NCBI GenBank assembly: GCA_003282175.1
Contig: QBZX01000001.1
Span: 32,615 to 96,614 of the forward strand
Reading direction: 5' to 3'
DNA length: 64,000 nt
Origin: Pelagibacteraceae bacterium AG-337-G06
GTDB lineage: Bacteria; Pseudomonadota; Alphaproteobacteria; Pelagibacterales; AG-422-B15
Positions 1 to 64,000 of the stretch are shown in pieces. The notes below the pieces were generated by a model. It worked only from the letters and a program-made list of their open reading frames with translations. It was not told where the DNA came from and searched no databases. Position numbers and translations under genes: made by a program. Each line of letters starts with the position of its first letter. Position 1 is the stretch's first letter.

Positions 1-181
1 TTTTTTCGTATTCTTTAACCTGAAGTATTCTTGTTGCTTCCAATCCTAGTATGGAGAAATCAGCAATAATAACTGATCCCGTAATATTCCATTTAGAAAA
101 GGACTCACTAAAATAATGGGCATATGATTGTGAATTAAATAAAAGAAATATTAAAACTATTAGTAAGTTACAAATACGCAT
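1..181 (-). CDS. HupE/UreJ-like protein, N-terminal part (truncated by window edge)
   Basis: Reverse-strand ORF from ATG at 181: MRICNLLIVLIFLLFNSQSYAHYFSESFSKWNITGSVIIADFSILGLEATRILQVKEYEK; signal peptide then AHxxSxSFSxW, resembling HupE/UreJ_2 N-termini. Not in the ORF track because partial. Confidence 0.5.
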   Translation of the reverse strand, partial: MRICNLLIVLIFLLFNSQSYAHYFSESFSKWNITGSVIIADFSILGLEATRILQVKEYEK

Positions 182-186
182 AAAAT

Positions 187-1089
187 TTAGAAAGAATATC
201 GAATAATTTCAGAATTATCTTTTAAATATTTTAGATAGTTTTTTAATTTTTCATCATCTAAACCATTACTATAATCGAAAATAATCTTCTCTCTAATTTC
301 ATTATAATAGTTTTCATCAACTTCTTGTTTAATTAGATTAACGAGCTTAAAGATAAAATATCCATTATTAAAAAATATTGGTTGAGATACTTCATTAAGA
401 TTTAATGAAGCAATTTGATTACATATAGACTTACCAAAAAGAAGATTACAATCTTTAATATTAATTAATTTATCGGGAACCTCAAAAAAAATATTTTCAT
501 CATAACTAGATTTAATATCTAAGAAATCTTTTGTATAAAGCTCATCATACAATTTTGACAATTTTGGTTGAAGTGTCTTCAAGTCTGACTCTGTACCGAG
601 TAGAACAGACTCTTGATTAAGAGAGTTTATATATATTGATTGAAATTGAATTTTTTGTGTAGGGGTATATTTTCCAATATTTTTATTGTAAAAATCTCTA
701 AGATCTTCTTCACTAATCTGAGTTCTTTCAACTTGAATGATGAAGTCAATTACTTGTTTTATCATTTCTTTTCTGACGCCAATATCTTTCTTATGCAGAT
801 CAAGCTCTATTCCTCTTTGCACAAGAAGTTCTTCCTCTATCATTCTTTCTAATAGTAACTCTAAGATTTCGATATCATCCTCTGGTTGGATATCTGCTCC
901 TAGGTTTGAAGCGTATTTTAGAAATTGATCTTCAGAAATAACAACATCATTTACCAAAGCGACAGCCTTTTTATTTTTAAGCTGAAGAAATTCATTATTG
1001 AATGAAATAGTCTCATAAAAAATAAGAATTAGGCCTATAATTATGGCAATACTAAATATGAAAATATTTTTATTCAAGAACTTGGTCAT
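187..1089 (-). CDS. Peptidylprolyl isomerase, SurA/PpiC-like, membrane anchored
   Basis: N-terminal TM, SurA_N-like helical region and PpiC-like tail in translation. Confidence 0.65.
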   Translation of the reverse strand: MTKFLNKNIFIFSIAIIIGLILIFYETISFNNEFLQLKNKKAVALVNDVVISEDQFLKYASNLGADIQPEDDIEILELLLERMIEEELLVQRGIELDLHKKDIGVRKEMIKQVIDFIIQVERTQISEEDLRDFYNKNIGKYTPTQKIQFQSIYINSLNQESVLLGTESDLKTLQPKLSKLYDELYTKDFLDIKSSYDENIFFEVPDKLINIKDCNLLFGKSICNQIASLNLNEVSQPIFFNNGYFIFKLVNLIKQEVDENYYNEIREKIIFDYSNGLDDEKLKNYLKYLKDNSEIIRYSF

Positions 1090-1141
1090 TGCATGTAATA
1101 TTATACTTAATTATAATTAATTATTACCAAATAATTTTCTT

Positions 1142-3547
1142 ATGAGTATTGTAAAAGTTATAAAATATTTTTTCATCCTTTCAATCCTCTTTATAATTAG
1201 TTTACTCGTAGTTTTAGAATTCCATTTATTTAGTGAAGACTTGGATGGAGGTAAAATCACTGGCGCAATTAATACTGTCGAGTTTGTAAAAGATAAACAG
1301 ACGAGGCAATTAAATGCAATGGAAACTCTTAACGAGTTGCCAACTAAACAAATTTTGTTTGGTGATCTACATGTTCACTCAACATTTTCAGCTGATGCAC
1401 ATATGATGAGTTTGCCAATCACTGGTGGGCTAGGAGTGCATCCTGTTGCGGATGCCTGTGACTTCGCAAGACATTGTTCAGCATTAGATTTTTGGTCAAT
1501 CAACGATCATGCTGAAGCAACTACGCCAAAAAGATGGATGGAAACAAAAGAATCGATCAGGAAGTGTAACGCTTTAAATGTTGATCCAACTAATCCAGAT
1601 TGTGTTGCTTTTTTGGGATGGGAGTGGACACAAGTAGGGGTTATAAGAGGAAATCATTGGGGCCATCATAATGTCATTTTAAAAGAAGAGTCTGATGAAG
1701 CGGTTCCAACTAGAGCTATTGCATCATTATCTGTAACTCGACAAGCAATGACTTCTAGACCCTTAGTACCAAATGTATTTTTCCCATTTGTGGATTTTGA
1801 AAACTTCAAAAGATATAATGATATAAATCGATACTTCACAGAAACTGGAAAAATTAAAAATTGTGAGCGGGGTGTACTTTCTAAAGATCTACCAATGAAC
1901 TGTCATGAAGAAGCTGTAACTCCATTAGATTTAGTAAATAGGCTTGAGGAATATGATAGTGATTACATGGTTATACCGCACGGGCAGTCCTGGGGACTTT
2001 ACACTCCTGCTGGATATACTCTAGATAGGGGTCTAGAGATTTCAAAAAAATACCCAAAAATGTTTGAATTATTAGAAACTTACTCCGGGCATGGTAACGC
2101 TGAGGAGTATCGCTCATGGAGAGGAGTCAATGTTGTAAGAGACGGTCAGGAAATAATTAGACCATTTACGTTTCCGATGGGTGAAATTGATTTAGAACAA
2201 GGAACATTTACACTCAAAAATCAAAATGGACAGGATGAGGTTATTGATATCGGAACTCAAACTTGCCCGGAACCGTCCCATAACTACATTCCGCAATGTT
2301 GGCAAGCAGGTAAAGTAATCTATGAGAGATGTATGGCTGATGGAGAATCAGATTTAGAATGCAGTGAAAGACGAAAAGCAACAGAACAGGCATCAGTAGA
2401 CAGAGGAAGATCTGGATACAACGTAGTTCCTAAGTTTACAGAATTTGATCGAAATATATCTGGCCAGTGTTTAGATTGCTTTAGTCCTCCAATGAATCAT
2501 GTGCCGGGGGGCAGTGCTCAGTATGGATTAGCGTTAACAAAATTTAAAGAAGATGGGTCAAAACATAGATTTAGATATGGGTTCATAGGTTCCAGTGATA
2601 ACCATTCTGCTGCACCTGGGAGTGGATATAAAGAACTATTTGGTAACAATATAGATGGAAACGGACCTCCAAGCGAATTCTTAGATAAGGTGTTACATAT
2701 GAATCCATATTATTTTCCTAAAAGTACAAGTCCGATTGGTCGAAATTCTGATCCAATTGGCGACTCCTTTGTCTCACCATCACAACCGCAAGTTTATGAT
2801 ATTCCTGATCTAATCGTTGGCTTTAATACTATTGAGTGGGAAAGGCAAAGAGGCTTCTTTACAACTGGTGGACTAGCAGCAGTTCACTCAGAGGGACGAT
2901 CTAAAGAGGAAATCTGGAATGCATTAAAAAGGAAAGAAACTTATGCAACAAGTGGTACGCGCATGTTGCTCTGGTTTAATTTAATTAGCGAAAATAAAAA
3001 AGTCACAATGGGCTCCTCGATTGAAACAGATACTAAACCTGAGTTTGAAGTTAAAGCTATGGGTTCATTTGTTCAGAAACCAGGGTGCCCAGAGGATGCA
3101 TACATTGCGTTGGGAGAAGAAAGAGTCGATGAGTTGTGTTTTAATGAATGTTATAATCCTTCAGATGAAAGAAAATTTATTCATAGAATTGAAGTAATTA
3201 AAGTATTACCACAAGAGTATGTAGATCAACCTATTGAAGGAAGAATTATAGATCCTTGGTATACCCATTATTGTGATCCAAATGAGTTAGGCTGTTCCTT
3301 TAAATTCACAGATGAGGATTTTTCGACAGATCAAAAAGATGTGAGTTATTATGTAAGAGCCATAGAAGTACCCACTCCTCAAATTAATGTTAAGGGAGGT
3401 GTTTGTGAATTTGATGCAGAGGGCAATTGTGTAAAGTTTAAGCTTTGCACTCAAGACTGGAGGCATCCTAGAGACATCGAGACTTGTTCTGAAATAGATG
3501 AACATCGCGCTTGGTCATCGCCAATTTATTTGGATTATTTATCCTAA
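1142..3547 (+). CDS. DUF3604 family protein with PHP-like GDLHVHSTFSADA motif, N-terminal TM/signal
   Basis: 801 aa; FGDLHVHSTFSADA, DFWSINDHAE, GFIGSSDNHSAAPGSG motifs. Confidence 0.8.
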   Translation: MSIVKVIKYFFILSILFIISLLVVLEFHLFSEDLDGGKITGAINTVEFVKDKQTRQLNAMETLNELPTKQILFGDLHVHSTFSADAHMMSLPITGGLGVHPVADACDFARHCSALDFWSINDHAEATTPKRWMETKESIRKCNALNVDPTNPDCVAFLGWEWTQVGVIRGNHWGHHNVILKEESDEAVPTRAIASLSVTRQAMTSRPLVPNVFFPFVDFENFKRYNDINRYFTETGKIKNCERGVLSKDLPMNCHEEAVTPLDLVNRLEEYDSDYMVIPHGQSWGLYTPAGYTLDRGLEISKKYPKMFELLETYSGHGNAEEYRSWRGVNVVRDGQEIIRPFTFPMGEIDLEQGTFTLKNQNGQDEVIDIGTQTCPEPSHNYIPQCWQAGKVIYERCMADGESDLECSERRKATEQASVDRGRSGYNVVPKFTEFDRNISGQCLDCFSPPMNHVPGGSAQYGLALTKFKEDGSKHRFRYGFIGSSDNHSAAPGSGYKELFGNNIDGNGPPSEFLDKVLHMNPYYFPKSTSPIGRNSDPIGDSFVSPSQPQVYDIPDLIVGFNTIEWERQRGFFTTGGLAAVHSEGRSKEEIWNALKRKETYATSGTRMLLWFNLISENKKVTMGSSIETDTKPEFEVKAMGSFVQKPGCPEDAYIALGEERVDELCFNECYNPSDERKFIHRIEVIKVLPQEYVDQPIEGRIIDPWYTHYCDPNELGCSFKFTDEDFSTDQKDVSYYVRAIEVPTPQINVKGGVCEFDAEGNCVKFKLCTQDWRHPRDIETCSEIDEHRAWSSPIYLDYLS

Positions 3548-3557
3548 ATTTTTATAA

Positions 3558-3722
3558 ATGAAATATCTGATCCCATCCATTGTATCGTTAGTAGTAGGCA
3601 GTCTCTTTAGTTGGGCTTATTTAACAGCTTATGGATTCGGTTTCTCCTATATCATTTACCTTAGCATGATGATTGCGATGGTCTTCCTGGCCATAGATGC
3701 CTGGAGAAATATTAATAAATAA
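3558..3722 (+). CDS. Small membrane protein (54 aa)
   Basis: ATG 11 bp after the DUF3604 stop: MKYLIPSIVSLVVGSLFSWAYLTAYGFGFSYIIYLSMMIAMVFLAIDAWRNINK*; about two TM helices; below the ORF-track cutoff. Confidence 0.5.
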   Translation: MKYLIPSIVSLVVGSLFSWAYLTAYGFGFSYIIYLSMMIAMVFLAIDAWRNINK

Positions 3723-3856
3723 GTAAATTAAAACAATTACTTAGATATTTAGCTTAAAGATATTCACACTTTGTCAATTTGGCAAGCATCAGTAATTGTG
3801 AAAGCCCTTAATTGATAAAAGATGCCCTTATAAAATTAAATATAGGGAGAAAATAC

Positions 3857-5125
3857 ATGTTAAAAAAAGTACTACTTTATACAGTATTGTTTTCATCACT
3901 ATTATCTGCCAATGCATTTGCTGCCGTCGATGACGAAACGGCTTATGCATTGAACACATTATTATTTCTAATAAGTGGATTTTTGGTGATGTGGATGGCC
4001 GCTGGATTCTGTATGTTAGAATCTGGTCTGGTTACATCTAAAAGTGTTTCGACAATTGCTGCAAAAAATATAGGTTTGTATTCTATAGCTGGGATCATGT
4101 TCTGGTTGGTAGGTTATAACCTTGCATACGGTATTCCAGAAGGTGGATATATTGGAACGTTTACTTCATGGAGCGATGGTTCAGCGGTAGCGACTGGTTA
4201 TTCTGATGGATCTGACTGGTTTTTCCAGATGGTATTCTGTGCAACAACAGCTTCAATTGTTTCAGGAACTTTGGCTGAAAGAATAAAAATTTGGCCTTTC
4301 TTTTTGTTCGTAGCAATATTAACAGGAATTATCTATCCAATCGAGATGGGTTGGCAATGGGGTGGTGGATGGTTATCTGCTGCTGGGTTCTCAGACTTTG
4401 CTGGATCAACTCTTGTGCATGGTGCAGGTGGTGCAGCGGCATTAGCTGGTGCAATTGTACTTGGTCCAAGACTTGGAAGATTTGATAATGGAAAGTTAGT
4501 TCCATTTGCAAATTCTTCAATACCTCTAGCAACACTTGGTGTATTCATCTTGTGGTTGGGCTGGTTCGGTTTTAACGGTGGATCACAGCTAGCTCTAGGT
4601 TCATTTGATGATGCAACAGCTGTGGCAACAATTTATATCAATACAAACTTAGCAGCATGTGCTGGTGTATTGGTCTGTGCAGCCATAACAAGATTGGCAA
4701 GAGGCAAAACTGACGTTGTAATGATGTTAAACGGTGCACTCGGTGGTCTTGTAGCAATTACTGCAGAACCATTAATGCCTTCTCCGTTGATGGCAATCAT
4801 CATAGGTGGAATTGGTGGCGCGCTAGTATTTGCAGGTACTGAACTCTTGGTGTCATTAAAAATTGATGACGTTGTAGGAGCTATACCAGTTCACTTGATT
4901 GCAGGTGTCTGGGGTACTCTTGCTGTACCAATTACAAATCCTGATACTAGCTTTGGAACTCAACTCCTTGGCACAGCATCCATTTGTGTGTTTGTTTTTG
5001 TGGTGTCCTTAATTATTTGGGCAATCATGAAAGCCACAATAGGTATAAGGATAAGTGAAGAAGCAGAAAAAGAAGGAACAGACGTAGCTGAGACAGGTGT
5101 CATAGCCTACTCAATTAGAGACTAA
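3857..5125 (+). CDS. amt: Ammonium transporter (Amt family) with signal peptide
   Basis: Typical Amt motifs; start moved to the ATG at 3857 (GGGAGA upstream, signal peptide MLKKVLLYTVLFSSLLSANAFA). Confidence 0.95.
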   Translation: MLKKVLLYTVLFSSLLSANAFAAVDDETAYALNTLLFLISGFLVMWMAAGFCMLESGLVTSKSVSTIAAKNIGLYSIAGIMFWLVGYNLAYGIPEGGYIGTFTSWSDGSAVATGYSDGSDWFFQMVFCATTASIVSGTLAERIKIWPFFLFVAILTGIIYPIEMGWQWGGGWLSAAGFSDFAGSTLVHGAGGAAALAGAIVLGPRLGRFDNGKLVPFANSSIPLATLGVFILWLGWFGFNGGSQLALGSFDDATAVATIYINTNLAACAGVLVCAAITRLARGKTDVVMMLNGALGGLVAITAEPLMPSPLMAIIIGGIGGALVFAGTELLVSLKIDDVVGAIPVHLIAGVWGTLAVPITNPDTSFGTQLLGTASICVFVFVVSLIIWAIMKATIGIRISEEAEKEGTDVAETGVIAYSIRD

Positions 5126-5142
5126 GTCTAGTTCGTAATTAA

Positions 5143-5195
5143 AAAACGGGTCCGAAGGTTTCCCTTAGTTATTCCTTCCATCGGACCCGTTTTTA
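5143..5195 (+). terminator. Rho-independent terminator downstream of amt
   Basis: 12-bp perfect stem AAACGGGTCCGA ... TCGGACCCGTTT followed by a T-run. Confidence 0.85.
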
Positions 5196-5246
5196 TTTAA
5201 TATTAAATTTGAATTAAGTTTTTTTTGGTAATACATTGCACAAGTC

Positions 5247-6191
5247 ATGACCGAACAAAACAATCCTTTTCACAAAAAAAAATCTGGAGTTTTTTTCTTC
5301 AAATCATCTAATCCCTATGAATTTTATGATTTGCTGAATGGTGTTGATATGGAACCCAGGCAAGACGTATGGGGAACTTTGATTTTTCCTGAAAATGCTA
5401 AATTGCCATGCCCAGTAATTGTTCCAATTCATGGAAGCGCAGGTCTGAGAGAAGGTCATCACACACACATGGTTAACTTGTTAGAAGCAGGCTTTGCTGT
5501 TTTCAGAATTCATCATTTTGAATCTAGAGGAGTAATTTCTATCGTAGAAAATCAAACACAAATTACTCTGGCTACCATGATAACAGATGCATTTCGTGCA
5601 CTTGCACTTTTAAATAAACATCCAGATATTGATAAAGATAAAATTGGCATCATGGGATGGAGTTTAGGTGGTAGTACTGCTCTTTATTCAGCGTGGCAGC
5701 CAATAATAGATACATTAACCTCAGGGGATGAAAAATTTTCTGCATATTTACCATTGTACCCTGGAGCATTACTTAAACCTGAAGATAATCGTTGGTCTAA
5801 TGCTCCAATGCATATTCTATTTGGTGAGGACGATGATTATACGCCTCTAAGTTTATGTAAAAAACTTATTGATTATATGAAACCAGTTCGTGATGTTGAG
5901 TTAACAGTTTATCCCAATGCGCATCATTCCTTTGACTCAATTGATCCCGTTGAATTCATTCCTTATGCCATCAAGTTAAAAGATATGTTTATTGATTTAA
6001 AGAAAGATGGACGTCAGGTTTATACTGATGAAAATAATAATACTTTTTACTTGGACAATAAGGAAGAACGGCTTCGCTTGATCAAAGAAACACCCAATCT
6101 CTTAGGCGCTCATGCTGGAGGAAACTGGACAGCTCGTAAACAATCACATCAGGATGTGGTTGATTTTTTTAGGAAGCAATTTTTTTCATAA
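5247..6191 (+). CDS. Dienelactone hydrolase / alpha-beta hydrolase family protein
   Basis: GWSLGG nucleophile motif, C-terminal HHSFD. Confidence 0.75.
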   Translation: MTEQNNPFHKKKSGVFFFKSSNPYEFYDLLNGVDMEPRQDVWGTLIFPENAKLPCPVIVPIHGSAGLREGHHTHMVNLLEAGFAVFRIHHFESRGVISIVENQTQITLATMITDAFRALALLNKHPDIDKDKIGIMGWSLGGSTALYSAWQPIIDTLTSGDEKFSAYLPLYPGALLKPEDNRWSNAPMHILFGEDDDYTPLSLCKKLIDYMKPVRDVELTVYPNAHHSFDSIDPVEFIPYAIKLKDMFIDLKKDGRQVYTDENNNTFYLDNKEERLRLIKETPNLLGAHAGGNWTARKQSHQDVVDFFRKQFFS

Positions 6192-6238
6192 ATCTTTTTA
6201 AGTAGTGTTGACTCTTATATTGAGTAATGCAATAATAA

Positions 6239-6253
6239 GAACAAAACAAGAAC
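6239..6253. promoter_or_regulatory. LexA (SOS) box, alphaproteobacterial type
   Basis: GAAC-aaaacaa-GAAC (GAAC-N7-GAAC) just downstream of TTGACT(6208)-N17-AATAAT and upstream of umuD. Confidence 0.8.
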
Positions 6254-6270
6254 ATAATTAGACATATTTC

Positions 6271-6660
6271 ATGCTTTTAACATTTTACAAAGAGGCCGTA
6301 GAGTGCGGTTTTCCTTCTCCAGCAAGGGATTTTACTGAAGGGACAATTGATTTGAATGAAGAGCTTATTCCTCATCCAAATGCAACTTTTATTGTTCGTG
6401 CACGAGGAGATTCAATGGTGGGTTCGGGGATTTATCCTGGAGATTTATTGATTGTTGACCGAAGCATTAAGCCTCGAAATGAGTCAATTATTATCGCTGT
6501 CCTGGATGGAGAGTTAAGTGTAAAGATTCTCAGATTTAAGAATAAGCAAGTCAATTTATCATCGTCTAATAAGAACTATAAAGATGTCTTAGTCTCTGAA
6601 GAAATGGATTTTACCATATGGGGAGTATGTACGAACGTTATTCACAATTTAAGTCCATAA
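6271..6660 (+). CDS. umuD: UmuD-like S24 peptidase, Pol V accessory subunit
   Basis: 129 aa, ECGFPSPA cleavage-site motif, GDSM Ser and SVKIL Lys catalytic motifs. Confidence 0.9.
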   Translation: MLLTFYKEAVECGFPSPARDFTEGTIDLNEELIPHPNATFIVRARGDSMVGSGIYPGDLLIVDRSIKPRNESIIIAVLDGELSVKILRFKNKQVNLSSSNKNYKDVLVSEEMDFTIWGVCTNVIHNLSP

Positions 6661-6672
6661 AATAGATAAAGC

Positions 6673-7935
6673 ATGAATAATAAAGTTTTCGCATTAATTG
6701 ACTGCAACGCATTTTATGTTTCTTGTGAGAGAGTTTTTAATCCCAAGCTTAACAATAGACCAGTTGTAGCATTATCCAATAATGATGGTTGCATTATATC
6801 TCGTTCAAAAGAAGCAAAAGCACTTGGTATCAAAATGGGTGTACCACTCTTCAAAGTCAAAGATATTGTAGAAAAGGAAAATGTATTTGTTTTTTCCTCT
6901 AATTATACATTGTACGCCGATATGTCGCGCCGCGTAATGAATATCATTTCATATTCATCTCCTCACACAGAGATTTATTCAATTGATGAAGCGTTTGTAG
7001 AGTTAAGCAGTCTATCGATTGACTATGAAGAATACGCACATCAGTTGAGAAAGACTATTTTACAGCATACAGGTATCCCAGTTAGCATAGGCATAGCGTC
7101 AACAAAAACTCTATCAAAAGTTGCGAACCATAAGGCAAAAAAAGATGAGTCTTTAAATGGCGTTTGCTCTTTAGTAGGTCATGAAGATATTGATCAAGTT
7201 TTAGAGTCAACTGAAGTAGGTGATATTTGGGGAGTAGGTCGACGTTTATCGAAGAAACTTATTAATCATGGCATATACAATGCAAAGTTATTAAAGAACT
7301 GTAGTGACTCGTGGATACGTAAAGCAATGAGCGTTAATGGCCTAAAAACAATTACAGAACTGAGAGGAATTTCTTGCATGTCTATTGAAGAAAATTCAAT
7401 TACAAGAAAGAGCTGTTGTACCACCAGATCATTTGGAAAGTTGCTAACCAATTTAGAAGATGTTGAACAAGCTGTCACCACCTTCGCGCGGAGGGCAACA
7501 GAAAGAATTCGTTCTGAAAGCCTTGCTGCATCTTGTATTTCTGTTTTTTTAAGGACCAACCCTTTTGATAAGAAAAGTACTTATTACTCAAATGGTGCGT
7601 CTAGAACATTGCCTTACCCAACACATGACAGCATCACTATTATTGAGACTGCTTTGACTCTCACGAAGAAAATTTTCAAAAACAAATACCAGTATAAAAA
7701 AGCGGGCGTACTACTTAGCGGCTTGTGTGATGAGTCTGAAATTCAGGAGACTTTATTTGAAAAAAACTACAATCAAAATTCAAATCTTATGTCAGCAATA
7801 GATTCAATTAACTATCGATATGGACGTGATACCATTCAAATGGCATCAGAGTGTAGACTTGGAAGCTGGAAACAAAAAAGAAAAAATTGTACACAAAATT
7901 ATACAACTCAAATTGATAGACTTCTATTAGTTTAG
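6673..7935 (+). CDS. umuC: Y-family DNA polymerase V subunit UmuC
   Basis: FALIDCNAFYVSCERVF and YSIDEAFVEL motifs; directly after umuD. Confidence 0.93.
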   Translation: MNNKVFALIDCNAFYVSCERVFNPKLNNRPVVALSNNDGCIISRSKEAKALGIKMGVPLFKVKDIVEKENVFVFSSNYTLYADMSRRVMNIISYSSPHTEIYSIDEAFVELSSLSIDYEEYAHQLRKTILQHTGIPVSIGIASTKTLSKVANHKAKKDESLNGVCSLVGHEDIDQVLESTEVGDIWGVGRRLSKKLINHGIYNAKLLKNCSDSWIRKAMSVNGLKTITELRGISCMSIEENSITRKSCCTTRSFGKLLTNLEDVEQAVTTFARRATERIRSESLAASCISVFLRTNPFDKKSTYYSNGASRTLPYPTHDSITIIETALTLTKKIFKNKYQYKKAGVLLSGLCDESEIQETLFEKNYNQNSNLMSAIDSINYRYGRDTIQMASECRLGSWKQKRKNCTQNYTTQIDRLLLV

Positions 7936-8868
7936 TTTTTTTGATAGAAAATCAGAAAATAAATCTGTCAGTTTATTTACAATTACACCACCGCCACCAT
8001 GGCCACCAGTAAAAACAAAAGTATCAGCATCAGGAATTAACTTTAATACATCATTAACAGTTTTAGGATCAATTTCATCATCATCACTTGCATATGCTAT
8101 GTGGATAGGAATATTTAACTCTGAAAATACTTTATAGTCTGGAAGAAAATCTTTATTGGCTATATTACGAATGGAAGAGAGCAGAGAATATTCCGTGCCC
8201 GGCAAAGACAATTGTGTTATATATCGGTTAATAAATTCTTCTTGCCCTTCGTTTTCATGAGCCCATTGTTCAGCTCTATTTTTTGCAAATGGAATACCAA
8301 AAGTTCTCAGAAATAAATTTCCTACAACAGGAACTTTTATTAAACCAAGGACCTTACTGTCGCTGTGAACAAGAGGAACTTGGAGACCTATCGCTAAAAT
8401 TCTTTCTGAGTAATTATTAGAAAAATTGATTGCAATTGGAGCTCCCATCGAAGACCCATATAAAATTGCATCTTTTATATCGAGAAAATCAAGAAGCTCC
8501 CTGAGTTGTTCAGTATAGAGCTGCATATTATAGTTTGTTATAGGCCTGTCTGAATACCCTCTTCCGTATTGATCATAACAGATTACCCTATAACCTTTAG
8601 CGCTTAACCCACTGCAAAAACCAATGAAACCTTCAGATGGTAAAGTTGCTCCATGAATAACTATTATTGCCGGATCATCTTTATTGCCAATATCCATATA
8701 TGCAGTTATGCCCTGAGACAATTTTGCAAATTTGTACTCTGAGCCTTGACGATATTCATCTAAATTACCCTTCTCGAAGCTAGAGAATAGATAAATTAAA
8801 AGTATTAGGATTAAAAATGCGAGAATAATTAAAACAGTATTAGAGAATATACCTGAGAAAATAGTCAT
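7927..8868 (-). CDS. Alpha/beta hydrolase
   Basis: IVIHGATLPSEG, YGSSMGAP motifs. Confidence 0.85.
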   Translation of the reverse strand: MTIFSGIFSNTVLIILAFLILILLIYLFSSFEKGNLDEYRQGSEYKFAKLSQGITAYMDIGNKDDPAIIVIHGATLPSEGFIGFCSGLSAKGYRVICYDQYGRGYSDRPITNYNMQLYTEQLRELLDFLDIKDAILYGSSMGAPIAINFSNNYSERILAIGLQVPLVHSDSKVLGLIKVPVVGNLFLRTFGIPFAKNRAEQWAHENEGQEEFINRYITQLSLPGTEYSLLSSIRNIANKDFLPDYKVFSELNIPIHIAYASDDDEIDPKTVNDVLKLIPDADTFVFTGGHGGGGVIVNKLTDLFSDFLSKKLN

Positions 8869-8906
8869 TTTTTAAGACTATAGTCATTTAAAAAATAAAA
8901 TCAAAG

Positions 8907-8935
8907 TTGAACGATGACTACTCATTTGCTAGCAT
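8907..8935 (+). promoter_or_regulatory. Putative sigma70 promoter of the livK-like gene
   Basis: TTGAAC-N17-TAGCAT; TAGTCAT/ATGACTA repeats around it. Confidence 0.5.
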
Positions 8936-8962
8936 AAACCTTATTAAATTGGGAGAAATATA

Positions 8963-10177
8963 ATGAAAAAAATAATATTCAGTTTCTTAGGGGTAATCTT
9001 AGCCTTAGGAATATTTTATGGTTGTGACAGACAGTCAGAACAGGCTTCAACAGACGAAATAAAAATAGGAGTAATTCTCGGTTTTACAGGACCTATTGAA
9101 TCCTTAACTCCGACAATGGCTAGTTCAGCAGAACTTGCAATGAAAGAAGTGAGTGACTCAGGACTTTTACTGGGTGGAGCAAGTGTCAGTTCAGTGCGTG
9201 CTGACTCTACTTGTGTAGACGCAGGTGCAGCTACTTCTGCAGCTGAAAGATTGGTTACTTCAGATAATGTTGCAGCAATAATGGGTGCGGATTGTTCAGG
9301 TGTGACTACGGCAATTGCAAATAATGTTGCAGTACCAAATGGGGTTACGATAATTTCTCCATCAGCAACTTCACCAGCTTTAACAGACATAGATGATAAG
9401 GGTTATTTCTTTAGAACAGCTCCTTCAGACGCGAGACAAGGACAAGTTTTAGCACAGGTTGTTATGGATAGAGGAATAAGTGAATTAGCGGTTACTTACA
9501 CTAATAATGACTATGGAAAAGGTTTATCAGATAGTTTTGTAAATGCATATAAAGCTATGGGAGGATCTGTAACAGCTGAGGTTCCTCATGAAGATGGAAA
9601 GGGAGATTACTCTGCTGAAGTTTCAACTCTTTCTGCATCAGGTGCAAAAGAGGTTGCTGTCTTGGGCTACGTCGACCAAGGTGGTAGAGGTATTATTCAA
9701 AGCTCAATGGAGACAGGTGCTTTCTCAAGATTTATCCTTGCAGATGGAATGATTGGAGACAGTCTCATAGAGAATGTTGATGGTGATCTCACAGGCACAT
9801 TTGGTACATTGCCGGGTTCAGAGTCTGAAGGTGCAAATATGTTTAAAGCAATGGCATCTTCAAATGGAATCCCAGGAGATGGACCTTTCGAACCTGAGTC
9901 TTATGATGCAGCTGCATTAATCATGCTAGCAATTCAGGCTGGAAATTCTGCAGATAGATCATCAATTGCGCAGAATGTAATGGGAGTGGCCAACGCTCCA
10001 GGAACTGAAATTTTTCCTGGTGAATTAGATAAAGCTCTTGAAATTCTTAGAGATGGTGGTGAAGTCAACTATCAAGGCGCAACAAATGTTGAGTTTTCTG
10101 ATGTTGGAGAGGCCTCTGGATCTTATAAAGAGTTAGAAATAGGAAATGGAGAATTCAATACTATTCAAGTTCGATAA
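8963..10177 (+). CDS. livK: ABC transporter substrate-binding lipoprotein, branched-chain amino acid type
   Basis: Lipobox-like FYGC; IKIGVILGFTGPIESLTP...; adjacent to LivFGHM genes. Confidence 0.85.
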   Translation: MKKIIFSFLGVILALGIFYGCDRQSEQASTDEIKIGVILGFTGPIESLTPTMASSAELAMKEVSDSGLLLGGASVSSVRADSTCVDAGAATSAAERLVTSDNVAAIMGADCSGVTTAIANNVAVPNGVTIISPSATSPALTDIDDKGYFFRTAPSDARQGQVLAQVVMDRGISELAVTYTNNDYGKGLSDSFVNAYKAMGGSVTAEVPHEDGKGDYSAEVSTLSASGAKEVAVLGYVDQGGRGIIQSSMETGAFSRFILADGMIGDSLIENVDGDLTGTFGTLPGSESEGANMFKAMASSNGIPGDGPFEPESYDAAALIMLAIQAGNSADRSSIAQNVMGVANAPGTEIFPGELDKALEILRDGGEVNYQGATNVEFSDVGEASGSYKELEIGNGEFNTIQVR

Positions 10178-10196
10178 TTTCTTACCATTTTAATTT

Positions 10197-10228
10197 AATA
10201 GGGGCCTTCTTTGGCCCCTATTTTTTTT
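10197..10228. terminator. Hairpin terminator between convergent livK and livM genes
   Basis: AATAGGGGCC-ttcttt-GGCCCCTATT then T8 on the + strand; contains the livM stop codon (10218-10220). Confidence 0.85.
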
Positions 10229-11588
10229 GTATTCTTTCAGGAATGACTCCTCTTGGCATAAACCTAAGTGCGAGTAAAAGTAAAAGACCCATGATAAATA
10301 AACGAAGGTGAGCTGCGCTTCCTAGTAGGTGCATTCTTATTGGATTGTCATATTCAAAGCCACTTGCTAGAAGATTCATAAATCCTATTGATAAAGGTTC
10401 TGCTTCAATCCAAATAAACCAGACAAAAAATCCACCAAATATTGATCCTAAATTATTCCCTGACCCCCCAACTATAACCATAAGCCAGATAATAAATGTA
10501 AATCTTAATGGCCTATAAGATCCTGGAGTAAATTGACCATCAAGCGTTGTAAGCATCGCTCCAGCAATTCCAATTATGGCTGAACCAATTATGAATATTT
10601 GTAAATGTTGCGCGAAAATATTTTTACCCATTGAGCTTGCAGCTTCTTCATTGTCTCGGATCGCTCTTAACATTCTTCCCCATGGAGAGTTAAGCGCAAG
10701 ATGACTTAGATAAAAAATTAATAAGAGAACTGATAAGAATAGACCTGCATAACATAATTTTACAAATACACCCGAACTAACAATAATTAAATCATTGAGC
10801 AGATCTTGCCTTGACGAAATTGTTTGCACACTATCCAGAGTTCCATAATTTATTCTTTCTACAAGATTGATGAACCATTCTGATTGTTGGAGCTCTATTT
10901 CATAAGGAACAGGTCGATCGAGTCCAGAAACATTCTTAACGCCTCTTGATAGCCAATCTTCATGTTTAACAATTGCTATCACAATTTCAGATATACCTAA
11001 TGTGGCTATTGCAAGATAGTCTGATCTAAGTCTTAAAGTTAGCCTTCCAATTACCCACGCAACTAATCCTGCTACAAATGCAGCAATGACCCATGAAAAA
11101 ACAATTGGTAGACCTAATCCTCCTAAAAAACCTGTCTTAGCAGGATTTATTGACTCAATAATATCAATAGATGGTCCATAGAAATTGTTTATTCCAAAAA
11201 TGGCAGCAATTATAATCAGAATAATTGATGTATTCCTAAATTGGGGGCTAGATATATTTCTGTAAGCAAACAAAATCAAAGTGATACTTAGAATTAAGAT
11301 AATTGCACTGATCAAAATACCTATGCCGGCTTTATCCCATGCTTCATAGACCGGATCATAAGAGACCAGTACTGCAGTAAGCCCTCCTAAAGCGGTGAAA
11401 CCCATTACTCCAGCATTAAATAGTCCGCCATATCCCCACTGCAAATTTACTCCAATAGCCATTATTGAAGAAATGAGACATAAATTAATTATACTCAGAG
11501 ATACAGACCACGATTGAGTAAAACCAACTAAAGCCAGCAGTATCCCCATAAAAGTAAATGCAAGAGGTGCTCTTAAATCATCTGTCAT
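10218..11588 (-). CDS. livM: Branched-chain amino acid ABC transporter permease
   Basis: LivM family membrane protein next to livH. Confidence 0.88.
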   Translation of the reverse strand: MTDDLRAPLAFTFMGILLALVGFTQSWSVSLSIINLCLISSIMAIGVNLQWGYGGLFNAGVMGFTALGGLTAVLVSYDPVYEAWDKAGIGILISAIILILSITLILFAYRNISSPQFRNTSIILIIIAAIFGINNFYGPSIDIIESINPAKTGFLGGLGLPIVFSWVIAAFVAGLVAWVIGRLTLRLRSDYLAIATLGISEIVIAIVKHEDWLSRGVKNVSGLDRPVPYEIELQQSEWFINLVERINYGTLDSVQTISSRQDLLNDLIIVSSGVFVKLCYAGLFLSVLLLIFYLSHLALNSPWGRMLRAIRDNEEAASSMGKNIFAQHLQIFIIGSAIIGIAGAMLTTLDGQFTPGSYRPLRFTFIIWLMVIVGGSGNNLGSIFGGFFVWFIWIEAEPLSIGFMNLLASGFEYDNPIRMHLLGSAAHLRLFIMGLLLLLALRFMPRGVIPERIQKK

Positions 11589-12604
11589 ATAATTTTACCT
11601 CTTACAATTCCTGTTGGACGAACAATCAATACAATCACTAAGATAATGAATGAAATTGCAAATTTATAATCTGTAGAGAGCACCTGCATTAAACCTGACG
11701 GCTCTAACCTTTCTGGTAATAAGTAAATGAAGAACTTTTTATATGCATAGGTTAATGTAATTTCAGAAAAAGCTATGACATATCCACCAATGACAGCACC
11801 AATAGGGGATCCTATACCGCCAACAATTGCTGCAGCGAACATTGGCAGTAACAAATTAAAATATGTAAATGGTTTGAAACTTTTGTCGAGTCCGTAAAGA
11901 ACACCCGCAGTCGTAATAAGTGCTGATGCAATAACCCAAGTAATTAAAACTACTCTTTCAGGATTTATTCCAGATAATAATGCAAGGTCCTCATTATTTG
12001 AATAGGCTCGCATTGACTTTCCCATTTTGGTCCGCTGAAGAAAATAAAATAAACTCACCATCGCGATGATAGCTACTATAAGAGTGATGAGCTGAGTGGA
12101 TTTAATTGTAAGTCCCTCAGAAAGTCCAAAGTAATCTTTGAAATCAAGAGCATGGATAATGAATTTTTCTCCATCAAAAAATTTTCTATCATTTGGACCA
12201 ATTATAAATCTTACAATCGCTTGTAAAATAAACATAACTCCCACTGATACAATCATTAGAACTATTGGTGGACTTTTTTTCTTTCGGTAGAAGCTATAAA
12301 CAGATCTATCTATTAAGAGACAAAAGAGTGCGGTTACTATAATTGCAAACGGAAGCGCTATTAGTGCAGTTGGTAAGATACCGCCAGTTATTCCTAAACT
12401 CTGCAAATACCACGTGAATAATATTGTTGTCATCGTTCCAAACGACATCCAGTCAGCTTGAGCAAAATTAGAAAATCTTAATACACCATATATTATTGTT
12501 AAGCTGAGAGTAGCTAAGGCAAGTTGGCTACCATAAGATAGAGCGGGGATAAGGACAAAATTTGATATAAGGACCAATGCATTTATTAATTCAAAATTTT
12601 CCAT
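11585..12604 (-). CDS. livH: Branched-chain amino acid ABC transporter permease
   Basis: LivH family membrane protein, overlaps livM by 4 bp. Confidence 0.88.
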   Translation of the reverse strand: MENFELINALVLISNFVLIPALSYGSQLALATLSLTIIYGVLRFSNFAQADWMSFGTMTTILFTWYLQSLGITGGILPTALIALPFAIIVTALFCLLIDRSVYSFYRKKKSPPIVLMIVSVGVMFILQAIVRFIIGPNDRKFFDGEKFIIHALDFKDYFGLSEGLTIKSTQLITLIVAIIAMVSLFYFLQRTKMGKSMRAYSNNEDLALLSGINPERVVLITWVIASALITTAGVLYGLDKSFKPFTYFNLLLPMFAAAIVGGIGSPIGAVIGGYVIAFSEITLTYAYKKFFIYLLPERLEPSGLMQVLSTDYKFAISFIILVIVLIVRPTGIVRGKII

Positions 12605-12605
12605 A

Positions 12606-13313
12606 TCAACCCCCTAAAAAACTCTTTCTGACTTCAGGATCAGCTAATAATTCATTCCCTTTACCATAAAATCTATTTTCGCCATTTACCAAAACATGAC
12701 CAAAATCTGCTATTTTTAGTGCTTGCTTGGCATTTTGCTCAACAATGACTACCGCGACACCCGTTTCTTTTATTTGGATAATTCGATCAAATATTTCATC
12801 CATTACAATTGGAGATACGCCTGCTGTCGGCTCATCTAGCATCAATACTTTAGGCTTAGTCATTAATGCCCGACTAACAGCAACTTGTTGCCTTTGACCA
12901 CCAGAAAGTTCTCCTGCAAGTTGACTACGTTTTTCTTTCATTGCTGGAAATAATTCGTATATCTCATCAATAGTTTTTTGTATGTTTCCATCCCTTAAAA
13001 ATCCACCCATCTCTAAATTTTCTTCTACAGTCAGTTCACTAAAAATATTCATCGATTGGGGAACAAAAGCAATTCCTGCTGCAACCCTTTTTTGAGGTGA
13101 AAGATTTGAAATATCATTTCCATCAAGGATAATATCCCCGCTCTTGAGATCTATCATGCCTAACATTGCTTTCATAGCAGTAGATTTGCCTGCACCATTT
13201 GGTCCCACAATCACGACTATTTCTTTTTCGTTGACCTCTATATTACAACTGTGAAGTATGTCCTCACCTCCATATCCACCGGTCATGTTCGTGCAACTTA
13301 AAAATTTGCTCAT
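12606..13313 (-). CDS. livF: ABC transporter ATP-binding protein
   Basis: GPNGAGKST Walker A, LSGGQRQQ signature; LivF type. Confidence 0.92.
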   Translation of the reverse strand: MSKFLSCTNMTGGYGGEDILHSCNIEVNEKEIVVIVGPNGAGKSTAMKAMLGMIDLKSGDIILDGNDISNLSPQKRVAAGIAFVPQSMNIFSELTVEENLEMGGFLRDGNIQKTIDEIYELFPAMKEKRSQLAGELSGGQRQQVAVSRALMTKPKVLMLDEPTAGVSPIVMDEIFDRIIQIKETGVAVVIVEQNAKQALKIADFGHVLVNGENRFYGKGNELLADPEVRKSFLGG

Positions 13314-14074
13314 GCTATCTGCCCTCGACCAAGATAGGCTTCTATAACTTTTTCATTTTTTTTGATTTCATCTATTCCTCCTTCAACGAGAACAGATCCT
13401 TCAGTCATCACAATCACTTTATCACAAAGTTTAGACAAAAAGTTCATGTCATGTTCAATCATAAAAAAAGTATAATTTTTTTCACAATTTAATTTTTTTA
13501 TTATATCTATTATGTCATTTAAAAGAGTTCTATTTACACCCGCACCAACTTCATCGAGTAATACAATTTTAGCATCGACCATCATTGTTCGACCTAATTC
13601 TAATAATTTTTTTTGTCCACCTGATAAATTACCTGCCAGTTCATAAGTTAAATGATCAAGCTTTAGAAAGTTTATTACCTCAAGAGCTTTTTCTTTAATT
13701 TCTTTTTCTTCATTTTCTATTCTTTTTCTCTGAAACCATGTATTTAAAATTTTTTCACCTGTCTGCATTGCAGGAACCACCATCAAATTTTCAAGTACAG
13801 TCATATTTGAAAATTCATGCGCCAATTGAAAGGTTCGTAATACACCTCTTTCAAATAGTTCGTGCGAAGGAAGGGATGTAATATCATGTTCTCCCAACAT
13901 GACTTTACCCATGGTTGGTTTGATATTGCCAGCTATGATGTTGAATAATGTTGTTTTTCCTGCTCCATTAGGTCCTATGAGACCAGTAATTTTTCCAGTC
14001 TCAATCTGCATGCTGGCTTTGTTAACAGCTTTGATCCCCCCAAAATTTACTGAAACATCTTTTATATTTAACAT
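13310..14074 (-). CDS. livG: ABC transporter ATP-binding protein
   Basis: GPNGAGKTT Walker A, LSGGQKKLLE; start moved to MLNIKDVSVNFGG. Confidence 0.9.
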   Translation of the reverse strand: MLNIKDVSVNFGGIKAVNKASMQIETGKITGLIGPNGAGKTTLFNIIAGNIKPTMGKVMLGEHDITSLPSHELFERGVLRTFQLAHEFSNMTVLENLMVVPAMQTGEKILNTWFQRKRIENEEKEIKEKALEVINFLKLDHLTYELAGNLSGGQKKLLELGRTMMVDAKIVLLDEVGAGVNRTLLNDIIDIIKKLNCEKNYTFFMIEHDMNFLSKLCDKVIVMTEGSVLVEGGIDEIKKNEKVIEAYLGRGQIA

Positions 14075-14078
14075 CTTT

Positions 14079-14978
14079 TTATCTGTTAGAAATATGATTG
14101 AGATACAACGCAAATAATATCATAGAGAGGGAAACTAGTACATTCACTCTTATGATTTCTCCCAGAAATATAACTCCAGAAAAATAAGCTATTAAAGGTA
14201 CTAAAAAATTAATTAGTGATAAAAAGACGGGTCCTCTTGTTTCAATTACTTTAAAAAAAAGTAAACTGGCTATCGCTGTAGCAAATACACCTTGTATTAA
14301 TAATGATACGACTGTTGACGAACTATAACTTTCGAGCCAGAAAGGCTGATAGAAAATAGAAAAGGGCAACATCAATAATGTTGCTGCAATTGTCACTCCA
14401 GTTGCAAGTGAAATAAAATTTATTTTTGGAACAAGTTTAGATATAACGGCATTTAATGCATAAGAACATGCACCAACTAATGCTGCAATTTGACTATAAA
14501 ATTCAATTTTATTATCACCCCCAAGCTGATTCAAATTTTCAAAACCAAAGAGTATAAGTAGGCCAAGAAAAGCTGTAATAAAACTAACCGATTTAAGTAA
14601 ATTAATTTTTTCATCTCTCAAAATAATTGCCGACAGCGCTAAGGTTATTAGTGGCATAGGGGACATGAGAACACCTGCTATACCTGCATCAATATTAATT
14701 TCCGCCGTTGAAATTAAAAAAAATGGAATTGCATTACCCAATGCTCCAATAACAAAATAAAAAAAAAGATAATTAATTCTTAATTGAAGTTTATTTCCTG
14801 TAAATCTCATATAGAAATAAAGTATTGTTGATGCCAAAATTAATCTTAGGAAAACATTATTAACGGGGCTTATTTCTAAGACTGCAATTTTAATAAACAG
14901 GAAGTTTACTCCCCAGATTAATGCTAATAAAAAAATGAATATATAGCTGATGACAATAGGTTGATTTATTTGTTTCAT
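14079..14978 (-). CDS. DMT (EamA) family transporter
   Basis: About 10 TM helices, EamA repeats. Confidence 0.85.
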   Translation of the reverse strand: MKQINQPIVISYIFIFLLALIWGVNFLFIKIAVLEISPVNNVFLRLILASTILYFYMRFTGNKLQLRINYLFFYFVIGALGNAIPFFLISTAEINIDAGIAGVLMSPMPLITLALSAIILRDEKINLLKSVSFITAFLGLLILFGFENLNQLGGDNKIEFYSQIAALVGACSYALNAVISKLVPKINFISLATGVTIAATLLMLPFSIFYQPFWLESYSSSTVVSLLIQGVFATAIASLLFFKVIETRGPVFLSLINFLVPLIAYFSGVIFLGEIIRVNVLVSLSMILFALYLNHISNR

Positions 14979-15031
14979 TTGATGTTCGAGAAAGGTATTA
15001 TTTAAAACTTTTAAAGTAAATGAGTAAATAA

Positions 15032-15634
15032 ATGAGAGTATTTATACTAATACTAATTAGTTTTTTTATATTATTCAGTTGCGCAAGTAAGCCACCTGCG
15101 AAACAAGAGAATATTTGCTCTATCTTTGAACAAAAATCCTCATGGTATAGATTGGCAAATAAATCATATGAAAAATGGGGTGCACCCATTCATGTTCAAA
15201 TGTCAATTTTAAGACAAGAATCTGCATTTCAAAATAGAATTAAGCCGGAGAGAACCAAGATTTTAGGTGTTATACCTTGGAAAAGAAAATCTAGTGCATT
15301 TGGTTACACTCAAGCAATTGACGCAACCTGGGATTGGTATAGAACTGAAAATAAGAAACCTTTAGCATCACGAGTTAATTTTGCAGATGCCATAGACTTT
15401 ACGGGTTGGTATATAAATAAGTCTAATAAAATTAATGGGATAAGCAAAAGTGATGCTTATAGCCAATATTTGGCATATCATGAAGGACACGGTGGGTACA
15501 AAAAAAAATCCTATAAAAATCAAAACTGGTTGATTGATGTTGCCAATAAAGTCAAACTTCGATCTGACAAGTATAGAAGCCAGCTCAGTGAGTGCGAACA
15601 TAAATTTAAGAAAAAGTTTCTTGGAATTTTTTAA
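15032..15634 (+). CDS. Lipoprotein with lytic-transglycosylase-like domain
   Basis: Lipobox FSCAS; MSILRQESAFQ, AFGYTQAIDATW, YLAYHEGHGGY motifs. Confidence 0.75.
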   Translation: MRVFILILISFFILFSCASKPPAKQENICSIFEQKSSWYRLANKSYEKWGAPIHVQMSILRQESAFQNRIKPERTKILGVIPWKRKSSAFGYTQAIDATWDWYRTENKKPLASRVNFADAIDFTGWYINKSNKINGISKSDAYSQYLAYHEGHGGYKKKSYKNQNWLIDVANKVKLRSDKYRSQLSECEHKFKKKFLGIF

Positions 15635-16632
15635 TGAGTAAAAATAAAAATTTAATTGCGGTCACCATGGGGGACCCGTCAGGTATTAGTACAGAAATAA
15701 CTATCAAAGCTTGGATAAAAAAAAATAAAAACCTAAGATTTTTTTTAATTCATGACCCAGTGTATGTAAGTAAAATTATAAGAAAAATGAAAGTAGGTTT
15801 AAAAGTTCAAATAATTAATGATCCTGCAGAGGTTTTAAGTGTAAATAAAAAATATTTACCAGTTATTCCTATAAAGATTGATGCAAAGACCCAGCTTGGT
15901 GAGAGAAATTATAGTAATGCTGGTGCAATATTGCAGTCAATTGACATGGCCATTGATTTTGCAAAACAAAAAGTAATCTCTGGAATTGTTACAAATCCAA
16001 TCAATAAAGAAGTTATTGCCAAAAAACTTATGAGATTTAAAGGGCATACAGAATACCTTGCAAAAAAAGATAAAAAATCAAATGAACTGATGTTTTTGCT
16101 AAATAAGAAAATGAAAGTTATTCCAGTTACAACACATATTGCGTTAAAAGATGTTGCAAAAAAAATAAATAAAAAAAATATTACTAAATCGATCCTCAAT
16201 GTTGACCAAACATTAAAAAAAGATTTTGGAGTTCGTAAACCCAAAATTGCCGTTAGTGGTCTCAATCCTCATTCGGGTGATGGGGGTATTTTAGGAAAAG
16301 AAGAGATCTTAAAAATAATTCCTGCTATTAATGAATGTAAGAAAAAAGGTATAAATGTTTCAGGGCCTTATCCTGCGGACTCATTGTTTAGAAATTCAAA
16401 TATTAAGAAATTTGATTCATTTATCTGCATGTATCATGACCAGGCTTTAATACCGATAAAGGTTGTTGACTTTGATAATACCGTTAATTACACAGCTGGA
16501 CTGTCCTTTGTAAGAACCAGTCCTGATCATGGAACAGGATTGGATATAGCAAAAAAGTTCGTTGCTTCATGTGATAGTTTGTTAACAGCTATTGGAATGG
16601 CCTTAAACATTGCTAAAAACAGAGGGTTATGA
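15634..16632 (+). CDS. pdxA: 4-hydroxythreonine-4-phosphate dehydrogenase
   Basis: TMGDPSGISTEI, GHTEYLA, MYHDQALIPIK motifs. Confidence 0.92.
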   Translation: MSKNKNLIAVTMGDPSGISTEITIKAWIKKNKNLRFFLIHDPVYVSKIIRKMKVGLKVQIINDPAEVLSVNKKYLPVIPIKIDAKTQLGERNYSNAGAILQSIDMAIDFAKQKVISGIVTNPINKEVIAKKLMRFKGHTEYLAKKDKKSNELMFLLNKKMKVIPVTTHIALKDVAKKINKKNITKSILNVDQTLKKDFGVRKPKIAVSGLNPHSGDGGILGKEEILKIIPAINECKKKGINVSGPYPADSLFRNSNIKKFDSFICMYHDQALIPIKVVDFDNTVNYTAGLSFVRTSPDHGTGLDIAKKFVASCDSLLTAIGMALNIAKNRGL

Positions 16633-17252
16633 CTCTCTCACTTTATCCAGCTTTCTTTATTTTTGCATTGATAATGGTTACAACGCCTGGACCCGCCAAT
16701 CTGCTGTTAATGAGTTCTGGAGCCCAGCACGGATTATATAAATCATTACCTTTTGTTGCGGGCGTTACTTTCGGAAAACTTTTTTTAACCATTGGGCTTG
16801 GATTTGGATTTTTGTCTTTATTAAATTCTAACCCATTTATAATTAACTTAATTAAAATTGCTGGAACAGGTTACATTTGCTGGTTGTCATATAAGATAAT
16901 GTTCCTAAACCTAAAGCCAACTTCTAAGACAGAATTAGAAAGTATACCCAACTTTTTTAATGGTCTTTTAGTGCATCCCCTCAATCCCAAAGGGTGGGCT
17001 ATGGTGATCGCCGCCTATACTCAATTCACTTCTTTTGGAAGTGCAAGCCTAACTTCAAACTGGGCACTTGAAGTTTTAATTATAGCTTCAACATTCTTTT
17101 TAATACAATCAGTTTCCCACTCAGTATGGTGTTGGGCAGGAAGTCTCATTTTTAATTTTTTGAATCAAAAAAATCTTTTGCGTCAATCCATAGTTATTAT
17201 TTTAGCTGTGCTAACAGTAGGTACTGTTATTTATAGTAACTTTTTTATCTAA
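16629..17252 (+). CDS. LysE family translocator
   Basis: TPGPANLLLMSSG and LNPKGW motifs. Confidence 0.9.
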   Translation: MTLSLYPAFFIFALIMVTTPGPANLLLMSSGAQHGLYKSLPFVAGVTFGKLFLTIGLGFGFLSLLNSNPFIINLIKIAGTGYICWLSYKIMFLNLKPTSKTELESIPNFFNGLLVHPLNPKGWAMVIAAYTQFTSFGSASLTSNWALEVLIIASTFFLIQSVSHSVWCWAGSLIFNFLNQKNLLRQSIVIILAVLTVGTVIYSNFFI

Positions 17253-18009
17253 TTTTTTTTAAACTATTTTTTTCCACGGACTCACTAAAGCTTGCAAATA
17301 ACTTTTTGGAAAAATCATCAGTGGTCGCAGAATATTCAGGATGCCACTGTACGCCAAAAAAATATCCACTATAACCAGACAAACTGATTGCCTCTACTGT
17401 CTCATCTTTAGCAACTCCTTCAGCAACTAATTCGTTTGCTAATTCGTCAATTCCTTGTGTATGTAATGAATTTACCTCGATCGTCGGAGTGCCTGCTAAT
17501 TTTTCAAATTTACCATTTTCTTTAAAATATACTTCATGCTGTTTAGAAAATTGTATATCAGGATCATCAGACTCTGGGCATCGATGATCCATTCTGCCTG
17601 GTACCTCATGAATATCTGCAAACAGTGAACCTCCCATGGCAACATTAACTTCTTGAAAACCTCTGCATATTGCAAGCATAGGGATCTCATTTTGAAATAT
17701 AAAATCAATCATTGGCAGTACTGTCTTATCTCTGTCAATATCTAATGGTTCAACAATTTTATCTTTATTATAAAATTCTGGATAAACATTTGAAAGGCTG
17801 CCAGTTAATAAAACTCCATCAAATTTACGAAGTGTGTCTCTATAATCTACACTTGATCCAAATGCAGGAAGTATAACCGGTATACAGCTGGTAGCTTCAG
17901 AAACAGCTTTAATATAATTAGTTCCAGATGCGTGATAAGTTCGGTGCAACTCCTCTTTCTTAATTACATCTGCAAAAACTGCAATAAGTGGCTTATTTTG
18001 GGTGTCCAT
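17245..18009 (-). CDS. Gamma-glutamyl-gamma-aminobutyrate hydrolase family (PuuD-like class I amidotransferase)
   Basis: AICRGFQEVNVAMGGSL and GVQWHPE motifs. Confidence 0.9.
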   Translation of the reverse strand: MDTQNKPLIAVFADVIKKEELHRTYHASGTNYIKAVSEATSCIPVILPAFGSSVDYRDTLRKFDGVLLTGSLSNVYPEFYNKDKIVEPLDIDRDKTVLPMIDFIFQNEIPMLAICRGFQEVNVAMGGSLFADIHEVPGRMDHRCPESDDPDIQFSKQHEVYFKENGKFEKLAGTPTIEVNSLHTQGIDELANELVAEGVAKDETVEAISLSGYSGYFFGVQWHPEYSATTDDFSKKLFASFSESVEKNSLKKIR

Positions 18010-18058
18010 AAAAGAAATTAGTTTACTAGTATTACTATAATATCATATAACAATTTTA

Positions 18059-19264
18059 ATGGTTATTAATATTCAAAATAAAGAAACTGAAATAAAATCT
18101 CTTTCTGCTTGGGATGATGTTCTTAATTTAGATGATCAGCTTTCAGCTGAAGAAAAAATATTACAATCAACAGTGCGAGCATACTGTAAAGAAAAATTGC
18201 TCCCAAGAATAATTGATGACAATAGAAATGAGAATTTTAGCAGGGAAATCTTTACTGAAATGGGAGAACTAGGACTTCTAGGATCGTACTTAGATGGCTA
18301 TGGATGTGCGGGAAGTAATTATGTCTCTTACGGACTAATTACTCGTGAGATAGAAAAAATCGACAGTGCATACCGATCTATAATGTCAGTGCAAACAAGC
18401 CTGGTAATGTACCCTATACATAAATTTGGAAGCAATGAACAAAAAGAACATTATCTACCGAAACTAGCAAAAGGAGAATTGATAGGTAGTTTTGGATTAA
18501 CCGAACCTGATGCTGGAAGTGATCCAGGCGCCATGAAAACGAAAGCAGTAAAAGTAAAAGGTGGATATGAACTAAATGGAACAAAAACATGGATCAGTAA
18601 TGCGCCTCATGCTGATGTGATAATTATTTGGGCCAAGGATGAAGAAAATGTAATTAGAGGTTTCATTGTTGATAGAGAGTCAAAAGGTCTCTCCACTCCG
18701 AAGATTGAAGGAAAATTATCGCTAAGGGCATCGGCAACAGGACAAGTAATTATGGAAAATGTATTTTGCCCTGAAGATAAAATTTTACCTAAAACAACAG
18801 GTTTAAGTGGACCTTTTCAATGTTTAAATAGTGCCCGTTATGGAATTTCATGGGGTGCAATTGGAGCAGCTGAATTTTGTCTGGCGACTGCAAGGCAATA
18901 TGCTCTAGATAGAAAAATGTTTGGAAAGCCAATTGCCGGGACACAATTGGTTCAGTCTAAATTAGTAGATATGCAAACGGAAATTGCATTAGGGTTAGAG
19001 GCTGCATTAAGAGTCGGACGCCTTATGGATAAAGGGCAATCTGATAGCAATATGGTAAGCTTAATTAAAAGAAATAATGTTTCTAAAAGTTTGGATATAT
19101 GTCGTAACGCCAGAGATATTTTAGGGGGCAACGGTATTTCAGATGAGTATCATGTCATGAGACATATGGTTAACTTAGAAACTGTAAAAACCTATGAAGG
19201 AACTCACGATGTTCACACATTGATAATGGGACGGAATTTAACAGGTATTCAGGCATTTAAATAA
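18059..19264 (+). CDS. Acyl-CoA dehydrogenase, glutaryl-CoA dehydrogenase-like
   Basis: [29 protein letters not shown]; GcdH-like overall. Confidence 0.85.
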
Positions 19265-19268
19265 AATT

Positions 19269-20636
19269 ATGGCATATCTAAATAGAACTACTAAACAATG
19301 GCAGGAGATTGATACCAAACATCACCTCCATCCTTTTACTGACTATAAGTCTCTTGCTGAAGAAGGTAGTATCATTGTAACAAAAGCAGACGGCGTTCAT
19401 CTGACCACATCTGATGATAAGCAGCTATTGGATGCAATGTCTGGGCTTTGGTGTGTTAATGTGGGCTATGGCCGAAAAAATCTTGCTGAAGTTGCCTACA
19501 AGCAAATGCAAGAGCTTCCATATTATAATTCTTTTTTTAAAACTGCTACGCCTCCATCAATCGAGCTAGCAAGAGAATTAGCAGAGTTAAGTCCCCATGA
19601 TCTAAATCATGCATTCTTTTCATCAAGCGGTTCAGAAGCCAACGACACAGTTGTGAGAATGGTGAGGAGATATTGGGATCTTAAAGGTAAGCCAAACAAG
19701 AAAACTTTTATAAGTAGAGAGTTTGCATACCATGGCAGTACAATGACAGGTATGAGCCTTGGTGGGATGACTGCAATGCATTCACAAGGTGATATGATGC
19801 CAGGTTTTGAGCATGTTTTACCACCATATTGGTACAAATACGGAAACGAAATGTCCCAAGATGATTTTGGAATTTTTGCAGCAAACAAAATTGAAGAGAA
19901 GATTAATGAAATAGGCGCTGATAATGTGGCGGCATTTATTGGTGAGCCAATCCAAGGTGCAGGTGGTGTAATCATTCCTCCTGATTCATATTGGCCTAGG
20001 GTCCAAGAAATCTGCAATCAGTATGATATACTTCTTGTAGTTGATGAGGTTATCTGTGGCTTTGGAAGAACAGGAAACTGGTTTGGATCTGATACATATA
20101 ATATCAAGCCCGATATCATCACAATGGCTAAGGGCATAACTTCAGGCTACATACCGCTATCAGGCATCATGATTGGAGACCGTGTTAGTGATACAATTAT
20201 TAATGAAGGTGGTGAGTTTTATCATGGTTATACGTATTCAGGTCATCCAGTAGCTTGCGCAGTAAGTCTTGAGAATTTAAAAGTTATAAAAGAAGAAAAT
20301 CTTATCGAGCAGTCAAGTCAGGTATCTGTCTATTTAGAGCAGCAAATGCGTGAGATTGAAAAGCACCCGCTAGTTGGAGAAGTCAGAATGAAAAGTTTTA
20401 TAGGAGCTGTAGAGTTGGTTAAAGATAAAGAGAAGATGGAAATGTTTGAGGACCCAGGTGTTGTTGGAACAATTTGCAGAGATTACTGTATTGAAAATGG
20501 TTTAGTGATGAGAGCTGTCAGAGATGGAATGATTTTCTGCCCACCGCTAATTTTTAATAATTCCCATGTAGACGAATTATGTGAAAAGCTTAAAAAATCT
20601 TTAGATCAAACACATAATCATATTTCTAAATCGTAA
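19269..20636 (+). CDS. Class III (omega) aminotransferase
   Basis: DEVICGFGRTG, TMAKGITSGYIPLS PLP-Lys motif. Confidence 0.92.
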   Translation: MAYLNRTTKQWQEIDTKHHLHPFTDYKSLAEEGSIIVTKADGVHLTTSDDKQLLDAMSGLWCVNVGYGRKNLAEVAYKQMQELPYYNSFFKTATPPSIELARELAELSPHDLNHAFFSSSGSEANDTVVRMVRRYWDLKGKPNKKTFISREFAYHGSTMTGMSLGGMTAMHSQGDMMPGFEHVLPPYWYKYGNEMSQDDFGIFAANKIEEKINEIGADNVAAFIGEPIQGAGGVIIPPDSYWPRVQEICNQYDILLVVDEVICGFGRTGNWFGSDTYNIKPDIITMAKGITSGYIPLSGIMIGDRVSDTIINEGGEFYHGYTYSGHPVACAVSLENLKVIKEENLIEQSSQVSVYLEQQMREIEKHPLVGEVRMKSFIGAVELVKDKEKMEMFEDPGVVGTICRDYCIENGLVMRAVRDGMIFCPPLIFNNSHVDELCEKLKKSLDQTHNHISKS

Positions 20637-21064
20637 CTGTAGAACTCATTATCTCTAATGTATCCAAGTGACTCATATAGAGATTGGCCAGGTATATTAG
20701 CTTTATTTGTTGAAAGCTCAATGGAGCCAAATTTATTTTCAGTAGCATAATTTTTAGCAGCATCCATTAACAACTTAGCAATACCTTTTCTTCTATAATC
20801 TTCTCTAACAAATAAGTCATATAGAACAATTTTTTTTCTTACATTCACCGAGTCAAAAGTAGGGTATAATTGGGTGAAACCTGCACAAGTACCCTCTTCT
20901 TCACGAAAAAAGATTATTGATTCATCATTCTCAAGTCTTTGCTTGATATATTTTTGTGCAATTTCAAGATTTGACTCCTGGTTATAAAAGACTCGATACA
21001 AATTAAAAACCTCTCCGATCATATCAGAGTATTCTATGGTTGCTCTTTTAATATTTTCTGTCAT
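20618..21064 (-). CDS. GNAT family N-acetyltransferase
   Basis: LFVREDYRRKGIAKLLM; start moved to MTENIKRATIEYSD. Confidence 0.85.
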   Translation of the reverse strand: MTENIKRATIEYSDMIGEVFNLYRVFYNQESNLEIAQKYIKQRLENDESIIFFREEEGTCAGFTQLYPTFDSVNVRKKIVLYDLFVREDYRRKGIAKLLMDAAKNYATENKFGSIELSTNKANIPGQSLYESLGYIRDNEFYSYDLEI

Positions 21065-21066
21065 TT

Positions 21067-22224
21067 CTAGTTTCTTATAGTTCGATAAATTGAAATCATT
21101 AAGAAAATAAAAGTAAAAAATACAATTGTATATATAAAACCAATAGGACCAAAAATATCCATAACTCTTCCCCCAATCAAAGGACCAATTAATGAACCGC
21201 ACTCAAAAACCATCACCAATATTGCCGTTGCGCCCGCAACCTGTGAAGCAGTATATCTTTCTCCCAACATTGTAAGTGATATGGAGAATATTCCACTTGC
21301 TGCTCCTCCCCAAATAAAACAGCTCAATGCCACTAAATAGAAGTTTCCTAGGAAAACACCTATAATTATTGGACAAATAAAAGTACAGAAGACAGCAATA
21401 TTCATGAGTAGTCTCTTATTCATTCTATCAAGTAAAATACCAATTAGTGGCTGACATATGACACCACCAACCAAGGTAATGGTGACAAATTGAAGAGCAA
21501 TGTCTTGTGAAAATTGGTTCTTAATCATAAAGATTGGAAAAAACGATACGAACATAACATCGTCCAATCCACAGAGTATTGCTGCTCCAAAAATAGTGGG
21601 TGCGGCTATAATCGTTGCTAAAACTGGAAGAGATTTTTTCTCAGGCAATTCTTGATCTGCTATATCAAGTGTTATGAGTGGGATAATTGCTATAAATGAC
21701 ATTGCTGCAATCACAATAAATGGAAGCCATCCTTCGATACCTGTTAAAGATATAACAAGAGGACCAATTGCAAGCCCAATTATAAATACCGTATTGTATA
21801 TTGTGACTATTTTACCGCGATTTGAATCATTGGCCATCGATAACATCCAAGTATCAAAAGCATTCCATGCAAGTGCTCCAGCAAATCCAATAAGGAAGCG
21901 TATAATGAACCACGCAGTTAAGCTTTCAAATATAGGAAAGGTAAAATATAAAATAATTGTAACTATTTGAGCAATGATAATTGATCTAGATAACCCAATT
22001 GCATGAATTATGATTGGTGTAATTCTTACAAATAAAATTACTGCCAATGGTTGAGCTACAACATTTAATCCAATTTGCGTATTACTGAAGCCTCTTGACT
22101 CAAGTATTAATGATAGTAAGGGAATAAGGGTTCCAAGTTTTATACCAATAATAAGAGCACATAAAAATAAAACAATATAAGTTTTATAATTACTTCCAAG
22201 TATAGATTGAAAAGTTGAAATCAC
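21067..22224 (-). CDS. MFS transporter
   Basis: 12-TM MFS-like protein. Confidence 0.85.
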   Translation of the reverse strand: MISTFQSILGSNYKTYIVLFLCALIIGIKLGTLIPLLSLILESRGFSNTQIGLNVVAQPLAVILFVRITPIIIHAIGLSRSIIIAQIVTIILYFTFPIFESLTAWFIIRFLIGFAGALAWNAFDTWMLSMANDSNRGKIVTIYNTVFIIGLAIGPLVISLTGIEGWLPFIVIAAMSFIAIIPLITLDIADQELPEKKSLPVLATIIAAPTIFGAAILCGLDDVMFVSFFPIFMIKNQFSQDIALQFVTITLVGGVICQPLIGILLDRMNKRLLMNIAVFCTFICPIIIGVFLGNFYLVALSCFIWGGAASGIFSISLTMLGERYTASQVAGATAILVMVFECGSLIGPLIGGRVMDIFGPIGFIYTIVFFTFIFLMISIYRTIRN

Positions 22225-22865
22225 ACAAACCGTTTTTCATCTGTGTAAATATTTTTAAAGTATTTTTTTATTAGTCCTTTACAAAATACATGCGAGTATA
22301 TTTTAGGATCAAATAAAATTCTTTGCCATAATCCGTCTACCATTGAAAGATAAGTCTCACTTATTTCTCTTGGCGTCAGAAAAGTCTGATCAGTTAAAAA
22401 ATTTAATTCTTTAATTAACTTTTCCATCTGAGATGAATATATTTCATCTTGCTTTTGACAGATTGTTAAATAAGAAGGACGAAATTTTACTTCACTATAA
22501 AACGATACCCAGACTGCAATTTTATTTCTACTTGCAATTTTACCACTAAAATCATTTTCAATTATTTTAATTACTCTTCCAACTGGATCTAAGCTACTAT
22601 CTTCGAATATTCGTTGCCAAGAATTTTTATATTCATCTGATAGAAATTTTAGTGAACTAAGCAAAAGATTTTCTTTAGACTTAAATCTAAAATTTGCATA
22701 ACCTTGCGATACCATTGCTTTTTTAGCTACTTGCGCAATCGTCGTATCTGCGAGACCTCTTTTGGCTATGGTTTCAATTGTTGCGTCAATTAGTTTTTGA
22801 TGATTGATTGAAAATTCCTGTTCCTTCAGTTGAGGATTACTAATTTTTTTGGGATTTATATTCAT
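22221..22865 (-). CDS. TetR/AcrR family regulator (BetI-like)
   Basis: N-terminal HTH: LIDATIETIAKRGLADTTIAQVAKKAMVSQGYANFRFKSKENLL; start may be 22880. Confidence 0.85.
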   Translation of the reverse strand: MNINPKKISNPQLKEQEFSINHQKLIDATIETIAKRGLADTTIAQVAKKAMVSQGYANFRFKSKENLLLSSLKFLSDEYKNSWQRIFEDSSLDPVGRVIKIIENDFSGKIASRNKIAVWVSFYSEVKFRPSYLTICQKQDEIYSSQMEKLIKELNFLTDQTFLTPREISETYLSMVDGLWQRILFDPKIYSHVFCKGLIKKYFKNIYTDEKRFV

Positions 22866-22907
22866 AAAAGAACCATACACAAAGTTTAATCATAATGGTA
22901 GTTTTGT

Positions 22908-22925
22908 ATTGAATAATCATTCAAT
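22908..22925. promoter_or_regulatory. Putative TetR operator O1 (ATTGAA-N6-TTCAAT)
   Basis: ATTGAATAATCATTCAAT in the divergent tetR/operon intergenic region; same motif at 27339-27356. Confidence 0.7.
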
Positions 22926-22960
22926 ATGGGTATCATATAAATTCAATATTTGTTCATTTT

Positions 22961-24589
22961 ATGCCAAAAAATACTCATGATGTAATTGTTGTAGGAGCCG
23001 GCCATAACGGCTTAACAGCGGCTAGTTATATGGCTAAAGCTGGGCTCGATGTCGTTGTTTTAGAAAAAAATGATTGGATTGGCGGTGCTGCGGTGAGCCG
23101 AGAACTGTACCCTGGATGGAAATATTCAAATTGTTCCTATGTTTGTAGTTTATTAAGACCTGAGATCATGCGTGACTTGGAACTTTATAAATATGGACTT
23201 CAAATTATTCCTTATGAAGGCAGTGCAACGATGATGAAAAATGGAGATTATTATACTCATTATCATGATCATGATATGACCATCAACTCTATTAGACGTC
23301 ATTCTCATAAAGATGCAGAAGCTTATGAAAGATATAGCCGCGATGTTCTTAGGCAATGTAAAATTATTAAGCCTCTTCTTAAAATGACGCCTCCTGACTT
23401 AACATCGTTCAAACCAAAAGATTTATTTGGAGCGCTGGAGTTTGCAAAGCATTTTGCTGCAAAAGATGAATTAGGTGGACTAGGAGAAAAAGAAATTTAT
23501 GACACAATTCGCTTTTATACGATGAGTATCAGAGATTACTTAGAAGAATATTTTGAAAGTGAAATTACCAAAGCTCACCTTGCTGGCAGCGCAATTATTG
23601 GAACTGCTCTGGGCCCATGCTCACCAGGATCAGCTTATGTATTGTTGCATCATTACATGGGTGAAGTTGACGGATCAGTTGGTTCATGGGGATATGCACG
23701 AGGTGGAATGGGATCTATTACTCAGGCAATGATGGGTTGTCTAAAAGATCATGGAGGAGAAGTAAAACCTAGTAGCGAAGTAACAAATGTTATTACAAAA
23801 AATGGAAAAGCAATCGGTGTTGCTACACAAAATGGAGATGAATACTATGCTAAGAAAATAGTTTCCAACCTTGATGTCAAAAGAACTTTTTTAAAGATTA
23901 CTGAAGAGAAGGACCTTCCAGATGATTTTGTGCGAAGTGTTAAAAATTTTAAGATAAGGGGTTCATCTGGTAAATTAAATATAGCATTAGATGGCTTACC
24001 AGACTTTCCTTGTATTCCTGAAGGTGATCCAGGTGGTGGCGGAGACATGCATTTCACAGAAACGATAGAAGAGATGGAAGGAGCTTATGATGATTGGAAA
24101 AGGGGAGAATGGTCTCGTAATCCATATGTTGATATGTGCATTCCATCAAAAAGTGACCCTACAATGGCTGAGCCAGGTAAACATTATATGTCTGTATTTA
24201 TTCAGTATGTACCATTTAACCTTGCAAATGGTGGTTGGAATGAAGAGAGAAAGCAGGAATTTGGAAGACACATAGTTGATTGTATTGCAGAGTTTTCTCC
24301 TAACTTTAAAGACCTAATTAATCATTATGAGGTACGTACACCACTAGAATTAGAAAACGAGGTTGGTTTGACAGAAGGCAATATTTTTCAAGGAGAGTTG
24401 ACCATGGACCAATTAATGTTCAATAGGCCAGTTCCAGGATATGCGCAGTATCGGACTCCATTAAAAAATATGTATATATGTAGCTCTTCAACACATCCAG
24501 GCGGAGGTGTAATGGGCGCACCAGGAGCTAACGCAGCTCGTGAAGTTCTATTAGACATGAACGTTCCACAAAAAGGAAATTATTATTAA
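22961..24589 (+). CDS. NAD(P)/FAD-dependent oxidoreductase, phytoene-dehydrogenase-like
   Basis: VIVVGAGHNGLTAASYMAKAGLDVVVLEK; SSSTHPGGGVMGAPGANAA C-terminal motif. Confidence 0.85.
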   Translation: MPKNTHDVIVVGAGHNGLTAASYMAKAGLDVVVLEKNDWIGGAAVSRELYPGWKYSNCSYVCSLLRPEIMRDLELYKYGLQIIPYEGSATMMKNGDYYTHYHDHDMTINSIRRHSHKDAEAYERYSRDVLRQCKIIKPLLKMTPPDLTSFKPKDLFGALEFAKHFAAKDELGGLGEKEIYDTIRFYTMSIRDYLEEYFESEITKAHLAGSAIIGTALGPCSPGSAYVLLHHYMGEVDGSVGSWGYARGGMGSITQAMMGCLKDHGGEVKPSSEVTNVITKNGKAIGVATQNGDEYYAKKIVSNLDVKRTFLKITEEKDLPDDFVRSVKNFKIRGSSGKLNIALDGLPDFPCIPEGDPGGGGDMHFTETIEEMEGAYDDWKRGEWSRNPYVDMCIPSKSDPTMAEPGKHYMSVFIQYVPFNLANGGWNEERKQEFGRHIVDCIAEFSPNFKDLINHYEVRTPLELENEVGLTEGNIFQGELTMDQLMFNRPVPGYAQYRTPLKNMYICSSSTHPGGGVMGAPGANAAREVLLDMNVPQKGNYY

Positions 24590-26106
24590 TGCCTGGCAAT
24601 TCGAGTTTTGATGCCATCATAATTGGTGGAGGTCATAATGGATTAGTATGCGCAAACGTCCTTGCTAGAAAAAATAAAAGAGTATTAATCTGCGAAGCCC
24701 GAAAAGAATGTGGTGGTATGGTCAATAATGATATTACCAACTATGTACCTCCAGTAACATCTGCCGTTTCAAGCTCGATTGGTGGAATGCAAATAAACTA
24801 CGTACCAAAGACCACAATTGCCTTATCTGAAACTGGACAACACATACGACTAGTGGGCAATCAACACATTGATCATAAATCTATCTCAACATTTTCTTCT
24901 CATGATGCTGACCGATTTAATGATTTTCATGAAAAAATGTCAAAATTCTCAAAAACTTTAGGCTCTTTCATGATGGCATCTCCTCCGCGAATAATGAACA
25001 ATAGTTTTTCTGACTATTTTAAACTCTTTAAGCTTGGATTGAATGTCAGGTTATTAGGAAAGAAAAATTTTAATGAGTTTGCTAGAATGATTGGCCTAAA
25101 TATAGCTGATGAACTTGAAGACAATTTTGAAAATACACTATTTCAAGGATTGGTAGCGCATGACTCGGTTATAGGTTCTAATTTAGGCCCGCGTTCACCA
25201 GGCTCTCTCATAAACTTATTGTATAGAATGGCTATCCATAACAATTCTTTATTCGGTGGTATATTCCAAATAGAGGGCGGCAATGATCAATTCACTAAAC
25301 ATTTAATTGAAAAATGCAAAAGTAATAATGTAGAAATAAAAACTTCAGCTTCTGTTAAAAATTGTATTATTGAAAATGACTGCGCTGTAGGCGTTGAGCT
25401 AAACAATGGTGAAAAAATGTATGCTAAGAAAATTATTTCAAATGCAGATCCACGTTCAACTTACTTTTCACTGCTCGGTTCTCAAAACCTTGATACTGAC
25501 GTAAAGAGGAAAATAAAACACCATCGCTCCAAAGGAAGAGTTGCCAAACTCATTTTAGAGTTGGATAAGCTCCCTAGTTTTAACAATTGTGATGACAATG
25601 ATTTAGACAGCAGAATGGTTGTTGCGCCATCTATTGATTACATTGAAGAAACATTTAATCCAAGCAAGTTTGATAAGCTTTCACTAGAGCCAACACTTGA
25701 GATATGTGTAAAAAAAGACTCTGATCAAAATCCAAAGTTAGATATTCAAGTGCAATATGCACCATATAAAACTCATCAAGGGTGGGAAAATGTAAAAGAA
25801 AATTATATTGAATCTGTAATCAAAATCATTAGTAAATATGCTCCTAATATTAATGAATGCATTGAGCGTAAGAAATTACTAACCCCTGACGATATTGAAT
25901 CAGAATATAATGTATCAGGAGGGCACTGGCATCATGGTGAGATTCAAATTGATCAGCTTTTTATGATGCGCCCAATTCCAGGAGCCTCACAGTATAAAAC
26001 ACATTTGGATGGTCTTTTTATGTGCGGAGCAGGGACACACCCAGGTGGCGGTTTAACGGGCATTTCAGGCAAAAATGCAGCTAAAGCAGTCTTGGATGAT
26101 TTTTAA
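24589..26106 (+). CDS. NAD(P)/FAD-dependent oxidoreductase, paralogue of the preceding gene
   Basis: IIIGGGHNGLVCANVLARKNKRVLICEA; GAGTHPGGGLTGISGKNAA; TAATG overlap. Confidence 0.85.
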   Translation: MPGNSSFDAIIIGGGHNGLVCANVLARKNKRVLICEARKECGGMVNNDITNYVPPVTSAVSSSIGGMQINYVPKTTIALSETGQHIRLVGNQHIDHKSISTFSSHDADRFNDFHEKMSKFSKTLGSFMMASPPRIMNNSFSDYFKLFKLGLNVRLLGKKNFNEFARMIGLNIADELEDNFENTLFQGLVAHDSVIGSNLGPRSPGSLINLLYRMAIHNNSLFGGIFQIEGGNDQFTKHLIEKCKSNNVEIKTSASVKNCIIENDCAVGVELNNGEKMYAKKIISNADPRSTYFSLLGSQNLDTDVKRKIKHHRSKGRVAKLILELDKLPSFNNCDDNDLDSRMVVAPSIDYIEETFNPSKFDKLSLEPTLEICVKKDSDQNPKLDIQVQYAPYKTHQGWENVKENYIESVIKIISKYAPNINECIERKKLLTPDDIESEYNVSGGHWHHGEIQIDQLFMMRPIPGASQYKTHLDGLFMCGAGTHPGGGLTGISGKNAAKAVLDDF

Positions 26107-27306
26107 ATGACGCAAGATCTTAGATATTCAGCTTTAAAGAAAACACCTTTTCATGCAAAAACCAGTTTGGCTTCGCGAACGAACAAATATTATAACTGGA
26201 ATGGATATACAGTGCCTACAGAATACTCAACTACTGAGCTTGAATATACAGCAGCAAGAAATGGAACATCAGTTATGGATCTAACCCCTATGGGCAAATA
26301 TGAAATTATAGGAGATCATGCGCATCAATTTGTCGATTACTTAGTTACTAGAGATTTATCAAAAATGAAGGACAATACAGTAGCTTATATCATCTGGTGT
26401 AATGAAGATGGAAAGGTGATCGACGATGGTACTATTTTCAAATTTTCTTCAACAAAATTTATGCTTTGCTGTGCTGTTAAAATATATAACTGGCTTAATG
26501 ACTCAGCTTATGGTTTTGATGTTACAATTACTGATGTGACAGATACAATTGCTGCACTAGCAATTCAAGGGCCAACATCCTGTTCAACTTTAAAAAAATT
26601 TGGAGCAACAGATCTTGAAACATTAAAACCTTTTGAAATGAGAGAATATAAGATTGATGGTTCCGATATTTTAATATCACGTACAGGATTTACAGGTGAT
26701 TTGGGTTATGAATTGTGGACTGATCCAAAAAATGCAGAAACGACGTGGGACAATATTGAAATTGCTGGTAAGGAATTAAAATTAAGACCTTTTGGAATGT
26801 ATGCACTCGAAATGACTAGGATTGAAGCAGGATTTATTCAAACCAATACAGACTTTATGGCCGCAGAAGACTCATTAAGGCCGACCAGAATGAGATCACC
26901 TTATGAAATTGGAATGGGATGGCTTGTGCACTTAAACAAAAACTCATATTTTGTTGGAAAGAAAGCACTTAAAAAAGAAAAAGAAGAAAATACTACTGAA
27001 AGATGTTTAGTAGGTTTGGATATAGATGGAGATAAGCCAGCACATGGTTCTGTAATATATAACAGCAAAAAAGAGGACATTGGAATTGTAACTGCAGCTT
27101 TATGGTCTCCTATTATGAAAAAAAATATTGCACTTGCTTCACTCAAGAGACCGTACGGAATAAAAATAAAAGAAAACATATTTGCAGAAATTTATCACCC
27201 TGAAGAACTTGAGTACCGAAAAATATGGGCACGATGTAAGGTAGTTAAAAGGCAATTTTTTAACCCTGAAAGAAGAAATAAGGTACCTGCAGATCTATAC
27301 GAATAG
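26107..27306 (+). CDS. Aminomethyltransferase (GcvT)-like, probable THF-dependent demethylase
   Basis: GcvT-fold protein: LAIQGPTS, ISRTGFTGDLGYELW, EMTRIEAGFI. Confidence 0.85.
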   Translation: MTQDLRYSALKKTPFHAKTSLASRTNKYYNWNGYTVPTEYSTTELEYTAARNGTSVMDLTPMGKYEIIGDHAHQFVDYLVTRDLSKMKDNTVAYIIWCNEDGKVIDDGTIFKFSSTKFMLCCAVKIYNWLNDSAYGFDVTITDVTDTIAALAIQGPTSCSTLKKFGATDLETLKPFEMREYKIDGSDILISRTGFTGDLGYELWTDPKNAETTWDNIEIAGKELKLRPFGMYALEMTRIEAGFIQTNTDFMAAEDSLRPTRMRSPYEIGMGWLVHLNKNSYFVGKKALKKEKEENTTERCLVGLDIDGDKPAHGSVIYNSKKEDIGIVTAALWSPIMKKNIALASLKRPYGIKIKENIFAEIYHPEELEYRKIWARCKVVKRQFFNPERRNKVPADLYE

Positions 27307-27338
27307 CCAAAAAATAAGTATTTTAAAATAATTCAATT

Positions 27339-27356
27339 ATTGAACAGCTGTTCAAT
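27339..27356. promoter_or_regulatory. Putative TetR operator O2 (ATTGAA-N6-TTCAAT)
   Basis: Perfect 18-bp palindrome ATTGAACAGCTGTTCAAT between the GcvT-like and aminotransferase genes. Confidence 0.75.
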
Positions 27357-27368
27357 TTAGGCTATAAT
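27340..27368 (+). promoter_or_regulatory. Putative internal sigma70 promoter overlapping O2
   Basis: TTGAAC(27340-27345)-N17-TATAAT(27363-27368); downstream ATG at 27374. Confidence 0.65.
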
Positions 27369-27373
27369 GATTC

Positions 27374-28777
27374 ATGCCTAAATCAACATCACAATCTGCT
27401 AAAAACGATTTAAAGAATACTCTAGATGATAGAATCCTTCATCCGTGGCAATACTTAGAATACAGAGGTGAAGATGATCGTACATTTATCGATAAGTCTG
27501 AGGGAATTTACTTATATGACAAGACAGGAAAAAAACTGATTGATGGACCTGGAGGCATGTGGAATGTCAATGTCGGTCATGGCGTTAAAGAAATTGCGGA
27601 TGCAGTTTATAATCAAATTACTAAAATGCCATATGCAAGTCCGTTTACTGAGTCAACAGAAATAGCTCACGATTATGCATCAAGACTTGTTCAATACGCA
27701 CCGGGTGATTTAAAGAGAATTTTTTTTACGTCTGGGGGATCGTCTGCTGTGGACTCAGCATTACGATTTGTAATGTTCTATAATAATATTCTTGGCCGAA
27801 AAGAAAAAAAACAAATTATATCAAGAAACGATGCTTACCATGGCAGTACATTTTTAGGAGCTTCTTGTTCAGGCAAGGAAAGAGATAAAAATAATTTTGA
27901 TTTCGCAAGTAATATTGTTCATCATATTTCATCTCCTAATCCTTTTCGTAAACCCGATGATCTTACTGACGAAGAATTCTGTGATCTAAAAGTTCAAGAA
28001 TTAGAAAACAAAATAATTGAAATTGGGGCTGACAAGGTAGCTGCTTTCATTGCTGAACCTATCTTAGCTTCAGGTGGCGTGATTGTCCCACCAAAAGGTT
28101 ATCATAAGAAGACACATGAAATTTGTAAAAAACATGATGTGTTGTATATTTCTGACGAAATCGTCACTGGCTTTGGAAGACTTGGTCATATTTTTGCTTC
28201 AGAAAATTATTTTGATTTTACACCAGATATTATTCTTTTGGCTAAAGGGATTACATCTGGATATGTGCCTTGTGGAGCAGTTGTTATATCGGAGCGATTG
28301 ATGTCCAAATTAGATAATAAAGAGAAAGTAATTTTTTCAAACGGTTTCACAGACTCAGGGCATCCTGTTAGTATGGCCGCCGCAACTGCTACTTTAGACT
28401 ACATTGAAAAAACAAACTTACTTGATCACGTAAAAGATGTTGGTCCTTATTTTCAAGCAAAATTAAGAGAGCTTACTGATTTGCCAATTGTTGGTGAAGT
28501 TAGAGGTGAAGGTCTAATGGCTGCAGTAGAATGTGTTGGCAATAAAGATAAAAAAGATCCACTCAATTTATCCTATGAGATTGGCTCTAGGATTAATGAA
28601 CATTGCCAGCAACTTGGTTTAATTGTACGACCATTATTTAGTACATGTGTCATGTCACCGTCATTAATTATCACGAAGGAACAAATTGATGACCTTGTTT
28701 CTATTTTGCGTAAAGGCATAGAGTTAGCAACTGATGATATCAAAAAAGAAGGTCTTTGGTCAGCAACTTCAAATTAA
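27374..28777 (+). CDS. Class III aminotransferase
   Basis: SDEIVTGFGRLG, LLAKGITSGYVPCG motifs. Confidence 0.92.
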   Translation: MPKSTSQSAKNDLKNTLDDRILHPWQYLEYRGEDDRTFIDKSEGIYLYDKTGKKLIDGPGGMWNVNVGHGVKEIADAVYNQITKMPYASPFTESTEIAHDYASRLVQYAPGDLKRIFFTSGGSSAVDSALRFVMFYNNILGRKEKKQIISRNDAYHGSTFLGASCSGKERDKNNFDFASNIVHHISSPNPFRKPDDLTDEEFCDLKVQELENKIIEIGADKVAAFIAEPILASGGVIVPPKGYHKKTHEICKKHDVLYISDEIVTGFGRLGHIFASENYFDFTPDIILLAKGITSGYVPCGAVVISERLMSKLDNKEKVIFSNGFTDSGHPVSMAAATATLDYIEKTNLLDHVKDVGPYFQAKLRELTDLPIVGEVRGEGLMAAVECVGNKDKKDPLNLSYEIGSRINEHCQQLGLIVRPLFSTCVMSPSLIITKEQIDDLVSILRKGIELATDDIKKEGLWSATSN

Positions 28778-30015
28778 TGACCTTTTTTAATCAACTTAAA
28801 GAAAGATATGAAGAAGGAAAGACTCTTCCGCAAGAGTTTTATACAGACGAAGAAATATTCTCTGACGAAATGAAAAAAATTTATTTCAAACAGTGGCTAA
28901 TGGTTGATCATGTTAGCCGTATTCCAAATCCTGGAGATTATTTTTTATTTAACGCAGAAAAAGAGTCCATAATTCTAATACGTGGAAGGGATAGTCAAGT
29001 TAGAGCTTTTTACAACGTTTGTTCTCATCGTGGCTCAAGAATATGTTTGGAAGAAGAAGGAACAAAAAAACTGTTAGTTTGTCCATATCATGCTTGGAGT
29101 TTCTCTGCAGAGGGTAAATTAAAGTCAGCACGCTACATGCCAGATGATTTTAAAATGGAAGATTGGGGTTTAAAGCCTTGTCATATGAATATCTATCAAG
29201 GCTTGATATTCATAAATCTTTCAATGGATGAACCAATGGATTTTAATGAGTTTATTGCTCCATTGACTGAGCTTGTAAATTTTCATAATCCTGAAAAGGC
29301 AAAGATTGCTGCTAGACGAAAATATCCTACGAAAGCTAATTTCAAACTTGTCCTAGAAAATTTCCAAGAATGCTATCACTGTGGTCCAGCACATCCAGAG
29401 CTATGTTCAGTACATGAAAAAGACTGGGTATTCACAATGGGTGCCGGTCTTGGAACGGCCCCGGAAAAAGAAACACAAGAATATTTAAAAAAGATTCAAC
29501 CATGGATTGAGGATTGCAAAACAAAAGGAATTCCCTCAAAAACATATTTAGAAACTGAAGAAGGATTAAGTAAGGGATTAAATCGATACGTAGACCGTAC
29601 ACCCATTGGAAATGGAAATTTATCACAAACTAAAGATGGCAAACCAGCCTCTAAACTAATGGGTCAGTTTAAAGAATTTGATGGTGGTTTATCCCAAGTA
29701 AGTTTTAATCCTTTTAGCTGTTGTTACTTTACAAATGATTTTGGAGTTATGTTTATATTTAAGCCATTATCAATTTTGCAGTCTGAAGTTGAATTGATTT
29801 GGTTAGTCAATGAGGAAGCTGAAGAAGGCAAAGATTTTAATGAAGAAAACCTTACTCACATATGGGACGTAACCACTGCACATGACACAACCATTATTGA
29901 AAATAATCAAAATGGTTTGTTGTCTCATTCATTTAGTCCTGGAGTACTCTCACAGAACGAGTCTGCCGTCACGTATTTTTATGATTGGTATTTTACCAAT
30001 ATGAGACTACCATAA
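28777..30015 (+). CDS. Rieske [2Fe-2S] ring-hydroxylating-type oxygenase alpha subunit (CntA/GbcA-like)
   Basis: Rieske motif CSHRGSRICLEEEGTKKLLVCPYHAW; mononuclear Fe motif ENFQECYHCGPAH; start moved to MTFFNQLKERY, ATG overlapping the previous stop. Confidence 0.9.
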   Translation: MTFFNQLKERYEEGKTLPQEFYTDEEIFSDEMKKIYFKQWLMVDHVSRIPNPGDYFLFNAEKESIILIRGRDSQVRAFYNVCSHRGSRICLEEEGTKKLLVCPYHAWSFSAEGKLKSARYMPDDFKMEDWGLKPCHMNIYQGLIFINLSMDEPMDFNEFIAPLTELVNFHNPEKAKIAARRKYPTKANFKLVLENFQECYHCGPAHPELCSVHEKDWVFTMGAGLGTAPEKETQEYLKKIQPWIEDCKTKGIPSKTYLETEEGLSKGLNRYVDRTPIGNGNLSQTKDGKPASKLMGQFKEFDGGLSQVSFNPFSCCYFTNDFGVMFIFKPLSILQSEVELIWLVNEEAEEGKDFNEENLTHIWDVTTAHDTTIIENNQNGLLSHSFSPGVLSQNESAVTYFYDWYFTNMRLP

Positions 30016-30032
30016 TGTAGGACAAATTTCTT

Positions 30033-31388
30033 ATGAAACAGCTGTACAACAAGAATATTTACGACGTTAATAAACCAGTAGAAAGCTATTGGGAAGAGGT
30101 CAGCAGCATTGACCAAAATAAGTATCCAGAATTAGTTGGAGATCAATCATGTGATGTATGTGTCATTGGAGGTGGCTTTACAGGCATTAGTACGGCTTAT
30201 CATATTGCAAAAAATTATGGTGGAGATGTAAGAGTGTTAGAATCTGGGCACTATGGTTTTGCAAGTAGTGCAAGGAATGCGGGTTTTTGCTGTCTACCTG
30301 CTACAAAGTTATCTACCACACAATTAATAAAAAAGTTTGGTATGGAAGAGACAAAGAAATTTTTTTCATCTCAAATTGAAGGTGTTGATCTTCTTGCATC
30401 TATAATATCAGAAAATAATATTGATTGTGAAAAAGTAGGTGATGGCAACCTTGATGTAGCTCACCATCCAGGCAGCAGTGAAGAGTTAAAAGAATGGGGA
30501 AATGAACTGAAAGAGTATTTTGGTATTAATACAAAATGGATACCTAAAGAAGAATTTGATGAAGTTGGACATCAATCAACTGAACAATTTGGAGCAGTTT
30601 TTACAGAGGCTGGATTTGCAATGAATCCGATGGCGTTTATGCGAGGCTTTGCATCAGCAACTGTAGATGCAGGCGCAAAATTACATAGTTTTTCAAGAGT
30701 AAAAAAATGGGAGAGAAATGGATCACATAAGCTAATAACAGATGGTGGATCAATTACTGCGAATAAAGTTGTTGTAGCGACTAATGGTTACACAGATGAG
30801 TCACTACATCCAAGTTTTGCAAATCGAATGATGCCAGTCCTATCAAATATTATTGTTACCAGAGAAATGAGTGATGATGAATTTAAGTTACAAAACTACA
30901 AAACATTAAATCCCATATGTAATTCTAGAGAAATTTTATATTATTATAGAAGAATGCCTTCTAACAGGATGTTGTTTGGCACAAGAGGTGATACTTATGG
31001 TGATGATGCAAGTGCGCTAAAAATGAGAGAATTTATGACTCAAAAATTTAGAGGCGTTTTTCCTAATTGGAATAATATTGATATTGATCACTACTGGAGA
31101 GGTACAGTTGTAATGACTAGAGATTTTGTACCTGCATTTGGCGCATTAGATGACGACAAGTCAGTGTTATTTTCATATGGCTATCAGGCAAATGGTAACA
31201 ATACTACAGTTTATTGTGGAAAGAAGTTGGCTGAGATGATCTATGAATCCAATAGTGGAGAAACTAATATTTCTAAAGTCTATCAAGGACTCTCTCCAAA
31301 AATACCACTAGGGTTTTTAAGATTATGGTATTTAAGACTATATCTATGGTATTCAAATTTTACAGATAAAAGTAAAAAAGAAATATAA
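30033..31388 (+). CDS. FAD-dependent oxidoreductase (DAO family, PuuB-like)
   Basis: SCDVCVIGGGFTGISTAYHIAKNYGGDVRVLES; HYWRGTVVMTRDFVPAFGAL. Confidence 0.88.
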   Translation: MKQLYNKNIYDVNKPVESYWEEVSSIDQNKYPELVGDQSCDVCVIGGGFTGISTAYHIAKNYGGDVRVLESGHYGFASSARNAGFCCLPATKLSTTQLIKKFGMEETKKFFSSQIEGVDLLASIISENNIDCEKVGDGNLDVAHHPGSSEELKEWGNELKEYFGINTKWIPKEEFDEVGHQSTEQFGAVFTEAGFAMNPMAFMRGFASATVDAGAKLHSFSRVKKWERNGSHKLITDGGSITANKVVVATNGYTDESLHPSFANRMMPVLSNIIVTREMSDDEFKLQNYKTLNPICNSREILYYYRRMPSNRMLFGTRGDTYGDDASALKMREFMTQKFRGVFPNWNNIDIDHYWRGTVVMTRDFVPAFGALDDDKSVLFSYGYQANGNNTTVYCGKKLAEMIYESNSGETNISKVYQGLSPKIPLGFLRLWYLRLYLWYSNFTDKSKKEI

Positions 31389-31424
31389 ATTGCATCTATT
31401 ATTTATATAAATTAAAATTTTCAA

Positions 31425-32309
31425 ATGTTGCAAGTTTGGAAGTCATTTTATGCAAGGAGTGATCCTGCAAAAGCTTATTCACTTCTTTCTCCTGCATTGA
31501 TTCTAGTTACTTTAGCTATGCTTATACCTTTAGGGCTAATGTTGAGTTTTAGCTTTTTCACTCAAGTTAGCTTTACTGAAATTGACTACTCTTTCACCGT
31601 TCAAAGGTATATTGATTTTTTTCAAAAGAACTTGCTTGTCTCTTTACTTATAAAATCAGTGAAGATTTCGTTTATTGTAACTTTTGTAACTCTTCTTACT
31701 GCATATCCTGTCTGTTATTACATAGCTTTTTATGTAAAGAAAAATAAAATGTTATGGCTTGTTTTACTGACTTTACCTTTCTGGACATCTTATCTTTTAA
31801 GGGTTTTTTCCTGGAAAATTATACTTGGAACTAAGGGAGTTATTAATTCTTCTTTAATTAATGCAGGACTACTTAGCGAACCTCTCACTTTTCTAATGTA
31901 TTCTGAGACTGCAGTTATCATAACACTTACCCATGCATGGGCAGCATTTGCCTTATTACCTTTGTATGTATCATTGGATAAAATAGATTTTTCTCTAATT
32001 GAAGCTGCCAGAGACTTAGGATTGTCAAGATTAGAAACTTTTTGGAAAATTACACTTCCATTATCTCTTCCTGGAATAATTGGTGCCATACTAATCATTT
32101 TTATTCCAACAGTAGGAGATTATGTTACTCCTGCATTACTTGGAGGAACTGATGGGAGAATGCTATCAAATATGATCCAGGCTTACTTTGGAAAAGTAAA
32201 CAATCTTCCTCTTGGTGCCGCGTCTGCAACTATTATGCTTATTACTGTTGCGATAGTGACAATGATTGTTTCATATACAACAAAAAAACTTACTCAAAGG
32301 ATTTCATAA
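31425..32309 (+). CDS. potB: ABC transporter permease (PotB-like)
   Basis: Binding-protein-dependent permease EAARDLGLSRLETFWKITLPLSLPGI. Confidence 0.88.
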   Translation: MLQVWKSFYARSDPAKAYSLLSPALILVTLAMLIPLGLMLSFSFFTQVSFTEIDYSFTVQRYIDFFQKNLLVSLLIKSVKISFIVTFVTLLTAYPVCYYIAFYVKKNKMLWLVLLTLPFWTSYLLRVFSWKIILGTKGVINSSLINAGLLSEPLTFLMYSETAVIITLTHAWAAFALLPLYVSLDKIDFSLIEAARDLGLSRLETFWKITLPLSLPGIIGAILIIFIPTVGDYVTPALLGGTDGRMLSNMIQAYFGKVNNLPLGAASATIMLITVAIVTMIVSYTTKKLTQRIS

Positions 32310-33125
32310 GTGGAACAAAAGAACAATACATTGTTAATCTATACATTATTGTATTTTGCATTTTTATATATCCCTGTTTTATTCTTGCCAATATTTAGCT
32401 TTAATGATGCAAATTATATGTCATTTCCACTCTCAGGATTTACAACAGAGCATTATGAAGAAATGTGGGCAAAAACAAATTTACATAAAGCTCTTTGGGC
32501 TAGTATCAAAGTAGGTGTAGTTGCAAGTGTCGTCAGCACAACAATTGCACTTTTCGCAGCCAAAGCATTCGCACGTTATAAATTCAGAGGGCAAAATATT
32601 TCTTACGGGGCTATTATGATTCCTTTTTTAATACCAGAAATTATTTTAGCGGTTGCAATACTTGTTATTTGGTTAAGCCTTGGTTTTAAATTAGGACTTG
32701 TACCGGTAACTTTAGGACATATTCTTTTTTGTACTCCATTTGCAATGCTTATTTTAATTGCTCGTATAGAAGGCTTTGATTTCTCACTAGAGGAAGCATC
32801 AAGAGACCTTGGGGAAAACGCCTGGGGGACATTTTACCGAGTATCTCTTCCATTATACCTACCAGGCATAATAGCTTCACTTTTATTGAGTTTTATAATT
32901 TCATTTGATGAATTTGTTCTGGCATTCTTCCTAACTGGAAGCGATGCAACATTGCCTATGTATATGTGGGCTCAAATGAGATTTATTCAGAAACTGCCTC
33001 ATGTATTAGCTTTAGGAGCGGTTATAATTGTGTTTACTACTTTTATAGTTTTGTTAGCATTCTGGTTGAGAAACCTTGGCCAAGGAAAAGAGAAAGCTGA
33101 ATTTGGAATAAAAATACATGAATGA
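32310..33125 (+). CDS. potC: ABC transporter permease (PotC-like), GTG start
   Basis: EEASRDLGENAWGTFYRVSLPLYLPGI; abuts potB. Confidence 0.88.
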   Translation: MEQKNNTLLIYTLLYFAFLYIPVLFLPIFSFNDANYMSFPLSGFTTEHYEEMWAKTNLHKALWASIKVGVVASVVSTTIALFAAKAFARYKFRGQNISYGAIMIPFLIPEIILAVAILVIWLSLGFKLGLVPVTLGHILFCTPFAMLILIARIEGFDFSLEEASRDLGENAWGTFYRVSLPLYLPGIIASLLLSFIISFDEFVLAFFLTGSDATLPMYMWAQMRFIQKLPHVLALGAVIIVFTTFIVLLAFWLRNLGQGKEKAEFGIKIHE

Positions 33126-34200
33126 TTCTTTCATACAGATAAACGGAATTTCTAAGCATTTTGGAAATGTAAAAGCAGTAGATGATGTCTCTTTTCAAAT
33201 CAAAGAGGGAGAGTTTTTCTCTCTGCTAGGCCCGTCAGGTTGTGGCAAAACAACATTATTGAGATTACTAGCTGGCTTTGAGTATCCTACTAGTGGCAAT
33301 CTATTACTTGATGGCAGTGATATTACTGCATTACCTCCTGATAAAAGACCTACAAATATGGTTTTTCAGAATTATGCAATATTTCCACATATCAATGTTG
33401 AAAAAAATGTTCAGTTTGGCTTGAGAAAACTTGGCTTAACAAATGATGAAATTATCAAAAGAGTTAAGGATGTTTTGTCGTTAGTAAAATTAGAAGGTTA
33501 TGAGGAACGCTATAGTAGCCAACTATCTGGAGGTCAAAGACAAAGAGTGGCATTAGCAAGGGCTTTAGTAAGACAACCGAAAGTATTATTATTGGATGAG
33601 CCACTTGGGGCACTAGATAAAAAGTTACGTGACGAAATGCAACTTGAACTAAGAACTCTTCAAAAAGAGATTGGAATAACTTTTGTATTTGTTACACACG
33701 ATCAGCAGGAGGCTATTAGTATGTCAGATCGTGTTGCGGTGATGAGTGAGGGTAAAATTCAGCAGATGTCATCTCCAAACGAATTATATAAAAATCCTCA
33801 AAATATATTTGTGAGTGACTTTATTGGCGAAACTAATTTTTTAAAAGCTAAGACAGATTCTAAAGATGGAGAATATATTAATGTTAACATTGAAGACCTT
33901 GGTTCATTTAAAATAAAAAATAATCTCAATATAAGTGAAAATGCCTCAGATGTTATTTGCAGCGTTCGTCCAGAGACAATGATGATTGACAAAGAAAAAT
34001 CAGACTGGGATATTTGCTTAGAAGGTATAATCAAGCAAACATCATATCTAGGTGAAATGACAAAATTTTACGTTGAAACTAAAGAAATAGAAAAAATTAT
34101 AACCGTATCATCACAATATTTTGATAATCAATCTTTTCAAGATGGTAAATGCTTTATCAGCATAAATTTAAACGATATTTCCTTACTGAATAAAAAATAG
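33118..34200 (+). CDS. potA: ABC transporter ATP-binding protein (PotA-like)
   Basis: GPSGCGKTTLLR, LSGGQRQRVALARAL, TOBE-like C-terminus. Confidence 0.92.
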   Translation: MNDSFIQINGISKHFGNVKAVDDVSFQIKEGEFFSLLGPSGCGKTTLLRLLAGFEYPTSGNLLLDGSDITALPPDKRPTNMVFQNYAIFPHINVEKNVQFGLRKLGLTNDEIIKRVKDVLSLVKLEGYEERYSSQLSGGQRQRVALARALVRQPKVLLLDEPLGALDKKLRDEMQLELRTLQKEIGITFVFVTHDQQEAISMSDRVAVMSEGKIQQMSSPNELYKNPQNIFVSDFIGETNFLKAKTDSKDGEYINVNIEDLGSFKIKNNLNISENASDVICSVRPETMMIDKEKSDWDICLEGIIKQTSYLGEMTKFYVETKEIEKIITVSSQYFDNQSFQDGKCFISINLNDISLLNKK

Positions 34201-34230
34201 CCTGTCCTCAAGAGAAAACAGGCTATTTTA
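34194..34230. terminator. Bidirectional hairpin terminator between convergent potA and potD genes
   Basis: AAAATAGCCTGT ... ACAGGCTATTTT 12-bp stem; potA stop TAG (34198-34200) lies in the stem. Confidence 0.8.
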
Positions 34231-34251
34231 AATTAGTCAATTAGCAGTGAA

Positions 34252-35340
34252 TTAACCACCAGCTACCATTTCAGCCCACTGAGCTTCCATGTAGTCAGTA
34301 ACTTCGTCAGTCGGCATCACGGAGAACATTCCATTATTTAAATGTTCGATAGGATTAGATGCAACACCACGCTCAGCTAATTCATCAGCTGTAAGTGTGC
34401 TAAAGCCAGCTTTATTGCTGTGTCCATAACCCCACTCACTTAATAAGTAAGCAGATGTTTCAGCACTCGTAGCACCGTTAATCATTGCGTATGCTTTATC
34501 AAGGTCTGCACCTTTAACAATTGCAAGACCGCAAGCCCAAGTCATTGTGCCATTAGCAGGTTGCATCATTTTTGCTCCTGCACTCCACGCTATCTCGTTC
34601 CATCCAAGCGCCACGTCTATTTCTCCATTACCTAACGCCTCTATCATTGAAGAAGTGTCTACAAAGAATGCACGAATTTGACCATTATCTCTCATTTCAC
34701 GAAACTTATCGATACCTTGGTCAATAGCAGCTTTTGTTAATTGATCTTGTTCTCTGATGTCAATTCCAAGATGGTGCATCATTAAGAACAATGAATCTGC
34801 AGCTGAGTCTAAAATACCTACTTTACCATTTACTCTAGGGTCTTCCATTAGAGCAAAGCTTTCATTAGAGGCATCCATCCAATCTATTCTGTCTGCCATG
34901 TAAAATAACGTAGTATCTCCCCAGTCGACCGGTGCAAAATAATGCTTACCATCAACCATGCCGCTTGGCAGGTCTCTGACCTCAGGGAACATGTCATTCC
35001 AGTTTTCAATTCTTGATGGATCAAGTGGTTCTAATACACCTGCTCTTACCCATCTTTTTATCTCACCTTGACATGGCCATGCTAAGTCGACTTCAAAACC
35101 TGCTTTTAGTTTTTGCAATCCTTCTTCAGCATCACCAAATATTGAGTATTGAGGGGAACCATGCTCTTCCGCGTATGTTCCAAATAGTCCATCATCGTCG
35201 TAGCCTCCCCACAGGAATACAGATCCTGGCTCATCTGCAAAAGCTTTAGTTGTTGACGTCACACCAGCGATAAACACAAACGATAGTGATATAATCAAAG
35301 CTTTTACAAAAGAATTTTTCATTTCTTTGTATTTTGGCAT
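34252..35340 (-). CDS. potD: ABC transporter substrate-binding protein (PotD-like)
   Basis: Signal peptide, periplasmic binding-protein sequence (VDLAWPCQGEIKRWVRAGVLEPLD); next to potABC. Confidence 0.85.
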   Translation of the reverse strand: MPKYKEMKNSFVKALIISLSFVFIAGVTSTTKAFADEPGSVFLWGGYDDDGLFGTYAEEHGSPQYSIFGDAEEGLQKLKAGFEVDLAWPCQGEIKRWVRAGVLEPLDPSRIENWNDMFPEVRDLPSGMVDGKHYFAPVDWGDTTLFYMADRIDWMDASNESFALMEDPRVNGKVGILDSAADSLFLMMHHLGIDIREQDQLTKAAIDQGIDKFREMRDNGQIRAFFVDTSSMIEALGNGEIDVALGWNEIAWSAGAKMMQPANGTMTWACGLAIVKGADLDKAYAMINGATSAETSAYLLSEWGYGHSNKAGFSTLTADELAERGVASNPIEHLNNGMFSVMPTDEVTDYMEAQWAEMVAGG

Positions 35341-35408
35341 AATTAATCTTCCTCTTTTTTTTTATTTATACCAAAAATTGTACACCTATAGGGTCGCTGG
35401 TCAATATA

Positions 35409-36905
35409 TTAAAGGGGAATCAAGGGACGATTTTTGTTTGAATTAAGCCATGGATCTAACATTTCGTAGTTGTACCCACCCTGGAATACTAATTCATCGC
35501 TGTAAGATCGAGCAATAATTTGGATTCCTGTTGGAATATTGCTAGAGCTTAATCCTGAAGGGACTGATAGGACGGGTAATTTACCCAACATATTAAATGG
35601 ATGTGACATGACCCAAGAAAAATCTGCACACTTCTGCTCTTTATTATTGATAATGATATTTTCATTAACAATATCAATATCAGCTTTAATTGAAGGTAAA
35701 GAGTTTGTAGGACATATAAATAAATCGTAACTGTCTAATATTGGTCCAATTTCTGAATACATACGGCCTGTGATTTCTGAGCTTTCAATAATATCATATC
35801 CAACATAAGCCCCTATTTGATCATGATAGTACTTCTCATTATTTTGAATCGCTCTGATATGTAATTCAGGGACTTCAGCAAACATTTTTGCATAATCAGT
35901 TAATAGTTTTTTTTCATCGTTTGAAAATTTTGCTATGAGGCCATAAAATGAATTTGCGTAATGACTGAAGCAAACTGAATTTACTTCATCTCGATTCCAA
36001 TTTAATTTTACTTCTGTAATTGATGCACCAAGAGCCTCAAATTTTTTTAAAGCCTCCAATGTATTTTTTTCAACTTCTTCATCCACTTCAAAAAATCCAA
36101 GATCAAGTGAATAAGCAATTTTCCAGTTCTTAATATTCTCAAACTTATTAGGAATAATTTTTTTGGGTCTGAGTGAAGCAATATCATTTTTATTTGGACC
36201 ACTCATAACATTTTGCATAAGGGCACAATCACTAACAGTTCTCGCAAGGGGACCAACAACACAATACGGATCATGATTAAAAGGATAACCCATTGGATTT
36301 CTTCCATAGGGAGGTTTGTAACCAACGACTCCGCAGGCCCCAGCAGGGATACGAATTGATCCACCTATATCACTGCCAGTTGCAAGTGATGTGCAACCCG
36401 ACGCTAGTGCGGCAGCACTCCCTCCACTTGAACCTCCTGGTGTCATATCTAAGTTCCAGGGATTTCTTGTGACACCATTCACTTTGGAATGGCAGAATGA
36501 TGTCAGTGAAAACTCTGGGTTAGTTGTGCGCGCATGAATTATTGCACCAGAGCTTACAAGGGACTCTACATCTACATCAGTTCTTTCTGCTATTACGTCT
36601 TTATAGATTAAGCTTCCATTCTTATTAGGTTGTCCCTCTATATTAACTTCATCTTTAATTGCTAAAGGCAAACCTTCCAAAGGCAAAGTAGATTTATCTT
36701 CTGTATATTTTAATTCTGAATGTTTTGCTTCTTTCAATGCTTCTTCGAAGCGAAAAAAATTAAAAGCATTAATTTTTGGGTTTACATTCTCAATTCTTTT
36801 TATTGTCTCATTTAAAAGCTCAACTGGAGACAAAGATTTATTTTTAAATTTTTCTAGGGCTTCAGAAGCTGATAAATAACAAATATCGAGGTCTAAACTA
36901 CTCAT
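35409..36905 (-). CDS. Amidase (amidase signature family)
   Basis: GGSSGGSAAALASG, TGSDIGGSIRIPAGACG motifs. Confidence 0.92.
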   Translation of the reverse strand: MSSLDLDICYLSASEALEKFKNKSLSPVELLNETIKRIENVNPKINAFNFFRFEEALKEAKHSELKYTEDKSTLPLEGLPLAIKDEVNIEGQPNKNGSLIYKDVIAERTDVDVESLVSSGAIIHARTTNPEFSLTSFCHSKVNGVTRNPWNLDMTPGGSSGGSAAALASGCTSLATGSDIGGSIRIPAGACGVVGYKPPYGRNPMGYPFNHDPYCVVGPLARTVSDCALMQNVMSGPNKNDIASLRPKKIIPNKFENIKNWKIAYSLDLGFFEVDEEVEKNTLEALKKFEALGASITEVKLNWNRDEVNSVCFSHYANSFYGLIAKFSNDEKKLLTDYAKMFAEVPELHIRAIQNNEKYYHDQIGAYVGYDIIESSEITGRMYSEIGPILDSYDLFICPTNSLPSIKADIDIVNENIIINNKEQKCADFSWVMSHPFNMLGKLPVLSVPSGLSSSNIPTGIQIIARSYSDELVFQGGYNYEMLDPWLNSNKNRPLIPL

Positions 36906-36957
36906 AAGATTATTTTATTTTAATTTATTAATTAATAAAATATATTGAATTCACACC

Positions 36958-38052
36958 ATGATTGATCAAAACATTAGAGACATTATTAAAAACCAAGACC
37001 CTAATAAAGGAATGGATCAGCTTTTTTTCACCAACAAAGCATTGTTTGATCTAAGTTATGAGGCTGTTTTTAAGAAACAGTGGGTATTTCTTACTCATCT
37101 ATCTTATTTTAATGAAAACAATACATTTATTTATCAAATTAACGGTGGGTTTGTTGAAATAAAAAATTCTAAAGGTAATAATTTAACTATCTCATCATCT
37201 TTGCCTGATTTCAAATGTCATTTAAAAGTTTATGAAAGCTTAATTTTTGTCAACTTTTCTGAAGTACCATATTCATTTGAAGAATTCATAAAACCACTAG
37301 AACCATATATTAAAATTCATGGCCTTAATGACGGTAAGATCGCATTTCAAAAAGACTTTATATTTAATGCTTCTCATCTTGCAACCATTCACAACTTCAA
37401 AGAATGCGCGCATTGTTGGGGGGGTGAGTTTACTCACAAAGATTATTTAAGTGTTCATGGGGAGGCGTATTGTAATTCTTATGGAGCTGGGGTTGGCTCA
37501 GGAATTGAATCTCCTGAATTCAATCAACGTATAAAAGATTGGACATTTGAAAGTCAAAATAAAGGTTTGTTTGTTGGTGAGTACAGTGAAGATACCAACA
37601 AATATTTTAGAATTGCAGAGCGCACTCCTTTACCTGAAGGCATTATGTCTGAGACAATGGATGGTAGCTATTCATGCTCTTCACTGATGGGGGACTTTAA
37701 AACCATAGGACCAGATCATGGTTATACCGCTATTGGTTTTAGCCCATTCAATAGCTTTGTTGCCAATAATGAATTTGTAATTCTTTTTTTATTTACTCCT
37801 GTTAGTCAAAATAAAACAATCGTTACTCAATTTTGGGTTACTCACAAAGATGCTGAAGTTGACATTGATAAAATGATTTTTCTTTGGGACCAAACATCAA
37901 CAGAAGATTCCCAATTGTGTGAAATGAATCAAAAGGGCATTGAAAGTCGAGCTTATCAGCCTGGAAAGTATGGCGAACTAGAGACAAGCTTGGTTCAATA
38001 TCAAAAGTTCTATCTAAGTCATTTACAAAATCACGTTAATGGACTGACTTAA
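36958..38052 (+). CDS. Ring-hydroxylating oxygenase alpha-subunit-like protein lacking the Rieske domain ligands
   Basis: Aligns by eye with the 28777-30015 product (KKQWVFLTHLSYF, HNFKECAHC, SLMGDFK, GFSPFNSF) but has no CxH/CxxH pair. Confidence 0.8.
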   Translation: MIDQNIRDIIKNQDPNKGMDQLFFTNKALFDLSYEAVFKKQWVFLTHLSYFNENNTFIYQINGGFVEIKNSKGNNLTISSSLPDFKCHLKVYESLIFVNFSEVPYSFEEFIKPLEPYIKIHGLNDGKIAFQKDFIFNASHLATIHNFKECAHCWGGEFTHKDYLSVHGEAYCNSYGAGVGSGIESPEFNQRIKDWTFESQNKGLFVGEYSEDTNKYFRIAERTPLPEGIMSETMDGSYSCSSLMGDFKTIGPDHGYTAIGFSPFNSFVANNEFVILFLFTPVSQNKTIVTQFWVTHKDAEVDIDKMIFLWDQTSTEDSQLCEMNQKGIESRAYQPGKYGELETSLVQYQKFYLSHLQNHVNGLT

Positions 38053-38066
38053 GTCAGGGATATAAA

Positions 38067-39437
38067 ATGGAAGTTGCTACACAAGCTGAATTTGATGAAA
38101 TATTAAGCCAGTACAATAATATTCAATATGTCGATGCTATCTTCACAGATTTATGTGGTTATGTAAGAGGAAAACGTTTCCCAGTCCTTGAAGCAAATAA
38201 AATTTTTTCAGATGGCGTTCTTCTCCCATTCTCCGCATTTTATCTAGATGTTCTAGGAGGAGTAACGAATACCCTGAATCTAGGTTGGACAGATGGTGAT
38301 CCTGATGGTGTTCTGGTTCCTGTTAAAGGAAGTATTAAGCCAGTACCGTGGGATGAACGCTTCTTGCAAGTTTTAATCACAATGAGAAAAGAGCAAGAAA
38401 ATTGGGGAGTAATAAAGGACCCATCAGAGGTTGATCCTAGAAATATTTTAAAAAAAGTTATGAAGCATTTTAAAAACACTGGATTGAAGCCAGTGGTTGC
38501 TTTTGAATTAGAATTTTATCTTTTAGACAAAAACAGAGATGAGTCTGGAAAACCAATACCTGCTGAGGGTGCTAATAAAACACATGTTTATGGTATACCA
38601 GACCTTGATCTCTTCGGTAAGTTATTTGATGATATTAATAAGAATTGCGAGATGCAAAATATACCAGCGACTACGGCTTCTAGTGAATTTGCTGCGGGAC
38701 AGTATGAAATTAATCTAAAGCACACAGGAGATCTTCTGAAAGCCGCAGATGATGCTGCTTTATTAAGACGAATTATTAAAGAGACAAGTGCAAGGCACGG
38801 CTATGAAGCAACATTTATGGCTAAACCCTTTTTAGATCAAACAGGTAATGGAATGCATCTTCATCTCTCCGTTTATGATGAAAATGAAAAAAATATTTTT
38901 GCTACTCCGAATCGTTACGGAAATAAAAAATTAAAAAGTGCTATAGCTGGTTTTCAATCAATGTTTTATGATAGTTTTCCAATCTTTATTCCAAATCGAA
39001 ATGGTTACAGAAGAATAGAAACAAGAAATTTCGTTCCTGTTAATACAAGTTGGTCCTGGAATCGAAGAGACGTTTCATTAAGAATACCTGCTGGATCAGA
39101 TGACGCAAAAAGAATTGAACATCGCGTTGCTTCATCAGACGCCAATCCTTATCTAGTCCTAGCATGCTTATTAGCAGGGTTGCACAATGGTTTAGCTAAT
39201 GAATTAACTCCATCAAACCAAGTTGATTTTGATAATAATGAAGGAGCGGATAAAGAAGCTGATATTGATATGCCAAAAAATATGGACCAAGCGTTAGTGC
39301 GTTTCCAATCTTCCAAACTATTAAAAAAATATCTTGGGAAAGAATATCTTAATCTTTACACTGCTGCAAAACAAGGTGAAATTGATCATGTAGAGTCAAG
39401 TTTTGTTCCTCGAGAGGAATATGATCTCTATTTATAA
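38067..39437 (+). CDS. Glutamine synthetase family protein (PuuA / gamma-glutamyl ligase-like)
   Basis: FELEFYLLD, GNGMHLHLSVYDENEKN, RIEHRVASSDANPYL motifs. Confidence 0.88.
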   Translation: MEVATQAEFDEILSQYNNIQYVDAIFTDLCGYVRGKRFPVLEANKIFSDGVLLPFSAFYLDVLGGVTNTLNLGWTDGDPDGVLVPVKGSIKPVPWDERFLQVLITMRKEQENWGVIKDPSEVDPRNILKKVMKHFKNTGLKPVVAFELEFYLLDKNRDESGKPIPAEGANKTHVYGIPDLDLFGKLFDDINKNCEMQNIPATTASSEFAAGQYEINLKHTGDLLKAADDAALLRRIIKETSARHGYEATFMAKPFLDQTGNGMHLHLSVYDENEKNIFATPNRYGNKKLKSAIAGFQSMFYDSFPIFIPNRNGYRRIETRNFVPVNTSWSWNRRDVSLRIPAGSDDAKRIEHRVASSDANPYLVLACLLAGLHNGLANELTPSNQVDFDNNEGADKEADIDMPKNMDQALVRFQSSKLLKKYLGKEYLNLYTAAKQGEIDHVESSFVPREEYDLYL

Positions 39438-39439
39438 TC

Positions 39440-40153
39440 ATGACTGAATTACTTTTTAACAATGATGCTTACCTCACTCAGTCTGAAGCAGTTGTTACAA
39501 ACGTCGATCAAAACTTTATTCAATTAAATCGAACAATTTTCTACGCTGAGTCAGGCGGACAACCGGGTGATCAAGGAGAGATCATCCTAGGAGATCAAAT
39601 TTATAAAGTTATCGACACTCAAAAAGGTAATTCTCCAAATAACATTATTCATTTAGTCGACGGTGATATTGATCAGAGCATTGTTGGTAAAGAATGTGAG
39701 ATCAAGATTGATTGGGAATTGAGACAAAGTCATATGAGAATGCATACCTCATGTCATATTCTGTGTAGTTTGATTGATGCGTTAATTACAGGTGCTTCAG
39801 TTGGTGCAAAAAAAAGTAGAGTTGATTTTGATGTTGACCCGAGTTTGCTTGATAAAGAGGCTATGAATCAACAGATTGATGAAATTATCAAAAATAATTT
39901 TCCTGTATTCACAAAACAAATTTCTGGAGATGAATTTAGAGATAATCCCCATTTAGCAAAAGGCGCTGCTGTTAGTCCTCCCATAATTGATAACAAAGTA
40001 CAAATTGTTCAAATTGGGGAAGATAAAATTTTAGATATACAGGCGTGTGGAGGCACTCATGTGAAATCAACGGGTGAGATTGAAGGATTAGAGATTGGAA
40101 AAATTGAAAATAAAGGTAAAAGAAACCGAAGAGTAAACATAAGGTTTAAATAA
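39440..40153 (+). CDS. Alanyl-tRNA editing protein (AlaX-type)
   Basis: FYAESGGQPGDQGEI; zinc ligands MHTSCH and CGGTHV. Confidence 0.9.
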   Translation: MTELLFNNDAYLTQSEAVVTNVDQNFIQLNRTIFYAESGGQPGDQGEIILGDQIYKVIDTQKGNSPNNIIHLVDGDIDQSIVGKECEIKIDWELRQSHMRMHTSCHILCSLIDALITGASVGAKKSRVDFDVDPSLLDKEAMNQQIDEIIKNNFPVFTKQISGDEFRDNPHLAKGAAVSPPIIDNKVQIVQIGEDKILDIQACGGTHVKSTGEIEGLEIGKIENKGKRNRRVNIRFK

Positions 40154-40938
40154 TGACGAATATTCTCATCAGAAGTGATAAAAATTCAGTTACTACATTA
40201 AGTTTGAATGACCTTCCAGCAAATAGTCTAAGTATGCCTATGATGGGAGAAATTCAAAATCAACTAACAACTATTGATCATGATGATTCTATTCGAGTTG
40301 TAATTATAAAATCTGAAAGTGATAAAATATTTTCCTCAGGGCATAATTTAAAAGAGGTAAAAGGCTTTCTTGATAATAATGATACTAAATCTCAAGTTGA
40401 ATTATTTTCAACGTGTTCCTCGATGATGAAACAAATTCAGGCTTTAAGTAAGCCAGTCATTGCGCAGGTCAGAGGCATAGCAACTGCAGCTGGTGCCCAA
40501 CTAGTTGCCTCATGTGATTTAGCTTATGGATCATTAGACTCAAAATACGCAACTCCAGGAGTAAATATTGGATTATTTTGTCATACACCTCAAGTTGCTG
40601 TCTCAAGGACAATTGGCAGAAAACCAATGATGGAAATGTTGTTAAGTGGAGAACCGATTTCGTCTGAAAGGGCTGTACAAATTGGGTTGATCAATGCTGC
40701 GGTTGATAGTGCAGATTTAGAAAAAATAGTTGATAAGTCATGCAATGATATTTGTAATAAATCAGCTGCTGTTATTGCCATGGGAAAGAAAAGTTTCTAC
40801 CGTCAAAGTGAAATGCCATTAACTGACGCTTATGACTTTACGAGTGCAGAGATGGTAAGGAATTTAACACTCAATGATGGCAACGAGGGAATATCTTCTT
40901 TTCTTGAAAAAAGAGATCCAAACTGGTCTAACGACTAA
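40153..40938 (+). CDS. Enoyl-CoA hydratase/isomerase family (ECHDC3-like)
   Basis: FSSGHNLKE, GIATAAGAQLVASCDLAYGS. Confidence 0.88.
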   Translation: MTNILIRSDKNSVTTLSLNDLPANSLSMPMMGEIQNQLTTIDHDDSIRVVIIKSESDKIFSSGHNLKEVKGFLDNNDTKSQVELFSTCSSMMKQIQALSKPVIAQVRGIATAAGAQLVASCDLAYGSLDSKYATPGVNIGLFCHTPQVAVSRTIGRKPMMEMLLSGEPISSERAVQIGLINAAVDSADLEKIVDKSCNDICNKSAAVIAMGKKSFYRQSEMPLTDAYDFTSAEMVRNLTLNDGNEGISSFLEKRDPNWSND

Positions 40939-41837
40939 CGTCTAATTACATATTTATCAGGTACAATTTCTTTTTTTAGAATTTTCTCTCTTCTCAGAAT
41001 TGTCAATGAGGAAACAATAATGAAAAATGCACCAATGTATGTATTCCAAGCAGGAATTTCATTCCAAATAAAATAGCCAAAGATTATTCCATAAATCAAA
41101 CTCAAATACTTTAAAGGTGTAACAATTGATACTTCAGCATTCTTGTATGCTTGAGTTAAAGCGAGGTTTCCAATACCTCCACTGATCCCAACTAATGCCA
41201 ACATGCCAAAATCAAACAAAGACACAGGCCACCAATACCAGCCACCAAAAGGGATTGTAAAAAGAGAAGCAATTATTCCGAAAATTGTAAAGTATAATGC
41301 TATTAAGTATGTAGGCTCTGTTTCACTTAACTTGCGTATCGAAATTGCAACTATAGAAAAAAATATACAAAATAAAATTGGTAAGATCATATAAAAGTTA
41401 AATCCAGATGATGTTGGATTAACTATTACTAAAACTCCAATGAACCCAATTGCAATTGCAGTCCATCTTCTGCTTCCAACTATTTCTCCAAGAATGAAAA
41501 TTGATAATAATGTACTAAAAATAGGCGATGCAAATGTAAGAGATACGGTTGTTGCCAATGGCAAGAAATGTAAGCTTGCGTAAACACAAAATAAAGCAAT
41601 TGTTCCAGCTAAACTTCTAATAAAATGAAGTCCAGGCTTTGAAGTTGTTAATAGATGTGCCCATCGATCACGAGGTATTGTAAATACAAGAGGTATTAAG
41701 CCTCCTATCATTCGCCAAAATACAACATAACCAATACTGTAATCTTCTGTTGTCCATTTTACTGCCAAATCCATTAATGCAAAGCCAGTCACACTGACGA
41801 GCATAAAAAAAGCACCAACTTTTATATTATTTTTCAT
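40935..41837 (-). CDS. DMT (EamA) family transporter
   Basis: 10-TM EamA-like protein. Confidence 0.87.
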   Translation of the reverse strand: MKNNIKVGAFFMLVSVTGFALMDLAVKWTTEDYSIGYVVFWRMIGGLIPLVFTIPRDRWAHLLTTSKPGLHFIRSLAGTIALFCVYASLHFLPLATTVSLTFASPIFSTLLSIFILGEIVGSRRWTAIAIGFIGVLVIVNPTSSGFNFYMILPILFCIFFSIVAISIRKLSETEPTYLIALYFTIFGIIASLFTIPFGGWYWWPVSLFDFGMLALVGISGGIGNLALTQAYKNAEVSIVTPLKYLSLIYGIIFGYFIWNEIPAWNTYIGAFFIIVSSLTILRREKILKKEIVPDKYVIRR

Positions 41838-41896
41838 GCATAAAACGATCTATGATTGCGATTACAAATATTAAGATTTAGACTAGCATAAAAATT

Positions 41897-42631
41897 ATGA
41901 ACGTTTGGAAATATTTACTCGCTGCTTCTCTTGGCAACATGATTGCAGGTCCTCTTGGAGCATTAGCTTTTACAGCTGGTGCATATTTTCTTGGGAAGAA
42001 AAATAACTTTAGAAATCCTGGTGCAAATTTTAATACGCAGCAAGGTGTTTATGCGCTCGGCTTAGTTGTGTTATGTGCAAAGTTAGCTAAAGCAGATGGA
42101 AGAGTCACAGATGACGAAATAAGAAAATTTAAAAAGATTTTTAAAATACCTCAAGAAAACATGAAACAAGTTGGCGCTATCTGGAAGGAAGCTTCGCAAA
42201 CAAGTGCTGGATTTGAACCATATGCACAGCAATTAAGGGACACTTTTAGCCGATCACCTCAAATGTTAGAGCAAGTAATCATAGGACTCTTTGAAATTGG
42301 CTATGCCGATCATGATTTAACTAATCCCGAACTAAAATATATAAAAAAAGTCAGTCAAATATTTGGAATTGATCAAGCAACGTTTAACAGATTGAGAAAT
42401 TCAAGACCTGAGTTTATAAAGGAAGACCCCTACAAAGTATTAGGAGTTAATAAATCACAATCAACATCAGAGATTAAAAAGATCTATCGAAACTTGGCTA
42501 GAAAAAATCACCCTGATATTGTTAGGGCTAAGGGTATTACTGATAAGAGTTTAATAACTAAAGCTAAAGAAAATTTTCAACGTATTAATGATGCTTATGA
42601 ACAAGTTCTAAAAATAAGAGGTGAAAAATAG
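41897..42631 (+). CDS. TerB/DjlA-like protein with C-terminal J domain
   Basis: TerB-like region (AKADGRVTDDEI) plus DPYKVLGV...KNHPDIV J domain. Confidence 0.85.
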   Translation: MNVWKYLLAASLGNMIAGPLGALAFTAGAYFLGKKNNFRNPGANFNTQQGVYALGLVVLCAKLAKADGRVTDDEIRKFKKIFKIPQENMKQVGAIWKEASQTSAGFEPYAQQLRDTFSRSPQMLEQVIIGLFEIGYADHDLTNPELKYIKKVSQIFGIDQATFNRLRNSRPEFIKEDPYKVLGVNKSQSTSEIKKIYRNLARKNHPDIVRAKGITDKSLITKAKENFQRINDAYEQVLKIRGEK

Positions 42632-42688
42632 GCATAATTTAAATTTTTTTATCAGTTTAAATTAAATGACCACGGGATATACTTAGTT

Positions 42689-42838
42689 ATGGAATTTTTG
42701 ACATTTATTGCGGTTTGTATTTTAATCTATCTTGTATATTTAATCCGTCAGGATTTTAAGGACCATTCAGTGCGTATTGAAAGTCAAATGCAGAGAGTTA
42801 CTGAAGTTGTTATCAAAAGCCAAGACAAAGACGAATAA
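42689..42838 (+). CDS. Small single-TM protein (49 aa)
   Basis: MEFLTFIAVCILIYLVYLIRQDFKDHSVRIESQMQRVTEVVIKSQDKDE*; TM plus amphipathic tail; below the track cutoff. Confidence 0.4.
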   Translation: MEFLTFIAVCILIYLVYLIRQDFKDHSVRIESQMQRVTEVVIKSQDKDE

Positions 42839-42841
42839 TAT

Positions 42842-42967
42842 TTATTTTTTCTTACCCCAACTATTTCTTTTTCTATTCCTTATCAATGGCGGATAAGTAC
42901 CAGTTGATAAGAATATCTTGATAAATCTCCACTGCAAGAACCATATTTTTTTTAAAACCTGAAACAT
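42842..42967 (-). CDS. Possible small basic protein (41 aa)
   Basis: MFQVLKKIWFLQWRFIKIFLSTGTYPPLIRNRKRNSWGKKK*; weak SD only. Confidence 0.25.
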   Translation of the reverse strand: MFQVLKKIWFLQWRFIKIFLSTGTYPPLIRNRKRNSWGKKK

Positions 42968-43036
42968 TCTTAGGATTCTTTTTTTAATTAATTATTTTAA
43001 TTCAATATTTTTGCAAATTCATTATAAATAATCCCT

Positions 43037-43642
43037 ATGAATACCGACATATCATCGTTTAATCATTGGCAAGAGGCTTGGGATCATTTTTATGATAAAG
43101 AAAAAGAGCTGGTTGACTTAGACCCCAATGCCGCACTGGTGTCATCCGTGAGTAGTGATGGTAAGCCCAATGCTAGAGTTATACTTATTAAAGATGTCAG
43201 CCAAGAAGGTTTCACTTTTTATACAAATTATGAGTCACAAAAAGGGAAAGAACTTTTTCATAATTCAGAGGGACATCTAACATGGTACAGCCGTGCACAA
43301 GGAGCTTCAATTAGAGTTCAGGGAAGAGTAGAAAAAATAAATACAAACTTGTCTGATGAGTATTTTTCTTCACGTGATCGTAATGCTCAAATATCAGCAA
43401 GCATTTCAAAACAATCTTATGATGTTGATAGCCGTGAAGTACTGGATAGAGAATTTCAAGAGTTCGCAGATGCACATGAAGGAAAAGAAATAAAAAGACC
43501 CGATCACTGGGGGGGAATAATCATTATACCTTCAAGAGTAGAAGTATGGAAAAGTAGGGATGATTATAAAACTCGACTGCATGATAGAATTGTTTTCACA
43601 CAATCAAATGAAGCATGGATAAAGACCAGACTTTATCCATAG
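43037..43642 (+). CDS. pdxH: Pyridoxamine 5'-phosphate oxidase
   Basis: PNARVILIKDV, FYTNYESQKGKEL, RPDHWGG, LYP C-terminus. Confidence 0.95.
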   Translation: MNTDISSFNHWQEAWDHFYDKEKELVDLDPNAALVSSVSSDGKPNARVILIKDVSQEGFTFYTNYESQKGKELFHNSEGHLTWYSRAQGASIRVQGRVEKINTNLSDEYFSSRDRNAQISASISKQSYDVDSREVLDREFQEFADAHEGKEIKRPDHWGGIIIIPSRVEVWKSRDDYKTRLHDRIVFTQSNEAWIKTRLYP

Positions 43643-43654
43643 ACTCTTTGTGAA

Positions 43655-44161
43655 ATGATAAAAATATTTTTAATTTTCTCTCTTTCTATTCTGTGGTTGC
43701 CTAATGTATCAGCAAATGATTTACCAACACCTCGATGGGTAACTTCAAAAAATACAATCAATTGCCGGGCGTCATATATTACAGATGAAGATGGAAAAGC
43801 TATGGGTTCTATAAAATATCAATATGTAAAAAAATATTTTCCATGGGAAGTTGTAAGGAATATTGATGATCTCTGGGTTCAGGCTAGAGATCCTCTAACT
43901 AATGACTTATGTTTTCTTTTCAGGCCAATTCTATCACCAAAGAGAGCAGCAATTACGAAAGAAGCTGTGTTGGGTTACAATAATCCAGTAGAAAAGAAGG
44001 TCGTGGCTAAAGTTGAAAAAAATGTACATGGCATGATACTCAAAGCGGATTCAGCTTTTATCTTATTTGAGGTTTATTTGGAGGAAGAGGGTAAAAAAAG
44101 TAAATTCTATATTCCAAAAAATAAAGTTTTTGGCATTTATCCAAATGAAATCATCAATTGA
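43655..44161 (+). CDS. Exported SH3-like domain protein
   Basis: Signal peptide; bacterial SH3-like sequence, PRWVTSKNTINCRAS. Confidence 0.65.
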   Translation: MIKIFLIFSLSILWLPNVSANDLPTPRWVTSKNTINCRASYITDEDGKAMGSIKYQYVKKYFPWEVVRNIDDLWVQARDPLTNDLCFLFRPILSPKRAAITKEAVLGYNNPVEKKVVAKVEKNVHGMILKADSAFILFEVYLEEEGKKSKFYIPKNKVFGIYPNEIIN

Positions 44162-44183
44162 GTGGTTTGAATATACACTAATT

Positions 44184-44459
44184 ATGTCTAGTAAACTTGA
44201 ACAAGATATCTCAAAACTTGATTATTTATTAAATCAAATAAAGGAACCAATAGTTTGTGTTAAATGCTCAGATGAATTAACTCAAGGCCTAACGGATGCA
44301 AAATCTATTCAAGATTATTCAAGAATCGATGTAGGTTTTACTGATCGAGGGCTTCAAATTTGGTGTCAAAGGCATCAATTAAATATTTGTCACATTAATT
44401 TTGAAGGAAAAACGCCTGAAGCAGATTTCAGGTGCTTAGAAAAAAGAATAAATAAATGA
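44184..44459 (+). CDS. Hypothetical protein
   Basis: MSSKLEQDISKLDYLLNQIKEPIVCVKCSDEL...; trimmed from the 44067 ORF. Confidence 0.5.
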   Translation: MSSKLEQDISKLDYLLNQIKEPIVCVKCSDELTQGLTDAKSIQDYSRIDVGFTDRGLQIWCQRHQLNICHINFEGKTPEADFRCLEKRINK

Positions 44460-45880
44460 AATATATTTTTTGGGATTTAGAGACATCAACATTGAACGCA
44501 GCTTATGGATCCATCGTTCAGGCAGCAGCTATATGCACTGACGAAGACTTTAATATCATTGACCAATTTGATTTGAGAGGTCGAATGAAGAGGGAATATC
44601 CTGTTCCTTCAGCAAAGGCATTATTAGTTAATGGTGTTTCTATTGATCAATTAAAGAATCATGAAAATTCAAACTTTAGTTTAATTGCTCAAATACAAAG
44701 TAAATTATTATCTTGGGGTGAGTGCCTTTTCATAGGATATAATTCAATTTCATTTGATGACATGCACCTAAGGCAATCTCTGTACCAATCAGCTTTGCCA
44801 CCTTACATCACAAATACAAATGGCAACAAAAGAGGAGATGCGATGAAACTTCTTCATTCTGCAGCAGCAGTTTATCCAAACGCTTTTGTGAGACCACTTG
44901 ACGATAATACTGGTAAAATTACTTTCAGATTAGAAAAGTTTGCTGCAGCAAACGGAATAGAACACTCAAAGGCCCATGACGCTCTATCAGATGTTGAAGC
45001 TACTTTGGGTGTCTGTAAGCTTATAAAAGACCGGTGTAACGATGTATGGGAAAGTTCATTAAAAACTGCATCAAAACAAGACCTCTATAAATTTGTTGAT
45101 CAAGATAAAGTATTTTGTGCGAGCAGATTTTTCAGAGGAAAAGAATACACGCATGGCCTCGCCTTTATTACCAAGGATCCATCATATGAAAATCATGTCT
45201 ACTGCTTTGATTTGTCTATCGATCCAGATTATGTTTTTGATTTAGAAAGGGCAGAGCTTAAGAAAATGTTCAAGGGTAAAAATAAGTGTTTCCATATGAT
45301 TAAAGCAAACGAACAGCCAATTTTATTAGACGAGGATTACCTCTTTAGGTCAGAAGATTATAAAGATCTTTCACCTGAAATTGTAAATGAGCGTATGAAA
45401 AAAATAAGAGGGAACAAAAATTTCATAGAAAAATTTACAAACCTTCTTTTAGACAAAGGTGAAGATAGAGAACTTACTAAGGACCAAACTGAAAAACCTA
45501 TTGAGGAGCAAATTTATAATGGCTTTCCAAGTTCAAAAGATAATTATCTGATGTCTGATTTTCATGCTGCTGAGTGGGATAAGAAGTACGAAATTGCGGA
45601 AAAAATAACTGACAATCGTTCGAAGGAATTTGCAAAAAGAGTAATTTACAATGAAAAACCTGAGTTTTTACCTGAACAAGAAGTTAAGAATCGCGATAAA
45701 ATAATAGCTGAGAAAGTACTTTCAATGGACAAATGTTCATGGAATACAATTCCAGGAGCAATGAGTGAAATTGATGATCTAAGAGAAAGTGAAGATAAAA
45801 TTGATATGGATCGTTTGGAAGAAATTGATTCGTATATTCAAGAACTGGATATATATCATAGGGAAAAATTAGATGGATAA
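44456..45880 (+). CDS. sbcB: Exodeoxyribonuclease I
   Basis: FWDLETSTLNAAYGSIVQ, GYNSISFDDMHLRQSLYQS, HDALSDVEAT DEDDh motifs. Confidence 0.9.
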   Translation: MKYIFWDLETSTLNAAYGSIVQAAAICTDEDFNIIDQFDLRGRMKREYPVPSAKALLVNGVSIDQLKNHENSNFSLIAQIQSKLLSWGECLFIGYNSISFDDMHLRQSLYQSALPPYITNTNGNKRGDAMKLLHSAAAVYPNAFVRPLDDNTGKITFRLEKFAAANGIEHSKAHDALSDVEATLGVCKLIKDRCNDVWESSLKTASKQDLYKFVDQDKVFCASRFFRGKEYTHGLAFITKDPSYENHVYCFDLSIDPDYVFDLERAELKKMFKGKNKCFHMIKANEQPILLDEDYLFRSEDYKDLSPEIVNERMKKIRGNKNFIEKFTNLLLDKGEDRELTKDQTEKPIEEQIYNGFPSSKDNYLMSDFHAAEWDKKYEIAEKITDNRSKEFAKRVIYNEKPEFLPEQEVKNRDKIIAEKVLSMDKCSWNTIPGAMSEIDDLRESEDKIDMDRLEEIDSYIQELDIYHREKLDG

Positions 45881-46871
45881 TTTAACAGGGCTTATTTTAT
45901 TTATTTATGGTCTTATCATTGGTGCAGCAATTACTTATTTTTTATTGAAACGTAAAATATCAAATAATGATGAAGATAAAAGTTTATCTGATGTAAAAGA
46001 AATGGTTAAAGATCTCAGTAATCAAATTTCTCTTAAAGAAGGAAAAGATGAAGAACGCTATGATTTGATAAATAAGCTTACAGCAGCATTTACAGGGAAT
46101 TCTAAGAAGCAAGGAATTGCAGGAGAGATTTTATTATTAAATATATTGCAGCAGTCAGGTTTTAGAGAAGGCAAAGATTTTGAAGTACAGAAAAAATATA
46201 ATGATGAAATTGATGGAGAGTTCAAAAAAAAATATCCAGATATTATTCTACATTTACCTGATAATAGAGATTTAGTTATTGATTCAAAAATATCACTTAG
46301 TGCATGGCAAGATTATTGTAATGCTGATAATGAATTTACAAAGATTGATGCTCATAAAAGACATATTCAATCAATACGAACTCACATTAAAAAACTAAGT
46401 GAAGTAAATTATCAAAAAATTTATGAAATTAAAACACTTGATGCGGTGGTGATGTTTATGCCTTACGAAAGTGCTTTTGAGTCAATGTTAGATAAAGTTG
46501 AAGAGGTAATTCTTGAAGCTAATAAATTTAAAATTATTTTAGCAAGCCCTTCAACATTGATCTCGGTACTAAAAATAATTGATAACATGTGGTCTATTAA
46601 TGAGAGAAATAAGAATGCCGACTCGATCGCAAGCACCGCATTAGAAATTTATGCGCAAGTTGAAAAAGTCTATTCTGCCTTCGAAAATGCTGGATATGAA
46701 CTTAATAAATCAATGGGTTCAATCGAGACAGCCAAATCAAGATTGAGGGATGGAAAGGGAAGCTTGGTATCCAGAGTTAAGAAAATGCTTAAATTAGGTG
46801 GTTTGAAACCAGATAAGGAAATTCCTGACTTTGAAGAAAATGAAGTTACAAAAATAAAAAAAATTAAGTAA
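45873..46871 (+). CDS. rmuC: DNA recombination protein RmuC
   Basis: N-terminal TM, coiled coil, YPDIILHLPDNRDLVIDSKISLSAW nuclease-like motif. Confidence 0.88.
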   Translation: MDNLTGLILFIYGLIIGAAITYFLLKRKISNNDEDKSLSDVKEMVKDLSNQISLKEGKDEERYDLINKLTAAFTGNSKKQGIAGEILLLNILQQSGFREGKDFEVQKKYNDEIDGEFKKKYPDIILHLPDNRDLVIDSKISLSAWQDYCNADNEFTKIDAHKRHIQSIRTHIKKLSEVNYQKIYEIKTLDAVVMFMPYESAFESMLDKVEEVILEANKFKIILASPSTLISVLKIIDNMWSINERNKNADSIASTALEIYAQVEKVYSAFENAGYELNKSMGSIETAKSRLRDGKGSLVSRVKKMLKLGGLKPDKEIPDFEENEVTKIKKIK

Positions 46872-46909
46872 ATTCAATAGTTTAATAACGTTTTTAGCGG
46901 CCTTTAGTC

Positions 46910-46937
46910 TTGACTTTAGTCCTCTCCGTACTTAAAT
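46910..46937 (+). promoter_or_regulatory. Putative trxA promoter
   Basis: TTGACT-N16-TTAAAT about 28 bp upstream of the trxA start. Confidence 0.4.
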
Positions 46938-46964
46938 TACAACCAACTTAAGAAAGGAACTACT

Positions 46965-47288
46965 ATGGCTACGAAAAATATTACAGACGCAACTTTTGAG
47001 GAAGAAGTTTTAAAATCTGATAAACCTGTTGTACTCGATTTTTGGGCGCCTTGGTGTGGTCCTTGTAAAATGATTGGTCCATCTTTAGAAGAAATCTCAG
47101 ATGAAATGGCTGATAAGATTACTGTTGCTAAAGTCAACATTGATGAGAATCCAGAAACGCCAACTAAATATGGTGTAAGAGGGATCCCAACAATGCTTGT
47201 ATTTAAAAATGGTGAAGCTGCAGCAACTAAAGTTGGAGCTGTATCAAAGACAGCTATTGTTGAGTGGATTGAAGATTCAATCGCTTAA
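46965..47288 (+). CDS. trxA: Thioredoxin
   Basis: DFWAPWCGPCKM. Confidence 0.97.
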   Translation: MATKNITDATFEEEVLKSDKPVVLDFWAPWCGPCKMIGPSLEEISDEMADKITVAKVNIDENPETPTKYGVRGIPTMLVFKNGEAAATKVGAVSKTAIVEWIEDSIA

Positions 47289-48571
47289 TTAACTTCTAAA
47301 ACTTTTCCAGCAAGATATAGAGAACCGCAGATTAATATGCGCGTATTCTCATTTGCCTCGTTAACATTTTTTACTGCTTCGGAAATTGAACTTGAAATTG
47401 TAACTTTGGCACATTGATCTTCTAGTTTATTTTTGAGTTCATCTGCTGGAATTGCATTTTCTTCACTCGGAATCGTTATCGTTGTAATTGAGAAGCAATC
47501 GCTAAATTGTCTTATATAGGCTATAGGATCTTTTGTATTAATCATTCCAATAATAATGCATAACTTTTTTTCTGGCAAATTCTTAAGTGTCTTGTTCAAA
47601 TTAAATGCAGCATCTACATTATGTGATCCATCTAAGTAAAGCTCATTTGATGACTTCAATTTTGAACATAACTTGCCATCCTTTATTTTTTGCATTCGGC
47701 CGGGGAAATAAATAGATTTATATTTTTGCTCTTTTAAAAATTTTTTTACTTCTATATTTGGCAACTGAGAAACCACAGCAATTGCAAGTCCAATATTTTT
47801 CTTTTGAAATTCATTTTGATCATCAAAATTAGAAAATTCTATTGTACTTGTACTGTCCTCATAAATGAGGGAGCCATTTTGTTCCGTTATGTTCCAGTGT
47901 ATTCCATGAGCAAAAACAGGAGCTTCATTATGCTCTGCTTGATTTATCAACATCTCTTTTGCTTCCGGAAAGGGTTGATATCCAATTATTGCTGGAGTCT
48001 TAGGCTTAATAATACCAGATTTTTCAAATGCAATTTTCTCAATACTACTTCCCAGGAAATCCTGGTGATCGAAAGATATTGAGGAAATTATTGAGATTAA
48101 TGGGTCTATTACATTACTGCTATCAAGTCTTCCGCCAAGCCCTACCTCTAACAGAGTATAGTCAGTATGCGAAGTTGATGCCGCCTCAAAAAATGCTCCA
48201 GAAGTGCTTTCAAAAAAAGTTATTTCTGAACCTTCATTTATGTTTTTAATTTTGTTTAAAAGATTAAATAATTCGTCATTTGTTATTTGTTTATCATTTA
48301 ATTCAAAACGTTCATTAAATCTGATCAGATGAGGAGATATGTAGGCATTGGTGGACTTATTATTGTACCTGAGTATTTCTTGAATAAATCTTAGTGTAGA
48401 ATATTTACCATTAGTACCTGCTATATGCAATATATTGTTAATTTTCTTTTGTGGATTTCCTAACTTATTTAAAAGTATTTTAATTCGACCCAAAGAAAGA
48501 TCGATTTTCTTAGGGTGTAGATTTAATAATTCTTCTAAAAGATTATCGATTTGAACATTAGAGATACTCAA
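47285..48571 (-). CDS. folC: Bifunctional folylpolyglutamate/dihydrofolate synthase
   Basis: HIAGTNGKYSTLRF, LEVGLGGRLDSSN, DGSHN motifs; downstream of accD. Confidence 0.9.
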   Translation of the reverse strand: MSISNVQIDNLLEELLNLHPKKIDLSLGRIKILLNKLGNPQKKINNILHIAGTNGKYSTLRFIQEILRYNNKSTNAYISPHLIRFNERFELNDKQITNDELFNLLNKIKNINEGSEITFFESTSGAFFEAASTSHTDYTLLEVGLGGRLDSSNVIDPLISIISSISFDHQDFLGSSIEKIAFEKSGIIKPKTPAIIGYQPFPEAKEMLINQAEHNEAPVFAHGIHWNITEQNGSLIYEDSTSTIEFSNFDDQNEFQKKNIGLAIAVVSQLPNIEVKKFLKEQKYKSIYFPGRMQKIKDGKLCSKLKSSNELYLDGSHNVDAAFNLNKTLKNLPEKKLCIIIGMINTKDPIAYIRQFSDCFSITTITIPSEENAIPADELKNKLEDQCAKVTISSSISEAVKNVNEANENTRILICGSLYLAGKVLEVN

Positions 48572-49426
48572 TTAAGCAACTCGTTTTAATAACAGTGAAA
48601 TAATTTGAGATAATTTATCTCTTAAATCTTTTCTATGTACTACTTGATCTATAAATCCATGATCAAGCAAATATTCAGATCGCTGGAAACCATCAGGAAG
48701 AGTTTCACCTACAGTATTTGATATAACTCTGGGTCCAGCAAAACAAATTAGTGCATTCGGTTCAGCCAATGTAACAGATCCAAGCGATCCAAATGAAGCA
48801 GTTACCCCGCCACTTGTTGGATTAGTATTTACTACGATGTAAGGTAATTTAGCATCCTTAACCATTTGACAGGCAATAGTTGTCTTTGGAAGAGATTGAA
48901 GTGAGTGTTGATTTTCATCCATTCTTGCTCCACCTGAGCAGGTAAAAATAATTAATGGTGTATGATTTGTTACTGAATGCTCTGCAGCTTTTATCATGGC
49001 CTCTGCAGCAGAAGCCCCAACTGAGCCCCCCATGAAGTGAAAATTCTGAGCGGCAATTGTTACATTAATATTATCCATTTTGCCAAACCCGATCAAAAAA
49101 CAATCGTCCATACCTGTTTTTGAGCGAGCCTCATTGAACCTTTCTTTGTAAGTTTTGAGAGCTTTGAAATTTAAAGGGTCGCTAAAACCTGAGGGATATT
49201 TTATTTCCTCAAAAACTCCACCATCAAAGAGACCTTTAAACCTAGCACGGGGGTGTATTTGCAAATGCTCGTCGCAATTGGGACATACAAATAATGTTGA
49301 TTCAAGATCACTTGAATAAAGCATAGTTTGGCACTGAGGACATTTAATCCAGGAATTCTCAGCGATATCAAAACTTTTTTTCTTACGTGGAAAAACTTTT
49401 GATATTGTTCTGGTAAGCCAATTCAT
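48572..49426 (-). CDS. accD: Acetyl-CoA carboxylase carboxyltransferase subunit beta
   Basis: Zn ribbon CPQC..CPNC, GGSVGA, SGGARM, FAGPRVI. Confidence 0.93.
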   Translation of the reverse strand: MNWLTRTISKVFPRKKKSFDIAENSWIKCPQCQTMLYSSDLESTLFVCPNCDEHLQIHPRARFKGLFDGGVFEEIKYPSGFSDPLNFKALKTYKERFNEARSKTGMDDCFLIGFGKMDNINVTIAAQNFHFMGGSVGASAAEAMIKAAEHSVTNHTPLIIFTCSGGARMDENQHSLQSLPKTTIACQMVKDAKLPYIVVNTNPTSGGVTASFGSLGSVTLAEPNALICFAGPRVISNTVGETLPDGFQRSEYLLDHGFIDQVVHRKDLRDKLSQIISLLLKRVA

Positions 49427-50217
49427 GATTTTAATTTATTTGCAAGTTTTTTAACCATTGCACCAATATTAGTAGCTGGATTCTTTCCTTCCTTCACTGA
49501 CTTAGCTATTTCCCTGCAAAGAGCAGATCCTACAACACAAGCATCGGTGTCTCTAAAGTCTGCAATTGTTTCATCAGTAATGCCGAATCCAATAATACAT
49601 TTTTTTTCAGGTGCTATTCTCTTAATCAAATTAAATCTGTCCTTGATTTCAGTTGGACTTACTTTTAATTTTTGCCCAGTGGTAGATAACATAGAAATAT
49701 AGTAAACGACATCATGAGCATCGTTCAAAATCAATTTTAGTCTCTCCTCATTCGTTGTAGGACAAAGTAGTTGAATGAAATCTATATTATTTTTTTTACA
49801 TTTAGCAGCAAAATTAAGATTAAGAGGCCATGGCCAATCCACACAAATAATTCCCGCCACCTTACTTTCTACGCACTTACTTAAAAAATCTTCTTCACCG
49901 TATGACATTATTTTATTTTGATAAGTCATTATGATTACATTCGTATCAAACTCATCTCTTAATGTTTTAATTATATCAAATACATCGTCTGTTCTTATGC
50001 CATTAGAAAGAGCTCTGTATGTGCCATCTTGAATTGCACCTCCATCACCAATGTTTGCACCATGGCCCAAGCCACATTCAATAATATCTGCTCCTGATCG
50101 GGCTATTTCCCTGAAAATTTCAAGCGAAGTTTCCTTATTTGGGTCTCCGCCAACTGTATAGGTTAAGAAAGCTGTATTATTTTGATCAAATGCATTTAAT
50201 AATTGTGAGTTAGTCAT
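49423..50217 (-). CDS. trpA: Tryptophan synthase alpha subunit (divergent)
   Basis: TIM-barrel TrpA-like: TVGGDP, GADIIECG, MTYQNKI, PTTNEERL, IGFGIT, VVGSALCREI; canonical position. Confidence 0.8.
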   Translation of the reverse strand: MTNSQLLNAFDQNNTAFLTYTVGGDPNKETSLEIFREIARSGADIIECGLGHGANIGDGGAIQDGTYRALSNGIRTDDVFDIIKTLRDEFDTNVIIMTYQNKIMSYGEEDFLSKCVESKVAGIICVDWPWPLNLNFAAKCKKNNIDFIQLLCPTTNEERLKLILNDAHDVVYYISMLSTTGQKLKVSPTEIKDRFNLIKRIAPEKKCIIGFGITDETIADFRDTDACVVGSALCREIAKSVKEGKNPATNIGAMVKKLANKLKS

Positions 50218-51446
50218 ATCTTATATCCTAAACGTTCAGCTATTATTCTAGAGTCCTTCGCGGAATCTCCACAAGAGTCAACTACAATAATAGTGTTCTT
50301 ACTTAAAGATGGTGCAATTTTTATTGCTTCAGCAAAAGCATGAGAAGGCTCTAGTGAAGGACTTACAAAACCTTCCATTTTACTTACCAATTGAAAAGCA
50401 TTAATTGCTTCCTCATCAGTTGCAGAGGTATATCTTGCTCTACCAGACTCTTTAAGGAAACAGTGTAATGGCGAAACACCTGGATAGTCTAAACCCGCAC
50501 TAATAGATGCTGTTTCTTCAATCTCTCCCTGATTATCTTGGATAACATATTGTGTTGCTCCGTGAAGCACCCCTAAAGGAGAATTATTGGTAAGAGGGGC
50601 TGCATGCATTAAGGACCCTTCAGGTCCGCCAGCTTCCACGCCAATCAATTCAACATTCTCGTAATCTATCCATTCATTCCAAAAGCCTGCAGCTGAGGAC
50701 CCACCACCAACACAGTTAATCAGTTTCATATCTTTAGGAATATCTCCAAATTCATCAATCACTTGTTTTTTCATTTCACGAGAAATTTGAGCAGTAGACC
50801 ATGCGCAGATTTTTACGAATATTGTCGGTCCAACCGTACTACCTACACACATGTGTGCTTGCTCGTTTTCACTAGTCCACCATCTCATGCATTCAGAAAC
50901 AGCATCAACAAGAGTTTGAGAACCTGAGTCAACGGGTATGACATCTGCGCCATAACTTCTCATTGAAAATACATTAATGGATTGTCGCTCGATATCTTTA
51001 GAGCCCATAAATATTTTACATTTCAAATTAAATTTAGCAGCTGCCATACTTAACATCTTTCCTGCATAACCTGCGCCTGTATCTCCACCGATATAAGTTT
51101 TTCCTAATCTCTTACAGATAAGACTATGAACTACTGCATTATATGCCTTATGCGCACCACCAGTTGCTTTTGAAACAAGCTTACAATAAATTTGTGCACC
51201 ACCAAGATGATTAGTTAGATTTTCAAGTTTTATAAAAGGAGTTGGAGCTCCTATAAAGTTTTTAAAGTAAAAATCCCTTTCCGCAATAAAGGTTTCGTCA
51301 TTCCTAAGTTTCTCAAACTCTTCAGTTAATTCCTCAATTGGGTGATATAAACTTTCTGCAATCTGATTTCCACCAAACTTTCCTCCCCAGTAACCATTTT
51401 CATCGTGCTGATCAATAAGTGGAATACCCTTTTGTAATTCGATCAT
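50214..51446 (-). CDS. trpB: Tryptophan synthase beta subunit (divergent)
   Basis: GAHKAYNA PLP-Lys, GSKDIERQSINVFSMR, CVGGGSSA, SISAGLDYPGV, LEPSHA; canonical position. Confidence 0.85.
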   Translation of the reverse strand: MIELQKGIPLIDQHDENGYWGGKFGGNQIAESLYHPIEELTEEFEKLRNDETFIAERDFYFKNFIGAPTPFIKLENLTNHLGGAQIYCKLVSKATGGAHKAYNAVVHSLICKRLGKTYIGGDTGAGYAGKMLSMAAAKFNLKCKIFMGSKDIERQSINVFSMRSYGADVIPVDSGSQTLVDAVSECMRWWTSENEQAHMCVGSTVGPTIFVKICAWSTAQISREMKKQVIDEFGDIPKDMKLINCVGGGSSAAGFWNEWIDYENVELIGVEAGGPEGSLMHAAPLTNNSPLGVLHGATQYVIQDNQGEIEETASISAGLDYPGVSPLHCFLKESGRARYTSATDEEAINAFQLVSKMEGFVSPSLEPSHAFAEAIKIAPSLSKNTIIVVDSCGDSAKDSRIIAERLGYKI

Positions 51447-52081
51447 ATAATATTTTTTGCTTTATCAATAAACTCAGTAATTAATTTTTTATCTTTTATA
51501 CCCTCTGAATCCTCAACACCAGAACTAACATCAAAAAAACTTGTCTTTCCAAGGTTTATAGCTGAGATTATATTGTCTTTATTTAGCCCCCCTGACAGAA
51601 AAAAATTCTTCTTTATCGATAAATACTCAATTATCTTCCAATCAAATCTATGCCCGGTTCCCCCTTGAATGTCAGTTTGAGGGGGTGAATCAAGTAAGAA
51701 ATATTCTACAAATGGCTCAAATTCAACTAATTCATCTAAGTCTTTAGAGGAAGAAATTCCAAAAGCCTTAATGATCTTAAAATCATACTTTAATTTAATT
51801 CTTTCAACCATTTCATGCGTTTCTTGGCCATGCAATTGAACATATTGAAATCCAATTCTCAATAAGTCATCTAATAAGTTATCATTTGGATTAACTGTAA
51901 CGGCTACTGGTATGGTTGTATCTTTTATACTGGATAAAATTTGTTCACAATTTTTAACAGTAATGTTTCTGTGGGATTTTTCGTAAAAAATAAATCCAAT
52001 GAAGTTTGCACCAGCATCAATTGCGTGTTTTGCAATTTCTAGATCTTTTATACCACAAATTTTAATTTTGAGATCACTCAC
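51443..52081 (-). CDS. trpF: Phosphoribosylanthranilate isomerase
   Basis: KICGIKD, VQLHGQE, FDVSSGVED. Confidence 0.92.
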   Translation of the reverse strand: MSDLKIKICGIKDLEIAKHAIDAGANFIGFIFYEKSHRNITVKNCEQILSSIKDTTIPVAVTVNPNDNLLDDLLRIGFQYVQLHGQETHEMVERIKLKYDFKIIKAFGISSSKDLDELVEFEPFVEYFLLDSPPQTDIQGGTGHRFDWKIIEYLSIKKNFFLSGGLNKDNIISAINLGKTSFFDVSSGVEDSEGIKDKKLITEFIDKAKNII

Positions 52082-52770
52082 TTTATTTCTAAATGAATAT
52101 TTTCAGCCGCTTGAGCAGGATCTTTAGCATCTGTTATTGGCCTACCCACAACTAAAACATTTGCGCCAGCGTCAATAGCTTCCTTTGCTGAAAGCGTTCT
52201 TTTTTGATCATTTGATGCATTCCTTTTACCTCTAATTCCTGGAGAAATTATCTGTAGATTATATCCATGAGTATTTTTTACTTCTGAAATTTCCATTGGA
52301 CTGCAAACAATTCCATCCATACCACAATTGACCGCAAGTTGAGTTAGTTGTTTCACATTCTCATTGACTGACTTTTCAATGCCAATCTCTGAAATGAGTT
52401 TATCATTAAAGCTGGTTAGCATGGTTACACCAATCAAATTGGTTTTACTATTAAGTTCGTTTTTCAAGTTTACACATTCATCAAGCATTTCTGAGCCCCC
52501 TGAAAGATGTAAAGTAGTATATTTTGGTTCAAATTGTAAAATATTACTAAGAGCTTGTTTTGCTGTATTGGGAATATCATATAACTTTAGATCAATAAAA
52601 ATTGGTATTTCTATTTTTTTCATTTTTTCCAATCCAAAAAGACCACATGATGTGAAGAATTCTAAGCCTAACTTAATCCCCCCTATATAAGGAGAAATCT
52701 GGTCAACTAATGCTATTGCCTTATCGATATCACTTGTATCGATAGCGCAGAAAATAGGATTATCAGTCAA
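52078..52770 (-). CDS. pyrF: Orotidine 5'-phosphate decarboxylase
   Basis: FIDLKLYDIPNT, SPGIRG, VVGRPIT. Confidence 0.95.
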   Translation of the reverse strand: MTDNPIFCAIDTSDIDKAIALVDQISPYIGGIKLGLEFFTSCGLFGLEKMKKIEIPIFIDLKLYDIPNTAKQALSNILQFEPKYTTLHLSGGSEMLDECVNLKNELNSKTNLIGVTMLTSFNDKLISEIGIEKSVNENVKQLTQLAVNCGMDGIVCSPMEISEVKNTHGYNLQIISPGIRGKRNASNDQKRTLSAKEAIDAGANVLVVGRPITDAKDPAQAAENIHLEIK

Positions 52771-52784
52771 AACAAAATTATAGG

Positions 52785-53105
52785 TTAATGGCCTTCTTCT
52801 TGTGAAACAGTAGTATTATTTTTCGAATTTAATTTTATTCTTAGTTCTTTTCCCGTTTTAAATCTTGGAATAAATTTCTCGTCTACCTGAACTGCTTCTC
52901 CAGTTCTTGGGTTTCTTCCCGTCCTTTCTTTTCTGTGTTGAACTGAAAATGCCCCAAAGCCTCGTAATTCTACCCTTTTACCTTCTGCTAAAGACTGGGT
53001 AATTTCATTAAATATTGTATTAACGATTCTTTCAACATCTCTAACAAATAAATGAGGATTAGCTTCAGTAATATTTTGAATTAGTTTTGATTTAATCAAG
53101 CTCAT
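52785..53105 (-). CDS. ihfB: Integration host factor beta subunit
   Basis: [27 protein letters not shown]; downstream of rpsA. Confidence 0.93.
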
Positions 53106-53159
53106 AAAATAATTATATGATATTGAGACCTAATGTAAATAATTGAATGTAATGAATAT

Positions 53160-54857
53160 TTAGTCTTCTTTTTTATCACGGCCTAAGGCCTTGCCCAAAA
53201 TAGCGCCTAAAGAAGCACCCGAGTCTTTAGAACCATATTTTTCCATTGCTTCACGCTCTGTAGTTTCTTCCATCGTTCTTACAGATAGGGTAATCTTGAA
53301 ATTTGCATGGTCTATGTTAGTTATCATTGCATCAAGCTTGTCATTTTTTGCCCATCTTTCGGGACGAGCATCAGCTTTTCTTAGAGCTAACTCATTTCTT
53401 CTTATTATAGAAACTGGTCCTCTCTCTCCAACACGAACTTTTAACCCAAAATCACCAGTTTCAATTACATTACAGGTGACAATATCACTCTTAATTTTAT
53501 CTTTTAATTCATCAAATGGATTTCCATCAATTTCTCTGATAGAGAGAGATACTTTATCATTTTCATTTGTAATAATCTTAGCTTTAATATTGTCACCTAC
53601 TTTATATTTTTTTATTTCTTCTTTAGGGTCAGCATCCCATGAGAGGTCTTTGCTAAAAATTGCTCCATCTATTTCTCCTTGAAGATTACAAAAGATAATT
53701 CCATCTTTAATGTTAGTAATACTTGCATCTAATATACTACCAATAGGATTAGCCTGATTAAACGTTTGCCAAGGGTTTGGAGATAACTGCTTAATGCCTA
53801 GACTTAACCTTCGTTTTTCATGGTCAATTTCTAATATTTGACAATCAACAGCCTGTGATCTTGCGTAAAGGTTACCTGGTTTAGAATTCTGCTTTTGACT
53901 CCAGGTTAGCATATCTTTATGACACAGGCCCTCAACCCCATTTTCAATCTCGATAAAAATACCATATTCAGTTACATTTGTTACTACTCCTTTAACTTTA
54001 TCATCAACATTAAATTTTTCTTTTACTTTAAGCCATGGATCATCTTCAAGTTGTTTCATTCCTACTGAGACACGGTTTTTATCAGGATCAACCTTAATAA
54101 TTTTAACTTTAACTTTCTGATCTATTTTTAGTACTTCAGACGGGTGTCCTATTCTTTTATACGTTATATCACTACTATGAAGCAAAGAGTCATAACCGCC
54201 TAAGTCAACAAAAGCGCCATAGTCAGTAATTGCCTTGATTTTACCATCAACTACATCTTCAAGTTTTAATTGTAAGAATCTTTCTTCTCTTACTTCTTTG
54301 TGCATTTCTTCCAAAACAGCTCTTCTACTTACAACTATGTTATTTCTTTTGAGGTCCATCTTTAATATTTTAAATTTCTGAGGAACATTCATTAAATTAC
54401 TTACGTCTCTTACTGGCCTTGTATCAATTTGACTGCCGGGTAAAAATGCTGTGACTCCGATTTCGCAAGATAGTCCGCCTTTAACTTTGCCTGTGATAAC
54501 TCCCTCGACCAGTTCTCCTGCCTCAAAAGATTTTTCTATTTCAGCCCAAATTTCTTTTGACTTAGCTTTTGATCGCGAAAGTATACAATCGCCATTATGA
54601 TTTTCTAACTTATCTAAATAAACATCAATTTCGTCGCCAACTGCAAGTTCTTTTTCATCTTTACGAAATGCAAACTCTCTTTTTGAAATCCTACCTTCAA
54701 CTTTTGCCCCTATATCTACAATGATAGCCTCATCTTCGATCTCGGCTACTATTCCTTTTATGATTGTACCTTCTTTTAAGTTATTGTTATTGAAAGACTC
54801 TATTAGTATTGTATCAAACTCTGTTAATTGATCGTTATTTAAATACTCTTGGTTCAT
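53160..54857 (-). CDS. rpsA: 30S ribosomal protein S1
   Basis: Six S1 repeats, 565 aa. Confidence 0.97.
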   Translation of the reverse strand: MNQEYLNNDQLTEFDTILIESFNNNNLKEGTIIKGIVAEIEDEAIIVDIGAKVEGRISKREFAFRKDEKELAVGDEIDVYLDKLENHNGDCILSRSKAKSKEIWAEIEKSFEAGELVEGVITGKVKGGLSCEIGVTAFLPGSQIDTRPVRDVSNLMNVPQKFKILKMDLKRNNIVVSRRAVLEEMHKEVREERFLQLKLEDVVDGKIKAITDYGAFVDLGGYDSLLHSSDITYKRIGHPSEVLKIDQKVKVKIIKVDPDKNRVSVGMKQLEDDPWLKVKEKFNVDDKVKGVVTNVTEYGIFIEIENGVEGLCHKDMLTWSQKQNSKPGNLYARSQAVDCQILEIDHEKRRLSLGIKQLSPNPWQTFNQANPIGSILDASITNIKDGIIFCNLQGEIDGAIFSKDLSWDADPKEEIKKYKVGDNIKAKIITNENDKVSLSIREIDGNPFDELKDKIKSDIVTCNVIETGDFGLKVRVGERGPVSIIRRNELALRKADARPERWAKNDKLDAMITNIDHANFKITLSVRTMEETTEREAMEKYGSKDSGASLGAILGKALGRDKKED

Positions 54858-54862
54858 AGATA

Positions 54863-55501
54863 TCAGGTTTTTAAAATAATTTTTATTAGTGCTTTAAAGA
54901 CCTGTTCTATATCAATATAACTCGTATCTAGCAACACTGAATTTGAAGCGGGTATCAAGGGTGCAATTTTTCTTGTCAAATCCTTTCGATCACGGGCGTT
55001 AATTTCCTTAAAAATCTTTTTATAGCTAGCTTTTTTCCCATTTTTTTTGATTTGCTCATATCTTCTTCTTGCCCTTGTTTCTGCGTCGGCCCATAAAAAA
55101 ATTTTATAATCTGCCTTTGGAAAAATTACAGTTCCTATATCTCTGCCTTCAATAATTGCAAATTTTTTGCCTCTTCCATGCTTTTTTGGGAATTCTCTTT
55201 GGATTTTGATAAGCTCGTCTCTGAGTTGTTTTTTTGCTGAAATTTTTGAGGAAATATTGTCAATTTCACTTGAATAAAGTTCTTTGGATTCCAATTTTTT
55301 TAAATTAACAAAAGATAAACATTTTAATATTTCCCTTACGTTATTAGGATTAATTTTTCTCTTGATAACTTCTAAGGCAACTGCTCTATAAAGTTTGCCA
55401 CTATACAATATAGGTGATTTATATTTTTTTGATAGTTTTTTTGCTAAGGTAGATTTTCCAACAGAAGCAGGTCCATCAATAGCAACTAATTTTACCATCA
55501 A
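54863..55501 (-). CDS. cmk: Cytidylate kinase
   Basis: AIDGPASVGKSTLAK, IEGRDIGTVIFP. Confidence 0.95.
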   Translation of the reverse strand: MMVKLVAIDGPASVGKSTLAKKLSKKYKSPILYSGKLYRAVALEVIKRKINPNNVREILKCLSFVNLKKLESKELYSSEIDNISSKISAKKQLRDELIKIQREFPKKHGRGKKFAIIEGRDIGTVIFPKADYKIFLWADAETRARRRYEQIKKNGKKASYKKIFKEINARDRKDLTRKIAPLIPASNSVLLDTSYIDIEQVFKALIKIILKT

Positions 55502-56790
55502 TATAAACTAGTTAATTTTTTTAGATGATCTCTAAAATTTGGATAGCTTATTGAAATACAGGCTTCATTATCAATAACTAAATTATCTTTATATAGTAGC
55601 CCCAAGATTGCAAAAGACATCGCTATTCTATGGTCACCATAAGTCTTAATTTGTTTTTGATTATTAATTTTAATTTTTTTTGAACCTTTAATTATTATAT
55701 TTTCATTTTTTGATACTACATTAAAGCCTAATTTACTAAGATTTTTTGTTATACTCTTAATTCTATCACTTTCTTTATGTCTTAGCTCTGATAGCCCTTT
55801 CATAATTGTAGTGCCATTTGCTTGTGAAGCTGCGATAGACAATATTGGATACTCGTCTATTAAATATGGAGATAAAGTACTTTGAATTTCAATTCCTTTG
55901 AGTGAACTATATGACGCATATATATCTCCAATATCTTCTCCAGACACAGTTTTGGTTTTCTTAACATTTATTTTGCCCCCCATCTTTTTGAGTACATCAA
56001 TAAATGCAATTCTAGTTTTATTTATAGCTATATTTTTTAAAATGATATTAGATTTTGGAAGAATTAGAGCCCCAACTAAGAAAAAAGCTGCACTTGAAGG
56101 GTCACTTGCAACAATAATGTCTCTTGGCTTAATTTCATATGGTCCGTTAAGCTCTATTAATGATGATCTTTTATTTAATATTTTTTTTTTGAATTTAATT
56201 TTTAGATAACTCATTAATCTTTCAGTATGATCGCGTGTATTTCTTTTTTCAATTATTTTAGTTTTACCCCTTAAATTAACTGCTGACAAAATTATTGCAG
56301 ACTTGACTTGAGCAGATGCTTTTTCCATCACGTGCTCCATTGGAATTAAATTTACATCTCCACTTACTTGCAATGGTAAGAAATCTTTTTTGGTAAGTTT
56401 AATTTCAGCACCCATTTTTTCTAAAAAAATAGTTAATCTGGACATTGAGCGTTTGCTCAGAGATTTATCTCCTATAAAGGTACAGTTTATTGGATTAGAT
56501 GAAACTGCCCCAATCATCAAACGGGATGTTGTCCCACTATTACCACAGTCAAGAACTTGAGAAGGTTGCATGTAACCTCCAGTTCCATTGCCGTATACTA
56601 ACCAGTTACTTCCTTTTTTAATAATTTTAATACCAAGCTCTCTTAAAACGTTAAGAGTCCGCATTACATCATCTGACTCTAGCAAATTAGAGATTTTTAC
56701 TTTTCCTGTTGAAAGTGAAGCGAAAATTAGAGCCCTATGCGAAATTGACTTATCTCCAGATATTTTTATTGAACCTTTTAATTTAAGCAC
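55498..56790 (-). CDS. aroA: 3-phosphoshikimate 1-carboxyvinyltransferase
   Basis: GDKSISHRALIFASLS, LDCGNSGTTSRLM, HKESDRI. Confidence 0.95.
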   Translation of the reverse strand: MLKLKGSIKISGDKSISHRALIFASLSTGKVKISNLLESDDVMRTLNVLRELGIKIIKKGSNWLVYGNGTGGYMQPSQVLDCGNSGTTSRLMIGAVSSNPINCTFIGDKSLSKRSMSRLTIFLEKMGAEIKLTKKDFLPLQVSGDVNLIPMEHVMEKASAQVKSAIILSAVNLRGKTKIIEKRNTRDHTERLMSYLKIKFKKKILNKRSSLIELNGPYEIKPRDIIVASDPSSAAFFLVGALILPKSNIILKNIAINKTRIAFIDVLKKMGGKINVKKTKTVSGEDIGDIYASYSSLKGIEIQSTLSPYLIDEYPILSIAASQANGTTIMKGLSELRHKESDRIKSITKNLSKLGFNVVSKNENIIIKGSKKIKINNQKQIKTYGDHRIAMSFAILGLLYKDNLVIDNEACISISYPNFRDHLKKLTSLY

Positions 56791-56894
56791 TTTTTATATT
56801 GTCAATTTAATAAGTTAGGATATTCTCTATATATTACTGTATTTTTTTAAATTACCAAAATTTTAACCTAAAAAAAATAAATCAGAGAATAGAT

Positions 56895-57272
56895 ATGCCA
56901 AAACCAGAGTTTGGGAAAAAAGTTGTCTGCAACAATTGTGAAGCTAAATTTTATGATCTTAATCGTAAACCTGCTATTTGTCCGCATTGTGGAACAGAAT
57001 ATATTGAATTAACAAATGACACAGTATCAACAACAGCTAAACAAGTTTTTATTGAAAATGTTGATACAGTATCTGATGATAATTTAGTAGGAAGCGATGC
57101 AACTGAGTCAATTGCAGATGTTTCAGATATGGACCCAGAATTAGATATTGATCATCAAATGGATGAAGATACAATTAGTCTTGAAGATTCAGAGTCAGAT
57201 GACCAAGTAATCACAGATGATGATATTAATATCGATACTGTCCCGTCTACAGAAGATATTAATCAAGATTGA
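56895..57272 (+). CDS. TIGR02300-type (FYDLN acid) protein
   Basis: CNNCEAKFYDLNRKPAICPHCG plus acidic tail. Confidence 0.9.
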   Translation: MPKPEFGKKVVCNNCEAKFYDLNRKPAICPHCGTEYIELTNDTVSTTAKQVFIENVDTVSDDNLVGSDATESIADVSDMDPELDIDHQMDEDTISLEDSESDDQVITDDDINIDTVPSTEDINQD

Positions 57273-57276
57273 ATTA

Positions 57277-57352
57277 GGGGCTGTAGCTCAGTTGGGAGAG
57301 CATCAGCATGGCATGTTGAGGGTCACCGGTTCGATCCCGATCAGCTCCACCA
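57277..57352 (+). tRNA. tRNA-Ala (anticodon GGC)
   Basis: 76 nt with encoded CCA; G3-U70 in acceptor GGGGCTG/CAGCTCC, loop ATGGCAT, TTCGATC T-loop; one C-A mismatch in the T-stem. Confidence 0.93.
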
Positions 57353-58105
57353 TTAGAACTTGAAGGTATCTCCTAAATAAAATTTTCTTGCTTCCTTGCT
57401 ACCAAGAATTTTTTCACTTGTTCCATGTGCAATTATCTCGCCACTAAAAAGTAGATAGCTGTAATCGCTAATATCTAATACTTCTCTGACTTGGTGATCA
57501 GTAATTATAACAGATATACCCTTTCTCTTAAGTCTGTTTATTTCAGATTTGATATCATTAATGGAGATAGGATCTAGTGCAGAAAATGGCTCATCAAAAA
57601 GTACATACGATGGGTTAGTTCCTAGCAGTCTTGCACATTCACACTTTCGCCTTTCACCACCTGACAACTGATGAGGCATCGCATTTCGCAAATGAGTTAA
57701 ATTAAATTCCGCTAATAACTCCTCAAGTCTATTTATTCTTTGATCTAAATTGAGTGTTGTTGTTTCTAATATTGCCATTATGTTGTTTTCAACACTTAAG
57801 CCTCTAAATATACTTGGTTGTTGTGGCAAATATCCCAGTCCTGCTTTAGCTCTTTTCCACATTGGAAGCATTGTAATGTCATTATTATTTAATTTTATTT
57901 CACCACTGTCGCAACTAATAAGACCCATAATACAATATAAAGCTGTACTTTTTCCTGCTCCGTTTGGACCAAGTAAACCTATTACTGTCCCTTTTTGAAC
58001 TTTCATTGTGATATTTCTTAAGATCTGCTTTCCTGAAAGAGATTTTCGTAAGTTATTAACTTCAAGTCCTGGGTTTGAGGAAACTAATTTAGGTTTTTTA
58101 TTCAT
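57353..58105 (-). CDS. lptB: LPS export ABC transporter ATP-binding protein
   Basis: GLLGPNGAGKSTALYCIMG, LSGGERRKCECARLL; next to lptA/lptC. Confidence 0.94.
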   Translation of the reverse strand: MNKKPKLVSSNPGLEVNNLRKSLSGKQILRNITMKVQKGTVIGLLGPNGAGKSTALYCIMGLISCDSGEIKLNNNDITMLPMWKRAKAGLGYLPQQPSIFRGLSVENNIMAILETTTLNLDQRINRLEELLAEFNLTHLRNAMPHQLSGGERRKCECARLLGTNPSYVLFDEPFSALDPISINDIKSEINRLKRKGISVIITDHQVREVLDISDYSYLLFSGEIIAHGTSEKILGSKEARKFYLGDTFKF

Positions 58106-58112
58106 TGTTATA

Positions 58113-58562
58113 TTATTTTTTGTTGATTATTAATGCTTCTACTCTTTTACCTGACATACTACTCATAATACTTGATGAATTTTCAAGATCCAGAATTATT
58201 TTGTCACATAAGATAATACTTTGTCCTTGTAAAACTCTAACTTCACCAAAAACAAATAATTTATTCCGAATAGGATCATACCGTGCTTTATCACCGTTAA
58301 TGGATAATTCTTCTCTAACTATTTTTACATTGCCATATGCACTGATTTCCTTAATCGTAGTTTCATCTTTGCTTGAGTTCATGGTTAATTTTTCTGACCA
58401 AATTTCTAAATTTTCTTCCATCGCATATACGTTCCCAGAAAAAATTGAAATATTTTTTGTTCTTATAATTTCTAGCTCATCAGATATTATTTTTATTTGC
58501 TTAGCGCTAGCTGTATTCGTAAAGAAAATTAATAAGAAAGAAATTAAAAAATATTTAAGCAT
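58113..58562 (-). CDS. lptA: LPS transport periplasmic protein LptA
   Basis: Signal peptide, OstA-like repeat; synteny. Confidence 0.85.
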   Translation of the reverse strand: MLKYFLISFLLIFFTNTASAKQIKIISDELEIIRTKNISIFSGNVYAMEENLEIWSEKLTMNSSKDETTIKEISAYGNVKIVREELSINGDKARYDPIRNKLFVFGEVRVLQGQSIILCDKIILDLENSSSIMSSMSGKRVEALIINKK

Positions 58563-58565
58563 AAA

Positions 58566-59087
58566 TTAATCCAAAGTATAAAAAGTGCGCACATTACCTT
58601 TATAAACAATGTGATTAAAATTGCTTTTTATTTTCGACTCATCCGCTGTTATAATGCTACTCCCCCTGATATGTCTAACATTCTTATTGAATTCAACTAA
58701 ACCATCATTAATTGAAAATAATGCTTTGTCGGACTGAAACCTATCTTCTTCATCAGTATAGAAGTTGATTTCTCCATTAAGCTCTATTAAATTTTCTACT
58801 TGATCAAAGTTACCCTTTTTAGCGTTTAAATATATCCAAATACCAGAGTCAGTTTTTAGTTTTCCTTCAACGATAAATAACTCCAAATTACCTTTTCTCT
58901 GGATACCCTTTTCAGCCTTGATTTCATAAACCCTGTTATCAAGCCCTTTTTCAGAAAATTTTGGTTTATCTATTTCAATTTCAAGGTCTTCTTCAGAAAA
59001 TACCCTAGACTGCATTAAAATTAATATAAATAAAAAGAGAACTGATAATTTAACAACATTCTTAATTAACATATCGAATGCAGTCAT
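58566..59087 (-). CDS. lptC: LPS export protein LptC
   Basis: N-terminal TM, LptC-like beta repeats; synteny. Confidence 0.8.
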   Translation of the reverse strand: MTAFDMLIKNVVKLSVLFLFILILMQSRVFSEEDLEIEIDKPKFSEKGLDNRVYEIKAEKGIQRKGNLELFIVEGKLKTDSGIWIYLNAKKGNFDQVENLIELNGEINFYTDEEDRFQSDKALFSINDGLVEFNKNVRHIRGSSIITADESKIKSNFNHIVYKGNVRTFYTLD

Positions 59088-60036
59088 GGATATGAATAAT
59101 ACCTATCGGTATATTTTCTTTTAAATTGTTTACTACAAATAAACATGTAATTTTATTTGCGTTCATTTTTTTTAAAATATCAATAACCAACTCTTCTTTG
59201 CATATAAGCATTGGTTTTGGGGACATGATTTCATTTACATTCACATTTAATAATGCTTTTCTGATATGCCTTCTTAAATCTCCATCAGTAATTACTCCTA
59301 TCAGTCTATTTTTTTTATTTTTTACTGCTACATGACCAAATGATTTTTTTGTCATTTCAACAATGACAGACTTCATTGAAGAATTTTCTGCAACTATTGG
59401 TATTTTTTTTCCTGTATGCATTATATCCTCGACCTGAAGCATATTAGTGGCTAAAGCACCTCCAGGATGAATCATTTTATAGTCCTTAAGCTTGAAGTTT
59501 TTGACCTTCATTAGAGATACACATATTGCGTCACCTAAAATTAAAGACATAGTAGTCGAAGTTGTTGGAGCTAGCCCTATTGAACATGCTTCCTTTACAT
59601 TTGGAATTAATAATGGAATATTGCATAATTTATAGAGAGTACTTTTTGCATTGGATGTAATCCCTATAACAAATATTTTATTTTTTTTTGCAAAATCTAA
59701 CAAAGCTCTAAATTCCTCACTCTTGCCAGAATTAGATATAATTATTATGGCATCATGTTTAGCAATTATCCCTAAATCACCATGACTCATGTCTGTTGGA
59801 GAGCAATATTGAGAAAGAGTGCCTGTTGAACTCATTGTGCTTGAAATTTTACTTGCGATATGACCTGACTTTCCAACACCTGTGACTATTACCTTTCCTC
59901 TAATTTTTGAAAGTTTATTAATTGCTTTAACAAAATCTGAATTGATTGACTTAAACAGTTTTTTAGCCCCAGATATTTCAGTCTCTATAACTGATTTTCC
60001 ATAACTTTTAATTTTATTTGTGCTCATGTATGGCAT
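59062..60036 (-). CDS. kdsD: Arabinose-5-phosphate isomerase (KdsD/KpsF)
   Basis: VIVTGVGKSGHIASKISSTMSSTG SIS domain and CBS pair. Confidence 0.93.
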   Translation of the reverse strand: MPYMSTNKIKSYGKSVIETEISGAKKLFKSINSDFVKAINKLSKIRGKVIVTGVGKSGHIASKISSTMSSTGTLSQYCSPTDMSHGDLGIIAKHDAIIIISNSGKSEEFRALLDFAKKNKIFVIGITSNAKSTLYKLCNIPLLIPNVKEACSIGLAPTTSTTMSLILGDAICVSLMKVKNFKLKDYKMIHPGGALATNMLQVEDIMHTGKKIPIVAENSSMKSVIVEMTKKSFGHVAVKNKKNRLIGVITDGDLRRHIRKALLNVNVNEIMSPKPMLICKEELVIDILKKMNANKITCLFVVNNLKENIPIGIIHIHDCIRYVN

Positions 60037-60647
60037 TAATTAGAATGAGAAAAAATATCATTTTCCCATCCCCTTAAATCGAGTTCAACTCTAATTGGTA
60101 GAAATTTTATGCAAGATTCTACAAGTTGTTCTCTATTTTGTCTTTTGAGAATTTCATCTAGTTTAATCTTTATAGCATGAAGGTGTATTACGTCAGTTGC
60201 GGCATAATTAATTTGATCTTTTGTTAAATCAGGATTTGACCAGTCGCTTGATTGTTGTTTTTTTGAAATATCAATGTTTAGAAGTTCCTTACATAAATCT
60301 TTATATCCATGACCTTGTGAGTATGTTCGGGCAATTTTTGAACTTAGTTTAGTACAGTAAACATTTTTAATCATTATATCTAAGTCATGCTTTATCGCAG
60401 CTAAATCATGTCTTGCATAATGAAAAATGAATGTCTTGTTACAACTCAGGAGCTTTTTTAGATTGGGCGCATCAAATTTTTTATCAATAAATTGAACTAA
60501 ATGACAATCACCCTGTCCATCATATAGTTGTATTAGGCATAAAGGATCTCTATCAGGTTGCAAACCCATCATTTCACAATCGGCAGCTATAAGATCTGAA
60601 AATTCAATATCATCTGCCAAATCGTTTTTATGTAAAATTGTTTGCAT
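60036..60647 (-). CDS. rnd: Ribonuclease D (short form)
   Basis: DEDDy motifs: IAADCEMMGL, FHYARHDLAAI, YAATDVIHL. Confidence 0.9.
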   Translation of the reverse strand: MQTILHKNDLADDIEFSDLIAADCEMMGLQPDRDPLCLIQLYDGQGDCHLVQFIDKKFDAPNLKKLLSCNKTFIFHYARHDLAAIKHDLDIMIKNVYCTKLSSKIARTYSQGHGYKDLCKELLNIDISKKQQSSDWSNPDLTKDQINYAATDVIHLHAIKIKLDEILKRQNREQLVESCIKFLPIRVELDLRGWENDIFSHSN

Positions 60648-60699
60648 TGTATGAAAATTAACTTATTTCATTCAAGTACATAAAGTATATTTATCAAAT

Positions 60700-61605
60700 A
60701 TGAAGCAAAAAAGAATTACTATAATTGGAGGCTCAGGTTTTTTAGCCAAATACTGCATTTCAGAATTACTAAAACTCGGGCATAAATTAAAGATTATATG
60801 TAGAAATACCCACCTTGCCGGGCATATAAGAATGATGGGTCCTATTGATCAACTAGATATAATCAAAGGAAACATTAGGTTCAAATACACAATTGAACCT
60901 CACATCATTGGATCTGATATTGTCATTAATTTTGTAGGAATACTTAACGAGTCTTCAGGTGATCAGACGTTTAACAATTGCCATTCAGTTGGAGCAAAAA
61001 ATATTGCAGAACTATGCTTTGAACACAAAATTGAACGTTTAATTCACTTTTCATCTATAGGAGCTGATATTAACAGTGATGCAAAATACCAAGTTTCTAA
61101 AGGCTTAGGTGAAAAGAATATTTTAGCTAATTTTTCAAGTGCAACAATAATTAGGCCGTCTATTGTTTTTGGACCTGGAGACGGTTTTTTTACGTTGCAG
61201 TCAAAATTGGTGAAGCTTCTTCCAATTGTTCCTTTATTTAGCAATAACAAGTTTCAATGCGTGTATGTAAAGGATATTGCTGATGGATTAATAAAACTTT
61301 TAGAAGATAAAGAGACAGCAGGAAAAATTTATGAATTTGGCGGACCAGAAGTTATGACACTTAAAGAAATTTATCAATTAATCTTAAATACATTAAAAAT
61401 TAGAAGATTAATTCTACCTCTGCCTCTAACTCTTGCGAATGTTACTGCATTATTAATGAAGTTATTGCCATCTCCTATGATTACCTTTGATCAAGTCAAG
61501 ATGTTAAAGAAAGACAACATAGTATCTAATACTCCCTACAATCTCAGTTCTTTAGGAATAACTGCCAAATCATCAAGAGATATCATAAGCAATTATATTT
61601 CTTAA
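60700..61605 (+). CDS. NAD(P)-binding SDR-like protein, NDUFA9-type
   Basis: TIIGGSGFLAKYCISELLKLGH, IIRPSIVFGPGDGF. Confidence 0.87.
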   Translation: MKQKRITIIGGSGFLAKYCISELLKLGHKLKIICRNTHLAGHIRMMGPIDQLDIIKGNIRFKYTIEPHIIGSDIVINFVGILNESSGDQTFNNCHSVGAKNIAELCFEHKIERLIHFSSIGADINSDAKYQVSKGLGEKNILANFSSATIIRPSIVFGPGDGFFTLQSKLVKLLPIVPLFSNNKFQCVYVKDIADGLIKLLEDKETAGKIYEFGGPEVMTLKEIYQLILNTLKIRRLILPLPLTLANVTALLMKLLPSPMITFDQVKMLKKDNIVSNTPYNLSSLGITAKSSRDIISNYIS

Positions 61606-61608
61606 TCT

Positions 61609-62403
61609 CTAAAGATAAATTAAAATAAGTGTTCCAATCACAATTCGGTAAATAACAAATGGCCTCATAGTATTTTTTTTCAACCATTTAAGTAGATAGT
61701 CGATTGAAATATACGCAACAAAAAATGAGACCAAAAATCCCAAAAAGCTAGAGGAAATATTTGCACTTGTTGGCGACTCCATAAGTTTAAGAATAGGTAT
61801 TGCAGAAGAAATTAAAATTACTGGGATTGATAGTAAAATAGAAAGCTTCGCAGCCTCAATTCTATTTAAACCAATTATTCTTGAACCAGAATACACAACT
61901 CCCGCTCTACTTGCCCCAGGTATAATTGCTAGTATTTGGAAAATACCAATGATGAGCGCATTTTTTATTGATAATCCCTCAACGCCTTTAGTACTTGCGT
62001 TAGTGTAACTATCTGAATAATACAGAAGAAGTCCAAAAACTATCGTGGCTAGCCCAACAATTTTTATATTTCTTAGAATGTCAGCATAACCTGTAAGAAA
62101 AAGTAAGCCTCCAACAATCACAACGGGCAATGTTCCAACAATGAGACAGAAAGCTAAATTTTTATCATCTTTATTTAATTTGACGCTGAATGGTAAAAGC
62201 AGAAAAACTAAAACTTTAATATCTTTTCTAAAGTAGATAATGACAGCCAAAAGAGAACCTAGATGCAGGCTTACATCCAACATCAGACTTTCGGGAATAT
62301 TCAGTAGGTCAGCGGCTATTAATAAATGTCCAGAACTTGAAATAGGTAAAAACTCAGTAATACCCTGTATAATTCCTAATAGCAATATTGGTAAAAAGGC
62401 CAT
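61609..62403 (-). CDS. uppP: Undecaprenyl-diphosphatase
   Basis: GITEFLPISSSGHL, IPGASRAG. Confidence 0.95.
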   Translation of the reverse strand: MAFLPILLLGIIQGITEFLPISSSGHLLIAADLLNIPESLMLDVSLHLGSLLAVIIYFRKDIKVLVFLLLPFSVKLNKDDKNLAFCLIVGTLPVVIVGGLLFLTGYADILRNIKIVGLATIVFGLLLYYSDSYTNASTKGVEGLSIKNALIIGIFQILAIIPGASRAGVVYSGSRIIGLNRIEAAKLSILLSIPVILISSAIPILKLMESPTSANISSSFLGFLVSFFVAYISIDYLLKWLKKNTMRPFVIYRIVIGTLILIYL

Positions 62404-62457
62404 AAGAATTAAAAAAATAATGTTTTACGCCATTTAGGCAAGAAAAACTTAAACTGC

Positions 62458-62472
62458 GTCATACTGTATGAC
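62458..62472. promoter_or_regulatory. Putative operator A upstream of gltD (GTCAT-N5-ATGAC)
   Basis: GTCATactgtATGAC; same motif 74 bp downstream. Confidence 0.55.
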
Positions 62473-62527
62473 TATTATTATATGCTTTAAATGTTATAAA
62501 AAGCTTATCTTAATGGGAGGAATCAAG

Positions 62528-62550
62528 ATATGTCATGTATTATGACATAT
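62528..62550. promoter_or_regulatory. Putative operator B / hairpin upstream of gltD
   Basis: ATATGTCATgtattATGACATAT, 9-5-9 perfect inverted repeat containing GTCAT-N5-ATGAC. Confidence 0.6.
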
Positions 62551-62556
62551 AAATAA
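62530..62556 (+). CDS. Possible 8-aa leader peptide MSCIMTYK*
   Basis: Strong SD GGGAGGA (62515-62521) 8 nt before the ATG; stop 4 nt before the gltD ATG. Confidence 0.35.
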   Translation: MSCIMTYK

Positions 62557-62560
62557 CGCT

Positions 62561-64000
62561 ATGCTCAAATTTACTAATTTAAATCAACAATACCCAGAAA
62601 AAAGGTCTTCAGAAAATAGAAAAAAAGATTTCGGCGAGATTTATGAGAACTTTATAAAGAACAGCGCCAAGGAGCAATCAAGTCGTTGTTCCCAGTGCGG
62701 CGTGCCTTATTGCACGGTTCATTGTCCCTTGCATAATCATATTCCTGACTGGCTTAAGCTTGCCGCAGAGGACCGACTTGAAGAGGCTTTCCAAATATCT
62801 TCGAGTACAAATAATATGCCAGAGATATGTGGAAGAATTTGTCCGCAAGATCGATTATGTGAAGGAAATTGTGTTATTGAACAATCAGGCCATGGTTCAG
62901 TCACTATTGGATCAGTCGAAAAATATTTAACTGACAATGCTTTCGAAAAGGGATGGATTAAGCCGATCAAAGTTCCTGAATATTTAGAAAAAGAAAATAG
63001 CATTGGTATCATTGGCGCCGGTCCTGCAGGTCTTGCTGCAGCTGAGGAATTAAGAAAAAGGGGTTACAAAATTGATGTGTATGATCGCTACGACCGTGCT
63101 GGTGGTTTACTAATTTATGGAATTCCAAATTTTAAACTTGAAAAAGACATTGTTCAGAGAAGAATGAAATATCTTGGGGACTCAAATATTAGGATCCATC
63201 TAAATACTGAAATTGGAAAAGATATTAAATTTTCGGATCTTCAAAAAAAGCATGATGCTGTATTAATTGCAACAGGAGTTTATAAAGCAAGAGAAATTTC
63301 TCTAGAAGGAGATGCATCCAAAGTTGTTCCTGCTCTAGATTTTCTTATTGCATCGAACAGAAAAGGCTTGGGAGATAATGTAGAGGCTTTTGATAATGGA
63401 TTACTCAACGCCAAAGGTAAGAATGTAGTTGTGATAGGTGGAGGGGACACAGCTATGGACTGTGTAAGGACAGCAATTAGACAGGAAGCAAAATCTGTTA
63501 AGTGTCTTTACCGAAGAGATAAGGAAAATATGCCTGGCTCGGCAAGAGAAGTTAACAACGCTGAAGAAGAAGGTGTAGAATTTTTATGGCAATCCCTTCC
63601 AAAAAAAATTGAAAGCAATAATAACAGCAAACTCTTAAACTGCATAAAAATGAAGTTAAGTGAACCTGACTCTGATGGCAGAAGAACACCTGAGGAGATT
63701 GCAGGTTCTGATTTTGAATTAGAATCTGATTTAGTAATTGCTGCTCTAGGCTTTTCTCCTGAAAATTTGCCAAAAATGTTTGAAGTTGAAGAACTTCCAG
63801 TCACCAAGTGGGGTACAGTTCGTGTAGGATTTAATACCATGATGACAAGCCTTGAGGGCGTCTTTGCAGCAGGAGATATCGTCAGAGGAGCTTCTTTGGT
63901 AGTTTGGGGAATCAGAGATGGGCGAGATGTAGCTAATTCTATTCATGAATATATTGAAGAAAAAAATAATGCAAAAAATATTAACACTAAAGCATCATGA
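62561..64000 (+). CDS. gltD: Glutamate synthase small subunit
   Basis: CSQCGVPYCTVHCPLHNHIPDW, GAGPAGLAAAEELRKRG, VIGGGDTAMDC. Confidence 0.95.
   Translation: MLKFTNLNQQYPEKRSSENRKKDFGEIYENFIKNSAKEQSSRCSQCGVPYCTVHCPLHNHIPDWLKLAAEDRLEEAFQISSSTNNMPEICGRICPQDRLCEGNCVIEQSGHGSVTIGSVEKYLTDNAFEKGWIKPIKVPEYLEKENSIGIIGAGPAGLAAAEELRKRGYKIDVYDRYDRAGGLLIYGIPNFKLEKDIVQRRMKYLGDSNIRIHLNTEIGKDIKFSDLQKKHDAVLIATGVYKAREISLEGDASKVVPALDFLIASNRKGLGDNVEAFDNGLLNAKGKNVVVIGGGDTAMDCVRTAIRQEAKSVKCLYRRDKENMPGSAREVNNAEEEGVEFLWQSLPKKIESNNNSKLLNCIKMKLSEPDSDGRRTPEEIAGSDFELESDLVIAALGFSPENLPKMFEVEELPVTKWGTVRVGFNTMMTSLEGVFAAGDIVRGASLVVWGIRDGRDVANSIHEYIEEKNNAKNINTKAS

Follow-up and report, generated by a model that had tools for sequence, protein, structure and literature searches.

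A Rieske-oxygenase alpha-subunit homologue lacking the cluster-binding subdomain, conserved in one family of Pelagibacterales

What sets Rieske oxygenases apart is a pair of metal centres together with electron transfer between neighbouring subunits. The window analysed here, a stretch of 64,000 nucleotides from Pelagibacteraceae bacterium AG-337-G06 (contig QBZX01000001.1), encodes two homologues of the oxygenase alpha subunit, the shorter of which carries no Rieske cluster. This raises the question of how such a protein arose, whether it could still be an iron enzyme, and where its electrons would come from.

Loss of the cluster-binding subdomain

The short gene is an open frame with an ATG start and no internal stops. 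In Pfam, its product matched Ring_hydroxyl_A only (E 2e-12; 47.7 bits for PF00848 against a cut-off of 24.9), with no match to the Rieske model even at E 1, and the full-length paralogue matched both models. The short protein is a Rieske-oxygenase alpha-subunit homologue that matches the catalytic-domain family only and, strictly defined, it is a derivative of a Rieske oxygenase and not one itself. The sequence-only reading had aligned the two proteins by eye over the N-terminus and catalytic domain and had concluded that no [2Fe-2S] ligands remain; the alignment holds, at ~31% identity, and all four ligands (CxH and CxxH) are indeed missing. GbcA (NCBIfam NF058607) was the best curated family for the short protein (137.8 bits) as well as for the paralogue (307.7 bits); neither score comes near the equivalog cut-off of 670 bits, and the name GbcA is therefore given to neither protein. 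The nearest PDB sequences were 3n0q, 3vca and 4qup.

Alignment of CHLKVYESLIFVNFS from the short protein with CHMNIYQGLIFINLS from the paralogue revealed that the basal strands of the Rieske domain are retained. Residues 43–99 are predicted to form six beta strands (pLDDT ~86–94) which align with those flanking the paralogue's cluster-binding subdomain. Because these flanking strands remain, the cluster-binding subdomain is lost from the Rieske domain and the basal part is kept. The missing part amounts to ~50–60 residues, with a net length difference of 48 from the paralogue, and the boundaries of the gap are uncertain by ~10 residues because the strand before it can be aligned in two ways. 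A segment of about 60 residues had been proposed to be replaced by a short linker; the segment is lost, and the linker that was quoted consists mostly of retained basal strands.

AlphaFold2 gave a pLDDT of 67.7 and a pTM of 0.76 when paralogues were included in the alignment, and a pLDDT of 40 with 19 close orthologues alone. The model is poor over about residues 149–214 (pLDDT 31–43 over residues 151–210), and the loop with both histidines is unreliable. Foldseek placed 3n0q and stachydrine demethylase in the first ranks (TMq 0.69–0.70, E ~1e-20 to 1e-18), and the predicted fold is nearest to stachydrine demethylase.

Table 1. Features of the locus, with positions counted from the first nucleotide of the window.
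Feature	Position	Strand	Evidence or remark
Full-length Rieske oxygenase alpha subunit, 412 aa, proposed Rieske donor	28777..30015	+	Pfam Rieske and Ring_hydroxyl_A
Divergent amidase, 52 bp upstream of the short oxygenase gene	35409..36905	-	PF01425
Rieske-less oxygenase alpha-subunit paralogue, 364 aa	36958..38052	+	ORF; Pfam PF00848 only; first of a four-gene run
Residual Rieske basal beta strands, residues 43–99	37084..37254	+	Six predicted strands; alignments; dN/dS
E149, bridging acid (CntA E205 position)	37402..37404	+	Invariant in all orthologues and paralogues aligned
H152, first iron-ligand His (CntA H208 position)	37411..37413	+	Invariant
E157, 3-residue insertion region, in the register of the usual second His	37426..37428	+	Possible alternative ligand
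H160, homologue of the second iron-ligand His (CntA H213), displaced to H-x7-H	37435..37437	+	Invariant
D317, carboxylate iron-ligand position (CntA D323)	37906..37908	+	Invariant
Glutamine-synthetase-like gene (gamma-glutamyl ligase type), same run	38067..39437	+	PF00120; TIGR03105 and GGputSyn below cut-off
AlaX-M-like gene, same run	39440..40153	+	NF040865 below cut-off; not in L042, L046, L104
Enoyl-CoA hydratase-like gene, last of the run	40153..40938	+	NF006008 above cut-off

Conservation and gene neighbourhood

Most genomes of the window's genus encode an orthologue, and orthologues also occur in two other genera of the Pelagibacterales family to which it belongs. All full-length orthologues (39 distinct sequences from ~40 genomes) lack the cluster segment, and their lengths are nearly all 363–364 aa, with the shorter ones lying at contig ends. 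The CxH...CxxH ligands are missing from every orthologue aligned and the iron ligands are conserved; the two outcomes that the sequence-only reading had named as counting against itself, Rieske ligands in close relatives or variable iron ligands, both came out negative. Outside the family, no loss of the segment was seen among ~1,000 sampled genomes (387 alphaproteobacterial, 399 from the phylum and 298 from the order; samples and not a census). Homologues there had frames of ~409 aa or more and aligned over the catalytic part only, and shorter frames were of 372, 299 and 216 aa, the 372- and 299-aa frames being at contig ends. One 27% identical match to the catalytic domain came from L143 (MT835496.1:114144-114962), a human faecal phage record that is neither verified nor annotated and is possibly a bacterial contig filed as phage.

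The loss is old and conserved, and the gene is under purifying selection: over 248 pairs (NG86), the median dN/dS was 0.063 over the gene as a whole, 0.039 in the catalytic domain and 0.22 in what is left of the Rieske domain (residues 45–86). That the gene was unlikely to be a decaying pseudogene had been suggested from its intact frame and its place at the head of the run, and the frame is open in all orthologues with a catalytic-domain dN/dS of ~0.04. A decaying pseudogene or an assembly artefact, which the deletion of a domain relative to the paralogue might bring to mind, is extremely improbable and was rejected, given the same length and the same loss in ~40 separately assembled genomes, all with open frames and very low dN/dS.

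The 'tight four-gene operon' that had been described is real as a run by spacing: the first two gaps measure 14 and 2 bases, the last two genes overlap by 1 base, and the next gene lies on the opposite strand; a promoter scan gave no excess over shuffles. Wherever the contig extends far enough, the full-length paralogue is located 7–8 kb upstream of the Rieske-less gene. The order across the genus is FAD oxidoreductases, a GcvT-like gene, a class III aminotransferase, the full-length oxygenase, DAO and three ABC genes, followed by a substrate-binding protein, the amidase, the short oxygenase, the glutamine-synthetase-like gene, AlaX in some genomes and the enoyl-CoA hydratase. The amidase is a conserved neighbour in most relatives and is missing in G443, a genome of the same family.

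Several further observations concern the surrounding genes. In L042, L046 and L104, AlaX is missing and the glutamine-synthetase-like protein is only ~60% identical; in many other relatives the enoyl-CoA hydratase is only 41–42% identical; in both cases the flanking genes are similar, and the part of the run at 38067–40938 has been exchanged between relatives. The genes at 22961–34200 (two FAD oxidoreductases, GcvT-like, class III aminotransferase, oxygenase, ABC transporter) recur in L141, from an alphaproteobacterium of another family, where the similar cluster has a single, Rieske-containing oxygenase; this cluster probably serves the uptake and catabolism of an N-methylated amine. Further upstream, at 17245–20636, lie genes named by eye as a class I glutamine amidotransferase-like gene, a glutaryl-CoA-dehydrogenase-like acyl-CoA dehydrogenase and a second class III aminotransferase, which might feed the same pathway.

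Iron-site residues and the order of changes

The usual iron motif of these enzymes is (D/E)-x2-H-x3/4-H ... D, and the window protein and its derived clade have E149-x2-H152-x7-H160 ... D317. E149, H152, H160 and D317 are invariant in the orthologues, also when compared against the paralogues. The second histidine, within ECAHCWGGEFTH, follows a 3-residue insertion, just as had been read from the sequence. The register HxxYxxVH is common to the window protein and the G443 orthologue, and therefore H160 is the homologue of the second iron histidine with the insertion before it. CntA EDLNLVESVQRG aligned to the region of D317, which lies within TSTEDSQLCE, the C-terminal segment already pointed out, and aligns with the third iron ligand (D323 of CntA). 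E157 is invariant in the derived clade and absent from the G443 orthologue. Based on the H-x7-H spacing, the iron site of the derived clade may be altered or lost.

An aromatic residue at the CntA-203 position is a mark of the group Va quaternary-ammonium oxygenases (PMC7948474). The short protein has F147 there, the paralogue also has Phe, and several group Vb-like relatives have Asn. Because F147 sits at this position, one may reasonably guess that the substrate is an N-methylated or quaternary ammonium compound, but this is no more than a guess.

The G443 genome is 98% complete and encodes a divergent orthologue in a matching gene neighbourhood (L104, minus strand). The cluster segment and the Rieske Pfam match are both missing from this orthologue, and it keeps NFHECYHCGPAHPE (canonical E-x2-H-x4-H) and the downstream Asp; its score to the catalytic Pfam model (96.5 bits) is higher than that of the paralogue (85.5 bits). 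The presence of the canonical iron motif in a divergent protein that lacks the cluster segment suggests that the cluster was lost first, while the iron site of the protein was still intact. In the simplest history, duplication would be followed by cluster loss and then by a change of the iron loop. With far outgroups, the G443 orthologue grouped with the paralogues (UFBoot 81), but the AU test did not reject a single Rieske-less clade (p 0.19); when closer outgroups were used, the sequences without a Rieske segment came together in one clade, at a UFBoot of only 73. The trees agree only moderately with this history.

Electron supply and possible functions

In 10 genomes of the family, all Rieske domains belong either to full-length oxygenases (the paralogue plus one or two more) or to a short bc1-type protein. 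A hidden Rieske partner encoded elsewhere was rejected on the basis of this Pfam search, which found no free Rieske ferredoxin in the 10 genomes. In the window's genome, Rieske domains are confined to the paralogue, a 387-aa oxygenase and a 180-aa bc1-type protein. The 387-aa frame (G000:C1:233451, L080) is a second full-length Rieske oxygenase with a SECLHC motif and Tyr at the CntA-203 position. No oxygenase reductase with FAD_binding_6 (PF00970) was found in the window's genome, and its oxygenases are accordingly served by a different electron chain. A single small Fer2 ferredoxin is encoded in every genome checked. Should the short subunit depend on a Rieske cluster, the best-placed donor would be the paralogue.

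Three functions had been offered for the short protein: a non-canonical mononuclear-iron enzyme, a heteromeric partner that receives electrons from the full-length paralogue, and a scaffold subunit. The iron enzyme is favoured at the level of sequence, because the ligands are invariant, the catalytic-domain dN/dS is very low and one orthologue has the canonical iron motif; the same evidence does not distinguish the paralogue from another source of electrons. In the reading that we prefer, to which we give a probability of about 0.42, an ancestral quaternary-ammonium-type Rieske oxygenase gene would have been duplicated within one Pelagibacterales family, and one copy would have lost the [2Fe-2S] cluster-binding subdomain while its basal strands and catalytic domain stayed. 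The shortened copy would still bind mononuclear iron through H152, H160 and D317 and would oxidise a substrate of the same pathway that is N-methylated or a quaternary ammonium compound. Electrons from the paralogue's Rieske cluster would cross the subunit contact by way of E149, and cluster and iron would thus reside on different gene products. The sequences themselves show the loss with its age and conservation, the purifying selection, the conserved residues and the co-occurrence with the paralogue; iron binding, oxygenase activity, the substrate and the identity of the donor are what we infer here. We count in favour of this reading the absence of the segment from all full-length orthologues, the low dN/dS, the four invariant residues and the canonical iron motif of the syntenic G443 orthologue, together with the nearby paralogue, the lack of a free Rieske ferredoxin in the 10 family genomes, and the precedents of NdmC, NdmA/NdmB and CntA. 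Counted against it are the H-x7-H spacing, which breaks the usual H-x3/4-H, and the poor model exactly at the iron loop; moreover, genes of one pathway may stay neighbours without their products being in physical contact, and the second full-length oxygenase or a small ferredoxin could be the donor instead.

It is doubtful that the lineage dispensed with the Rieske cluster altogether, leaving a mononuclear-iron enzyme with a remodelled H-x7-H site and an invariant loop Glu that would be reduced directly by a ferredoxin or would need no external electrons. Direct reduction of an active iron enzyme by a small [2Fe-2S] ferredoxin, docking near E149 in the space left by the cluster subdomain and with no Rieske cluster taking part, is unlikely; the Fer2 ferredoxin in each genome checked, the retention of E149 and the lack of a dedicated FAD_binding_6 reductase in the window's genome are consistent with it, but we know of no precedent for a Rieske-type catalytic domain that works without any Rieske cluster. 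NdmC, the nearest precedent, still uses one (PMC4408171). The spacing in the derived clade and the close linkage with the paralogue would also suit a pseudo-enzyme that associates with the paralogue and influences or regulates how the latter assembles or which substrates it accepts. In a scaffold, however, one would expect the interface residues to persist and the ligands to disappear, and the invariant ligand positions and bridging acid, the catalytic-domain dN/dS and the canonical motif of the G443 orthologue make such a non-catalytic role rather unlikely. Quite improbable, in our estimate, is a repurposed metalloenzyme, redox-neutral or reduced by its substrate, in which the altered loop, with E157 or H160 as ligand, would form a new metal site independent of external electrons: neither E157 nor H160 varies in the derived clade and the insertion, judging from the G443 orthologue, postdates the loss of the Rieske cluster, yet E149 is invariant and its known role is electron transfer from a Rieske cluster, and there is no direct sign of new chemistry.

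Comparison with known systems, and significance

The principle of an oxygenase without a Rieske cluster is already known from caffeine demethylation, in NdmC of the NdmCDE N7-demethylase of Pseudomonas putida CBB5, which is completed by NdmD and NdmE (PMC4408171). Compared by description, NdmC resembles the short protein as an oxygenase subunit without a Rieske cluster; in NdmC, as in the reading preferred here, mononuclear iron is on one protein and the cluster on another. In that system the reductase NdmD carries the Rieske domain as a fusion, and the GST-like NdmE is needed (PMC4408171). In contrast, the short protein is of GbcA/Stc2-type descent as far as its sequence indicates and keeps the Rieske basal strands, and the window's genome lacks a Rieske-bearing reductase (Rieske and FAD_binding_6 searches). 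The arrangement would be distinct from that of NdmC and apparently arose in a different branch. A literature search on homarine or SAR11 with Rieske found no matching system.

Stc2 (3vca, 4qup) and 3n0q are the nearest solved structures to the short protein by sequence and predicted fold; they differ from it in having a full Rieske domain, Asn at the CntA-203 position and H-x4-H. CntA and group Va share with the short protein the bridging Glu, an aromatic residue at position 203 and Cys on both sides of the first ligand His, but CntA keeps the Rieske cluster and H-x4-H and its overall similarity to the short protein is lower (~14% in the structural alignment). In CntA, electrons pass between subunits through the bridging Glu, E205 (PMC7948474), and NdmA/NdmB is listed as alpha3alpha'3 (PMC12445004). 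Cluster and iron lie ~12 Å apart in CntA.

If the preferred reading is true, a natural, conserved subunit with the iron-site residues and the bridging acid, and without the cluster, would mean that in these small-genomed ocean bacteria the two centres are encoded by separate genes. This would allow a direct test of which subunit feeds electrons to which. The G443 orthologue, in addition, offers a stepwise record in which cluster loss came first and the change of the iron loop second.
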